A stretch of 64,000 nucleotides of DNA from Spinacia oleracea (lineage: Eukaryota > Streptophyta > Magnoliopsida > Caryophyllales > Amaranthaceae), in contig NC_079487.1 in NCBI RefSeq assembly GCF_020520425.1, positions 104,256,141 through 104,320,140 on the forward strand. The letters are read 5' to 3'. A program made the position numbers and the translations under genes. Positions 1 to 64,000 of this stretch are shown here, one piece after another; position 1 is the stretch's first letter, and each line of letters opens with the position of its first letter. The notes beneath the pieces were generated by a model that worked only from the letters and a program-made list of their open reading frames with translations, did not search any database and was not told where the DNA came from.

Positions 1-659
1 GAGGATAAAATATCATATGAGATAGAATATTTTAACAAACTTTGTGTTGAATATGTTTTTAATTAAGTCGAGAGAACTATAGACATTTAAATATAAGTAT
101 TGTTTTGCACAAAGAGTTTCTTTTAAAATGCAAACTGCATGAACTAATTTAAACAAACAAGTTTAGCTAGAGAACAAAAATGGTATTCTTGTGTCATCAA
201 CTAAAATATAACATCATGTAACGAAATACGGTTGGAAATTAATGGTTTGGAAAATATCCGGTGTTATATCAATCACATTACTAACGTGATATTATTTTCT
301 TAATATTAAGCCGTATAAAAAATTCTCATGAACGTAGTATGCATTATTTATGACGTTAGATAGAAAGGAAGAAAAAAAAAAACTAATACAATAAATGTTG
401 TTTAATTAACTTATGCGGCGTTATGTTGCTTTTTAGAATTTTTATTCTGTTAGGTCACATTTTTTCCCATTTATTTAAGTGTAGGTAATGGATAGCGCGC
501 GTACTTCACATGATAATTAGCGAATAACATGATTAATTATATTGTGTTCACGTTTTATTATTATAGGGTACATTAGCGAATGACATGAGTAACTTATGTA
601 ATGTTCATGTTGATTATTGTAGGGTATATTTTGTTCAGGATTATTGTATTTTATTCAAG
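1..659. other. Intron or upstream sequence of the WAT1-related gene
   Basis: No coding exon was recognised here. The sequence lies directly upstream of an internal exon of the transporter gene and is probably intron. Two imperfect direct copies of about 55 bp (around 517-570 and 571-626, both containing TTAGCGAATRACATGA and ending in TAGGGTA) lie just before the exon. Confidence 0.5.
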
Positions 660-2247
660 GAGTTGTAATGAAAGTAAGAGGCCCCGTTTTCGTCACAGCT
701 TTCAGTCCTCTGTGCATGGTTATCGTAGCTATTTTGAGTGCAATTTTTATGGCAGAAAAGACCTATCTTGGAAGGTAATCTTCTTAATTCTCACTATATT
801 AATAATTTACTCTTACTTTTTACGCCAATAAAAAGTTTAAAGTTTAGCCTGTAAAAAGGTGTTAAATACAAGTACACTTTTCAATGACAAGGTTGCCTTG
901 TGTGAGAATTTTACGTTCCTTACATTTTTTTTCCAAAATTTGGTAAAAAAAATAAAAGTAATTATGTTAAAGAATATTTACAAGTTGAGATTAGTTATCC
1001 AATATTTTTTTTAAAATAGTAAAAAAATAAGAAGAATAATGAATTGAATAACATATTTCTTTTGAGTGCGTATAAGACACAAAAGCAATACAAATTATAA
1101 AAGGAGAAGACGGATATAATTGTACCCTTGAACTATTGTGTATAATGTGTTGACGGATATAACTATTAGACCAACACATTATTGATGATGAACAACATAT
1201 AAAAGAATAACACATTATTTATGTCATCGAGTTTACGTTTATTTTTTTAAAAAAAACAGAAAAATACAATAAAAGTTAGGATAGTCTTCTCTCAAGACTA
1301 TATCCTAACTTATCGAAAGATAAAAAATAAGAAAATTTACTATCTATATACTCGCTCCGTCCCGGAATACTCGACCCGGTTTGGCCGGCACAGAGTTTAA
1401 GGGATTTGAATTGACTTATTTAATTTAATAGGTAGTAGTTGATAGTGGGGTATTATTTTATTGTAGTTAGTGGGAGGTGGGTTAAGAGGTGGGGTTGGGG
1501 GAGAGTAGGGGTTGAATTTTTAATTATTTTTTGTGTGGAGTAGGGGGTAGGCGGGTTAATAGGGGTGGAGTGAGAAATGATATAATATTGTTAGAATATT
1601 TCCATTTTTAGAAACAGGTCAAGTATTAAGGGACGGCTCGATAAGGAAAACAGGTCAAGTATTCCGGGACGGAGGGAGTATGAGTCAATTTCTTGGTGTG
1701 TCTGTATACGATGATCAAGTTTCCGTTGAGGAAGCCTTGGCCCTTGCCCAACACACTATTTTTTAAATTTCTTTTTTTTCGTGTGACATAAAACACTCTA
1801 TTTTCATAAGTATCTTAACAACTCAATTTTCTTGCCAAGTGGACCCTAATTTGTGTGCTATTTTGTGTGGGCCATCTTGATTCTTGTGTATTGAGGTCAT
1901 TTCTTGTGGGGAACTAATAAGAAAATAGTTTGTTGTTCAATAAAGATTTTACTTTAATTTTTGTAATGTGACTCGATCATGAATTGACTAGGAAATGGGA
2001 GTGGTAAATACATGAAGGCAACTAATTAATTAAACATAAATTTAATTAAATTTGCAGGTTACTTGGTGCAATTGTAATTGTGGTAGGCTTATACATGGTG
2101 ATTTGGGGTAAAGGCAAAGATTATGACATTCCTCCACCTCATGAAGCCCAAAAAATTGACACACAAATTCAATTACAAGAACAAGAGAAGGATCCCAACA
2201 ACAATTTTCAAGGATTGCAAATTAATCGAGATCATATTCATGTATAG
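660..2247 (+). CDS. WAT1-related / nodulin MtN21-type EamA transporter, last two exons
   Basis: Two exons of a multi-membrane-span EamA (drug/metabolite transporter) protein are visible. Exon 660-774 encodes KVRGPVFVTAFSPLCMVIVA, which is near-diagnostic for plant WAT1-related proteins, and ends in AEKTYLGR. Exon 2058-2247 begins by completing the split Arg codon, then reads LLGAIVIVVGLYMVIWGKGK and ends in a hydrophilic cytosolic tail at TAG 2247. The splice sites are GAAG|GTAATC and TTTGCAG|G, and the reading frame is kept. Earlier exons lie left of the window, so the gene is partial. Known members move auxin, amino acids or other small molecules at the vacuole or plasma membrane; the substrate here cannot be told. 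The 1283-bp intron holds a Stowaway-like MITE. Confidence 0.9.
1351..1678. mobile_element. Stowaway-like MITE in a WAT1 intron
   Basis: The terminal inverted repeat is CTCGCTCCGTCCCGGAATAC at the left and its near-complement at the right, flanked by TA on both sides (1349-1350 and 1679-1680). The right end is doubled: AGTATTAAGGGACGG occurs about 40 bp inside AGTATTCCGGGACGG. There is no coding capacity. Its transposase would be a Tc1/mariner type supplied in trans. Confidence 0.9.
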
Positions 2248-3085
2248 AGTTAATTTTTTCGTACTAATCAACAAAAATAATTGAGTAATTAAAATAATAA
2301 CCAACATTATTTTTGATGATTGATGGAGGAGATGGAGTCCAGTTTCAATTTTAAATTACATAAGTTATGTACGTATATATGGTGTACAAGTGATCCTATG
2401 GTGTACAACTTGATCACTTGTTTGTTGATTTTAATTTGTACGTACATTCTGCTAGTTGAGTTTTAAAAATGAAACATGGATATATCGTCTAATAATTTCA
2501 CGTACTCTGTATTAGAATACTAACCTTGTGTTAATGAAAAATCGACTTTGTTCATGGATAGACCAATATCTCTCATTAAAAGTTGTATTTGCTTAGTTAT
2601 TTGTGTGTTGTTGCTCATTTTTAAGTTTTTCAAGACTCAACAAAGTCTTCCCAAAACTGATACATTCTTGTTGTCGATCCCTATTGTGCCTGTTGTGCAT
2701 ACGCAAACACCCCCGATCGGCCATCGACCATCACTCTTGTCGCTAATATGCAAGAGTGCTCATTCTGAATCCACACCCTCAAAGTGCCTGTAATGGAATT
2801 GAAACCCCAATAGGCCAACCTTTAGGTTGAAAAAATGTTGACCTTTCCATTAGGCCGAGTTTATCTCGGTGATTGATTATGAAATTATGTGCTTTAAGAA
2901 GTCATTTAGTCGTAAACAAAAGCTCTAGATGAAAAGAAATTAATAAGCTCAGTGCCATGTTTGGTGATAGCATTTTTAGGTAGCATGTAACTCTTTAACT
3001 AGAGCAAACCGGCTAATTAGGAAATTTAGAAGTGTTTAATAGGATAATGGTTTAAGTAACGGGTAGTTATCGATAGAGCTAGATA
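2248..3085. other. Intergenic, 3' flank of the transporter gene
   Basis: I see no gene. An 81-codon open frame at 2548-2793 has no recognisable domain and no supporting gene structure. Confidence 0.5.
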
Positions 3086-3637
3086 TAGGGATGGCAACGG
3101 GTAGGATCTGGACCGGTCTCTAGGATCCAGATCCAGATCCGTTTTTTAGGCAAGGATCCAGATCCTATCCGGATCCGTTGGGTAATGAAATTGAGGATCC
3201 AGATCCAGATCCGACGGATCCTACGGATCCGGGTCCAAAACGGATCCAAAATGGATCCTAACTTATTTTTTCATCAAACGACCCTAATTTTCATTTTAAC
3301 CTTAAAACATAGTTTAATTAAACTTCAATAACAACACTATTTGTCCATACAAGCATTCACTAAAATCAAATTTAACAAATCCAACATAAATAATATTAAA
3401 AGTTCAACAAACTTCAATAATGCTACAAATCTTAAGTCTTTATTTTTATATTTTAATTTTAATTTTTATAAAAATGGGTAAACGGATCCGGATCCGGGTA
3501 ATGACTTAGGACCCGATCCAGATCCGTTTTTAAAACCAATAATCCAGATCCTACCCGGATCCGTCGGGTCCAAAAATTGAGGATTCAGATCCGCTAAAAA
3601 CGGATCCGGGTCGGGTCCATTACCACTGCCATCCCTA
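3086..3637. mobile_element. Non-autonomous hAT-like element
   Basis: The element begins TAGGGATGGCAACGGG and ends in the inverse, TGCCATCCCTA. It is flanked by a perfect 8-bp duplication GCTAGATA (3078-3085 and 3638-3645), the size hAT transposases make. The 552-bp body has no open transposase. Both halves are packed with GGATCC-containing repeats (GGATCCAGATCC, GGATCCGGGT) around an AT-rich centre, so the ends could fold back on each other. Confidence 0.92.
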
Positions 3638-3645
3638 GCTAGATA

Positions 3646-5130
3646 CTCCCTAGGACTTCGTATGTTATAGTAGTAACTACTAGTTTTTCTCAAACTTTTA
3701 ACAACATTAACGTTTCATTGTTTCAAAGTGACGGTTTCTTCTTTCCATTGAAATTGTGCCGACTGCCGAGTATAATTGTTTCACATAGTGACAATCGAAA
3801 GAAAGATAACAACAATTTAATATATGTTTGATTCCTTGTGCTAAGTGAAATTACACCAAACATGCATAGGAATATTTAATAAGACATCGTTAACTTTTCA
3901 AGGGAGAGATTCCGAATCTATGCCTATATTAAACTACTTTTACATTTACAATATTAAATGAGAGTTCTAGGCTTCTAGCCATGATGATCGTGACAACTAC
4001 TATTATAGAAACTTTATTGTAGCTACAAAAATGGGTAATTATTTGATGCATTTTAAATTATTCTTCGTGTTCTACTCCATGCATATCTTTAGGATAAGAC
4101 GTTGCTTGTAAGAACTTATCCGCCTTCAAACATAAATCATTCCAAATTAAAATGACCGACTTGATTTAAAGTTAATCTGTAATGGATACTGATTTATCGA
4201 ATATTAACAGTTACGTTAATTGACATGAATTGAATTGAAGTGATATGAATAGATGACCAATCGAATACCTCCTAGTACTAGGCACTAGCTACTAACTATT
4301 CATGAGTACTCAACATAATGGCTAGGTTAGAGCAAGTATTCTTAGGTTGGAGCCTTGGAGGTTGAAGCGAGGCTTGAAGTTTAGTGGCAACCTTTTTAGA
4401 TAGATCGTCGTAGGAGAGTCAAATTACATATAAGTCTGATATGGAGTATTATAAACCAACTGGTAATAGATATAGTAGCTCATCAATTTCATATGTTAAT
4501 CATTCTCCCTCTTATTTTATGTGGAACAATTAGTCTCGAGTCAAATGTGTATTTTATTCTTAACAGAGTGAGAAAAAAAGGTAAGATGAATGAAAAATAA
4601 GAAGACAAAAGTGGAATATTAATGTATTATTATGGTGGAAGACGTTGAGATGGGTAGTGTGTAGGCTTCAACTTGGATGCGATTAATGTAAAAGGGTTTC
4701 AAGTTGGAATGGAAAGGCCAAAGCGTAGGACATAAAACAAACGCTTTGGTGAGGAGTCATCTTCCATCATACATGCATGCATGATACAAGAAGATTCAAA
4801 TACTATTGAACAAGTGTTGCGTATCTATATAATGTTGTATTGGCAACCACATTTTTAAAAACAAATCTTGTTGCTTTTCTACTTTTATTGTCTATTTGTC
4901 TAAGCCACTCAAGTATTCAAATGTTGAAATTCGATGATTGAGATATAATGGATACACCTACCGTAGCTACATGTCATGTATAAGGGCGCAATACCGACGC
5001 AGTTCTTTTTCTTGCTTTTGGTAAAAGGAGTACGTAGTACATTAGCCCGGAGTCCTTCCACACTACTACACTAGGGTTACTCCTAAGTAATTACTGTCTA
5101 AAATGTAAAGTAGTTGGGGACTATTATAAG
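3646..5130. other. Intergenic
   Basis: AT-rich sequence without a recognisable gene, RNA or transposon end. Confidence 0.5.
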
Positions 5131-6667
5131 ATTCTATACTCATGGTGTTGCTAATTTAGTGACCAACATTTGCGATCCAATCCACTGCTCGATTAGCTTC
5201 TTGGTAGACGTGCTTAATATCCCAATTGTCGAAGAAGGTGAGAATATTCTTGATATCTTGAATAATGAAGTGAAGCTTTCACGCTTCTGTTCACTGCGTT
5301 AATGACCATCAAATTGTCTCCTCCAATACTAATATACTTGATGCATGTTGAGGCGTCTTGCTTCTTGGAGTCCTTTGTGAAGAGCACAATTGTTTCTGCC
5401 ATGAAAGCATGTGTAATGCCCAGATTGTGAATGTGGGCACTGACCGAGGCGCCATTGTTGTTGCGAATAATAAATTCTGTTGTTGCTGATGAAGTTTTGC
5501 ACGATCCGTATCCGTCAAAATTGAGCTTGAACGTACCCGGTGGAGGAGGATACCATCGAACTTGAATATGAGGAGTGTGGTTACTGTAGTGTTTGTGTGC
5601 GAGTGAAGTGAAAGAGGTGCCCTTAAATTGATGCAGGTTGATATAAGTTGAAGTTGCCATTCTTTATGGGCTATACTAGCCTTAAAGAAAACTCTATGAG
5701 TATTAAAATAACCATTGTTAAAAATGCATTCATTTCTTTCTATCCATAGAGCCCAAACATTAAATAAAAATTTACAAAGAGTTGTTTGGAAGTTTTTTAG
5801 ATACATAATGGTATTAAAAAAGTTATGGTGAGGGTTAGCGAACTCTAACCAAGTTTTAGTATTATCGAGTGTCCAAACCTGTTATGCAGTTGGACACTGA
5901 TAAAAAAAGTGATTAATAGTTTCAATGTAAGTGTCACAAAGAGGACAAACATCAAAAGGAAAAATATTCCTTCTAAAGATATTGTCCCGAGTAGGGAGAC
6001 TTTTGTCGCAAGTTTGCCAGAGGAAGATCTGGATCCTTGGTGGGAGTTCCAATTTCCAAATGCAACGAGATTCCCATTGGGGTTGATTATTTGGGATATC
6101 CTGAGCTAACCAGGTTATTGATTTAACAGAGAAAACACCCGAATTCGTGAGCCCCCATATAGGGGTGTCGTTTATGTCAAGTTGAGAGATAGGAATTCCT
6201 TTGATTTTTTGAACCATATCATGTGAAATGGTATTAAGGAGCTTTGAAATGTCTCATTCCTTTTATTGGAGAATGAAATCTAATACTACCTCCGTTTCAA
6301 AAAAATCTTTACAGTTACTATTTTCACGGACTCCAATGCAATATTTAACTACTAATATATCCAATTTCGTATGTGAAAAAATTATAAAAATTTGATATTT
6401 TGAAAATACATTCCGAGACCAATCTAACAAGATCTTACATGTAACGTTTTTATGTATATAATTGTGAGAATTTACGGTCAAAGTTTTTATACTTTGGACA
6501 CATTTTCCAAAGCGTAAAGAACTTTCTGAAACGGAGGTAGTACTAAGAGATTTATGTCTTCGGTATTGACGTGTCCGTTGAAAAAGGTCAACATATTAGT
6601 TTGAATAGTGCAATTGTCTACCCAAGTAATGCATAAGTTCAATAACAAGTACAAGTTGGCAAGAAAC
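5130..6667 (-). mobile_element. Decayed LINE (L1-type), C-terminal part of ORF2
   Basis: Minus-strand frames encode the C-terminal modules of a plant L1-type ORF2. At 5882-6217 there is a zinc-binding RT-associated domain (WKLELPPRIQIFLWQ, then CPLCDTYIETINHFFYQC). At 5140-5660 there is an RNase H-like domain (FKLNFDGYGSC, later VYQEANRAVDWIAN). The domains lie in different frames with stops, so the copy is dead. A Stowaway-like MITE at 6286-6540 interrupts the upstream part, and RT-like peptide resumes beyond it (around 6543-6640). The upstream RT and endonuclease domains are missing. Confidence 0.85.
6286..6540. mobile_element. Stowaway-like MITE nested in the LINE
   Basis: Inverted ends CTACCTCCGTTTC and GAAACGGAGGTAG are flanked by TA (6284-6285 and 6541-6542). 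The element is 255 bp and non-coding. Its position inside the LINE reading region shows that it arrived later than the LINE. Confidence 0.9.
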
Positions 6668-6670
6668 TTA

Positions 6671-7045
6671 GAGCATCAATTGTAAGGGTACCTCTTATTT
6701 ACCCACTCTTAATCTCTCTCTTCATCCACCTCATCACCCTCTCTTAATAAGAGTTATCTATCAAAAATCTAAAAAATAACTATCTCTTATTTACTCCCTC
6801 TTAAACAACTTTTACATGTATTTTCTATTAAAAAAAAAACAAAAATATCAAAAGCATGCACATTTTCCCCACAACCATCCACCTCACCCCCCTATTATTT
6901 TTAAGAGCTACCTCTTATTTAGAGGAAGTCTCAATCAACCTCTAAATAAGAGGTAGCTAAGAGTTAACTCATATTTTTTAAGAGGTAACTCTTAAATTTT
7001 CTCTCTCTTTAAGAGGGGGTTAAGAGTGGGTTACAATTGATGCTC
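6671..7045. mobile_element. Tourist/PIF-Harbinger-like MITE
   Basis: The inverted ends are GAGCATCAATTGTAA and TTACAATTGATGCTC, flanked by a TTA duplication (6668-6670 and 7046-7048), the 3-bp signature of PIF/Harbinger elements. The 375-bp interior holds short repeats of CTCTTATTTA and TAAGAGGTA that are complementary between the halves. There is no coding capacity. Confidence 0.9.
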
Positions 7046-7353
7046 TTACGCAACTTGTGACTTGAATGATGTGGAGGTCACAAAATCGAGCTCCATAAGT
7101 TGCATTAAGCTTGAGAATGGATCAATTAGTAGGCGTATGAATGAGGTTTTTGCGCGCCTAATAATTAAGACTAAGGACATGTGTACGATAAATCACACAT
7201 CCAAACACACTCTCTCTCAATTTGTAATTTGCTTGCGGCTTATTCAGACAAAAAAGTTTTATTGGGCTGTTTTTTAAATATTAAGTACGTCGATCAATTG
7301 GAATTTACTAACACCTACAACTCCCTTATCTTATTTTCTCGTAGTACTTCGTA

Positions 7354-7691
7354 CTTCCTCCGTCTCTTTTTGTTTTTTACGTTTGGTATTTTTCACACGT
7401 TTTAACGATTAATTAATTTTCATCGAGATTCCTCAATTCTTTTATTTAAACAAGATAAATTACGTTTATTTATAATGTTTTCACTTTTATCAAAATTCTG
7501 ATATTGGGAAATGAGAAAAATTTAATGTCCCAATGAAAAAGTGTGAAAATTTTAATGTCCCAATGAATTTAATTGGATACAAATTTTGATAGAATAATAA
7601 GTCATTTATGTGATAATATAAAAGGAAATGTAAAGAACATTTTGAAATACCAAAAAAGGAAAACGTAAAAAACAAAAAGAGACGGAGAGAG
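7354..7691. mobile_element. Stowaway-like MITE
   Basis: A long inverted end, CTTCCTCCGTCTCTTTTTGT, is matched at the right by ACAAAAAGAGACGGAGAGAG. It is flanked by TA (7352-7353 and 7692-7693). Short open frames inside are incidental. Confidence 0.88.
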
Positions 7692-7754
7692 TATTACAAT
7701 AGAAACAATACTAATAAGAAAATTAGTGGAAAGTACATTCTTTTTTAAGCAGTA

Positions 7755-8077
7755 CTCCATCCGTCCTAAAATTATAGTCTTGTTTAACTAAAAACACAGA
7801 TTTTAAGAAAAGTGAAATATAGTGTGTGGGAAATTGAAATATAGTACATTGATGATAAATTTGTATGAGAAAGTAGAATATAGTACTTGTAAAAAGGAAT
7901 GAAATACACGGGGAAATGGAATATAGTACATGAGGAGGTTTTCAATGCATTTTTTTTTGTGTGGTATCAAATGAGGGTAATATGAAAAGTATTTTTTATT
8001 CGAATAAAGAAACAAAATTCTAATTATAGGACACCCATTAAAATACATACATGACTATAATTTTGAGACGGAGAGAT
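7755..8077. mobile_element. Stowaway-like MITE
   Basis: The left end is CTCCATCCGTCCTAAAATTA and the right end is TATAATTTTGAGACGGAGAGAT, with TA on each side (7753-7754 and 8078-8079). It contains several dispersed copies of GAAATATAGTA. It is non-coding. Confidence 0.85.
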
Positions 8078-8564
8078 TACTACGTAACTTTTAGGGTAGA
8101 AAAGAAAAAGTACTACAAAACCTTTTAGTACTTGGTGTCCAAATTATGAGTACTTGATCATTTTAACTTGTATCATACTAGTTTTTATTCATATCTTGAT
8201 TCTTGACTCTTTGAGTAATCTGTTTTTTTACAAGTACTCGTTACATTTATCTAATACTTGTTGATTTTTTAAAGGCTCGATCAAAACGTTAAAGAAGCAA
8301 TAGGGGATAGGGATAGCCGGATAGGCATTAGGCAATATATACTCAATTGCTTTAATTTACAGTAATGTTTAAGCTTCTCCCACTCATGAAGTCGACTCAT
8401 GATGCTGCATGGATATAATCATTCAACTCATTCCACGAAACGCAGCACTTAATCTTCTTTTTCTAGGGAAATTGAAACCTTTGATTTTTGAAATTGTTGG
8501 TTTTGTTGTGGACCTGAAAATTCCAAAAAAATCAACCATAATATTAACTCACCTGGGACGGATA

Positions 8565-8745
8565 TAATGTTGGCTCAAGTGGTAAATAACTTGATGTCGC
8601 TAAAGGACGGTGTCGGGTTTGAATCTTGCTGTGTACAGAAAATTTTGATGGAGACTCGCCCACTATAAGCAAGGTGTGTGACACGGGTCGAATCCTGATT
8701 TAGTCGGATCTAAGCTCCAATGAACCTGGATGTGCTATGTACATT
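8565..8745 (+). mobile_element. tRNA-derived SINE-like sequence
   Basis: The motif TGGCTCAAGTGG resembles a Pol III A box and GGGTTTGAATC, about 50 bp later, resembles a B box. A second GGGTCGAATCCTG follows downstream. This order is typical of tRNA-headed plant SINEs. No poly(A)/(T) tail or target duplication was identified, so the boundaries are approximate. Confidence 0.55.
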
Positions 8746-8974
8746 AACTCATGTGGTGGTTTTTTTTTCTTTGAAGGGACATGGAAGAGTTGAAATCTTA
8801 TACTCGTAGGAAATACCCACTACACCTTCTAGTACGCTAATCTATTTCGAATTATTAGTGGCGCCTAGACCATGTAGTTAATTATGCTTTCTTATCATCT
8901 ATTGTGCGTAAATCCAATATTCCGTATTAACGAGGTAGTCGACCTTTCTAGCATTTACCATAAAAGAACTATGG

Positions 8975-9112
8975 CTCTTTGTTCACATAGCATTTGAGAA
9001 AATAGTTTTTTTTTGTTATTCGGAGAACATACAGCACGTGATAGCACTCTTTGTTCACATCGCATTTGAGAAAATAGTTTTTTGTTATTCGGAGAACGTA
9101 CCACACGTGATA
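8975..9112. repeat. Two tandem copies of about 68 bp
   Basis: Copies at 8975-9042 and 9047-9112 share CTCTTTGTTCACAT, GCATTTGAGAAAATAG and TTATTCGGAGAAC and end in CACGTGATAG. They differ by a few substitutions and the length of a T run. The CACGTG (G-box) core is therefore also duplicated. Confidence 0.85.
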
Positions 9113-9586
9113 GATTGATAGCACGTGGAGCAACAACTAGTCATCGCAAAAGGCACTATACAATGTAAGTAAACATTGACCTTGAATTCGAAGGCTCAAA
9201 AAAGAATAGTAAATTAAATTAATTCTTAATGCAAGTAAATAAATACAGAGTACATTTAAATTGTTGTAACTGCATTTTGTTATTGTAACTCCGTATTTGT
9301 TAACATAAATTTATTTTACCAATATACAAGTAATATTCGGTCGGCTCGGTTTTTGAAATTTTAAAAGTGTCAAACCAAAACCGGTAATTTTGACATTTTC
9401 TTTATGTTATGCTTTTTTATTCAGCTTCCCACATTTTCGGTTTTTAGTTTTTTCCTTCTCACGACCCTAATGATGCATATCCAATTCTATCACAAGTAGG
9501 GAACCTCGTGGGACGTCTTGTAATTCTGTAAGCAATGCTACACTAAGACTTTTATTTTTCAACCTATTCTTATTGTTTATTACTTA

Positions 9587-9621
9587 CTAGTTGTTGGACC
9601 GTGCGCTATCGCGCACGGTCC
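9587..9621 (-). mobile_element. Helitron-like 3' end (hairpin plus CTAG)
   Basis: An 11-bp perfect stem, GGACCGTGCGC / GCGCACGGTCC, with a 4-nt loop is followed on the minus strand by AACAA and CTAG, next to T. Hairpin plus CTRR is the usual 3' terminus of Helitrons. The other end was not found, so element size is unknown. Confidence 0.5.
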
Positions 9622-9726
9622 CCCAAGATATAAAAATCACCGATGTAAATAATGTCCAAATCACAACCCACAATCCCTTCCTTTAATTATTTGGTAGATT
9701 TATAAAATAAAGAATAAAACATAGTA

Positions 9727-10007
9727 CTCCCTCCGTCCCAGATGAGTTGTTACATTTTCCTTTTTCGTCTGTCCCTGATTAGTTGTTACACTTCTAAATT
9801 AGGAATGACCCCACAATTATTATATTGTCTCTCTTCCCACTAATTTTTTTTGTCCCCACGCCCTCTCTCATTCAATTAAAAAAAACCCAACTAACTCCTA
9901 TCACATCTACTTTTTCAATAAAAATAACAATTGATAACCACACTATTACTAATCGCATTAAACTGCGTGCCCAAGAGAGTGTAACAACTATTCTGGGACG
10001 GAGGGAG
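9727..10007. mobile_element. Stowaway-like MITE
   Basis: Inverted ends CTCCCTCCGTCCCAGATGAG and CTATTCTGGGACGGAGGGAG are flanked by TA (9725-9726 and 10008-10009). The left end is doubled: CCCAGATGAGTTGTTACA is followed by CCCTGATTAGTTGTTACA about 45 bp further in. Confidence 0.9.
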
Positions 10008-10009
10008 TA

Positions 10010-11642
10010 GTTACATGATGTAGTTTTAAAATCCTATTACATGTAAACATTTGCAAACATGGATTTAATAGACGAAAGAAAGATGTAGGCACTTACATGA
10101 CGTGGGTTCCACAGTGTTTTCTATTACATAGGTAAGCAAATGGTGCAATGGATATTTGTTAGGAACATGAAAATTCAAGCCTTTCATGTTCCTCTACAAA
10201 AACCCCCACCGCATAATTAATGTAGTTCAAAATAAGCAATGCAACATTAACATGGGTTGCTTGCAAAAGGCGTTATGCATATCACCGACATACACAGTTT
10301 TTCTAATACTTAGCTTTCCCACATACTAATTTGACATACTAATAATAGGTTTCACACAACAAAAGGGAGCCAGATAATAGCTTTCACACATAACCCAAGG
10401 TTGCCGAAGTTGATCACTTCTTAGGCGCAACAATCAAAGTCTTTTGGGCGTTATCCTCCAAAGTCTCGAAGGAGAGACATAAAAGATAGAGGAGCTGATA
10501 AAATTTGTCGAAGACAAATGAAAGATGGAGAGGGAAAATCGAGAAAGATTAGTATGGAAGATTAGGTCATTGCACAGGAAGGGGGAGCAGAAGGACGCAG
10601 GAGAACCAAGACAGGGAAGGGGGGCACATAGATCATATGTTTTAATGAAAAACAGACAGTTGGCCGGTCATGTGTGCAAGGAAAAGCGAATGGCAGGGCA
10701 ATAAATCGGGAAGGAATTCAAGGGTGTGGAAGTAATTCCACTATTCTTAAGGGGAGTTTAGAAGGCACTCCTTGCTATTTAAAGGGGTAGGATTTTTGTT
10801 AAAATCAGACCAGCTAAGAAAAATTTAGACCGGATCAAAAATAGTAAAAACTTACTCACAGAAAACATTTAGACAAGACACAACCAGACCAGGATAATCA
10901 GACTAGATCAAACGATAAATTAGAAAAATCATACCAAAACAGACGAAGAAAAAAAGCCCTAAGTACTATTCGGTTTGTTGCGGCCTCGTGGGGATATCAT
11001 CACGCATGAGCCGAGCCCAACCCAAGATGGCCCAATGTCTTGCTGTATGGCCCATTTGGGCAAACAATGAAGCCAGTTCTCAAGTATGGTCACTTGGTCA
11101 ATTAGTTAGACTTTTGGTCCACTTCAGTACTTGACTGAATTGTGAACTTCGCCTCTCTTTCAGTCTCAGACAAGCCTTCTTAGTTCTTACCATTTTTAAG
11201 GCTCCCTTGACTTTTTTTAGCACCACTTGGCTGACTTCCGCCTCTCAGATTTCCCGGTTCTTACAACTGGAAAGTTTGACAGGCAGCCCTTGAATTCATC
11301 CCCAATTCTAATATTATCAATGATTATTGCTGCTCCTGCAATTTCACCAATTCTTTCAATATTCTACTCAATTTAGCTTGTAATTCCCCAAAATTACATT
11401 GGTTTTAGGTCGGAATTTCAGCTATTGAGCGCCTGATCTCCGATGCAAAGATCTTGGATCATAATTTCTTCCATTTCGTCCATTGATTTTTAAAAATTAG
11501 GGTTCTTGGAGAAATTTTAGGGTTCCGAATCCCAAATTTTGAGATCTACTACTTGAATTTGCTCAATGCTTTGCCCCCCAGATAAAGGGGTTTGCTTCTT
11601 ATTGTGAGTTTTGGTTGTAATTGTTGGATAAAAGCAGCAACT
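10010..11642 (+). promoter_or_regulatory. Upstream region of the SEC23 gene
   Basis: No coding sequence was recognised. The last few hundred bases probably contain the promoter and 5' untranslated region, but no TATA box could be assigned. A 12-bp perfect inverted repeat, AGGAACATGAAA / TTTCATGTTCCT (10161-10193), could form a stem-loop and may be a remnant of a transposon end. Confidence 0.4.
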
Positions 11643-14600
11643 ATGGCGAATTTACCAGAATCAGCCACCAAATCGGAGAAATTAGTAGCCACCCCACCAA
11701 GATTTCCTCCAACGTTAATGGTGCAGCAGCAGCAGATGGCCGCGGCGAGTGCATCATCGTCTTCTCCTTCACCACAGCTAAGTACACCGCCTGGGCCGCC
11801 CGTGTTCACTTCGCCTCTCAGACCCGCCGCCGTGCCATTCCGAACATCCCCTGCTTCTCCGCAACCGGTTGCCGTGGCTTTCCCACCACCAATTTCAACA
11901 ACCCCACCTTCTTCTTCTTCGTCTACTTTGCCCCCCTCTTCTCCTCCCAGTTATTCTTCTCAAAATGCTCCGTTTGATCTTTCTTTTGAATCCATTGCCC
12001 CCCTTGTACACTTTTCTGCTCACAAGGTAATTTCTTTTTCTAAAAGTTATTATGTGTTGTTCTTACTTATTTCCTGTTTTTCTTGAATTGGTGCATTGTA
12101 TTTGATTTACTGAGTTTAATTGCCCTGATCTGTTTCAATTGGTCTGTAATCTGACATCCATTTCTTTCTTATTGCTTGGTTTGATTCAATATGTGGGTTA
12201 GGGGGCGAATTGATATGTCATTGTACATATATGGGCTCTACTTTGTTTTAGGGTGTTGCTTTCTTGATGTTATTGTGTCATTTTGGTTTATGTTAGATAT
12301 TGAAGCAGAAGAAGCAAGCAAATGTGCCGAGTATGGGGTTTGGGGCGTTGGTTTCGCCTGGGAGAGAGATTGGGCAAGGTCCACAAGTAATTCAGCGTGA
12401 TTCTCATCGTTGCCAAAGTTGTGGGGCTTATCCAAATCCATATTGTAACGTTTTACCAACTTCAGGGCAGTGGCAATGTGTTGTTTGTCGTAATTTGAAT
12501 GGGAGTGATGGTGAATATGTAGCACCAAGCAAGGAAGAGCTTCGTAGCTTTCCTGAATTATCCTCTCTTGTGGTTGATTATGTCCAAACTGGAAATCGAT
12601 TATCGGGTTTTGTTCCTGTTTCGGATTCTAGAACATCTGCTCCCGTTGTTCTTGTCATCGACGAGTGCTTAGATGAGCCACACCTTCAGCATTTACAAAG
12701 TTCTCTTCATGCTTTTGTTGACTCGCTCCCCCCAACGACTAGAATAGGAATTGTTTCATATGGCCGAACTGTATCTGTATATGATTTTTGTGAGGAATCT
12801 ACTGCATCTGCTGATGTGCTTCCCGGGGACAAGTCACCTAGTGAGGACAGTTTAAGAGCATTGATTTATGGGACAGGCATTTACTTGTCTCCTGTGCATG
12901 CTACACTTGCTGTAGCACATACCATCTTTTCCTCATTCAGACCCTTCAAGGAAAACATTCCAGAGACTGCAAGAGACCGCTGTTTGGGTACTGCAGTGGA
13001 AGTTGCACTTGCAATTATTCAAGGGCCATCTGCTGATTTGTCCCGAGGCATGGTTAAGAGGCCTGGGGGTAAGAGTAGGTTAATAGTTTGTGCTGCTGGA
13101 CCGAATACTTTTGGCCCTGGAGCACTTCCTCATTCCTTTAGTCATCCAAACTATGCATATCTTGAAAAAACTGCAACGAAGTGGATGGAACATTTAGGCA
13201 AAGAAGCTCACCGACAACATACAGTTGTAGATATTATGTGTGCTGGAACATGCCCTGTCAGAGTCCCTGTTCTGCAACCCCTGTCACGAGCCTCTGGCGG
13301 TGTTCTTATCCTTCATGACGACTTTGGAGAAGTGTTTGGTGTAAATTTGCAGAGAGCGTCCAGTAGGGCAGCAGGTTCTCATGGTTTGTTGGAAATACGT
13401 GTTCCTGGTGATATGCTCATCAGTCAAGTTGTTGGTCCTGGTGAGGAAGCCCCCACGGATTCACATGAAAATTTTAAGAATGATGCCTCTGTCTCAGTTC
13501 AGATGCTAAGTGTTGAAGAAACACAATGCTTTTCAGTTTTCATGGAAACCAAAAGAGACATAAAGGCAGAACATGTATTTTTTCAATTTTCTATGCAATA
13601 TTCAAATGTTTATACAGCTGATATCACTAGAGTCATCACTGTGAGATTGCCTACTGTTGATAGTGTGTCAGCCTATCTTGACAGTGTTCAAGATGATGTG
13701 GCTGCAGTTCTGATTGCCAAGAGGACTCTTCTGCGAGCAAAAACTGCCCCTGAAGCAGTTAACATGCGTTCAACAATAGATGAAAGAGTGAAAGATATAT
13801 CTTTGAAGTTTGGTTCACCAGTTCCTAAATCTAAGCTCTATAAGTTCCCAAAAGAGCTTTCTTCGTTGCCAGAGCACTTGTTCCATCTTAGAAGAGGTCC
13901 ATTGCTCGGAAACATCGTTGGTCATGAAGATGAGAGATCCGTGTTGAGAAACTTATTTCTAGATGCATCTTTTGACCTTTCTTTGCGAATGGTTGCACCT
14001 CGATGTTTAATGCATCGAGAAGGGGGCACCTTTGAGGAGTTGCCAGCTTATGATTTAGCCATGCAGTCAGATACTGCTGTTGTCCTAGATCATGGTACAG
14101 ATATCTTCATTTGGTTGGTAAGCTTTTTCACTTCCTTCAATGTTGGTTTCTTGTCAAACATGCTGTATGATGTTGTATGCTGATCTCTTTAGAGGTTTTC
14201 TTAGCATAATTTTGTCCATTATGTGTGCATGTTGATTACTAGGGTTTTATGGTCAAGGATAAGTATTTATTACGGAGTATCAGGTTTTCATACAATTTTA
14301 TTAATAGGACAAGTTTGGGAGCCTGTGTAGTTTATTAAGAGCCTGTGTAGTTTATATTAATTCAGGAATTAGCTCTTATATGAAATTTTGTTGAAGACTA
14401 TTACTGAAATCGAAAGAGGCAATGCTTTTATTTTCTGTTAGAATGATATGTTTTCTTAGGCTTTCCAGGATCTAAGGTGCTATCTTGGAATTTGTGCACG
14501 TGCATATCGTAGTGATCGCATATAAATTGTGCATGTGTATACCGTAGTGATCGCATATAAATTTTCTCATGTTCATAGCCACAGTGCCACACCCATGCAT

Positions 14601-16412
14601 GTACGTCTGTCTGTATGCGAACATGCATGCTTCTGTTGAAAACACAAGTGCGCGTCACCCGTATACAAAGGGATGAAATATACCTCATAGTGTCACCTGC
14701 AATGTCCAAGAAAGACTAGAAATACATATAATGAAGCTCAAGCCTTCAACTTTACAAAACCCTGTGTATTTTTATTTAGTCAAAAGAAGAAAAACCTGCA
14801 TTTCTGGTATGGACAAGCTAAGCCTTGAAATGTACATAAACATTTTCCTACCACATCCATCGCCGAACTTCCCAGAAACTAGCTCTCTCACTTCAACACT
14901 GCATTGATCCTCATTGACTTTAGGAGCCATCTATTGACCATTGCTCTTAACCAGTTGTTTTTGCCTGCATAACCGTGGCGTATATTGTGTGTTTGATTTT
15001 TAACAAGTGAGCGTACAATGATGAGGTTAGGTAGCCAGAACCAATGGCTTGTGCTGTTGAGGAATACCGAATACTATCTTAGAATTTGCTTGGTACTAAG
15101 ATATAAATGAAAGAAAGCAGAGTATTGTTAGCTAGAGAACGAAGTTTTATCTTTCAATAGTAGTACATCTAATCCAAGAAATAAGTTCTTTTAACAATTT
15201 TCACACATTATGAAAAAATCAAACTGAGTTGAAATCCCGTTGACTTTGTAGAGTGGCATTTATGGAGTAATATTTTTTTGAATTTATAAAATGACCTAGA
15301 TAAATTCACATCCTTTTCAGAAAACTTACCTTCTAATATGCAGTTCGTTAATGAGTTCCTTGTTAAATTTTTATTTCCAGGGTGCCGAGCTTTCTGCTCA
15401 AGAAATTAACTGTGCTGCAGCGTTAGCAGCTTGTAGAACACTGGCTGAGGAGCTCAGTGAATCAAGATTTCCAGCTCCACGCATCCTTGCATTTAAGGTT
15501 ACACTTTTTCTTCTGCTTCTGTTGTTGACTTCCTTACGGTTTTCCTCCTGTAGAACCCCTCCATACTTCAGGGAATTGGTGAAAAAGCTAAATTATTTTA
15601 CAATCTTTTACAGGAAGGGACCTCTCAAGCACGATACTTTGTTTCTCGGCTAATACCAGCTCACAAGGATCCAGCTTATGAACAGGTGGGTGCTCTTTTT
15701 TTTTTTTTTTTTTCTTTTTTTCTTTTTTTTTTTTCCGGTTCTTCCCATTCCTCCATCTATTGCTCTTATTCCTTCGAAACCACTCCTTGAAAACTATTTT
15801 ACTCTGTCCAAATTAATAGGCCATATTTTTTCTTAAGTGTCCCAAAATAATGGAGGTATGTTTATTTCTGAAGGTGATAAGATTAAATTTGAACTTATCC
15901 ATATATCTTTAATTATACCTCCTACTAAGATTTCAAATAAAGGCACATTGGTACTATGGAGATGTAAAAATGTAAACGGTAGGACGGTAATGGTATGACC
16001 ACATTAATTTGCATAAATAATTAAATTATGTTATTGCAAAATATTATTTTAAAAGGCTAAAATTACGCGTTTCCCTCATGCCTAGCAAATTCTTTTTGCC
16101 TTGTACAGCCTCGTGCTTTTTCAAACCAATTCTGTGACACACGCCACTTTAATTTAGCTCTCGGCTGTGATGTGTTTAATTGTTGATTTGTGTCACTTAG
16201 CTGTTCATAATTATTAACCTTCTAGCCTCCATTGTACTAGTACAAATTGTGATTTCTTGAACATTTTTTCGCAGGAAGCAAGATTCCCACAACTCCGGAC
16301 ATTGAATACAGAACAGAGAGCCAAGTTGAAAAGCAGTTTTATTCATTTTGATGATCCAAGCTTCTGTGAGTGGATGCGTAGTCTGAAGCTTGTGCCACCA
16401 GAGCCTAGCTAA
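11643..16412 (+). CDS. SEC23: SEC23-type COPII coat protein
   Basis: Five exons (11643-12026, 12297-14117, 15381-15497, 15614-15685, 16275-16412) join in phase 0 to an 843-residue protein. Sec23 binds Sar1-GTP and stimulates its GTPase in the inner COPII coat that buds vesicles from the ER. After a Pro/Ser/Gln-rich N-terminus (residues 1-115) come a Sec23/24 zinc finger (Cys167, Cys170, Cys189, Cys192), a trunk domain with PVVLVIDECLDE, then the beta-sandwich, helical and gelsolin-like parts, ending HFDDPSFCEWMRSLKL. All introns are GT-AG. The start MANLPES was preferred over an in-frame upstream ATG at 11592. The usual early Sec23 motif RMTWNVWP is absent, so this belongs to the divergent plant Sec23 group with a Pro-rich head. 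Intron 2 holds a 37-bp tandem duplication near 14493-14565. Confidence 0.93.
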
Positions 16413-17501
16413 GGAATTAGATATTCAGTCTTGAATTGACTGATATATTCTCAGAAGGAAGGAGGAGTCGCAGGAGCTTAGGGTTGCTGATTCAGCATTT
16501 GCTTTTTTTCTTTTTCTTTTTCTTTTTCTTTTCGATACTCTTTAAACCTTTTAGTTATTTGAACATACAATAGACTTCAGAGACATAGGAGCCATTCTTT
16601 AAATTTGCAAGTTCCAATTTGTTACAACTTTGTAGAGAGCAATAAAAGTAACTTTAATTTTCGGCCAGTTTTTGGGAAATACATGTGCTTTTGTTTTTGT
16701 ACTGTTCTTAGTTTCATTTAGTTGAATTTGATAGCGCAAGGGCCTAAATGTGCCTTGAGTTTTAGCTCGAGTTTAAATATAAACTTACTTTGAGTTCCTA
16801 TGCATCAATTAAATTTGATTTATTACTATATTTTTTCAATATAGAAAGAAACTATGGCCAATCTTTCACTACATTTGACGAAATAGTTTATACTTCATGT
16901 TATAAAAGTTTAATTTCTTGTAATAGATGCACAAAGATACCGAAGTTAGTTCGTAAAATGTCAAAAAAAATGCGAGTTCAAATAAGCTTTATAGGAGTTT
17001 AATTGGTAAAAAACAATCTTACGAAAAAAACTTAAACGAGTTATTCACAAACATGAACTTGAACTAGTCGAGCAACAAGTTCTTAGAACTTGAATCATTT
17101 ACTTAAAGAGCTTAAGATTTTTGTTCAATGTTGTTTATTATCTTAACAACAAGTTTTGACCGTACTTGTTCATAAGCAATATTTCCACATATCTTGAACG
17201 TCCCTTAATTTGACTTTTAAATTCTTGATCAACTTTTATTATGCAATGATGCTACTCGGTGTTATATTAGAACTGTGCTATGCGTCCGTATCCGTATCCG
17301 TGTCCGTGTCCGTGTCCGTGTCCGTGTCCGTATGCAAGCAATCTGCACAGCTGGACTCTCCGAAAGGGGGATTTGGGACCATAAATTTTTGCTGATACAT
17401 TATCTGCATACCGGCTTACCCTGTGCATTTTGGCATTTGGACTAAAGATTTAACAGGGGTTCCCCCCAAACTGAGGTTTTTGCAGGTAGTTAAAGAAGAA
17501 C
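16413..17501. other. Intergenic between SEC23 and the MIF-like gene
   Basis: The SEC23 3' flank contains a CTTTTT-rich run (16501-16533) and a possible poly(A) signal AATAAA near 16640. The right part is presumably the promoter and leader of the MIF-like gene. No other gene was seen. Confidence 0.45.
17283..17334. repeat. TCCGTG hexamer microsatellite
   Basis: About eight tandem copies of TCCGTG/TCCGTA lie roughly 170 bp upstream of the MIF-like start codon. The 6-bp period makes it open in several frames (Val-Ser repeats), which explains the spurious small ORF there. Confidence 0.9.
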
Positions 17502-20500
17502 ATGCCTACCTTAAATCTGTTCACGAATGTTCCAGTGGATGCCGTTATCGCCTCAGATATTCTCAAGGATGCTACCAAAGCTGTTGCCAAAACCATTGGC
17601 AAACCCGAATCTGTAACTTCTCTCTCTATCCCTACTACTCTTTATTTCCCCGGTCGGAGTATAATTAATTTAGCAGTTCTGATTGAAATAATTGTACTAT
17701 TTGATTGATTGAAGTATGTGATGGTGTTGTTAAACGGAGGAGTTCCAATTGCATTTGCGGGTACAGAAGAAGCAGCTGCGTATGGAGAATTGATCTCAAT
17801 TGGAGGACTTAGTCCTTCCGTTAATGGAAAATTAAGTTCTATTATTGCTGAAATTCTCCAAACTAAGCTTTCTATTGACAGTTCCAGATTCTACATTAAA
17901 TTTTATGATGCGCAGGTATCAATTTTACTACATCTTTATTAATCCACTTTTAGTTCTATGCACGGCTGAGATAATATCATGATTTTTACTCATTTGATGA
18001 TTTTTGCTCATTTCAAAATCCACTTTTAGTTCTATGCAAGGCTGAGATATTGTCATCATTTTTACTCTTTTGAAGTTTTGATGATTTTTGCTCATTTCAA
18101 AATTCACTTTTAGTGCTAGGGTGTATAACAAAGGTGGAGAAATGTTGTGTTTAGTTCTTGTAGTTGATTAATGGATTGAATGGGATGATTAGGGTGTAAT
18201 TCGTTTGGAGGCAACTTATGTTGGAAAGTTGAATTAAAATGTGAACTTTTTATGTTGTTTGCTTGGTAGATATTGATGATGCATTGGCCTTTTATGAGGC
18301 CATTTTGATGAAGCATGCCTGTTTATAGATTTGGGTTGTGCTTTTTAGCAGAATTTGGTTGTTTAGTACTCCGTATCAGTCACTTTGGTGTTTTGGGTTC
18401 ATTCAGGTAATGAGCTATTTGGCTCGGGTTTGAGCTCGGGTTTTGTTTGTGTTGCTATCAGGGTGGGTCATTCACTATTCAGGTCTATTGTTTACTAGGT
18501 TTCCACTGATACTATGTAAATCCTGTTTTTGTGAATAAGGGTTTGTCTATTTAACGCAGCGTCTGGGAAGGTCCAAATGTACACATTTTTATTGGGCGAG
18601 TAGCCAAAATTATAATTAAAAGGGAAGAAAGTGGAAAACACCTCCACTAAACAACAGAAGACCTTCAGAAAATACAACAAATTTCAGACAACAAAAACCA
18701 GTAGAAATTCCCCAGTTCCACAAAGCATACTTCCTCTCCATCCATATCCTGTAAAGTGTTGCACCATTGCAGCAGGGACAACAACTTGTTTTCTGAATTT
18801 GGAGCTTCGTACTCTTCTGTGGCCCTATCCCGACAGCTTCTGATATTCAATTGTAACAGCCTGAATCCGGAGTCTCTCATATATAGCCACCGTAGCTATG
18901 AACTTGTGTTTAGGACAGTTAAAATGATCCCATACCAGCTTGCACCAAGTAGGTTCTGACTTGGCACAACCAGTTGGAAATAAAATCTAGCAATACTGAT
19001 CATAGGAAAGCCCATCTTTACTTTCCACAAGGAGCTCCTCACCTATTTTTTTAGCTTTACAAATATGCTTCCAAGCCCAGCCAGCAATAGGGAAGGAGCC
19101 CTATAGTCCTTCCAAAAATTATCCTTTAACCTGAACACGAACCCATTTAACCCAGAGGTCAGATTTTGTAGCAATATTCCAAGCCTGCTTCCAAACAGCT
19201 ACCTGTTCCAAGCATTTACACTCCTCACCCTAACATCTCCACCTTTCTTAGGAGAACAAACCTTATCCCAACTCACATATCCAGGGATGTTGCTGTTATG
19301 GATGCCTGTCCATAGGAAAGATCTGCAGATCTAATGTAGCTATTTTAAGCACTGCTTTTGGTAAGAAGATTTGTGCCTAAGACACATTGATACTGAGAAA
19401 CACACAGAGTTCACAAGCTGCAAATTACCAGCAGCAAATGACAAGTTTCTTGAACACCAAACTTTAATAGGGAAGAGATCATATTTTAAAGCGAGACATC
19501 CCCCAGCTAAGCCTTGCAATGTAGCACGTTATTTACCAGGTACACGTAAACCATGTGAAATAGTCCTACAATGTACCAAAAGAAGGACCCTGGAAACTGG
19601 GAAGCATTCATTATGCTATCATGTGTTTCATAAACCAATCCCTTTCTTTTCCTGGCTAAAATGAGCTATACAAGAAAAGCAGCGCACATATCTCAAATTC
19701 GGCCTGTTTTGCATATGTTTTCTAGAAGTCATGAAATTTCCATCTCAACTGAATGGTCGTCCTTAACATCTATATCCCCTCTTCTGTCACATTAATTAGC
19801 ATTTGTATTTCGGAGACCTGGCTTTATGGCCCCCTTCTTGAAGCAAAAATTACTCTTTCCTCACATGATAAATGAAGTTTTAAGAGGAAAAAGGTGTCAC
19901 CTGGGCAAGTTTTGGAATGAAATCAGCTCGTTTGAGTCAACTGATAACCTGTACGCTTTGGTCACACAAAGAGATCAAGAAGATAACATCATCCATGTTT
20001 AGATATCACCATTAACAATGACTGTAGAGGGCCCAATACAGTTAGTCTTAACCTCAGTTCAAAGCCTGTTATATAACCCCCGTTGCTAACGGGAAATATA
20101 ACTAGGAATCAAGTCTAGAAGTGAAACTAATATTCTTACTAAAACTTGGCCTTACTTCACTCATGCCCTTGAGTTGATCTCGAAATTTGATCTTGTTGTC
20201 TAATGACTTTAATCCCTGTGAGACTGCCACCATATCCGATCTTTGTCATTTGTTTCGTTAATGTCGAAGTCTAAATTCCAAAAAATCTGGCATAATCTAT
20301 ATGGTGATGATATACTAGTTAAGGTTTTGCCTATTGTTTTCACCTCATGCTATCTTTTATGCTTCTAAAGGGTTATACATCTGATCTTTAGATGAGTTTG
20401 TGTACGCTCTGTGTTTCTTACCAAATGTCAACCATTTTGCTGCAATTTATTGTATATTGCATCTGTAGCTAACTTAGGGTATTCACATCTCATTGCAGCG

Positions 20501-20534
20501 ACCCTTTGTTGGATTCAACGGTTCCACCTTTTAA
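17502..20534 (+). CDS. MIF / D-dopachrome tautomerase-like protein (MDL)
   Basis: Exons 17502-17612, 17715-17915 and 20499-20534 give a 115-residue protein, the usual length for the macrophage migration inhibitory factor superfamily. Met-Pro at the start keeps the catalytic Pro2 of the tautomerase fold. GKPESYVMVLLNGGVPIAF and AAYGELISIGGLSP match plant MDL proteins, and the terminal exon ends in FNGSTF. All junctions are phase 0 with GT-AG. Plant MDLs are small cytosolic or peroxisomal proteins; their physiological substrate is uncertain. Intron 2 (about 2.6 kb) contains a decayed LINE. A second terminal exon with the same coding potential lies at 21289-21324, so two C-termini are possible. 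Confidence 0.92.
18600..19600 (-). mobile_element. Decayed LINE fragment in MIF-like intron 2
   Basis: Minus-strand peptides match the end of a plant L1-type reverse transcriptase. GCLALKYDLFPIKVW and AAGNLQLVNSV are near 19430-19530. LPKAVLK follows, then CRSFLWTGIHNSNIPGYVSW near 19260-19330, followed by an RT-zinc-finger-like stretch. The pieces are in different frames with stops. The element lies antisense to the host gene. Boundaries are approximate. Confidence 0.8.
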
Positions 20535-20624
20535 GCTGATCGTAACTGGTAGATACTTGCTAAGCTCTTAATTTGGAGGGATAAACAGCTGTTGTCATTT
20601 GAAACCACACTAATATGTTTGTTA

Positions 20625-21085
20625 GGTCTGACTTGGCACAACCAGTTGGGAATAAACTTTAGCATTACTAAACATAGGCAAGCCCATCCATACATCCCCA
20701 AGGAGCTCCTCAACTCTTCTCTAGCTTTACAGATATGCTTCCTAACCCAGCTAACATAGGAAGGATCCTTATAGTCCTACCAAATTCCGTCTTTTATATT
20801 GACTGCACGACTCCATTTAACCCTGAGGTTATCTGATTTTGTGGCAATATTCCAAGCCTGATTCCAGACAGCCATCTTGTTCCAAGCAATCACATTCCTC
20901 ACCCCAAAACCTCCACCTTTTTAAGAGAACAAACCTTATCCTAGCTCACGTATCCAGGGTTGTTGCTGTTATGGATGCCTGTCCATAGGAAAGATCTGCA
21001 TATTGAATTTATCTTTTGTAACAGAAGAAACTTTTTGCTGGTAAAAAAGAAGTATACTGGATAAATTAGAAATACGGATATTTTA
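20625..21085 (-). mobile_element. Second LINE fragment between the duplicated exons
   Basis: The minus strand encodes KINSICRSFLWTGIHNSNNP near 20960-21060, almost the same peptide as the LINE at 19.3 kb. CTGACTTGGCACAACCAGTT at 20630 matches 18956. It is broken by stops and is probably a duplicated piece of the same insertion. Confidence 0.8.
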
Positions 21086-21288
21086 TGGAAGATCTGGCAT
21101 AATCTATATGGTGATGAAATACTAGTCAAGTTTCCGCCTATTGTTTTTCACCTCATGGCTCATGCTGTGTTGTTTGCTTCTAAATGGTGTATACATCTGA
21201 AGTTTAGATAAGTTTGTGTACGCTTTCTGTTGCATTTGACTGTATACTGCATCTGTAGCTAACTTTGGGTATTCACATTTCGTTGCAG

Positions 21289-21324
21289 CGACCTTTTTTT
21301 GGATTCAACGGTTCCACCTTTTGA
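21289..21324 (+). other. Duplicate terminal exon of the MIF-like gene
   Basis: After an acceptor GTTGCAG, the exon reads RPFFGFNGSTF and a TGA stop. The first copy (20499-20534) reads RPFVGFNGSTF and TAA. Both continue the reading frame of exon 2. Plant MDL proteins commonly end FFGWNGSTF, so this copy matches the family at one more residue. Which exon is used cannot be told from DNA. Confidence 0.8.
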
Positions 21325-21771
21325 GCTGATTGTAATTGGTAGATACTCCACTCGTTAAGCTCTTTGGAGGGATAAACAACTTTTGTCATTTGAAACCACA
21401 CCAATATGTTTGTAAGGATTACATTTTGTGATATTTCAATGTGCAGAAAAGCTGTTGTCTTTTCCTAGCTTAAGGTAGCTATTTGGGGTTACAGTAAGCC
21501 AGTTAACACCCACACTAAAATGACCAATTGCCTTCTCTTTCCTCTAGCTATTTCGGCCATGGTAACAGGTTAGACACCTTAAGAAGTGGGGCTAGCGGAA
21601 CCTCCATTCCAAACTGCCCGAACAGACCCAACCGGGCCAACCCGACATAATAGGTTAATGACTTAATGCCCCTTACTAATTATCAGTAAAGATTTTAGAG
21701 AGTATTACCATTTTAGGCAACTTGATAAAAGAATTTAAACATCAAGAAATAGAATATGTCAAGATAAAATA

Positions 21772-22057
21772 CTCCATCTGTCCCAATTTAATTGTCATAC
21801 TTTCTATTTACATCCATCCCAATTTAATTGTCACATGTCCTTTTATTGCATGAATCCACTAATATTTTTTTATCTCTCTTTTCGCTACCCTAAATTATGA
21901 TCCCACATCCTCTTATATTCAATTAAAAATTCTTTCACTAATCTTCCACTATACCTACTTTTCTATTAAATCATAATGGATAAGCCTACAATAATTTATC
22001 GCATAAAACTCCGTAAAAATTTTAGTGCGGCAATTAATTAAATTGGGATGGAGGGAG
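21772..22057. mobile_element. Stowaway-like MITE
   Basis: Inverted ends CTCCATCTGTCCCAATTTAA and TTAAATTGGGATGGAGGGAG are flanked by TA (21770-21771 and 22058-22059). The left subterminal motif is doubled, with CCCAATTTAATTGTCA appearing twice about 36 bp apart. Confidence 0.9.
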
Positions 22058-22319
22058 TAGTTTTCGACTCTGCCTAAACCTTAGTAGAAATAAAATAGTA
22101 CAGTTATTACAAACAATTATGGAGTACAATTTTCTTCTTTACGTCCTAAAGTAATACAGTACAAATATATGCGACCATTATTCATTTATTCTCAAACAAA
22201 CAAAATTCATGTCAGGCGTTTTTACTATAAAAATCTCATGCCCAAATTCACATAATTGAGGTGAACTTCTTGGGCCAAAGCGGGCTAGGTTGGATCGAGC
22301 CAACAGGTTGGGCCATTAA

Positions 22320-23220
22320 GAAGCGGGGAACTAACGCAAATTTTTGGCTATACCCGGGTACGGCCAAAGCTGCCTGTTCCCCATCCAAAACGATGTAGTT
22401 TTGTCTTGTTTAAAATTAACATTAATATACTGGTACAAAAATGAACATTTACTATTTCGGAAATGAACATTTATTTATTTATTTGGAATGAACATTTACT
22501 ATTTTGGAAATGAACATTTATTTATTTATTTGGAAATAAACTACAAAAATGAACATTTACTATTTCGGAAATGAACATTTATTTATTTATTTGGAATGAA
22601 TATTTATTTATTTATTTGGAAATAAACAATATAGGCGCTTGTAAAAACATAAAAGACCAATGAAGTTAACAATTTCATTATGAACATTAACCATATATTT
22701 ATTGTGAAGAAACAAATAAAAAAGAAAGAACAAATAATTCAACAAAAAAGAACATACAATATAAAAAGGAACATAAAATTCCAGAAAAAAGAACAAACAG
22801 TACAACAATTATGAACAATTTTATGATGAATTTTAAAGCCAACATGAAAGAACAAACAATACAACAATAAGTTTGATGAATGAGTTTAAAAAACAACAAG
22901 AAAGAACAAACAGTACAACAAGAAAGAACAAACAATACAAAAAAGAAAGAATAAAAGATTAATGAAGAGTTTAATTATGAACATTAACCATATGATTATT
23001 ATAAACAAACAAATAAACAAGAAAGAACAAACAATATAAAAAATAACATAAAATTCCAAAAAATACAACAATTATGAAAATTTGATGATGAATTTAAAAA
23101 ACAACATGAAAGAACAAACAGTACAAAAAGAATGAACAAACAGTACAATAAAAAAGAACAAACAGTCGACAAAAATGAACAAACAATATGAACGCGTCGT
23201 TTTTGGGTACAACAGTTAGC
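22320..23220. repeat. Low-complexity transposon-like repeat rich in GAACAAACA
   Basis: The left part has about three tandem 47-bp units containing GAACATTTACTATTTCGG and TTTATTTATTTATTTGG. The right part is a degenerate array of AAAGAACAAACAGTACAA. Part of this recurs inverted at 51.2-53.9 kb, including CCCCATCCAAAACGA near one end and the ACGACGCG-containing sequence near the other. Element class unknown. Confidence 0.65.
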
Positions 23221-24635
23221 GATTTACTAGTTGTGTCACATTGTCCACCTTGCATTTTGGGCTTGTATAGTATGGGCTTGGATAATTATCAAATAATGTT
23301 TTACCCCCCTCCCACAAGTCACAACTTATCTTACCGGTAGAGATGCCCAACGTGGCGGGTTGGGTGGATCAGGGTGGGTTTAGTGGGTCATGTGTCACCT
23401 CAGTTAAGTTAGGGTGGGTCGAGTTGTAGTTTGTGCCAAAAAAAAGAGACACAATACATGATGGGTCGTGGATTACGTAAAAATTTCTTTGGTCGGCTTC
23501 ATCTAAAACATGGTAAATAAAATCTAAAACATGGTAAATAAAAGAAGAAAAAGATGAGACTTGTTTCTCATCCATTTCACAGCAACATCAAGAAAAAAAT
23601 ATATGCAGACATGAGTATTTAGCTGGCAGTATTATACTCTTGTCAAAGTGTATTTAGCAAGATAATCCGATATGGCAACATTATCGACACCAATAAACAC
23701 TTGATAGCACAATTAGGTGACTCGAATAAACGATACATGAAATAGTATCAAGAGCTAGAGAACACCATGAACGAGAAACTAATCATTCATATGCCATACC
23801 ATATTACTACACAAGCTTCAACAATTAAAAGGCCAATTATAGGAAACACTCAACAAATTAGCCATATAAAATGATGGTTCTGCAAATTATCCATGAAAGA
23901 CAGCATTATCAATTTCCTGAAACTAAAACTTTTTATTATAAGCATAGAACAGTTCTAGAAAAGTGTAATTTGATCCTCAACATCTTCCGAAGTCTGAAAC
24001 CAACCGTTGTACTCCAATCTTACTTGCAAGCAATGATGTTTCTGTCCTTTCACCTGAAATAACTTCCCTTGAGATTCAACTTTCAATGGGAATATATAAT
24101 TCCCATGTTAATCAAAAGAAGCACTGAATGTATTTGAAAGTGGAATATTAAGAGTAATTTAGCATATGTTTTGTATCTAAATAAAACAAGAACATTAATC
24201 AAAGACATGAATGAATCCTTAAATTAACCAGTTTTCACAACAGGACAAGCTGAGATTTCATTTCCCTAATAGCTTCATCTTATTACTACTCGTAGAATAT
24301 TTATGTTTAATTCAACCCATGAAAGCTCAGTTTATATAAGCTCTAAGTATACAAAATAGGGTTCATGGAAGAAGAAAAAATGACAAAAACAAAATTATCA
24401 TCTCTGTATTTCATAAGGTATAAATACAAAAGATTGGGCTTCTGGTTGAACATTATTTCGAAATCATCATCTTCGCATATCAGCATACACGGGAGGAGAT
24501 TCCGCACACGATATTTTCACAATTAAGGAGGCCAATACAGGGTATGTAACACAAAAGATAAAAGAGAAAAGAGAAAAGAGAAAAGAAAAAAGATGATCAA
24601 TAGAATCAGAAATATACCTGAGTAATAGAGATGAT
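23221..24635. other. Intergenic, 3' side of the F-box pseudogene
   Basis: No gene recognised. TAGAGATGCCCAACG at about 23340 weakly resembles a hAT-type end but no partner was found. Confidence 0.4.
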
Positions 24636-26062
24636 TCAACATTGATTGGCTTTGATTTGGCAAGAAAGAACCCCATCTTTGAAATCGTTGCTTGTAGTTG
24701 TCATCAAACGCCCAGAAAATTTAACAATACATTTTGAAATATTTGGAAAACCAAATACCTTCATGCATAAATCAAACTCAGTCTGTAACTCGCCTATGTC
24801 GTAACAATCGCCAATGAATTCCAAACTCGGGGAATTGGCCAAAATAAGTTGAAGCAAAACAATCTCAAATTCATCCCCGGCTACATGGAATTCTACCCTC
24901 CTAATGTTAGTTAACAAACAACTAGGTAGACGTAATTGTTCGCGTTCTAAATCATCAATGCCTGAGGAAAACCTAATGTGAGACAAATTATGGAATATTA
25001 GCGGCTTGGAATCCAAATTACAGATATATTCATTCGAATAGGTGACAAGTAGAACCAGCGTTTTCCAAAACAAGTGACCTAGTCCAACAAATACCTCGAC
25101 ATAACCCCAATATATGATGAATATAATCATATTCCTCGCAATTGAAGTATTCCCCAGCGATCGAAATTCTCACTTGTTGTAGATTATGCATTTCACTAAC
25201 AAAGTGATAAAAACGTAATGCATCCCGAATTTCATAATATTCTAACCACGGGGAATCGATCACAAATTTACAACTGCCGGTGACCTTTATGTTGTTTTCA
25301 ATGATTTTTATCACTAAGCGCTGGGCGAATATATCAATAACATCATGAGCCTCTTTGAAATTTAGGCACAAATACAAATCCTCCAACAAAGGGCAAGACT
25401 TAAACAGAGGGGAAGATATCAGAGCATGATGAGAGTCGTTGAGGGACAATGTCAGTTTTTTTAACTTAGGAAGATCAATGAATGATAATCCAGCACTAAC
25501 CTGTAAATCACGGTTAAAGTCGAATTCCGGATACAATTCAACAATCTCAAGCGATTGAGTCTCCAGTAAACAAGTAGGAATGTAGAATAACTTGTTTTGG
25601 TTGGAACTTGGAAGGGGAAAGTTGGAAAGTTATTTGAATTACCTCAGGGTTTTTTAAACAGATTTTTTTAATCCATGGATTCAGTAAACGGAAAATTACT
25701 TGATCTTTATATTTATTCACGAATTTCGACAACTTAGAGGAGAAATCAAGCTTAAAGATGTAAAGTTTGGGAGAGACAAGTTTGGAGAGAATGTGATTTA
25801 GGGTTTTGGCGTAATAAAGTAGCCTGTCGTACCTTAAATCGTCGCCGGAAGCGAGTGGTGGTGGGAAAGATAGTTGAGTAATTTGGGTCCAGAGAGGTTT
25901 CCATCGGTTGGATAATACCGAGGTACGGGCGGCGGAATCCACCGGAAGGAGAGAGATAATGGAAACGAGAATGTTATCTGGCAAATTGCTGATTCTATCT
26001 TCTTCTCCACTGTCGCAATCCTTCATCTTCTTCTTCTTCTTCTTCTTCAGTGGTATTTCCAT
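24636..26062 (-). pseudogene. F-box / LRR (FBD-like) gene, frameshifted
   Basis: The minus strand encodes an N-terminal F-box ([20 protein letters not shown], then [11 protein letters not shown], residues about 19-57). LRR-like segments follow ([45 protein letters not shown]), then a C-terminal FBD-like part ending near 24636. F-box proteins of this class are substrate receptors of SCF ubiquitin ligases. Two breaks separate the parts. One is a +1 shift at an AAAA run (plus-strand TTTT, 25595-25598); one base fewer there restores continuity. The second lies within 25030-25130. The N-terminus has an eight-lysine run from a CTT microsatellite (about 26028-26050). A sequencing error at the homopolymer would explain only the first break, so pseudogene is the likelier status. 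Confidence 0.82.
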
Positions 26063-26264
26063 TTTCGTGCCTAAAACTCTAGAAAAGAGAGAGAGGTAAG
26101 TAAGAAGTAAAGCTTAAACCATACCAATATGGCAATATCAATCAAGAATCAAGAGAAATGAACAAGTAAAATAAATTCAGCTTACCAAAATTAAAATCAT
26201 GCAGTCAAAATTTGGAAGAAATTAGAGTGATTTAACAATTTGGAAGAAGATGAAAGTGGTTAAC

Positions 26265-26560
26265 TATGGAGGATTTAGAGAAATTAGAGAGCTTCGGTAA
26301 GTGTGACAAGTCAAAAAGTTCGAGTACTCCGTATTGAATACGAGTAGTACTGTGTGCTCTTGTTCCTCAAGTTTAATAGGTCACTCATCTCTTGCACACC
26401 TGTCCGGCTGTCCATCACTATATTCATTATTTCATTAGGACTCCTGTACTTTCTCTCTCTTTCTTTCTTTCTTTCTTTTACATGGCTCAACTTTTTATTA
26501 TTATGCCAAAAAATATTTATTGGAAAATTAAATTAAATTAAATTTATAAAGTTTCTTTTA
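26265..26560. repeat. F-box upstream segment repeated at 47.5-48.1 kb
   Basis: GGAGGATTTAGAGAAATTAG, CAAGTCAAAAAG, CCTCAAGTTTAATAGGTCAC and TCATCTCTTGCACACCTGTCC all recur in the same order at 47490-48080. The far copy carries a Stowaway-like MITE at a point where this copy has none, giving an empty-site comparison. Confidence 0.85.
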
Positions 26561-26586
26561 TTAAACTATAGTACAAACTAGTGTTG

Positions 26587-27060
26587 TTAAAAACTGACTC
26601 GAACCAAAAATCCGACTGAATCCGTAATCGACCATGCCCCAAAATTTTGGTAAAACAGGAACCCGAAACCTGACCTGTACTCGACCCGAAAAAACCGATA
26701 ACCGATTTTAACCCGATTTGTATGACCCGACACCCGACCTAAAGATAACCGGTAACCGAACTGACCCGACTGAACAATGATCTGAACCAATACCCGACCC
26801 GACAATGACCTTAATCGATTTTTACCATATAACATGTTAATGACTCGACCTGTGGAGTAAATATTTTACGCTTGAATATTTTGAGATGACTAAATCAGAT
26901 CGTGTAACCCGTGTCCGAGAGTTTACCCGACCTACATTTTAACCGAATTGAAAATTATCTGATCCGAACTTGACCCAAAACCCGAGATTAACTACTACAA
27001 ACCCGATTCAAATCGACTATATAAGATCCAAACCCGAAATCAAACCCGACACGAACATGA
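26587..27060. repeat. ACCCGACC-rich degenerate repeat block
   Basis: Dozens of irregular ACCCGA/AACCGA motifs, for example GACCCGACACCCGACC, spread over about 470 bp. It resembles the subterminal repeats of the hAT-like element at 3.1 kb, but clear inverted ends and a target duplication were not found. Confidence 0.5.
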
Positions 27061-27203
27061 CTTGTTCCCAAAAATTAAAATAAATTCATCTTACCAAAAT
27101 TAAAATCATGCAGTCGAAATTTGGAAGAAATTAGAGTGATTTAACAATTTGGAAGAAGATGGAAGTGGCCGGTTAAATGTAACACCCCGTATTTTTAAGC
27201 CTA

Positions 27204-27234
27204 CTAGTATAACACCCGTGTGATGCACGATTTA
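27204..27234 (-). mobile_element. Helitron-like 3' end
   Basis: CTAGTATAACACCCGTGTGATGCACG on the plus strand reads as a short CGTG/CACG hairpin followed by CTAG on the minus strand. The stem is short and the other end is unknown. Confidence 0.35.
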
Positions 27235-27237
27235 TAA

Positions 27238-27504
27238 GTTTTAACGTTAATTTTACACGATTTAAAGTACATCTAGTTTAGTGAGTAATAGTGGATATCT
27301 TAACATTAGCAAATATTCTCTCTGCCCTGGATTAGTTTTTACACTTTCTACTTTGATCCGTCCCACATTGGGTTTTACATTAATTTTACACGATTTAAAC
27401 TACATCTAATTTAGTGAGTAATAGTGGATATCTTAACATTAACAAATACTCTCTCTTTCCTATATTAGTTTTTACACTTTCTACTTTGATCCGTCCCACA
27501 TTAG
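27238..27504. repeat. 133-bp tandem duplication overlapping a MITE end
   Basis: Two consecutive copies (about 27238-27370 and 27371-27504) share TTAATTTTACACGATTTAAA, GAGTAATAGTGGATATCTTA and TTTTTACACTTTCTACTTTG. The second contains the left end of the next MITE, so the duplication copied flank plus transposon end. Confidence 0.85.
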
Positions 27505-27778
27505 GTTTTACAATTCTATTTTGGAAAATACCCCACAGTTATTTTAATACATGTTTCTTTTCACTGCCAAAAAGTTTGGGTCTCACACTCTCGCACATTT
27601 AATTAAAAAGTACTTCATTATTTTCTATCACAGCTACTTTTCAATAAAATAATACTCGATCACTATCTCTTTTCATATCTATTATTCCAATAAAATAATA
27701 TTTGATAACCAAACAACAACTTATCTTCTATAACTACGTGTCCTGATAAGTGTTAAAACTAATTTAGGACGGAGGGTG
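27449..27778. mobile_element. Stowaway-like MITE
   Basis: The left end CTCTCTCTTTCCTATATTAG pairs imperfectly with CTAATTTAGGACGGAGGGTG at the right, and TA flanks both (27447-27448 and 27779-27780). The left subterminal part is doubled (TTAGTTTTTACACTTT, then CGTCCCACATTAGGTTTTAC). Confidence 0.8.
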
Positions 27779-27936
27779 TACGATTAATGGCCTCCAAATT
27801 AAATACGGACTTTCAAAATCACCCATCACCTCAATCCTCTCCCCCTAAAACCCATAATTTTTTCTCTTTGTCTAGCGGGTGCCATCTACATTTTTGTTGG
27901 TGATGGTAACCTTAATTTCTTGTTTATTTTTATGGT

Positions 27937-28399
27937 AAATTTACTTTTACCACTTAAAAAGATTGATAATTTTTTTTTACCACCACAAAATGAAATATTT
28001 TTTTTACCACCTCTTAACTGAAAGATGGACGAAAATATTATCCGAGACTCCTTTTTGACGCATATCAAACATAAAATCATACCTTAAATTACCTTGATTC
28101 CTGTTTGTAAATAGGAAAGGAAGCATGCCTCTATCAATTTGAGAAATATTACCAAATTATGTGATTTAATGGGAAGCAAGAAAAAATGGTAGCTTATATT
28201 ATTGTATACATGAAAATCACGGAAGAAGAGAAAGAAATCAGAAATATAGTCGTTGAAATGGACCCGTATAACATTTTCGTCCATCTTTCTGATTAAGAGG
28301 TGGTAAAAAAAAATATTACTTTTAGGTGGTAAAATACAATTCTAATTTTTTAGGTGGTAAAACATAATTTATCAATTTTTTAGGTGGTAAAAGTAAATT
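27937..28399. mobile_element. Inverted-repeat element with GGTGGTAAAA ends
   Basis: Outer ends AATTTACTTTTACCAC and GTGGTAAAAGTAAATT are complementary. Inner arms also pair: TACCACCTCTTAAC...ATGGACGAAAAT (28000-28040) against ATTTTCGTCCATCTTT...AAGAGGTGGTA (28270-28310). The element can fold back over most of its length. No clean target duplication was identified. Confidence 0.7.
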
Positions 28400-28418
28400 G
28401 TTTCCTTATTTTTAAGCA

Positions 28419-28973
28419 TACTAGTGACTTTGCCACGCGCGTTGCGAGCGGTGTAGCAGGGAATTTTAGACTTGGTACGAAGGAAGTTCTAGTGTTTATT
28501 AGTAATTCGGTATGATATATTATGAATGGTACAACAACATATGTATTTATTAGCTACGGAGTACAACATATAGTGTACTACTTAGAGTTGTGTTTTTTTG
28601 CAAAACATAATACGAACGCAAAAGGTGTATTGTAGGAACACATAGCTTTTTAATAATCTTTGCAGAAAATGACTGTCTGTGACTGTTTATGCTATCGATT
28701 TTCATGTAGATGGGTCAAGAATCAATTACCCTTAAGGTCTTAACAAGCTATGTGTTCCTACAATACACCTTTTGCGTTAGTATTATGTTTTGCAAAAAAC
28801 ACAACTCTAAGTAGTACACTATATGTTGTACTCTGTAGCTAATAAATACATATGTTGTTGTACCATTCATAATATATCATACCGAATTACTAATAAACAC
28901 TAGAACTTCCTTCGTACCAAGTCTAAACTTCCCGGCTACACCGCGCGCAACGCGCGTGGCAAAGCCACTAGTA
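28419..28973. mobile_element. Fold-back element, about 230-bp arms, CTAG/GC-hairpin ends
   Basis: The arms 28419-28652 and 28741-28973 are near-perfect reverse complements around an 88-bp loop. The ends are CTAGTGACTTTGCCACGCGC and GCGCGTGGCAAAGCCACTAG, with TA outside each. Each end also resembles a Helitron 3' terminus (GC-rich hairpin then CTAG), but two facing ends are not Helitron-like. A TA-inserting fold-back MITE is the alternative. Confidence 0.85.
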
Positions 28974-29270
28974 TAAACACAATTAAGAACTACTTCTTGC
29001 GCCAAATATAAAACAAAATAACAACTATGCTAATTCTGAAAGATAATTACAAACGATAGGATATTAATATTATCAAAAATTCAAAACTAAAAAGTAGATT
29101 AATTATGCAAAGATTAATTCAACAACTGTGACATAGGTTAACATTAACATAATACTAATTAATCTTTGCATAATACTAATTAATTGTGAAATTTGTAATG
29201 TTGTGTTACTGTTTATAAGGAATAGTAATTTGAATTCCCACTTTTTAAAGAGTAAAGATGACTTTAATTT

Positions 29271-29302
<32 letters not shown>

Positions 29303-30226
29303 GGTATTAGTAGAGCTTTTTGTCCCATATTTCAATGGGTTCCCTACTCTTCTTAATAACCCACGAAGAGGAGTCAATCTTTTTCAAAAAACATAATAAA
29401 AATTGACACTTACAAAAAATTAAGTTATACTCAATAGTTAATTTTGAACTTATTAAGATTCAAATATTCAATTTTTTTGCCATCCTAAAGCAAAAATAAA
29501 ATATATTTATTGATTTTAGTAAATATTGATCACATTTCAATAAAGATTTCTATTTTCCAATCCCAATATATTCTTTTAAACGACGGTTTTTTCACCATAT
29601 ATCCTTTAGGTTTACAAATATTTACCAAATACTCTCTTATTTTCAATAATTCATCATATAATTAACCCTGAGATTTTAAAAATTACCAGCATGCCAATGA
29701 CGTTAAATATCCGTTATAATTTCTTAGTTTTATCTTCTTCATCTCTCAGTTTCATTTTCTTTTCTCTCCACCTTCGTCATCTATTTTTTTTCGAGTTACA
29801 CTGTCACTTCTCTATTAAATAATTTTAAAGAAATGATTATTGTTTTTTTTAGAAATATCTTTTGAAAAACTACTTTTGTCTAGTACTCCCTCATTCAATA
29901 AAGTTTCCAATTTTTCATTACATGTGTTTGCCTATGTACTACTTTGAGTATTAATATCCTCAATTACGTATTAGTAAAAATTATAAAAATTTGATATTTG
30001 AAAAATTTGCATTGATATGGATCAAATAAAATCCCACAAACTAAGGTTTTACTAATATTTAAACTACTAATTTTGGTCAAAATATATAAACATTTATGGA
30101 ACCGAAGAAATATAAGACTCGTGCGCGTGATGCATTTTTTAAAATTTAGACTAATAATTTTAATACAATCTTAATAAGGCTATATTAGTTTGTAAGACTA
30201 TAATACACTTCAGATATAGTACCGTA
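28974..30226. other. Intergenic, AT-rich
   Basis: No gene recognised. A 25-bp T run lies at about 29278-29302. One end of a diverged Stowaway-like sequence (TAGTACTCCCTCATTCAATA, 29881-29900) has no recognisable partner. Confidence 0.45.
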
Positions 30227-30345
30227 ATATATATATATATATATATATATATGGTCCCCCTCCAATGAGAAGTTCCTTAAAATGAGAAGGATAGGAAGGG
30301 ATCTTGACCGTCCAAACGAGCTTAATCCTACAGCTAAGATAACGC
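30227..30345. repeat. AT microsatellite next to an AATGAGAAG-type transposon end
   Basis: (AT)n at 30227-30252 runs directly into GGTCCCCCTCCAATGAGAAG, then TTAAAATGAGAAGG. The same arrangement occurs inverted at 42.69-42.88 kb. The paired layout suggests the terminus of a dispersed element family. Confidence 0.55.
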
Positions 30346-30861
30346 GCGTGGAAAGAAAAACACTAAACCCAGCAAGTGAAAAAATCGAAACAAAATTGTC
30401 TCTCCCTTGCTTCCTGCGTACTATTTTCTCTTCCTTGTTTGTTGAGCTCTTCTTTCATGGCGGAAATTAAACCTTGAAGCTTTAATTAATCAATTGTTTC
30501 TCCTAATTCTGGTTCTCATTAAACATAATTTCTGAAAAGATGTAAACAATTCCCCAGCACGAAGGTATTTTCTTCTGTTCTTTTCTAATTAAGTAGTTTT
30601 TAATTATTAAAATTAGGCTTTCGAAATTATTAAACCAATTACAAATTGATAGCGAAATTGAATTGATTAATAAATTTTGATTGCGAAATTGAATAATTTT
30701 AATTTACTCATGTTGAATTTCTTGGGGGGTTTAAGACCTGTTGTTGTTGGGTTTAAGCACCAAAAAAAGGAAGTGCATTTTTAGCTCAAAATAGTGCACT
30801 ATTTAGCCATTCAACCAAAAATATAATGTAGTAAAAATATGTGGAGGAATCAAGTGGGGTT

Positions 30862-31071
30862 ATGATATTGAAGTTGGCAGGTGGGCTCTGTGTTGTGCTC
30901 TTCTGTTTGGAGTGGATGGTTTTGACGGTGGCCTTCTTCTTGAAGTATTATGCTGTTGTTAAAGGTTGCGGCGGCGGTGGTGGCAGTGTTAATGGAGGTT
31001 TTAAGAAGAGTTCTAAAGTGGAGAGTTCTGAGGAAGTAATGGGTAATTTGCCTTACCCTAATGCAGTCTAA
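30862..31071 (+). CDS. Possible small single-span membrane protein
   Basis: A 69-residue frame starts at ATG 30862 (MILKLAGGLCVVLF). It has one strongly hydrophobic segment (residues about 4-30) followed by a Gly-rich, then charged tail ending NLPYPNAV. The frame extends in-frame to GTG 30841, but GTG is an unlikely plant start, and the ATG at 30839 is out of frame. A 5' leader with an intron (possible donor GAAG|GTATTTTC near 30563) is plausible. I do not recognise the family. Confidence 0.4.
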   Translation: MILKLAGGLCVVLFCLEWMVLTVAFFLKYYAVVKGCGGGGGSVNGGFKKSSKVESSEEVMGNLPYPNAV

Positions 31072-31742
31072 AGATTTGAATTTTTAACAATTAAAAAAAT
31101 AAAGAATTTTTAAAATTCTTTTGAGTTTAATGCCATTTTATTTTGTAATCTGATTGTAATAGAGATTGTAAGATTGTTTACTACTATTATATGAGCAATG
31201 GTTGAGTTTGCATTTGTTTTAACTGTAATCCTGTCTGAAACACCAATTCTCTACATTGGAAAGACAGTGAAATCCTGATTTAGTGATTTAGTCTGTCCGT
31301 ATACTGCAAACAATGTCGCGCGCCTGGTTGTGATCAACTCTAGTCCATTCCGATTAGTTTTCATCATTTTTACTACAATACATGAATGGATGCTTCAATA
31401 ATGTAGCAAATCAGCTTCTAATTTCTAAAGGATTAGTTTTCATCACTTTACTGTACAAGAATGGATGTTGCAGCATCTGAATGTAGCAATCAGCTTGTAA
31501 ACGATAAGTGTTCACAATGTAGCAATGTATGCTAAATAGCTAACTTCGAAACGAGGTAGTATCTGAATGTAGCATAATCAACTTTTGTTTGAAGTTTTGA
31601 ACGAAAGATTGGTTTTCATCATAATGTAGTAGTGTATGCTGGATTGATGTTGTATAGTGCCCTTTTTCTCTAAAAATTTTCTGGTCTTGGACATGCTGAT
31701 TCCGAGTGGTCTTTATTTGTTTTTTTTTCAAGTATTAGTAAT
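31072..31742. other. Intergenic with AATGTAGCA-type short repeats
   Basis: Several irregular repeats of AATGTAGCAA(T)CAGCTT and GGATGTTGCAGCATCTGAATG (31380-31640) occur. No gene recognised. Confidence 0.45.
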
Positions 31743-31810
31743 GTCCATTAGCTCAATTGGTAGAGCTTTGTGCAATTGCACAATGATGTAGGTCTGAATC
31801 CTACATAGGC
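31743..31810 (+). tRNA. tRNA-like sequence, probably non-functional
   Basis: It folds as a cloverleaf: D arm GCTC/GAGC, an anticodon stem TTGTG/CACAA closing a 6-nt loop CAATTG, T arm GTAGG/CCTAC with loop TCTGAAT, and a weak acceptor stem. The 6-nt loop instead of 7 and the imperfect acceptor argue against a working tRNA. TTGTGCAATTGCACAA is a perfect palindrome. A related copy lies inverted at 35244-35314. Confidence 0.5.
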
Positions 31811-31874
31811 AACTCTTTGTATTTTGTTTATGATATTAGTTCTCCTACTCTATTATTCTTTACTTTTGAATCAA

Positions 31875-34060
31875 TTATATTTAAAAAATGAGCAAAAGTT
31901 TTGAATATTAATGAATCCGAACTTTAAATTTAAAAAATGAGCAAATTTTTGAACGTTAAATAATATGAGATTTTAAAATATTTGCTCATTTAGAAACAAT
32001 GAGCAAAAGTTTTGAATGTTAACAAAACCGAACTTTAAAATTAAAAAATGAGCAAAATATTTGCTCATTTGTGTAAACTATAAAACATGAACAAAAAATA
32101 TTTGCTCATTTGTGTAAACTATAGAAAATGAGAATTTTTTTTGAATTTTAAGTAATATGAGATTTTAAAATATTTGCTCATTTAGAAAGAATGAGAAAAC
32201 GCAAAAGTTTTTTGCTCATGTTTTTAAATGAGTAAATATTAAAGTTCGGATTTTAAACATTTGCACATTGGGTCTAATTGAACAAATATTAAAATCCGAA
32301 CTTCAAACTTTTGCTCATTGTGTCTAAATGAGCAAATATTAAAGTTCGGATTTTAAAATTTTGCTCATTGTGTCTAAATGAGCAAATATTAAAGTTCGGA
32401 TTTTAAACATTTGCTCATTGTTTTTAAATGAGCAAATATTAAAGTTCGATTTTAAACTTTTGCTCATTGTGTCTAAATGAGAAAATATTATAGTTTCGAT
32501 TTTAAAGTTTTGCTCATTGTGTCTAAATGAGCAAATATGAAAATCCGAACTTTAAACTTTTGCTCATTGTGTCTAAATGAGCAAATATTATAATTTCAAT
32601 TTTAGATTTTTGCTCATTGTTTTTATATGAGTAAATATTAAAGTTCGGATGTTAATATTTTGCTCATTGTGTCTAAATGAGAAAATATTAAAATCTGAAC
32701 TTTAAACTTTTCCTCATTGTGTCTAAATGAGCAAATATTATAGTTTCGATTTGAAATTTTTGCTCATTAAGTCTAAATGAGCAAATATTAAAGTCCGGGT
32801 GTTAAATTTTTTCTCATTGTGTCTAAATGAGCAAAATTAAAATCCGAACTTTAAACTTTTGCTCATTTAGTCTAAATGAGCAAATATTATAGTTTCCATA
32901 TGAAATTTTTGCTCATTGAGTCTAAATGAGGAAATATTAAAGTTCGGATGTTAAAATTTTGCTCATTGTGTCTAAATGAGAAAATATTAAAATCCGAACT
33001 TTAAACTTTTGCTCATTGTGTCTAAATGAGCAAATATTATAGTTTCGATTTGAAGTTTTTGCTCATTGAGTATAAATGAGCAAATATTAAAGTTCGGATG
33101 TTAAAATTTGCTCATTGTGTCTAAATGAGCAAATATTAAAATCCGAACTTTAAACTTTTGCTCATTGTGTCTAAATAAGCAAGTATTATAGTTTCGATTT
33201 GAAATTTTTGCTCATTGAGTCTAAATGAGCAAATATTAAAGTTCGGATGTTAAAATTTTGCTCATTGTGTCTAAATGAGCAAATATTAAAATCCGAACTT
33301 TAAAATTTTGCTCATTGAGTCTAAATGAGCAAACATTAAAGTTCGGATTTTAAAATTTAGCTCATTGTTTCTAAATGAGCAAATATTAAAGTTCGGATTT
33401 TAAATTTTTTGCTCATTGTGTCTAAATGAGCAAATATTAAAGTTCGGATTTTAAACATTTGCTCATTGTTTTTAAATGAGAAAATATTATAATTTCGATT
33501 AAATTTGCAAATATTAAAGTTCGGATTTTAAACTTTTGTTCATTATATCTAAATGAACAAATGTTATAGTTTTGATTTGAAATTTTTGCTCATTGAGTCT
33601 AAATGAGCAAAGATTATAGTTCGGATGTTAAAATATTTGCTCATTGTATCTAAATGAGCAAATATTAAAATTCGAACTTTAAACTATTGCTTATTGTGTC
33701 TAAATGAGTTATAGTTTCCATTTAAAAATTTTGCTCATTGTGTCTAAATGAGCAAATACTATAGTTTCGATTTTAAATTTTTGCTCATTGAGTCTACATG
33801 AGCAAATATTAAAGTTCGGATTTTAAAATCTTGCTCATTGTTTCTAAATGAGCAAATATTAAAGTTCAGATTTTAAACATTTGCTCATCATTTTTAAATG
33901 AGCAAATATTATAGTTTCAATTTTAAATTTTTGCTCGTTGTGAGCAAATATTAAAGTTCATTAATTATATTTTAAAGTTCGATTTTGTTAATATTCAAAA
34001 CTTTTTCTCAATGTTTCTAAATGAGCAAATATTGAAGTTTGAATTTTAAAAATCTGCTGC
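31875..34060. repeat. 50-bp hairpin minisatellite with 150-bp higher-order repeat
   Basis: About 40 units with a 50-bp period (GCTCATT starts at 33110, 33160, 33210, 33260, 33310). Each unit holds an inverted repeat TTTGCTCATT / AAATGAGCAAA around GTGTCT. The unit linkers come in three types: A (AAAGTTCGGATGTTAAAA), B (AAAATCCGAACTTTAAAC) and C (ATAGTTTCGATTTGAAAT). They cycle A-B-C about five times between 32.6 and 33.26 kb. A and B are nearly reverse complements, so larger fold-backs are also possible. It has no coding capacity. Confidence 0.92.
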
Positions 34061-34420
34061 TTTGGCTTGGTTGTTTGTGGCCTTTGGCCTGGTTTTTTTA
34101 CTTTAGGTGTTGCTGCTACTGCTTGTTTGTTGCAGGTTGTTCTTGCTTGTGTTGCAGGCTAATTCTGGTGAAGTTGTTGCTTCTGCTGCACTAGTGTTTT
34201 GCTGCACTGTTGTTTTTTTGGCTGCACTGTTGTTTCTGCTGCAATGTAGCTGCTGGTGCATCTGCGTGCTTCTGTTATATCTGTGGCCTGTTGTTGCTGG
34301 GGTTTTGCTGCTTCATGTGGTTTTGATGCTGCTGGTGCTGCTTGTTGTTTTGTTTAGCTTGTTGGTCTTGTTTTTTTGCTGTTTGTGTCAGTTAGGGAAA
34401 CGGGATGTGCTCCCTTAACT
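34061..34420. repeat. TGCTGC/TTGTTG-rich low-complexity stretch
   Basis: Irregular repeats of GCTGCTG, GTTGTT and GCACTGTTGTTT produce a 103-codon Leu/Val/Cys-rich open frame. Composition, not selection, explains it, so no protein is proposed. Confidence 0.6.
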
Positions 34421-34928
34421 GAGGTCTTTGCTTCTTTGTTTTGGATATTACGTGTATTACTTCCTTTTGGTAATAAATTTTGTCTATTTTTACCCCCCCC
34501 CCCAAATAAAAGAGCAAAATATATTTACTTTTTCTCTGCGGGACTATTCCTGTCAAATCGGCTTTCTCTTTCCACCAGGCTCGCAGATTGTCAGAGGATC
34601 CGCTAACGGGTTTCCCCTTCTCAGGTATAATCCCATAAACAAAACCCTGGGGATTGCATGACTTCCATCATTTTCAGCATGAATTTCAGAATTCCACCAT
34701 GTGGTCTCGACATCTTTTTCCTACGGGCTTGCTCCTGTGACTAACGTTGCTTGGCAGCACCCGGACTTAGGCTTACTTGCTGATGTTTATCTCTTTGTGT
34801 TGATGGTCCGTTGCAAAGCAGTATGTTGTTTCAGCATGGTGGTCACTCAACCGCCTTCCCCTTTTCCCTAAGGTGGCTGAGTTAGTTGTTCCCACAGTAG
34901 CCCTGTGCTCTGAGAAGTAAAACCAAAC

Positions 34929-35035
34929 TGTGAAAGTTGGTGCTGAGAGGGGTTACAGAGTTACCAATTACATGCCCCTCATGTCTGTTGAGAAGATTGC
35001 TAAGGTCTTTGGAGATCAAGACGGTGAGACAACAA
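34929..35035 (+). pseudogene. Unidentified gene fragment
   Basis: A frame of about 33 codons reads VKVGAERGYRVTNYMPLMSV and continues EKIAKVFGDQDG, with protein-like composition. It abuts the NAD(P)H dehydrogenase fragment, which is on the other strand. I do not recognise the source. Upstream plus-strand sequence (34.7-34.9 kb) also has short protein-like stretches broken by stops. Confidence 0.35.
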
Positions 35036-35040
35036 CAAAT

Positions 35041-35180
35041 TGCAAACTCCACACCTGTTGGCCCTCCACCAACAACAACAAATTGCAAGAGTCGTTTCCT
35101 TTCCTCGTCATTCAGGTGACGAAGGCTTGCCTTCTCGAAGCAATCTTCTCAATAATCTTCTGGCCAATCTCAACTAACTG
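35041..35180 (-). pseudogene. External NAD(P)H dehydrogenase (NDB-type) fragment
   Basis: The minus strand encodes DCFEKASLRHLNDEERKRLL followed by QFVVVGGGPTGVEFA. This is the second dinucleotide-binding GxGxxG region of plant alternative (type II) mitochondrial NAD(P)H dehydrogenases. The piece is about 35 residues and out of frame with the sequence before it. The 16-bp string TTGCAATTTGTTGTTG occurs at both ends of the GGGPTG segment, so the downstream join may have formed at a short repeat. Confidence 0.8.
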
Positions 35181-35243
35181 AGCAGAGTAATTATGGTTGT
35201 CTCCTGTGCTAAATGATGTCCTCTCGAACAAAAAGTAAAGATT

Positions 35244-35314
35244 GACCTACGTGGGATTCGAACCCACATCTTTTGTGCATTTACACAATGCTCTACCTAT
35301 TGAGCTAGTAGGCT
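35244..35314 (-). tRNA. tRNA-like sequence, inverted relative to 31.7 kb
   Basis: On the minus strand the arms are acceptor AGCCTAC/GTAGGTC, D arm GCTC/GAGC, anticodon stem TTGTG/CACAA and a perfect T arm GTGGG TTCGAAT CCCAC. The anticodon loop is TAAATG, only 6 nt, so amino-acid identity cannot be assigned. B-box-like GGTTCGAATCC is intact, so Pol III recognition is possible. It could be a tRNA pseudogene or SINE head. Confidence 0.55.
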
Positions 35315-35392
35315 AGTGTCTTTAAATAGATTCAAATGAGCAAAATAAAGATAAGACTTAGCAACAAGATATTGATGGTACTTAGTACTTAC

Positions 35393-35515
35393 TATCTGGT
35401 CGGCAAGCATTAGTACTGTTTTCAGCGACAACTCCTAGTAGTTAAATAGGTCTTCCAGACTTGGTTCACCTTCAACTCCAAACCATTTCAGATGGGGCAC
35501 TCCAGCTTCAACAAG
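35393..35515 (-). pseudogene. Casein kinase 1-like kinase fragment
   Basis: The minus strand reads [14 protein letters not shown], then PSLEDLFNY, a stop, then LSLKTVLMLADQI. These are consecutive landmarks of the CK1 N-lobe to hinge region. The intervening residues normally found between VEGE and PSLEDLF (about ten) are missing, and a TAG follows FNY. A small decayed exon piece without catalytic residues. Confidence 0.82.
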
Positions 35516-35904
35516 AAGAAAACACGGTCGGTTAACTTACAGGCCATGCATGCAAAATAATTTACTCCGTATTTTGTATCAGTATGCACAAGTTTAGTAA
35601 TCCGTCACAACAACTGCACCTTCCAATAAGGGGTTACCTTCGTACACCAAGGAGTATCTGGATAAACATATTATTTAGTCCTAAACCAACAGTGTAGGCA
35701 ACAAGGCAGAAGGTAAACTATAGGTGGTGACACTTATAAGTTATAACAGCAGCTTGAGAATGCAGAAAAGCCAGGATTCATAGGATGAAAGTTGTTTTAG
35801 GAATGCAGATTGCAGAAACATTAAATTTTTAGGGAATCATAGGCATGAAACATATGATAATGTATTAGATTCATAACATTCACCGTAAGCTTGAATGGAG
35901 AACA

Positions 35905-36312
35905 TCAAACATAACCTGTTCCAGCATGTTGAGCTTGAATAGCAGACTTCTGAATTTGCTTCCTGTCAGGCAGGACACATCCAAGAGCAGAATCAGGATG
36001 GGAAACTGATTGGTTGGAAGAAATGAGCTTCCTGAAAACTGATCTGACATCATCTACTGTAAACTTCTGAATTTGCTTCCTGTCAGGCTTCCAGTAACCA
36101 GAATTTTCACCTTGGTATATCTGCAGGCCAGATATCCTAAAACAAAGATACACTGGTTGTTCCTCTATCTTTTCTGAGGCACTTGGTAACATAGTCTTCA
36201 GATACTTGAGGATAGCATGTTCTGGATCCAATCTTGATGTCGACGATGCATGGTTTTACATAGTATGAGACAACATCTTGCGGAACAAGATGGGGATGCA
36301 GTCCAGATCCAT
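35905..36312 (-). pseudogene. Inositol polyphosphate multikinase (IPK2) fragment
   Basis: The minus strand reads GSGLHPHLVPQDVV, then PCIVDIKIGSRT, EDYVTKCLRKDRGTTSVSL, then after a frame change FRISGLQIYQG, WKPDRKQIQKF and DDVRSVFRKLISSNQS. The inositol phosphate kinase signature PxxxDxKxG is present. IPK2 phosphorylates IP3 and IP4 in the cytosol and nucleus. The copy is dead: a frameshift follows SVSL, the usual RTWYP is RTCYP, and the N-terminal part is absent. The motif PDRKQIQK with its 20-bp coding sequence is repeated downstream, replacing the normal C-terminus. Confidence 0.85.
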
Positions 36313-36682
36313 CATTCCATCAGTGTGCATCCCCTCAAAAACCTCCGGCTTTAAGAATAAGTTTAACCACTAGAAGATCGTAAGGTGCTTTGAGGAATGT
36401 CACTGTAAGAAGAGGTGTCTAATAGACTAAAATATTTACCCATTTTTATTGCGCTAACACGAAACAAAGCTCTGTTTCTCTAGCAACAATTTTGTTATAA
36501 CACAAAAAGTTGAAAGAACTTGTTTACATAAGTTGTGTCTTCTAACTTCATTTTGATCTACATCCAGCACAACCAGGGAACAAAACTATCACCAAGATAG
36601 AGAAAATGATGCATACCTTCTTCTTATATGCATCGTTCACAGGGATAAATAGCCTCAAATAACATGGTAACATTCTGAATAC

Positions 36683-36791
36683 AATGCATCGTCAGGACAC
36701 CCGTAGAAAAACCGTGCCACAGGTCCTACACTGAGTGTGAGAGCTGGTCCCCAGGAGACGGTGGGTGCAGGAAGCCATACAAGCAACAAAT
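36683..36791 (-). pseudogene. RETICULATA-related (DUF3411) exon fragment
   Basis: After an acceptor-like TTGCAG, the minus strand reads DLLLVWLPAPTVSWGPAL and PVARFFYGCPDDAL. This closely matches the conserved WLPAPTVSL...FFxxCPDNAFQ exon of plastid RETICULATA-related membrane proteins. Only this exon is recognisable. A further minus-strand stretch LFIPVNDAYKKK (36612-36665) follows but is unassigned. Confidence 0.78.
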
Positions 36792-37306
36792 CTGCAACCA
36801 GAGCCATTATCTACAGCGAACTCAAATTTTGATTTATAGATTATCGATCTACTTATTAAGTAATTGCCAAAAATATAAATTATAAGCACCGGAAAGAGGA
36901 AGAAATAACAACTATTCACTAGTGAACAGAATAAGGCCATTCAAACAATCAGCAAAACGCAGCCTAGACTTACTCACTTTTGCTCATTTGCACAACATGC
37001 AGGCATCAGATGGTCAATTTCGTAAAATTAAAGAGTTTTTTTTATTTAATTTCCAAACAGGGAGTACCAAACATAGAGCTGAACAGATAAGTTCACCCCA
37101 CTAGCTTAAATAATTCAGAAATATGTTTTCGTTTTCATGTTTTCCCTTTGTCACGCTGAAATATAAACAAGACTGGCTTACCTTAACGATCCACCTTCAG
37201 AAGTTAGGAATTCACATTGCAGAAGCTCCATGGACTTGAAGATAGCAAAGAAATAGAATCAACATAAGATGTCAGCCGTTTAGGCGGCATACAGGAACAG
37301 GACCCC

Positions 37307-38663
37307 TGAAGGAAATAATGCCCTTGGTCCAAGTATGCATTTAATGTTAAGTCTAATAAATTCGGTTCAGTATTAATTAACAAGTTAATAATTCAGTGAG
37401 ATCAAGTGAGCTGAATGCCTAGCTAGAGGCCGTTTCAGTTCAAGTGGAATTAATGATATTAATCCACAGCTTACTCTTGACGGATCAAGTATTTAATGGC
37501 ATTAAATACTCCATCTATGGATATTCGGAATCGACGGATCTTGGTTTCAGTGGGAGCTGAGATCGTCACAAGCAAGAAATGAATACTCCGGAAACGATGA
37601 TGTTGCCGGAAACGGAAATATGGATCGTATCGGAAATATAAATATTATCCAAGTCGTAGATGTTGCCGGAAACGGAAACATGGTACGTATCGGAAAATAT
37701 TATCGGAAATGGAAATATTGACGGAATCGGAAATATTGCCGGAAACGGAAATATTGTCAGAATCGGAAATATTATCGGAATCGGAAAATAATTCCGAAAA
37801 CGGAAATATTAAATATTTGTTCGAAACGGAAATTAATTCCGGAATCGGAAATATTAAATATTGTTCGTATCGGAAATGAATTCCGGAATCGGGAATTTAA
37901 TCGGAAGCGCATCGTACGAATTAGCATCGGACGAGGCTTGCTAGACGAAGGCCCAGCATGAAGCCAGGCCCGCGCCCAGCAAGCCAAGCGCCCAACACAA
38001 AGCTGCCAGAGCCTCGCCAGGCCCAGCGCAAGGCCAGGCCCAGCAAGGCCATGGCGCGCGTGCGGGCTGATGCTCGTGGGCTGCGAGCAGCGCCTGCTCG
38101 TGTGGGCCGTAAGGCCTGCGCGTGTTTGTGCGATGCTCGTGGTCGTTCAACGCTTGTGTTCGTTACGAATCCTAAAGCTAATGGAATTCGTAATATGATT
38201 AAATCCTAATCCTAAAAGATAAATTAATTGATTTAGAGTTCTACTAGGATTCTAAGTTAATTAATTCGTATCCTAGTAGGATTACAAATCCTTTTCCATA
38301 TCTCTATAAATAGGTGCCTAGGGTCACAATTTATAGACACAATTGAAGTATTCAAAGGTAAGATTTTCAAGAAAAATCGGTCACTCTCTTGCCCCTATTT
38401 AGCCGAAATCTATACTACCTTAAGGGCGATTCTAGTTGGTCAAGCTTAAGGCGGATCCGGACGTGCTGTGGACTATCTACGGAGGGACGACACTTGGAGT
38501 CCTAAAGACTTGTTCTTGTTCGGTTCGGGCGCAGCTAGGGAGGGCACGCTACAAAGTGTATGCATCTGAATTATGCTAAATGATTATGTGTTAATAATAT
38601 GTTTCCTGTCTTTATGGTTTTTCCGCATGATTTATGTTTATTCATATGTATTATAACCTAACA
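37307..38663 (+). mobile_element. Solo LTR (Copia-like TG...CA) with 5-bp duplication
   Basis: The 1357-bp sequence starts TGAAGGAAATAATGCCC, ends ATAACCTAACA, and is flanked by ACCCC on both sides (37302-37306 and 38664-38668). It matches the 5' LTR at 60.0 kb. No primer-binding site follows, so this is a solo LTR left by LTR-LTR recombination. Inside are many GGAAACGGAAATATT-type repeats, a GC-rich block (about 37940-38150), and TATAAATA at 38305-38312. Compared with the other copy it lacks 34 bp after CTTGAC (near 37480). Confidence 0.95.
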
Positions 38664-38668
38664 ACCCC

Positions 38669-39364
38669 CACAAGGTACAGAGGAATTCTGGCAGCCCTTA
38701 TACGTTCTGTGGATTCAGATAAATAAAATGAATGCATACTACCTTAATGTAAATGGATGATGCATCATCCCAAGCTGAGGATACAACATGGCAGATCACT
38801 GGCTGCATCCATCCTATTTCAACTAGGTTAAAACTTAAAAGAAGAGCATTGCAGCAGATTTTGACGACACAAATAATATCAACATTACACTAGGGACAAA
38901 GCCAAAACTACTATGTGCTCAGAAGTCAACACTACAATACCAAAGCATATGTGATGCTCATAAAAAAAAAGCTATCATTAGGAATCCAATGTCATTGTTC
39001 AGAAGGTAGAACCAGCTTTACCTTGTTCGCTGGTAAACCCCGCAAATCTCGAACCGGTTTCCCGGCGATCCAATTCACGATGTTTCAAGAACCAAACCAA
39101 AACCTTAGCTTTAACGATTGAAGGTCCGGGGAGGCGATAGAAGATAAAATATGTTAGGGATTTTGTTTGAGAAGGCGATAGAAAAAGTAAAATTTGATTA
39201 CAGAATATCCTAAACACTTCGAATGACATAGAAAACATGCATTATAACTTTATAAGTTTATAATATTCTCTTATTCTGCAAGGAGGATATACTTTAGTGA
39301 TTCTATATACATAGTGTTAGTTATCTAAGCCCAGATCATGACAGGTGGAAACTAAGAATATGTA
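38669..39364. other. Flank of the solo LTR, no gene recognised
   Basis: This sequence continues the one at 37.2 kb before the LTR insertion. GC-richer stretches around 39010-39140 are open in both directions (68 and 79 codons) but show no known domain. Confidence 0.4.
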
Positions 39365-39945
39365 TTTGCACAAATGAGCAAAATAAATTTACTCATTTGA
39401 GCAAATGAGCAAAACAAATTTACTCAGTTGAGAAAATGAGCAAAATAAATTTACTCATTTGTGATGAGAAAATTAAATTACTCATTTGTGCAAAAGAGAA
39501 AAATAAATTTACTAATTTGCGCAAACGAGCAAAATAAATTTACTCATTTGCGCAAATGAGCAATAAAAATTTACTCATTTTTGATGTGCAAAATGAATTT
39601 ACTCATTTGTGCAAATGAGCAAAATAAATTTACTCATTTGCGCAAATGAGCAAAATACATTTACTCATTTGCGCAAATGAGCAAAATACATTTACTCATT
39701 TGAGCAAATGAGCAAAATACATTTACTCATTTGCGCAAATGAGCAAAATACATTTACTCATTTGCGCAAATGAGCAAAATAAATTTACTCATTTGCGCAA
39801 ATGAGCAAAATAAATTTACTCATTTGCGCAAATGAGCAAAATAAATTTACTCATTTATGCAAATGAGCAAAATAAATTAACTCATTTATGCAAATGCATG
39901 TGCAAGTTTATACTCATTTGCGTAAATGAACAAAATAAATTACGG
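39365..39945. repeat. 31-bp minisatellite with palindromic CTCATTTGCGCAAATGAG
   Basis: About 18 tandem units of GCGCAAATGAGCAAAATAAA plus TTTACTCATTT. The junction CTCATTTGCGCAAATGAG is an 18-bp perfect palindrome in most units; GTGC or GAGC replaces GCGC in others. The AAATGAGCAAA core is the same as in the array at 31.9-34.1 kb. Three more units lie at 40284-40384. Confidence 0.93.
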
Positions 39946-39964
39946 GGATTCTCCTCTCCTCCTA

Positions 39965-40075
39965 CTGGTCTTCTGTACAACAGACCAAGATATAAAGATA
40001 TAGGGGTTTAAGCTCATGACCTCACATGAGGACTGAAACCTTATGACTACATTACGACTTTACGAGCTAGCTTCA
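39965..40075 (-). mobile_element. Possible tRNA-related SINE remnant
   Basis: The minus strand has TAGCTCGTAAAG (A-box-like) and GGTCATGAGCTTAAACC (B-box-like) about 50 bp apart. No tail or target duplication was found. Confidence 0.3.
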
Positions 40076-40283
40076 GCAAACCATCCCCACTTTTTACAAA
40101 GTTCAAGTATAAATTCCAACTAGTCCCTAATGCTCTACCCTGCAAGAACAAGATGTAGTAAAGCTCGTACAACAAGGACATGCACTCATTGAGAAAGAAA
40201 AAAAGAAAACACGGGAGAACACAGTACAAAGATTTTTTTGCCATCTCTTCCATAGTTCCATTACTCTTGTGTTGTTAGTTGTT

Positions 40284-40384
40284 TTACTCATTTGTGCAAA
40301 TGAGCAAAATAAATTTACTCATTTGTGCAAATGAGCAAAATAAATTTACTCATTTGTGCAAATGAGAAAAATAATTTTACTCCT
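40284..40384. repeat. Three further units of the 31-bp minisatellite
   Basis: ACTCATTTGTGCAAATGAGC and AAAATAAATTT repeat with the 31-bp period. About 340 bp of unrelated sequence separates this block from the main array. Confidence 0.9.
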
Positions 40385-41114
40385 AGTCGGTTGTACTACT
40401 TTGGGATGTCGGTGGGCATTTTAGGAACACAATACAAAACTTAAGATTCATAGAAACTTAGCTATCCAACTGCATTAAAGACAAAAAAACGTTCCATTAC
40501 ATATAAAAGTCAATACATGATTACCTGCATTATGATTGTTTTCTTGGATTACGTGATATGAAATCTGAATTGACCTTAGCCAATGCAGGATTTGCCAAGC
40601 CAGAAAACAGTTTCAACCTTGTATTACTTCTGTTTACAGAGCTTTAAAGCGTTTTGAGTGCAGAAACTTTGGCAGCAACTGCTCGTCAAGGATTGGGACA
40701 GATGACCTCCCATTAACCAACTTCAACGGCTCAACAACATTACATTTCTACAAGAAATACAAGGCTATAGACTACACATCACAAAAGCAAACCATGAATT
40801 CAACCAAACATGAGTTCTCCTAAAAGACCATTGATCATAGTTGGACCATTGATACATTCCTACACATTACCCTTAGATAACAGACTCTCTGTAAAATCCG
40901 ATTTCAAACTAATACCGATTTATGAAAGATGACTAACTTTTCCTGAACATCTTAGAATAGTACTCCGTGTCATGTGAATGTTATCTTCGATTCACGGGCA
41001 TAACAAAAATTAAATAAATTAAACATATCACAAATGAGAAAATGCAGACATATTTCTTGAACTGAAGACATGTTTGTTCTCGAACTGTAAGAAAGAACTG
41101 CAAGAAACAACTGG
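40385..41114. other. No gene recognised
   Basis: A short minus-strand stretch near 40640-40740 (KLVNGRSSVPILDEQLLPKF, ending at a stop) looks protein-like but I could not place it in a family. It may be another captured fragment. Confidence 0.3.
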
Positions 41115-41405
41115 CTGGAGATATCGAATGGCAGGAAATATCGAACCAGTTAAACTGTTGTTATACAGATAAAGATCAGTCAGATTAAGTAGACCATATA
41201 ACTCGACCGGTATCGACCCACTAAGTGTATTGTTGGATAAATCAAGCCTTTCTAATGACAGACATTGTCCAATTTCTGGTGGGATTTCACCAGAAAATTG
41301 ACAGTTTGAAAGATACTAGTTCTGGAGGCTAGTTGTGTTTGAACAAATACTAGTTGGTAAAAAACCAGAAAAATGTTTCCTGACAAAACTAAGTCTTGTA
41401 ACTGA
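41115..41405 (-). pseudogene. LRR receptor-kinase ectodomain fragment (GSO-like)
   Basis: The minus strand encodes consecutive 24-residue LRRs: FSGFLPTSICSNTTSLQN, a stop, then FSGEIPPEIGQCLSLERL, DLSNNTLSGSIPVELYGLLN and LTDLYLYNNSLTGSI. The plant-specific LxGxIP pattern and DLYLYNNSLTGSI resemble GSO1/GSO2-type receptor kinases. Damage is light: one in-frame TAG (plus-strand CTA, 41316-41318) and one frame change near 41390. No kinase or membrane segment is nearby, so it is an isolated piece. Confidence 0.83.
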
Positions 41406-42081
41406 TTCGAGGATTCGACTATTACTCCAATATTTTAGCCGTGTTAAAAAGGATTCAGTCTTATATAAGACAGGGGATTCTTATAGTTGTTTACAAAGGT
41501 GATCCTGCAATAATATAATTGACCATTAAGGAATCAAGTGATCAACTATGGAAGTTTTCCAATTATACTTAAGAATTAATAATCACCAATTGTCTTTCTT
41601 TGCTCATTTTCAGTCATCTTCATCAGCAGACTATTGATTATAATTATGTTCATTTAAACATCATAATGTGAAAAATTACTGGTTTGTTTTTAATAGCGCA
41701 ACTACTCAATCTGATAAAACTAATGTTCGACTATAATTTCTTCAATTCCTCCAATAACAAGTACGAATGATAACCTAAAGGACAACAAATACGAATGAAG
41801 CTTTTCACAATTTCTTCAAGTGCTTCCTAATCACAAATAACAAGTAGGGAATAACATTCAGAACAACAAAAACTTGGAAACGTAGAAATCAAGCATGAAA
41901 AACCATTAAATTCGAGCAGTATGCGAAAATCAAATTAAAAACACAATGAACATTAAGGAAATTGAAAACCTAGAAACTAATTAGACTAAATTAGGAACGT
42001 TTACCTTCAATTTCAATCTCGATTATTGCATATTCAAGTGAATAATTGAGTGTTGCAGTATTTTTCGAGAAATTTCAAAAC
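41406..42081. other. Intergenic
   Basis: No gene or repeat recognised. Confidence 0.45.
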
Positions 42082-42310
42082 AATCCCCTTGATTGACATA
42101 TCAAGTGGCATTTTCGTAAATATAATGAAAAAATATACAATCTAAAGATTGCGATGTACAATATATTTGATATTTTAAGAAAAATAAAAATAAAAGGAAA
42201 TAATTCTAATATAAAAAGAGATTGTATATGTAAATATATAGATTGTATATTTTGACCATTTATTTACGAAAATACCACTTGATATGCTTACGTTGCCAAT
42301 CAAGGGGATT
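42082..42310. mobile_element. MITE-like inverted-repeat element
   Basis: The ends AATCCCCTTGATTG and CAATCAAGGGGATT are perfect complements. Inner parts also pair (ATATCAAGTGGCATTTTCGT with ACGAAAATACCACTTGATAT). The element is 229 bp, AT-rich at the centre and non-coding. The target duplication is unclear. Confidence 0.8.
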
Positions 42311-42689
42311 GACCGGGCAGAGCTCGTATTTTTCGCATGAAGAACATAAAATCAAAGCTGAAAATTACTATAGACCATTAGGAATCACTAATCAATTGCA
42401 GAACCTATAATTTACATAAATCAAAAAAGCATTACACTCACCAATTGTAGAAGAGGAGATGATGCGTAGATTATAACAGCGTGGAGATGGTGGCGGTGCA
42501 GTGGTTGCAGCAGGTGAGGATCGGTAGCGGTGAGGAGAGAGAATCACGAAGGAGAGAAAATGGAGGAGAGAGAATAAGGCCGGAGTTCCCGAGACTCTGA
42601 AAGTGAAGCACGAGGAGGGAGATAATGGTAAGTTTCCAGAAGTCAAGAGAATAATTTGTTTATTTGCGATATTTACAGTTATGCCATTA

Positions 42690-42886
<197 letters not shown>

Positions 42887-42965
42887 ATTATGGAATAGAA
42901 TTTTAGTTTATTGCAATATTATATTAAGATCACTTGGACAATTGGACTTAACAAAGCCCTTAGAT

Positions 42966-43033
42966 AAATGATATAATATTAGTAAAACTATTCCATTTAT
43001 AAAAACGGGGCGAGTATTAAGGGACGGGGGGAG
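42966..43033. mobile_element. Truncated Stowaway-like MITE, right end only
   Basis: AAATGATATAATATT, TTCCATTTATAAAAA and GAGTATTAAGGGACGGGGGGAG match the right part of the MITE at 1.4 kb and abut TA. No left end is present. Confidence 0.7.
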
Positions 43034-43082
43034 TAACATATTAACATTTTCATCTTTGCAAGTTAATTTGCCATAATTATTA

Positions 43083-43406
43083 CTCCCTCCGTATTTTTTT
43101 AAGAGATACACTTGCCTTTTCCGGCCGTATTTATTTAAGAGATACACTTGCCATTTTTAGTAACTTATCAACCCCACCATCTAATTAAATAATACATCTA
43201 ATATACCCTATCACCCACCATCCTATTAAACAAATATTTTCATAAACCCACCCCACCCTCCACCCACCAAAATGACATGGTCCCCACATATTTAATCATT
43301 AAAATATCTATCCAACCCCACTTGCTTTATTATTTTATTTCATTCAATTTTTCTTCTTAATACCCGTGACCGGCCAAGTGTATCTCTTAAAAAAATACGG
43401 AGGGAG
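43083..43406. mobile_element. Stowaway-like MITE, GAGATACACTTG family
   Basis: Inverted ends CTCCCTCCGTATTTTTTTAA and TTAAAAAAATACGGAGGGAG are flanked by TA (43081-43082 and 43407-43408). The left end is doubled: AAGAGATACACTTGCC appears twice, separated by a CGGCCGTATTT motif. The same family occurs at 47558 and 57119. Confidence 0.93.
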
Positions 43407-43775
43407 TATATAATAGCGTAGATAATCGAAACATTCGTGCAATAATTACTTAAGCCTCTGATTACGTGCATAAATATATGTCTATATATTTGATATAATA
43501 TTTTTAGCTAAGTCAAAATAATATAAGGACATGGATATTTTTTAATTAAATAACATAGAATCAGCTTTTTAGGTTTAGTAGAGAATATTTAGCAATATAT
43601 GGTTCTGTAAGAATCGAATTCTTGTTAGTGTGCGATTATACTACGTACATAATAGTTTAGGATATTTATTATCAAAATAATCTTTAAGTTTTATAATGGC
43701 AATCAATATTATCTTCTAATTCTTCCTCAATAAGACAAAATAAATTTAGAGTAACAAAAGGTCTTGCGCGCATAA

Positions 43776-43801
43776 GGTGTACAATAAATTTATTGTACAC
43801 C
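43776..43801. repeat. 26-bp perfect palindrome
   Basis: The half-site GGTGTACAATAAA is followed by its exact complement. A diverged relative, TGTACAATATATTTATTGTACA, lies at about 50758-50779. Both are followed by similar sequence (CCTAGTTTTTT...TAACTTT), so they belong to a dispersed repeat. Confidence 0.85.
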
Positions 43802-44446
43802 AATATAACTTTTGCCTAGTTTTTTGTAACTTTAACCAAGTTTTGATTAACTTTTATATTAGTACAAAAAAGTTGATAGATAAATATTTTAAAGGGTTAA
43901 ATGATTAATGTTATACATTATTAGTGATTTTGAAGAAATAAGTTTTACTAAAATGAAAAAATTTATCACAAAACGTAAATAACTTTTACATATATAAGCT
44001 TAACTTTTAAGTATTTTGAGTTAACTTTTACTCCGATGTACAATATTTATTGGTTTACTTCGTAGCATTATATATGAACCGTTTAGTGTATTTTTTTTTT
44101 GGAAGTTTTACACAAATTACGTGATATTAATATGTGATATTAATGCTAAACTTGTTTTCCTAAAAAAAAGCTGACAAGCGATTTTATGGGCTGTAGATTT
44201 ACCTTAAAAAAATCTAACATGGTTTTTTCTTAAATTAGTTAAGAAAATTATGGGCTAGTTTATGCGCTATACATGGTGATATTTTTTTGGATATTGGAAC
44301 ATAGTTTACGTGATATTAGTGGACTTTGTATTATTTGTTGGTTAATTGTTTTTTTAAATTAAATTATTTATATTAAAAGAGAGGCCAATCAATGAGTGAC
44401 AAATGTCATCACGACATTGATTTCCTCTCTTTTAGTATAATATATA

Positions 44447-44699
44447 CTTCCTCCGTTTCGGAAATATCGCACCATTTGTTTTTTACACTATTCACACTAC
44501 GATTTTGACCATTTTTTGTGATTCGTACGTAAGGAATTCTAGTCATGTGGGGTCATGTTAGATTCGTATCGATATATATTTTCTAAAATATTAATTTTTT
44601 ATAATTTTTGATTGCACACGATTTGAGATATGAAGAGTCAAAGTAATGGTTAAATAAGTAAAAGTCAACCATGGTGCGATATTTCTGGAACGGAGGAAG
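44447..44699. mobile_element. Stowaway-like MITE
   Basis: Inverted ends CTTCCTCCGTTTCGGAAATA and TATTTCTGGAACGGAGGAAG are flanked by TA (44445-44446 and 44700-44701). Single, undoubled ends and no coding content. Confidence 0.9.
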
Positions 44700-45175
44700 T
44701 AGATAGATTTTATTATTCCGTAATTACGATTATTAACGTAACTACGTCCTTTATCTTTCCGATCTATTTTAATTATCCTATTATTTCTACCTTTTTATTA
44801 TGACATAATACTTTGAGCCCAATTTCTTTTTCATACTTGAATTTCTCTTTCAAGCCCATTTATTATCCAAAAATCTGATTCATATATAATATATTTCTTT
44901 TCTAAGTCCATATATACCATTTTGCCATTATTCAATTGAAAGATCAAAGACCCATTTTGCTTCTTCTTCCTTTACCATACGTGTAAATGGGTGGTTTGGT
45001 CACCAAGCTTTTGACTCTCCTTTGTTTCCATCTTCAGTCCAAGTTCATGACTTTGCATACCTCAATTTTCTTCTTCCTTCTTCTCCCATACGTATAAGTT
45101 GAGGCATTTTTGAGAGTGACAAATGTTCAAATATTTCTTTCTCTCTTTTCATGACTCATTTATGTAAATAATGCA

Positions 45176-45551
45176 TATAAATAGCTTATTTTGTTCGGTT
45201 ATCTGCAACATCAAAACCAAACTCAAACTTGAGATAAAAACTCCATTGTTATACATATTTAAGCTAACCTTTCTGATTTCTATTCTCCATTATTTTGGTT
45301 CTTCAATTCAACCATTAATTTTGCTACCCAATTTTCTCTCTCCTCTGTTTCGACCACCGCGGCGCCACCCCTCGGCCACCGCTTCCACCCTCGTAATCCG
45401 GCGAGTCCTTCCTGTCGCCGCTCAATCACAGTGTTCCGGCCTGTTGCCGTCTCCGATTGATATTTCTCATCCGGTTTTCATTCCTTATTACTGTTGTCGT
45501 TGCTTGAACTGCTTTTGCCTCTTTCAAATGATTTTCCTCCTGGTGGTTTAG
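45176..45551 (+). other. TATA-like box with C/T-rich leader, possible promoter-proximal region
   Basis: TATAAATAG at 45176-45184 is a good TATA consensus. A C/T-rich leader follows and then a GC-rich stretch (about 45350-45480) open in one frame (126 codons from 45171). That frame starts upstream of the TATA box and has no recognisable domain, so a protein is not proposed. It may be the head of a decayed gene. Confidence 0.3.
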
Positions 45552-45973
45552 ACTTTAAAGGACCTAAATGTCAATTGCCTAAATTGTGGTTGCTAGTGGA
45601 CTGGTGGGCCGAGAATTATGTCAAAGAGAAATTATTTTTGGGCTTTCCCCTAAATATAAAGGCTGAGTAAGTAATCTTATTTTTTAGTGGCAATTAACAA
45701 AGAATTTTGTGAAGCAAAGATTAACTTTTTTTGGTTGGTACGGAGTATAATTTTGAGGTTCATTTGGTTGGTACGGAGTATAATTTTGAGGTTCATTGTG
45801 GAAATAAACGACAGAGATCAAAGATTATGGTTTTAAAGCTCAACTTCGTACTAAATTAAGCATACGAAATTACTATCGAGGTAACTATTATGTCCAATAA
45901 TTATGTTTATATGCTCGTATATAAAAGTATTATATTATGTTACTATAATTTTTATGTACAGTACCTAAGTTTA

Positions 45974-46232
45974 CTCCCTCTGTCCCTTAATACTCGCACC
46001 GTTTTGACTTTTTGCACTATTCACATAATTCACTTTGTCCCTATTTTATTTATACTATATGAAAACAAATGTTAGTATATAATATATTGTTGGCTTCATC
46101 TCAATATATATTTTCAAAATATTAATATTTTATAAGTTTTTATCATATGTAGTTAAAGATATTGGTGGTCAAAGTTGTGCATTGGCAAGCGTGTCTAGTC
46201 AAAACGGTGCGAGTATTAAGGGACGGAGGGAG
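45974..46232. mobile_element. Stowaway-like MITE
   Basis: Long inverted ends, CTCCCTCTGTCCCTTAATAC and GTATTAAGGGACGGAGGGAG, are flanked by TA (45972-45973 and 46233-46234). The complement continues through GCACCGTTTTGAC. Confidence 0.92.
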
Positions 46233-46957
46233 TATATACCGTATATGAAATGTGTGACTATTATGTGATTATATAATTATTATGTGACTTAGGTGCGAAA
46301 TGATATGATGTATATTTATGACTATGCTCATGATGATATTTTAAAGTATTCAATTATTATATGATATTATTGTTCGGAAATAATGATGATATTTATAAAG
46401 TTATTTTAAAGAAAAACGATGTTGTTTTTGTCGGCCTGAAAAGTGAACTGAACTAGTAAATGGGCAAGTTACAGGTAGAGGCCATGTTAAAGTTAAAGTT
46501 AAAGGGAACCAGTTCCCCCCTGAAAAGATGTAAGAAAAGTCCCGTCAAATTAAGCCTGTACTTGCCAATGAGCTGTAAAGTAAATGATTTCTTACCGACA
46601 CATGTTTTCCAGATAACGAGACTGCGTTATTTCCAAACAATAAATGCTAATGATTGATATGTGCCAAATGATTTAAAAATAAAACCGTTTTGACGGGCTG
46701 GAGTAATATTACCGAGTTTTCCACTCATTTTTGGATTTTTCTGTGTTTTTCCTGTTTTCTATTTCTATGATAATGTACAGGTTCGATTAAGGAGCTCAAG
46801 TTGCTCAAATGAGAGTTATTACTGGAGTTGGTTATTTATTATGGAGAGATCGAGATGAGAAATTATTTATTATGGAAATCCTGTTACTGAGGTTGTTATA
46901 AGAATATTGATTTATATTTAATTTTGGAAAAGTTGTATTGTTTATGTAATGTTATTA
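46233..46957. other. Intergenic
   Basis: No gene recognised. A 65-codon frame at 46460-46657 has no known domain. Confidence 0.45.
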
Positions 46958-47344
46958 AGGATTTTTTTTGTCATTTAACACCTTAAAAAAACTAGTTTTT
47001 GTAATTTAACACCTTACTTATTTTTTATTGTTTTTAAACACCTTAAAAAACAAAAAAATTTAGAAATCAACACCACTTGACGACTTTTGTTAGAAAAAAC
47101 CTTAGTTTTTAACTATGCTAAAGTTCCCAAGGCATGATATGGTGGTAAACAACTTCTTCTACCATCAAATTATGCTTTGGAAGCGATATCATGGTTAAAA
47201 ATCAACGTTTTTTTTCTTATGGAAATCGTTAAGCGGTGTTGATTTATAAATTTTTAGATTTTTAAGGTGTTTAAATATAATAAAAAATAAGGTGTTTAAT
47301 TACAAAAACTAATTTTTTTAAGGTGTTAAATGACAAAAAATCCT
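46958..47344. mobile_element. Inverted-repeat element with AAGGTGTTAAATGACA ends
   Basis: Arms of about 60 bp (AGGATTTTTTTTGTCATTTA against TAAATGACAAAAAATCCT) are flanked by a 7-bp repeat GTTATTA (46951-46957 and 47345-47351). The element is 387 bp and non-coding. Its fold-back style resembles the element at 27.9 kb. Superfamily unknown. Confidence 0.82.
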
Positions 47345-47488
47345 GTTATTAATTAAGGATTATTTTATTTGTGGGCCCATACCCACAAGTCCCAGGATTA
47401 ATTAAGCCTAATTCCGTTGTCAATGATTAGTAAAGTACGGTTTATTACCGATAATTAAGGTACCGTAAAGTCGAAGCGTTACATTAAA

Positions 47489-48080
47489 TATGGAGGATTT
47501 AGAGAAATTAGAGAGCCTCGGTAAGTGTAACAAGTCAAAAAGCTTGAGTATTGAATACTCCCTCCGTATTTATTTAAAAGATTAAGAAGAAGAATTGAAT
47601 TAATAATGTAATAAAACAAGTGGGGTTGAGTAGATATTTTAATAAGTTGGGGAATATGTTATTTTAGAGGGGTTAGGGGTAGGGTGTAGTTCTGAAATTA
47701 TTTGTTTAATAGGGTGGTGAGACATATGATATATTAGATAGATTATTTAATTAGATGGTGGAGTTGATAAGTTATTAAAAATGTTAAGTGTATCTCTTAA
47801 ATAAATACGGCCATAAAAAATAAATACATTCCTTAAATAAACACGGAGGGAGTACTATTGTAATAGTACCGTGTACATAGAAAAATACTCTTGTGCCTCA
47901 AGTTTAATAGGTCACTCATCTCTTGCACACCTGTCCATCACTACACGGTTTAGTACTCCATACTTTCTCTATCTTTCTTTCTTTCTTTCTTTTACAAGGC
48001 TCAATTTCCGTTATTGTGCCAAAAAAAATTAATTGGAAAAAAAATTAAATTTATAGTGACCTTTTATTAAACTATAGCAC
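47489..48080. repeat. Second copy of the F-box upstream segment
   Basis: It matches 26265-26560 at both ends, with a Stowaway-like MITE inserted in the middle (47558-47852). No F-box coding sequence accompanies it here. Confidence 0.85.
47558..47852. mobile_element. Stowaway-like MITE, GAGATACACTTG family
   Basis: Inverted ends CTCCCTCCGTATTTATTTAA and TTAAATAAACACGGAGGGAG are flanked by TA (47556-47557 and 47853-47854). GTGTATCTCTTAAATAAATACGGCC lies inside a doubled right end. The related site at 26.3 kb lacks it. Confidence 0.93.
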
Positions 48081-48365
48081 AGGGAGTCTACAACTCTACA
48101 TTAGTTTGACCGGGCCTGGTACTCCTTGTTAGTCACGTACGGGTGTTGTAAAAATCATCCCATTCGACCATTTTCCATGTCAATATTACGCCCTTCATAG
48201 TTTTAAGACTCACATGTTAACCGACACAACTATAAAGGAAATATGGTTGAATTTGATATAATAATGATTCAAGTGTAGTAGTTGACAATAAAAAAATATA
48301 ATTAAAACAAGTAAAGCGTAAAAGTTATCAAAATACGATTACTATTTTTGATAGAAATATACCTA

Positions 48366-49042
48366 GGCTCCGTTTGGTAAGACGTAAAACTTTTTCAATG
48401 TAAAATGATTTTCCATGGAAAACAATTTTCAAAGGAAAACACAATTCCAAACTAGTTTTCCTTTGTTTGGTAACTTAGGCTCCGTTTGGTAAGACGTAAA
48501 ACTTTTTCAATGTAAAATGATTTTCCATGGAAAACAATTTTCAAAGGAAAACACAATTCCAAACTAGTTTTCCTTTGTTTGGTAACTTAGGCTCCGTTTG
48601 GTAAGACGTAAAACTTTTTCAATGTAAAATGATTTTCCATGGAAAACAATTTTCAAAGGAAAACAAAATTCCAAACTAGTTTTCCTTTGTTTGGTAACTT
48701 AGGCTCCGTTTGGTAAGACGTAAAACCTTTTCAATGTAAAATGATTTTCCATGGAAAACAATTTTCAAAGGAAAATACAATTCCAAACTAGTTTTCCTTT
48801 GTTTGGTAACTTAAAGGAAAATGGGAGAAGATGGTGAAGATTGAGGGGAAGAAAGGAGAATGGAGTAGGGAGGAAAGAAGGAAAAGTGGTTTCCCTCCCT
48901 TTCAAATGGAAAAGGGTTTTCCACATTTGAGGGAGTCATGTAAAATTGTTTTACATCCCTTACCCAACCAAACAACGTAAAATGATTGAAAAGGGGGAAA
49001 TCGTTTTCCATGAAAACGTTTTACGTCCTACCAAACGGAGCC
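48366..49042. mobile_element. MITE-like element with four 112-bp terminal repeats
   Basis: The ends GGCTCCGTTTGGTAAGACGT and ACGTCCTACCAAACGGAGCC are complementary and flanked by CTA (48363-48365 and 49043-49045). The left end is amplified: four near-identical 112-bp units begin AGGCTCCGTTTGG at 48365, 48477, 48589 and 48701. The interior right half is GGAAAA-rich. No transposase. Confidence 0.88.
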
Positions 49043-49212
49043 CTAATGCATATAACAAGAAATGTGTTTGAAACGTCTTCCTATTTGGTGATTCACCAAA
49101 GATTTTTGCATAAACCTATGTAATAGCACTGTAACATGTTTTTTGCTTGTTCATTCTCTTCGTGTCTATAGCAACACTATTGTTTGTTTGAGTTCTTGTG
49201 GATGCTATAGAT

Positions 49213-49470
49213 GGTCACCTGAATGCAATCCTAAAATCCAACCAACAATTCTTCATCTATCTTTACATTGTAATTACCCCTTATTCTAAGTTCTAATTTG
49301 TTAGGATCAAACCCAGAAGTAATCCAATAACCAAATTTGGGGATCAATGTGACTACCCGCATGAACATTAGTTCCTCGAAACCCATTTCCACAACCCATT
49401 GTGTTTGCATGTTTGTTAAATTGGTAACAAAAGTTGCAAATCGACTAACACCATAACCCAAAATCTGCAA
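49213..49470 (-). pseudogene. Fragment of a plant transposon-associated ORF
   Basis: A 79-codon frame reads MGFEELMFMRVVTLIPKFGYW and then GFDPNKLELRIRGN. It resembles the N-terminal module found in many plant transposon-encoded proteins of the type 'GFGxLLxLRV...FAYWLVxNFDP'. The assignment is from memory of that pattern. No further domain is attached. Confidence 0.45.
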
Positions 49471-49623
49471 TGATGAAATGGTTCTTAGTGAAAGTACATC
49501 AAGTTATTGTATGACCAGCATAATAAGCTACATTGAGAGCTCATGTACAAAAGACCATGATCAAATAACGTCTTATATTACACTACGTACATTTAGTTAA
49601 TAATGTTGTATTGAAGACAATTA

Positions 49624-49888
49624 CACTACAAAAAATTGAATCATTAACGACGGGAAATCATGTCGTTAAAGGCCATTAATCGTTGATTAATGACGGGATT
49701 TCCTGTCGTGAACCAGTCATAAAAGGGGGCAGTTGTTAATGGAAAATCCCGTCGTAAAAGACATATGTGACGGTGTTCCCGTCTTTGTTTGGTTGTAAGC
49801 CCCGTCGCAAAAGGCTCTTGCGACGGAATTTTTGACCAGTCGTAATTATGATGTCGACGTGTCGTTAAAGATACAAATTCTTGTAGTG
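49624..49888. mobile_element. Miniature CACTA-like element
   Basis: It starts CACTACAAAAAATTGAATC and ends ACAAATTCTTGTAGTG, with a TTA duplication on both sides (49621-49623 and 49889-49891). CACTA ends plus a 3-bp duplication define the class. The body holds subterminal repeats of GACGGG/CCCGTC and GTCGTTAAAG, as expected for transposase binding. At 265 bp it is non-autonomous. Confidence 0.93.
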
Positions 49889-50039
49889 TTAGTTACAACA
49901 TTTTGAATAAACGTATATATCATGCCTCAGGAGTATATTGAACATCCTTGATCAACGAATTGGCATTACCATAAATACTATATTGAAATATAACTTTTAA
50001 AAGGATTAAACTCAAATGAGTGTGATATTAATATATATC

Positions 50040-50650
50040 CAAATGTTGATCTTGATTGGATTTGGAGAGTTTGTACTTTACCTAAAATTAAAGTTTTTAT
50101 ATGGTTGGCTTTCCATGACATTCTATCCCATAAAGTTTTGTTAAATGTGAGACATATTACTCATTCTTATACTTGTGATATGATTGTTGTGCATACATTC
50201 CTGAGAATTCTCGATCTCCATATCCTCAGACATTGCCCGAAAGCTAAAGAAGTTTGAGATTTACTTAATGTCTTAGATGCTCCCTACTCAAATTCTCTTT
50301 CAAATTGGCTCTCTTCGAATGTAACTCACACACCTACCCCTCAAAATGATAACATATCCCTTCCCTGACAAACACTTTTATCCCTACCTGATAGATGTCT
50401 TTTTAAATCTCGAGCTTTAGCTTTAAAAATGAAATCATATCATGTCTACAAAATATAAATGGCTATGTATATTATTTGGAAAGAGAAGAAGTATAAACTG
50501 TTCTGTAACAATGTGTATCATGGAGAAGTAAGAGTCAAAGAAAATGATGGAATGGTTTTCTCTCATAAGGCTGACAATAGGAAATTGAAGGAGTTTCTGA
50601 ATCAAGAAGCTTTTCCTCGTGTTGGTATACTGCGTTTGATTGTTCTTTAG
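50040..50650 (+). mobile_element. Decayed LINE fragment
   Basis: The plus strand encodes DWIWRVCTLPKIKVFIWLAF, matching the RT zinc-binding domain of plant L1-type elements. A later stretch, MAMYIIWKEKKYKLFCNNV (50459 onward), resembles the linker before RNase H. Stops and frame changes separate them, and the CxxC cysteines of the zinc-binding part are mostly lost. Confidence 0.75.
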
Positions 50651-51180
50651 AAGTTATGGAATTTTAAACGCACCAAGAACTTACATGTCTATAACATCCA
50701 AATTCAATTTCAAACCCAAATTAAGAGTATACAATTAAGATCTTGCACGTACTAAAATGTACAATATATTTATTGTACATCGAGATAATAGTTACCTAGT
50801 TTTTTTATAACTTTTAATATATTTTTATTAACTTTAATATTATGAGAAAAAAAATTAATGGATAAGTATTTTAAAAGAGTTAAATAATTACTGTTTTAAA
50901 AAACTAATGAATAATTTTGATTAAAATAATAACCACTTGTAAAATAAGAATCATTTCATTGATGTAATTACCAGCTAGGCCAACTATTGATGTTTGTGAA
51001 TCATAGAATACATTGTACTCTTAACGCAGGCCCAAACCATACGGAGTATTTGATAATATTTTGTAACGGGTCATTGTGCCCATATAGATTGAATGTGTTG
51101 CTTTGTGCCTGAGTCACTTCTATTTTTGTCGGATTGCGGTTGGATTTGGACCGGTTCTTAGAAAGCCTACTTTTGTTCAC
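50651..51180. other. Intergenic repeat relative
   Basis: The region 50750-50920 is a diverged relative of 43770-43940, including the TGTACAATA...TATTGTACA inverted repeat. No gene recognised. Confidence 0.5.
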
Positions 51181-52379
51181 CGTTTAGTAACCCCTAACTA
51201 TTGTACCCGGTACAGCCAACTCTGGCTGTACCCCCGCCAAAAAACGACGCGCCTGTATTGTTTGTTCATTCTTGTTGTATTGTTTGTTCTTTCATGTTGT
51301 TTTTTAAAATTCATCATAAAATTGTTGTATTGTTTGTTCTTTTTTCTGGAATTTTATGTTTTTTATATTGTTTGTTCTTTTTTTGTTGAATTATTTGTTC
51401 TTTCTTGTTTATTTGTTTGTTCATAATAATCATCTAGTTAATGTATTGTTCGTAATGAAATTAAACTCTTCATTGTTCCTTTATGTTTTTACAAGCAAAT
51501 GTATTGTTTATTCTTTCTTTTTGTATTGTTTGTTCTTTCTTGTTGTACTGTAAGTTCTTTCAGGTTGTTTTTTTAATTAATCATAAAATTGTTCATAATT
51601 GTTACTCCGTATATTGTTTGTTCTTTATTCTGAAATTTTATGTTCTTTTTTATATTATTTTTTCTTTCTTGTTTATTTGTATGTTCATAATAATCATCTC
51701 GTTAATGTTCAAAATGAATTGGTTCATCCCCTCAAAAAAAAAAAAAAAAAATGAATTGGTTCATACTTTTTATTTTATTTATTCATACTTTTTGTTTTAT
51801 TTGTTCATACATTTTGTATTTTTTGTTCTTTCTTGTTCTATATTACTAAACATCTTATAAACCCTTGTATCTTTTTAACCTATTTGTTTTCTTTGCATGC
51901 TCATCATTTTCAAATAAGTAAATGTTCATTTTAAAATTAGTTGTGATCATCATATCAAATTAATTACTATTTTCATTTTCAGCCTAAAACAATGTGGATA
52001 TTGAAATTGTGAAAGTCAAATATTGTGTTCAAATCACACTTCATACACACATTCAAAATTATAAGAATTCGAGACTACATCAAAAGCAAAATTCAAGATT
52101 GAATATATAGAAAATAAGTGGAGATTTCTACCAATATTTTGTAATTCAAGTACAAACTTACATATATAGGCAATACCTAAAATATTCAATTTTTTGGTAA
52201 AAGGTGTTATTTGGCATGTTTTAATTGCTCAATATATGTAAATATATGTTCAAAATAATAACATAATAATGCAATAATTAAGTTCATTTTAAAATTAGTA
52301 ACTACTCATTTCACAATCAGTAGATAGATGTTCATTTCTAAATTGGTTGAATAAATGAGGATGACCAAATAATTAGATA

Positions 52380-53575
52380 AACTAGATTTTACCTCGTGCG
52401 ATGCACGAATTTTATTAAATTGTTATGTTAAAATAAAACTCCTATATATACCAACTACTATATTTATATATTAGATTATATTATTTTTTATTTTGGATTG
52501 AATTTTATTTTATATTTATTTTTTTAATTATTAGAGTGTTTGACTTTGGATGAAATTGTATATGCATAATATTAATAATTAATTAATAAAAATATCTACG
52601 TGGCGCCTAATTATTCATCTACGTGGCACTTGAGTTTTTATTCAAAAATAATTTCAAAATATTAGTTTTCATTGGCCGAAAGCAATAGATTTCCTACGTG
52701 GCGCTCTAATATTGGGTTAGTGTTTGATTTTAGATTGAATTTTATTTTAGATTAGTGTTTGATTTTGGATGAAATTTATTTTAGATTTATTTCTTAATTA
52801 TTAAAGAGTTTGATTTTAGATGGAGTTGTATATATTAGTAATTAATTAATTAAAATATCTATGTGGCACTTGATTTTTTTAATTCAAAAATAAATTAAAA
52901 ATCTTATTTTTCGTTGGCCGAAACCAATAGTAATCCTAGGTGGTGCTCTAATATTTCAGCAAATATGTCTCCTTCATATATATACACTAGATTTTAGCCC
53001 GTGCGATGGACGGATTCTATTAAATTGTTATGTATATACCAATTTTATATACTTCGTATTAGATTAAATTAGTTTTTGATTTTGTATTAAATTTCAATTT
53101 AGATTTAAAATAAATAAATTATGAGAGTGTTTATTTTTGGATGAAATTGTATATGCGTAATATTATTAATTAATTAATTAAAATATCTACGTGGCGTTTA
53201 ATTATTTATCTACGTGGCACTCGACTTTTTTAATTCAAAATTAATTTTGAAATCTTATTTTTCATTGGCCGAAACCATTAGATTCCCCACATGACCCTCT
53301 AATATTGGATAATGAATTTTATTTATTTTATTTTAGATTAGTGTTTGATTTTGAATGAATTTTATTTTAGATTTTTTTTAATTATTATAGTGTTTGATTT
53401 TAGATGGAGTTGTATATATTAGTAATTAATTAATTAAAATATCTACGTGGCACCTAATTAATTATCTACATGGCAATCGATTTTTTTAATTCAAAAATAA
53501 ATTAAAAATCTTATTTTTCATTGGCCGAAACCATTAGTAATCTTAGGTGGCGCTCTAATATTTCAGTAAATATGC
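52380..53575 (-). mobile_element. Two tandem Helitron-like units of about 605 bp
   Basis: Each unit starts ACTAGATTTTA followed by CGTGCGATG-type hairpin sequence (52380 and about 52985), contains CTACGTGGCGCCTAATTATT-like and TCATTGGCCGAAA motifs, and ends CAGYAAATATGYCTCCTT. On the minus strand each start reads as a GC hairpin then CTAGT, as in Helitron 3' ends. The units share order and length but are well diverged. Confidence 0.65.
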
Positions 53576-53578
53576 CTC

Positions 53579-53694
<116 letters not shown>

Positions 53695-53862
53695 TGCTCA
53701 TATTCGAATGAGTAGATAAATGTTCATTTCCAAATAAATAAATAAATGTTCATTTCCAAATAAATAAATAAATATTCATTTTCGAAATAGTAAAGGTTCG
53801 TTTTGGATGGGGTACAGACCGCAAAAAATTTGCGGGGAACTAACATCTAATCTTTAACACAT

Positions 53863-54528
53863 TCATAAAACAAAATCAACATTTGTCATGGAGGAAGACA
53901 AAGGTCACAATAAGAGGAATAGATCAAGGTGAGATGCCTTTCTTCATTGACTAGCATTTGATACAAATTAATATTAGTACCAAATCATCATTAACCTACT
54001 TTATCAAAAGTTACTAGTAATCTACAAAGATTGCAAATGTTGTTTCTAACATAATTTTCAAAGGGAACTTTCCAATCTTGAGTAGAAAGCAACCCAAAAA
54101 CAAAACAAACAAAAAAAGTGTTGAAAAACACCAACTTTTGTCATTTTTGTTAGTCTTAAGCTAAGCATATGTGCCAATGCAACAAAGCAATACAATAAAT
54201 CAACTGAAAATTACTTATTGTAGTAGCAAACAGATGGAATCTACATAGACTTAAAATAGTATTGTAGATTTGTAGTATAGTAGGTTCCATGTTTAGCATT
54301 TCTTCATCTGCACATCTTGAATAGTTTGCCTACAGAATCATCCTTTTCTACGCGACAACGAAACAACCTTACCAATGATATAATGTCTATATATTCTTCT
54401 TCTTGTATGTTGTTCATGTTCCTGGATACTCTATTGTACTAGCAACTTTAGTTTACATATGAGCTGAGTGACCATTTTACACTACTACACTAATTGAGAT
54501 TTGAGAGAGTAGTGCCTAATTTTGGAGG
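53863..54528 (+). promoter_or_regulatory. Upstream region of the X8-domain gene
   Basis: No coding sequence recognised. The promoter and 5' untranslated region of the gene starting at 54529 presumably lie here, but no clear TATA box was assigned. Confidence 0.4.
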
Positions 54529-57500
54529 ATGAGCCTTCTTTATTTCACTTTTGTGTTACTTCTCTTCACACATTGTGGTAAGTGTTTCATACTGCTTTCT
54601 AGTTTTGTTGTCCTGAACCTGTCATGTACTTAATTTCCAGATTTCTATCGTTTTTAAGGTTCCAAATGAGTGAAAATAAAAAAGAAAACATAGATAATTA
54701 GTGACATGAGAAGATAAATTGAGCATTTTGTTTTATAGTACGGAGTACCACGTATGGAGTATATGTTATTATGATTTGTCATTAATTCATTTATCGGGTT
54801 TCAGTAAGTCAATATTTTTGGTGTTGAAACGACTACTTACATGTTGCGGAGGTTGTTTTTTCGCATATCAGATATGTGTGGCAACACACATATCACCTAA
54901 AAGACAAATAGCTAAAAGACAAAAAAGTAAGTACCATTCATGTTAAAAAAAGTATCATTCTGTAAAAAAAGTACCATTCTGTAAAAAAAAGTATCATTTT
55001 TGTTTAAATAAGTACCATTTAATTTCTTTTTTGTCCTTTTGCCTATTTTGTCTTTTGTTCTGATATGTATTTGCCTATACATATCTGATATGCACAAAGA
55101 CTTCCTCCCTGTTGCGCGCGTAATAACCGAACATTGACACTCCTATGTCCTAAGTGTACAAATAATATTTTCTTATAGTGTAAACCTTAACTAGTGGAAT
55201 AATTTTAAGTAGTGTTAATTTGTTACTAAATGTTTAGCACTTATATATTAATCTTCCTAATTTGAGTTGTATTTTTCAATATGTATGTTTGTTTTCAGAT
55301 GCAAGAAATTCTTTAGTGCAATCCAGAAAGCTCTCAAATCCCATGAATCAAAATATGAAACACTTGAAAATTTTGGATATGGCAAAGAACTTGAATATGT
55401 TAATAGATGTATCAATGAAAGATTCATCAAATGCTGAATCTTTAGTAAGCTCCCCATTTACTTTACCACCTTATAATTCTTTAGCTCCGGTTTCTTTACC
55501 GGACAATAATAATGATACACCGCCTTTTTGCGTTTACCCACCACCCAACCCGGAATCCCCCTCCCCGACTATTCCAAGCCCGGTCCAATATAATCCAACA
55601 CCGCCTTCTAGCTCACCTCCTAGTCCGTTCGGTATCGTACCTTCCCCTACCACGCCGGATTTTTCTCCAAGCCCACCAAGCATTGTTCCCGGGCCTCCCG
55701 AGAATGTTCCAAACCCACCTAATTATGAACCAAGCCCACCAAGTGGTGACATTCCAAGCCCACCAGAAGACGTACCGATACCAAGCCCACCAAGTATTGA
55801 TATTCCAAGCCCACCAGAAGACGTACCAACACCAAGCCCACCAAGTGTAGATATTCCAAGCCCACCAGAAGACATACCAACACCAAGCCCACCAGAAAAT
55901 GTACCGTCTCCAATAGGCTATGAACCAAGCCCACCAGTTTTTGAACCAAGTCCGCCGGTTTTTGAACCGCCTGTAGTGTATCCACCACCAACAGTACCAC
56001 GGTCACCACCGGGTGGGGGTGGACGTGGATCGGGTGGTAGTGTTTGGTGTGTTGCTAAACCATCAGTACCCGACCCAATTATCCAAGAGGCTATGAATTA
56101 TGCTTGTGGATCTGGTGCAGATTGTGGGCCTTTACAACCAAATGGGCAATGTTACGAACCAAACACACTTCTAGCGCATGCTTCTTATGCATTCAATAGC
56201 TATTGGCAAAGGACCAAAGCTGCTGGGGCCACTTGTTCATTTGGAGGGACTGCTATTCTAGTCACTGTAAATCCAAGTGAGTATAGTTTTTTTTTTTCTT
56301 TTTTCCTTTTTTTTTTTTTTGCATTTATAATTTTATTCTTACACATTAAATTAAATTAAATTAAATTAAATTAGCCCGATGTCTAATTTAGCAAAGTAGA
56401 TTATATACTCAACTAGATTAGATCATGTGCACGCACGGATTTTGATCAATTTTTCACAAAATATTTAACTGATTATCTCCCAAACTACTGCATAGTTATA
56501 ACATTTTTAACATACTCGTTTAGATTTATTCATTTAATGTGCATGTTTAGAATGCTAATATCTATCAAAATAAAATAAAATGCTAATATGGTAATTTGAC
56601 CAAAATATTGAGTGATATATATTCCATTATTAATATAGCGATTTGACTAAAATATTATGAACTTAGAATAATTATTATCACGCCGTATCTATTATTGTCA
56701 TAATTTATAAACTAAAATTTGTTTCCATACATAAATAGTTAATAAAAAAGTTAGAGAATAAAAATAAAATAAAACCGATTGTTTACAAACTTTTATATAA
56801 GGCGGTCTTACGTAAAAGACCACATTGGTGTCATATAAGTTAAGTAATAAAACCAATTAGTTATGCACGGTAATCAATTAGTTAAGTACTGAAACTAATT
56901 AGTTAAGCACTGAAATCAATTAATTAAGCACTGAAACCAATTAGTTAAAAAATCAAAGTGGTCTTTTCGGTAGGGGGTCTTACACAAAAATTGCCGTGGT
57001 TTAGAAGTTTGTTATGATAATGGATATCTCATATTTTACTATTTTTGTGACTTCTGCTACATTTTTCTTGGCTAACATTCGGTTTTCCAAAATAAAACTC
57101 ATCAATTCGTATTTAATACTCCCTCCGTATTTTTTTAAGAGATACACTTGGTTGGGCACGGGTTTTAAGAAGAATAAAAGAAGTGGGGTTAGGGTACATA
57201 TTTTAATAAATAAGTACATTGGGGACCATGTCCTTTTGAACAAGTGGTGGTGGGGGTGGGGTGGGTGTAGTTGTAAAATTATTTTTTAATTGGATGGTGG
57301 GTCATAAAGTGTAGTAGATATATTATTTAATTAGGTGGTGGGGTTGATAAGTTACCAAAAATGGCAAGTGTATCTCTTAAAAAAATACGGCCGGAAAAGG
57401 CAAGTGTATCTCTTAAAAAAATACGGAGGGAGTAAGGTTTTGCTTTGAATATAAAAACAATATTTCTAAATATCCCTAGAAATAAGCTCCAGGATCTAAA

Positions 57501-57903
57501 GGACATACAGGGGCGGATCTTTGTTTGTGCTGGGGTGGTCTGGCCCCTCGGCCGAAATTTTTTATAGTGTATTTTTAGTTACGACCTCCTTTAAAATTTG
57601 TGTATAATTATATAATTACATAGTATATTGTTTAATTTTTTTTCTACCAGCCCCCTCGTAAAACAGTTCAAGGTTAGGACATATATTCTCTAGAGTTTGA
57701 AACACCGTACATATTTTCAAAATCTTACTTTACTTTCACGGTTTCTCCCTTACAAAAAAAAGTTTTAAAAAATAGATTTATATACAACCGATGAATGATC
57801 CTGTTAAAATGACCATTAATATTTTTTTAAAAAGTTGCTAATTAGAAAATTATGTTTTTATTTGCATGCAGGTTCACAAGGATGTCATTTTGTTAGCTAT
57901 TAA
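54529..57903 (+). CDS. Proline-rich X8-domain cell-wall protein
   Basis: Exons 54529-54577, 55299-56276 and 57872-57903 give 352 residues. Exon 1 encodes a signal peptide (MSLLYFTFVLLLFTHC). Residues about 70-262 are extensin-like, rich in SPPS/SPPE, with three 51-bp repeats (55751-55903). Residues 266-352 form an X8 (CBM43) carbohydrate-binding domain: WCVAKPSVPDPIIQEAMNYA, CGSGADCGPLQ, SYAFNSYWQR and CSFGGTAILVTVNPS. Its last cysteine is supplied by the tiny third exon (SQGCHFVSY). X8 domains bind beta-1,3-glucan (callose), and relatives act at plasmodesmata and cell walls. No C-terminal GPI-anchor signal follows, so a secreted protein is likelier than a membrane-anchored one. Both introns (phases 1 and 1) are GT-AG and carry MITEs. 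Confidence 0.92.
54863..55093. mobile_element. MITE-like element in X8 intron 1
   Basis: The ends GCATATCAGATATGTGTGGC and CATATCTGATATGC are complementary. The interior holds four tandem copies of an AGTACCATTCTGTAAAAAAA-type 20-bp unit. Target duplication not identified. Confidence 0.7.
56400..56430 (-). mobile_element. Weak Helitron-like end in X8 intron 2
   Basis: ACTAGATTAGATCATGTGCACGCACGG resembles the CTAG plus hairpin starts at 52.4 and 53.0 kb, but the stem is poor. Confidence 0.25.
56845..56955. repeat. 25-bp tandem repeat, about five units
   Basis: The unit AAACCAATTAGTTAAGCACTG varies by a few bases over 110 bp within intron 2 of the X8 gene. Confidence 0.85.
57119..57432. mobile_element. 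Stowaway-like MITE, GAGATACACTTG family
   Basis: Inverted ends CTCCCTCCGTATTTTTTTAA and TTAAAAAAATACGGAGGGAG are flanked by TA (57117-57118 and 57433-57434). The right end is doubled around CGGCCGGAAAAGG, the mirror image of the copy at 43083. It lies in intron 2 of the X8 gene. Confidence 0.93.
57508..57560. mobile_element. Possible truncated hAT-type end
   Basis: ACAGGGGCGGATCTTTG matches a common plant hAT terminus (CAGGGGCGGA). No facing end or 8-bp duplication was found before the third X8 exon. Confidence 0.3.
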
Positions 57904-59440
57904 TCAATAGGATCGAGGATGATGGGTCATTACAAATTAGATAAATCAAAGGCTTCTTATTATATAAAAAGTTGAAATACGATAATTTGAAGGCTTTATT
58001 GATTAGCATCCATCTTGTTGAATTAGGAAATGCACAAGTTTTGTAATTCATGGTACATTCATTTAAGGTGAATGTTTGTCCATTGATTAACTAAATTTCC
58101 TATTTGTTAATTAGGTCATTGAAGAAAATTAGAAGAAGAAAAAAAAATTATCATGTATTTTTTCTATTTGAGGGATATTTTATTTATTTCAAGTGATTAT
58201 GGTAGAAATTAATAGAGTACAATGTAGTAGTTTTTATTTATTTTATTTTTTATTTTTTTGAAAGGTGTTGTAATTATATGACTTATAATCATATTTTATT
58301 TTAACGGAAGTATGGAACAAATGCACGTCATTTCAATTCTTGTTCATAACGAAAATTATACTCCATCCATCTTAAATTAGTCTTGACACTTATCATGCCA
58401 CAAAGTTTTATGAGATAAGTTGTTGGTTGATTTGATTATCCGATATTATTTTACTGGAAAAATAGATGGGAAGTTCTCTGAAAGGGCCAACGCTTCAAGG
58501 CTAATTACAATGCTCCTTTTGAACCGTTGTTGACTTATCCTCTTCTCTCTTAGTCTCTGAATCATCAACTACTACATTTCTTGTGCATTCCCTACACATA
58601 AACATACCCATGAGCAAAAGTTTACAAAAGGGGGGAAAAAGTAGAGAGATAACGGGTTGAAACAAGCGGAAAAAAAGGGTAGAAAATAAGTAAATTAAAA
58701 GAGAACATATCTAAAAGATTTCCCGAAGAGTGACATAAATGTCAAATGATGCACTCTCAACAGTCACAATATCGAGAGCTTATGCATGTGATAATTAGGT
58801 GAAATCCACTTGATTCAATCCTATGACTCTACGTACAAAATATAGTAGATCGACAAGGGGTAGGGGATCGAACGTTCAGGGGATCAAGAATCTTGCACTG
58901 ACAAATGCCATGCAGTAGCTAATGTAACTCTACGTACTACAAGAAATAATCGTGTATTTAGGATGTCTGGACAAGTTGTCACGAAAATGTACAAATGGTT
59001 GTAATCTTATAAGGTAAGGATTAGAGAAAAGAGATTTCACCTAGCATGATCATAGAAACGAAAGGCCTCTCCTACTCCACTCATACACGAACACGAGGCT
59101 ATTTACTTATTAATCTATGAGCTATTGCGCACTAGCACAAACAAATCCATCCAGGCTAACATACAATTAATTCAAAGATTCTAGGTTTAATGAGTTCAAG
59201 TTTCGGCTTAGATTCCGACCTTTATCATGAAATACCAAGTTAATAGGGTTGACACGAAGATCATACGCTTTCTCGCCTAGGAGCGTTTCTCGTGTCAACG
59301 GCTCCGCGATAAATGCCTAGCTATGAAAACAATCATAATCCAAGTATAACATTTTTCCTTGGGTTTGGAACAAGGAAACAAACATATGAGGCCAACTAGT
59401 CACCTAACCGTACACCCATCTCAACCCACTACAATATATA
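57904..59440. other. Intergenic, 3' flank of the X8 gene
   Basis: No gene recognised. TACTCCATCCATCTTAAATT at 58360 is a lone Stowaway-like end without partner. Confidence 0.45.
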
Positions 59441-59454
59441 AGATCAAAGAGGGA

Positions 59455-59790
59455 AAAATAAATCGCCCTCTTTGCCAAATAAATCTCCCTATTAAGCTAC
59501 GAGGAAATTTTTTAACTCGCTCTCCCGTCGCCCTCGTACGCTCGTTGTATTAGCTTCGTAGAGCAAACTCTATAATTTCGCCTTATTTGGTTCATATCAA
59601 GCAAGGAAAAGTATTTCGCCCTCTTTGAATTTGATCAACGAAGGCAATTGTTTTCGCCTTCTTTGTTTTCAACCAAATAAGGCAGACAACTATTTTGCCC
59701 TCTTTGTTCTCAAACAAGGATGACACCAAAAATAACCCGTCCTCTTTGTTTTCATCCAAGGAAGGCATTTTAAAAAATCGCCCTCTTTGT
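59455..59790. repeat. Degenerate tandem repeat with TCGCCCTCTTTG motif
   Basis: Six irregular units of about 55-60 bp carry CGCCCTCTTTG (variants TTGCCCTCTTTG, CGTCCTCTTTG) followed by CAAACAAGGA/ATCCAAGGAAGGCA. Overlapping short open frames on both strands come from this periodicity. Confidence 0.75.
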
Positions 59791-59860
59791 TCACATTTAC
59801 CACAACTCAATTTTATTCAACTAGCCATGACTTATTTCAATATATTATCAGGTGAGCAGT

Positions 59861-59897
59861 TTAACCTACGTGGGATTTGAACCCACATCCTCTGCGC
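59861..59897 (-). pseudogene. Partial tRNA-like sequence
   Basis: ACCTACGTGGGATTTGAACC matches the acceptor 3' strand and T arm of the tRNA-like copy at 35.2 kb. The D and anticodon arms are missing. This shows the sequence is dispersed in the region. Confidence 0.6.
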
Positions 59898-59986
59898 ATA
59901 TGGATGGCAATATTAAATGGATAACCATTAATCCGATCTACCTGCAATTATTAAATGGATGGATAACCGAACTAAATGGATGAGAT

Positions 59987-61411
59987 TGAAGGAAATAATG
60001 CCCTTGGTCCAAGTATGCATTCTATGTTAAGTCTAATAAATGCGGTTCAGTATTAATTAACAAGTTAATAATTCAGTGAGATCAAGTGAGCTGAATGCCT
60101 AGCTAGAGGCCGCTTCAGTTCAAGTGGAATTAATGATATTAATCCACAGCTTACTCTTGACTGAACCCGTAGGGTCACACAAATAGTACGTAAACGGATC
60201 AAGTATCTAATGGCATTAGATACTCTATCTATGAATATTCGGAATCGACGGATCTTGGTTTCAGTGGGAGCTGAGATCGTCACAGGCAAGAAATGAATAC
60301 TCCGGAAACGATGATATTGCCGAAAACGGAAATATGGATCGTATCGGAAATATAAATATTATCCAAGTCGTAGATGTTGCCGGAAACGGAAACATGGTAC
60401 GTATCGGAAAATATTATCGGAAATGGAAATATTGCCAGAATCGGAAATATTGCCGGAAACGGAAATATTGTCAGAATCGGAAATATTACCGGAATCGGAA
60501 AATAATTCCGGAAACGGAAATATTAAATATTTGTTCGAAACGGAAATTAATTCCGGAATCGGAAATATTAAATATTGTTCGTATCGGAAATGAATTCCGG
60601 AATCGGAAATTTAATCGGAAGCGCATCGTACGAATAAGCATCGGACGAGGCCTGCCGGACGAGGCCCAGCACGAAGCCAGGCCATCGCCCAGCAAGCCAA
60701 GCGCGCCGCACAAACAGCAAGGCCAGGCCCAGCAGGCTGCGCGCAGCGCGCAGCGCGCACAGCGCGCACAGCACGCGCAGCGCACAGCGCGCACAGCGCG
60801 CGCAGCGCGCAGCGCGCGCGGGCGCTGAGTGGGCTGCTGCTCGCGCGCACGCATGAGGCCCATCGTGGCTGTCGTGCGTGTGTGTGCAAGTGTTTGTGTT
60901 CGTGCACGTTTCCTAAAACATGCAGAGTTCGGTTAATGATTAAATTCCTAATTCTATTTGATAAATTAATTAAATTAGAGTTCTTGTAAGATTCTAGGTT
61001 TGATTAATTTGTATCTGAATAGGATTACGATTCCCTTTCCATACCGCTATAAATATGAGGCTAGGGCTCACAATTTATAACACAAGTTTCAAAGTATTCA
61101 AAGTGAGTTTTTGAGAGAAAAATTCAGTCACACATTTGCCTATAAAGTGCCGAAAATAATAGTACCTTAAGGGCGATTCTAGTTGGTCAATCTTAAGGCG
61201 GATCCGGACGTGCTGTGGACTATCTACGGAGGGACGACACTTGGAGTCCTAAAGACTTGTTCTTGTTCGGTTCGGGCGCAGCTAGGGAAGGCACGCAACA
61301 AAGAGTATGCATCTAATCTATGCTAAATGATTATGTGTAAATAATATGTATTCCTGGGTTTATGGTTTTTCCGCATGATTTATGAATTGTCATATGTATC
61401 ATAACCTAACA
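59987..61411 (+). mobile_element. 5' LTR of an LTR retrotransposon
   Basis: The 1425-bp LTR starts TGAAGGAAATAATGCCC and ends ATAACCTAACA, the same ends as the solo LTR at 37.3 kb, and is followed directly by a primer-binding site. It contains a run of GGAAACGGAAATATTG-type repeats (60300-60610), a CG-dinucleotide-rich GCGCGCAGCGCGCACAGC block (60700-60830) and TATAAAT at 61048-61054. Pentamer GAGAT precedes it; the matching 3' side lies outside the window. Confidence 0.93.
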
Positions 61412-61428
61412 GTGGTATCACGAGCCCC
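61412..61428 (+). promoter_or_regulatory. Primer-binding site, initiator-Met tRNA type
   Basis: GTGGTATCACGAGCCCC directly after the LTR resembles the usual TGGTATCAGAGC site complementary to the 3' end of tRNA-iMet, with one extra base. Confidence 0.8.
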
Positions 61429-64000
61429 TTATTATTTTCATAATCTAAATTGCATGAACATGGTTAAATATTACAAATTTGCAAGAATTAAAAGGGGTGA
61501 TTAATTTTCGTAATTGTTAATTAATTGCAAATTGCGTTTATTTAATTATACGTACGCAGTTTTTCGGCAGTTTCTTCGTTACTCATCCAAATCGAGTGAT
61601 TTTTGTGTCAATTCCGCATGTAAAAGGCATTCTAAAATTTTGACAAAAAGAGTATTTTTCTGCCGAACCCAGAATTCTCAAATTCGAAGCCTAACTATGA
61701 CTTTTCGAAGGTTTTAGTTTTTCGAATGCAAAATTTCGTAAATTTAAGATGTTAAATTAAATATTTGCGATTCTTGTTGATAAATCTTGAATTTTTGATT
61801 GACCTACTGCATATGTTTAACAAGTTTGAATGCCTAGTCTTGTTAATTATGCAATCTAATTTGTAATTATGATTAATTTGTTGAAAATTAGAATAATTTA
61901 GAATTAATTTGATTTTCATAATTAATTGTAATTTAATTAGAAACCTATGATTAAAAACCACCATAAAAATTGTAAATTTACGATAAATTTTAAATTTTTA
62001 TGACCTAGACTTGAATCCATAACAATCGGAAATCAATTGGATAATAAATTTTCGATTTTTCGCCCTAAAATTATGAAATTAATATTATTTATTAATTTGT
62101 CATTAATTTTAAATATAAATTTTAAATTTTTATGCGATTCGTTCATAAAACTTGCACGCACGAAGCAATGGACGCTTCGTGTTACCCTTAAGGGGTGTTG
62201 TATAATGCGGGCATGCGACGACGAGCAAGGGAGCTCGTCGCCCGTGCGGCACGAATGCAATGAGCAAGGGCGTAGTGCACGAGCACAAGGCAGCAGCCCT
62301 GCCTTGTGTCGTGTGCCACGAGCAATGAACGAATGGGCATGGGCGAAGGGCGAGCCAAGGCAGTCGCGTGTGGGCAGCAAGCGAGCTGCGCCACAACGCG
62401 CGCTGCCTCGCACAAGAGCGCGCAGCCTCGCGCGCAGCGAGCGCAAGCTCGCGTGCCACGAGCGCTGCGCCCAGCATTACTCGCGCGCACAGCGCGCGAT
62501 GTCGCCCGCCCAGCGAGCGATGTCGCGCCCCAGCGAGCGATGGCTCGCGCGCACAACGAGCGATGTCGCGCGCCCAGCGAGCGATGGCTCGCGCGCCCAG
62601 CGAGCGATGTCGCGCGCCCAGCGAGCGATGTCGCGCGCGCGCACAGCGAGCGATAGCTCGCGTGCGATGAGCGCTGGCGCGCGCAGCGAGCACCAATGCG
62701 TGCGGAGGCTTGCGATAGGGAAGCAGCAGCTATGCGACGAGCGCATGGGCTGCGCGCACATGGCCAGCAATGGCTGTGTGCGTACGGCCCATGGGCGTGC
62801 AACGCATAGGGTGTTTGCGTTACGATTAGATCGTTTTGAATGTTTAATTTGAAAATTTCAGTTCACGTAATTTTAATTAATTTTAAAATTAATAATTTGA
62901 ATTATTTTCTTGGATTTTAATTTTGAATATTATAATTATAATAAATGTTATTTATTCTAATTATTTTACTAAAATTAGAATCATGAATTAATTTAAATAC
63001 GACTGAAATTAAATTAAATTTTTGGATTCAATTATAAATTGATATGAGCTTTAAATTTTAATTAAATTTGTATGTTTCCGGTTGGACTAGTAATACATTT
63101 TTATGTTTAAAATTGGTAAAGCATATGAATTTATTGGTTTAAGTGGGAGCGCTTTTTAGTCATAAACTCTTGATTAGGTCTACAAATCCTTAAGGTTAAA
63201 ACAACTTGATTAGAATTAATAAGGACTGAATAATTGGTAGATTATTGGTGCCCTTGATTAATTGCTGCAAATGTTTACGTGATGCATAATGTGTTTTACT
63301 AACCAGCTATGTGGGCCATTCATGATAATGAATGGGTGAATGGTATATATTGTATATGTACTGTTTTGCAGGTTATGAAGTGACTAGTATGGCCCAAATA
63401 GGATAGAAAATATGGTCTGCGTACCATTAATTTGAATGTAATTGGTCTAAAGTACCAAAGTTATTTTTCAATTCAAATATGGTCTGCGAACCATCAAATA
63501 GTTGTAATTAGTTATAGCTTATCCTATTTGAAGAAAATGGTGCCTCCCACGGAGATTTTCAAGACGGACTTTGAAGTCAAAGCTTCAAGATGAAGTCGGG
63601 CCATACTAGATCACAAATATCTTATGCATGTTTTAAGTTATTTATTGTTTTAAATATGTCTTAAAATGCATGAGATCAAAAGCTTGATTATGTTGCATGA
63701 TTAAGGATTTTAGTTCACTTAAAATCTAACCAACATAGTAAGAGCCTTAAGTTCCAAACTTAAAAATTGAGTTAAAAGGTGCCATGCCAAAATATACACT
63801 TGCTTGGATATCCTTTACATCAATCTAGTAATAGTTTTCGCTCAGCGAGGTGTTACTTATTGGTCCTAAAGGGGCAAGGTACACAAATAATTGTGAGTAC
63901 ATGTTAGTTTTGGTGAAACTCAACGATATAAGTAAGGAGTCCTTTTATGTCGTGGCAAAATCGATAGGTTTACCTAACAAGTTCTTAGACGTACCTATCA
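61429..64000 (+). mobile_element. Retrotransposon interior, apparently non-coding
   Basis: About 2.6 kb after the primer-binding site contain no gag, protease or polymerase motif on the plus strand. Apart from the GC-rich block the sequence is AT-rich and full of stops. A large retrotransposon derivative (LARD-type, dependent on another element's proteins) or an unusually long leader would fit. The element continues past the window. Confidence 0.65.
62150..62830. repeat. GC-rich tandem repeat (CAGCGAGCGATG units)
   Basis: GCGCGCCCAGCGAGCGATGT and GCGATGGCTCGC alternate with a period of about 27 bp (clearest at 62490-62660). The strong GC bias leaves several frames open on both strands (up to 271 codons, Ala/Arg/Ser-rich). 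The frames share no recognisable domain and I treat them as artefacts. Confidence 0.85.

Follow-up and report, generated by a model that had tools for sequence, protein, structure and literature searches.

To our knowledge, the route by which gene fragments are acquired and recombined in plant transposons is unsettled. Most Pack-MULEs have a length of a few kb. The SaTar elements, described in guayule, rice, sorghum and citrus, measure ~0.4–1.9 kb, and the rice elements rSaTar1, 3 and 5 are termed non-Pack-MULEs; neither "gene fragment" nor "capture" appears as a term in the text (PMC5907723). As far as the considered part of the respective paper goes, the MuTAnT elements of Medicago truncatula span ~200 bp to 1.6 kb, have a 9-bp target site duplication (TSD) and include a known Jittery-like autonomous element, AutoMuTAnT, of 4.9 kb (PMC4486113). 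In the FoSTeST model, repetitive ends are proposed to stall replication and to switch the template before transposition (PMC8277862).

Here we analysed a stretch of 64,000 nucleotides of Spinacia oleracea DNA (contig NC_079487.1, positions 104,256,141 to 104,320,140), referred to as the window. Positions 30253–42786 very probably constitute one non-autonomous, Mutator-like DNA transposon of the Pack type that carries captured gene scraps and resides in a short AT run. The unit spans 12.5 kb including later insertions, such that the limits of the original prediction (34929–41405) were too narrow. Outer to the transposon, an inverted pair is found at 22.4 and 53.8 kb of the window.

The limits were obtained from shared ends together with a test for terminal inverted repeats (TIRs). 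The left terminal region (GGTCCCCCTCCAATGAGAAG...) covers 30253–30750 on the plus strand and the right one 42326–42786 on the minus strand. When the terminal 51–60 bp were scored, the similarity of the imperfect inverted repeats exceeded that of 500 out of 500 shuffles in all five elements tested. The termini contain two or three AATGAGAAG motifs, and a long near-perfect TIR is absent. The ends read GGGTCC.../...GAGTGTAAAYC, also noted as GGGTCC / GATTTACACTC. For the left end, 40 places were scored among 186 candidates (window included), of which 32 come within 13 bases of the element end. For the right end 12 of 40 scored places, again including the window, were genuine, and the remaining 28 match a MITE. 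This MITE (42068–42325) is a later insertion in the right end, as seen from other right ends that are uninterrupted, with a 10-bp overlap.

The element is flanked by an (AT)13 microsatellite on the left (30227–30252) and an (AT)49 microsatellite on the right (42787–42884), both regarded as the target. When its two flanks were joined, 18 of 40 scored places gave a match that extends over the joint. All five element-free paralogues that were fetched are contiguous there; four contain solely ATATATA at the insertion point and one (L075) has a long TA run. Of 17 left flanks that were fetched, 10 have a (TA)≥5 repeat within 30 bp upstream. The TA run was absent in seven, two of which (L036 and L045) are altered or short of the element end. 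Copies in TA runs are not informative on TSDs. The TSD length of 10 bp stems from one copy, located outside a TA run at C1:47.677–47.707 Mb, where the duplication AATAATGGTA was predicted from the left flank and then found. A second such prediction (C2:35.716 Mb) had no match at that place and a single genome match elsewhere. By eye, element ends of the same or another type directly adjoin the copies L033, L044, L047, L069 and the one at C6:19.5367 Mb.

Pack-MULEs are marked by TIRs, a TSD of 8–11 bp, fragments of cellular genes and ends that a related MULE transposase recognises; the first three are seen here (TSD of 10 bp, one copy), and the element fits the Mutator-like sort that targets TA microsatellites, such as MuTAnT and SaTar, rather than a Helitron. 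Among the 150 of 1960 candidates that were scored, with two small contigs left out, no MULE transposase (PF10551) was detected within 15 kb of the 49 end matches listed, the nearest being ~96 kb away. An autonomous partner with a transposase for the element ends was likewise not found among these 150 candidates. Membership among the MULEs rests therefore on ends and TSD. A TIR transposon of another superfamily that merely resembles TA-targeting MULEs would be in line with this result and with termini made of two or three short motifs in place of a long near-perfect TIR; the 10-bp TSD, the TA-run targeting and the end-to-end neighbours, however, match MuTAnT and SaTar MULEs, and we consider this alternative unlikely. 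CACTA elements are defined by CACTA ends and a 3-bp TSD, and were rejected based on the GGGTCC end, its right-hand counterpart and the 10-bp TSD of the one copy read. The same TSD was the reason to reject hAT elements, which are defined by an 8-bp TSD and a hAT transposase partner.

Inside the transposon about ten gene-derived pieces were resolved. The original prediction had listed five fragments on the minus strand; all five places are gene-derived, but neither the list nor the limits held. The leftmost piece (34810–35030, plus strand), anticipated as an unassigned protein-like stretch near 34.93 kb, is REF/SRPP-like (Pfam REF, 4.9e-20) with a source at C4:19.058 Mb (93%). It is followed on the minus strand by a fragment of an NDB-like NAD(P)H dehydrogenase (35041–35145), for which the peptide and a Pyr_redox_2 match of only E=0.021 are indicative; a longer broken piece lies at C2:64.84 Mb. 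The remainder of the NDB span proposed earlier (35041–35180) belongs to an NB-ARC/LRR resistance-gene fragment (35146–35231, minus strand), which is 86% identical to a gene at C6:34.7707 Mb with an NB-ARC domain (5.6e-25).

Positions 35348–35948 (minus strand), which from the peptide we take to be casein kinase 1 (CK1), hold an exon plus introns with a source at C5:1.9714–1.9722 Mb and thus exceed the 35393–35515 assigned before. The adjacent IPK2 fragment (35946–36351, minus strand; Pfam IPK, 1.5e-7) includes a re-used stretch of 26 bp and matches a gene at C6:130.389 Mb that is open over 287 codons (93% within 35988–36314). It had been placed at 35905–36312, of which 35905–35948 is CK1 intron. 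Three pieces had been missed: an ankyrin-repeat gene fragment (36351–36499, minus strand; 80% to C3:28.2149 Mb, with Pfam Ank_2 at the source), a fragment of an unnamed gene (36496–36598, tentatively minus strand; 85% to C4:157.5849 Mb) and an exon fragment on the minus strand, presumably NMNAT-like from its peptide (36588–36690), for which two candidate sources (C2:104.4408 and C4:111.8691 Mb, 91–92%) are indistinguishable. The RETICULATA-related fragment (minus strand; 90% to C1:91.766 Mb) is supported in its family by the Pfam match at the source (RETICULATA-like, 6.3e-8); it extends beyond the predicted end at 36791 and comprises two rearranged parts over 36683–36960. The GSO-like LRR receptor kinase fragment, predicted at 41115–41405, is over 41108–41408 (minus strand) 92% identical to an LRR frame at C6:124.065 Mb that runs for 600 codons without interruption.

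A Pfam scan of 34.8–37.3 kb gave IPK and REF above the cut-off, RETICULATA-like and Pyr_redox_2 below it and no match for CK1. At the source loci of CK1 and the unnamed piece no Pfam match was obtained, nor at the C2:104.4408 Mb locus, the one scanned of the two NMNAT candidates. Nine pieces could be assigned their closest counterpart outside the family; these source loci are distributed over at least five of six large contigs and show identities of 74–93% (gaps counted) and E-values of 3e-26 to 1e-141. The second part of CK1, NB-ARC, ankyrin and RETICULATA diverge most from their sources (Jukes-Cantor distances of 0.10–0.15), and for this reason these loci are perhaps not the direct parents; some source loci may be derivatives. 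Since the pieces are broken, they most likely make no protein.

Nine of the ten pieces lie on the minus strand (the strand of the unnamed piece being tentative), the REF/SRPP-like piece being the exception; the two-sided binomial probability of this one-sidedness is roughly 0.02. Many short fragments of mostly one orientation are also characteristic of maize Helitrons. Capture by a rolling-circle element, which the original prediction had considered beside a Pack-type carrier, would leave neither inverted repeats nor a target duplication: Helitrons have 5'-TC and CTRR-3' ends and lack TIRs and TSDs. The ends observed here differ from TC...CTRR, and with the inverted repeats in five of five elements and the 10-bp TSD of one copy they speak against a Helitron carrier, which was rejected as very unlikely; the Pack-type TIR element fits.

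The pieces from NB-ARC to RETICULATA occur in the same order in the window and two other copies at 97.8% ungapped identity, and the three composite copies stand on different chromosomes. Given this order and the identity to the sources, the gene-piece matches are judged not to be due to chance. One could suppose that no capture unit exists and that separate pseudogenes or retrocopies were heaped by independent insertions in a repeat-rich stretch, and the nested solo LTR and MITE do show that insertions accumulated. The introns kept in CK1 and the absence of the whole block from element-free sites speak against it, and because of the order shared by three copies we rejected this scenario, which is extremely unlikely. 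Capture by a transposon, as predicted, is confirmed by source loci on other chromosomes, by other copies in which the outer ends and a large part of the composite recur, and by empty sites for both the element and the solo LTR.

The sister copies at C6:56.16 and C5:71.35 Mb share most of the composite and lack REF and NDB (34585–35122). Further elements contain the same pieces (CK1, IPK2, NDB with NB-ARC, LRR, RETICULATA) in other sets. The left half of the window copy corresponds to the C6:56.16/C5:71.35 Mb composite and its right half to the element at C2:16.86 Mb, in whose unshared 2-kb middle no Pfam family was found in six frames. Other copies measure ~8.8 kb (C6:56.16 Mb) and ~6.5 kb (C2:26.67 Mb), and the one at C1:47.68 Mb spans 30.6 kb from end to end, contents aside. 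A hAT-like frame inside the long copy at C3:110.996 Mb is taken as a putative nested insertion.

Besides gene pieces the element contains modules and arrays. In the left half these are a tRNA-like module A (31739–31872, plus strand; 92–96% in the elements at C1:27.50, C5:71.35, C6:56.16 and C2:16.86 Mb), a tandem array with a unit of ~50 bp containing TTTGCTCATT...AATGAGCAAA (31875–33942), a family module of unassigned nature (34061–34487, plus strand; 83–97% in three other elements) and a tRNA-like module B (35232–35349, minus strand; ARAGORN 35242–35315). Module B is present in 13 of 18 other stretches compared, many of which were chosen through a search query containing it. Out of 21 listed matches of the tRNA-like module, eight have one of the 49 listed end matches no more than 15 kb away and two more (C2:25.29 and C4:28.30 Mb) have an element end in the fetched sequence; for the other 11 no end was seen among the end matches listed. 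The module is thus at least in part a component of the family, and a chance SINE was rejected.

The joint between both halves of the window copy falls exactly at the axis of one palindromic array unit: at 36974–36999 half a unit is joined to other sequence (CACAA|CATGC). To its right follows a module common to the C2:16.86 Mb element (36992–37306, plus strand, 95%), which continues at 38667–39363 (plus strand, 94%). In between lies the solo LTR (37307–38663), correctly predicted at 37.3 kb as a later insertion with a 5-bp duplication (ACCCC); the C2:16.86 Mb element is contiguous and LTR-free at this position. A tandem array with a 31-bp palindromic unit occupies 39364–39941, with a second block at 40283–40382.

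At five piece junctions the neighbours overlap by 2, 3, 4, 2 and 7 bp, where the values are rough since BLAST ends served as boundaries; one overlap requires a point change. Only junctions with a source or module boundary on both sides were counted, which leaves aside the jump inside RETICULATA and the junction between NB-ARC and the tRNA-like module, with an overlap of up to 6 bp.

These features suggest the following course. A transposase made elsewhere would bind the repeated AATGAGAAG motifs of the ends and move the element. Its interior grew by copying short stretches of unrelated genes, introns included, which were joined at 2–7 bp of shared sequence; most likely the template was switched within the element while DNA was repaired or replication had stalled. 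The composite then multiplied via transposition, as the three copies sharing NB-ARC to RETICULATA show, and the shared blocks in different sets point to an exchange with sister elements. More tentatively, and in our estimate with the chances somewhat against it, the tRNA-like modules and the palindromic arrays, whose units centre on TTTGCTCATTTGYGCAAATGAGCAAA, may serve as built-in switch points. Forks would stall there and copying would move on to another gene or a sister element, such that the family recombines a common stock of gene scraps in ever different sets.

The transposon is an example of mobile DNA mixing gene pieces. Within one family several capture steps are seen, with identically cut pieces in different sets and with likely sources and clean empty sites extant; owing to this the sequence reveals where switches took place and in which order the pieces were captured. 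As far as the considered parts of the sources go, the family joins two themes, the small TA-microsatellite-targeting MULEs without described gene cargo and Pack-type capture. With SaTar it shares (TA)n flanks, a 10-bp TSD outside microsatellites (here in one copy), imperfect TIRs and end-to-end joining via TA runs, but it differs by its size of 6.5–12.5 kb and more, by the gene pieces on board and by the arrays and tRNA-like modules of its interior (PMC5907723). As in MuTAnT, Mutator-like ends reside in (TA)n and empty sites have fewer TA repeats than occupied ones, whereas the considered part of the MuTAnT paper describes no gene fragments and the term itself is absent (PMC4486113). Insertion into TA microsatellites and end-to-end elements, both typical of the SaTar/MuTAnT type, are seen here; the size of ~0.2–1.9 kb of its non-autonomous members is not. 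Rice Pack-MULEs, in the portion of the source considered, are likewise Mutator-type TIR elements bearing host gene fragments (PMC13317346); compared to them our family, a putative MULE by ends and TSD, is larger, has tRNA-like modules and tandem arrays as its framework, and is located in TA runs. Microhomology at breakpoints is shared with the animal Pack-TIRs of the FoSTeST model, from which the plant family differs by its approximately ten pieces and the exchange between elements (PMC8277862). The element would be a large, gene-carrying relative of the small TA-targeting MULEs.

The similarity between the window and its sister loci is bounded by two AT microsatellites, at 30227-30252 on the left and at 42787-42884 on the right. 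Just inside both microsatellites we found inverted ends, GGTCCCCCTCCAATGAGAAGTTCCTTAAAATGAGAAG at the left and TTTACACTCAATGAGAAGGGAGCTTAAAATGAGAAG when read from the right, which delimit the element (30253-42786). In each of the five elements for which both ends were at hand, the inverted-end score was reached by none of 500 shuffles. The assembly that was searched, and in which the window lies, comprises 894 Mb in 242 contigs, six of which (C1 to C6, positions in Mb) measure 115-189 Mb. With the left end region, 40 of 186 candidate places were scored, the window included, and by our count 32 of them come within 13 bases of the end. With the right end, 12 of the 40 scored candidates (of 505), again including the window, match the end itself, and the other 28 match a MITE (about 42068-42325) that lies in the right end of the window copy. 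Of 17 left flanks, 10 have a TA run of at least five units within 30 bp. By eye, several members of this transposon family also stand end to end with elements of their own or another type, via a TA run or directly (stretches L033, L044, L047 and L069, and C6:19.5367 Mb). Further out, 22374-23164 matches 51.25-51.72 and 53.7-53.8 kb (51254-53817) in reverse at 70-91%; this inverted pair may delimit a larger, ~31-kb element that encloses 30253-42786.

The fragments had been predicted to lie in a transposon unit, and insertion-free sites of the element do exist. When the two flanks of the window were joined and matched to the genome, 18 of 40 scored places matched across the joint (653 candidates; our count), and the flanks were contiguous in all five places fetched. 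Four of these carry only ATATATA, compared to (AT)13, 12.5 kb and (AT)49 in the window; in the fifth, L075, the TA run is longer. Target site duplication was assayed by searching genome-wide for the last left-flank bases of a copy behind the right-end motif. For the copy at C1:47.6767 Mb, which stands outside any TA run, this pattern gave five forward and zero reverse matches (3 and 3 for the backward-pattern control), one of the five falling on the copy's own strand, 30.6 kb downstream of it. The flanks of this one copy read AATAATGGTA before GGGTCC and GAGTGTAAATC before AATAATGGTA, a 10-bp duplication. The same genome-wide test for the C2:35.716 Mb copy gave a single match, located elsewhere.

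Translation made visible all five protein pieces of the original prediction (NDB, CK1, IPK2, RETICULATA and LRR kinase). The predicted count of five on the minus strand, besides an unassigned plus-strand piece, was too low: by our reading there are about ten, nine on the minus and one on the plus strand. A Pfam scan of 34.8-37.3 kb, with stops read as X, returned REF on the plus strand (4.9e-20) and, on the minus strand, IPK (1.5e-7 and 1.1e-5, in two frames), RETICULATA-like (0.0032) and Pyr_redox_2 (0.021), the latter two under the curated cut-off; CK1 had no Pfam match in this stretch.

DNA comparison with other loci sharpened the fragment limits and yielded likely sources, taken as the best match outside the family, for nine pieces. 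These are a REF/SRPP-like fragment (34810-35030, plus strand; C4:19.058 Mb), NB-ARC (35146-35231; C6:34.771 Mb), a CK1 exon with introns (35348-35948; C5:1.971 Mb), IPK2 (35946-36351; C6:130.389 Mb, open for 287 codons), ankyrin (36351-36499; C3:28.215 Mb), an unnamed gene (36496-36598; C4:157.585 Mb), an NMNAT-like piece (36588-36690; C2:104.441 or C4:111.869 Mb), RETICULATA (36683-36883 and 36887-36960, the second part lying about 1 kb apart from the first at the source; C1:91.767 Mb) and LRR kinase (41108-41408; C6:124.065 Mb, open in all 600 codons fetched). For the NDB fragment (35041-35145) the matches seen were limited to C2:64.84 Mb, which carries a longer but broken piece, and C6:58.006 Mb, a weaker and partial match. 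A tRNA-like module (~35232-35349, minus strand) lies between NB-ARC and CK1. Depending on whether the NMNAT-like source is the C4 or the C2 locus, the sources spread over five or six contigs. At the source loci Pfam backed REF, NB-ARC, IPK, Ank, LRR and RETICULATA and had no match for CK1, NMNAT (C2 locus) and the unnamed gene. Pieces and sources differ by 3.5-14% (ungapped). Since the CK1 piece includes intron sequence, it was captured from DNA.

Alignment of copies revealed that parts of this composite are shared. Two sister copies, at C6:56.16 and C5:71.35 Mb, hold NB-ARC to RETICULATA in the same order as the window at 2.2% difference. They are without REF and NDB (34585-35122) and without the LRR half, and carry a phytochrome-type PAS_2 fragment instead. 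Other elements hold the blocks in different sets: the tRNA-like module occurs with CK1 at C1:27.51, C6:19.54 and C3:110.99 Mb, with IPK2 in the same limits as in the window at C2:25.30 and C4:28.30 Mb, with REF, NDB and NB-ARC at C4:148.86 Mb and on contig C101 (within the 10 kb fetched), with LRR and part of RETICULATA at C6:114.09 Mb, and with parts of the right half at C4:57.24 Mb. At C2:64.84 Mb NDB-NB-ARC stands on the opposite side of the module, and C2:16.86 Mb shares the right half including LRR. The module was present in 13 of 18 other stretches compared, a sample biased toward carriers because many stretches were chosen by a query that held it; it is missing from the IPK2 triplet at C6:127, from C2:26.67 and from the short stretches at C2:12.71, C4:182.11 and C3:14.93 Mb.

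In the three elements listed above with the module and CK1, a second copy of a 46-bp stretch of CK1 intron immediately follows the CK1 piece (C1:27506845-27506890, C6:19538928-19538973, C3:110994430-110994475), which suggests one lineage. The triplet at C6:127588084-127595495 (L025-L026) consists of three IPK2 fragments ~3.5 kb apart, each overlapped by a 168-codon open frame, and represents captured cargo multiplied in tandem. Open frames with DUF659 and a hAT dimerisation domain inside a long family copy (C3:110996470-110998739, L022) are probably a nested hAT element.

One switch point between composites could be located in a palindromic array unit. At C5:71.35, C6:56.16 and C2:12.71 Mb, CTTACTCA continues into TTTGCTCATTTGCACAAATGAG, an array unit; the sequence at this point is CTTACTCACTTTTGCTCATTTGCACAACATGCAGG in the window and AGAACAGAACAACATGCAGG in the C2:16.86 Mb element. 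In this single case the window tracks the former three up to the palindrome axis and the C2:16.86 Mb sequence thereafter; both share ACAA. Counting either strand, the element contains 76 occurrences of ATGAGCAAA and the rest of the window 3.

The solo LTR was correctly predicted as a later arrival: it lies at 37307-38663 with ACCCC on both flanks, and the C2:16.86 Mb element is uninterrupted there, 36992-37306 adjoining 38667-39363. Right ends without the MITE likewise run continuous across its insertion point. A repeat-rich stretch at 60342-60614, with GGAAACGGAAATATT units resembling those of the solo LTR at 37.6-37.9 kb, probably represents another LTR from the same family. The window also contains a 112-bp unit in four tandem copies that are 98% similar (48364-48813), an uninterrupted 628-codon frame with Sec23/Sec24 domains (12297-14180) and a frame of 373 codons (55238-56356) that encodes an X8 domain and contains a tandem repeat of the CCAAGCCCACCA type.

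The element would be mobilised in trans by a MULE transposase. No match to the MULE transposase domain PF10551 lies within 15 kb of the 49 end matches listed, the nearest being about 96 kb away (150 of 1960 candidates scored). The gene pieces may have been captured through template switches at short stretches (2-7 bp) of shared sequence, with the arrays acting as putative stall sites. The nearest published mechanism that we found is the animal FoSTeST model (PMC8277862). TA-targeting MULEs have been described as MuTAnT (PMC4486113) and SaTar (PMC5907723), both small, and three rice SaTar families are termed non-Pack-MULEs (PMC5907723). Among the matches listed from the open-access literature, no title, read with abstract openings, names a gene-carrying TA-targeting MULE or such a spinach family. 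Because small MuTAnT and SaTar elements are known and no gene-carrying one is among these matches, we take the element as a variant of the TA-targeting MULEs and not as a separate kind.
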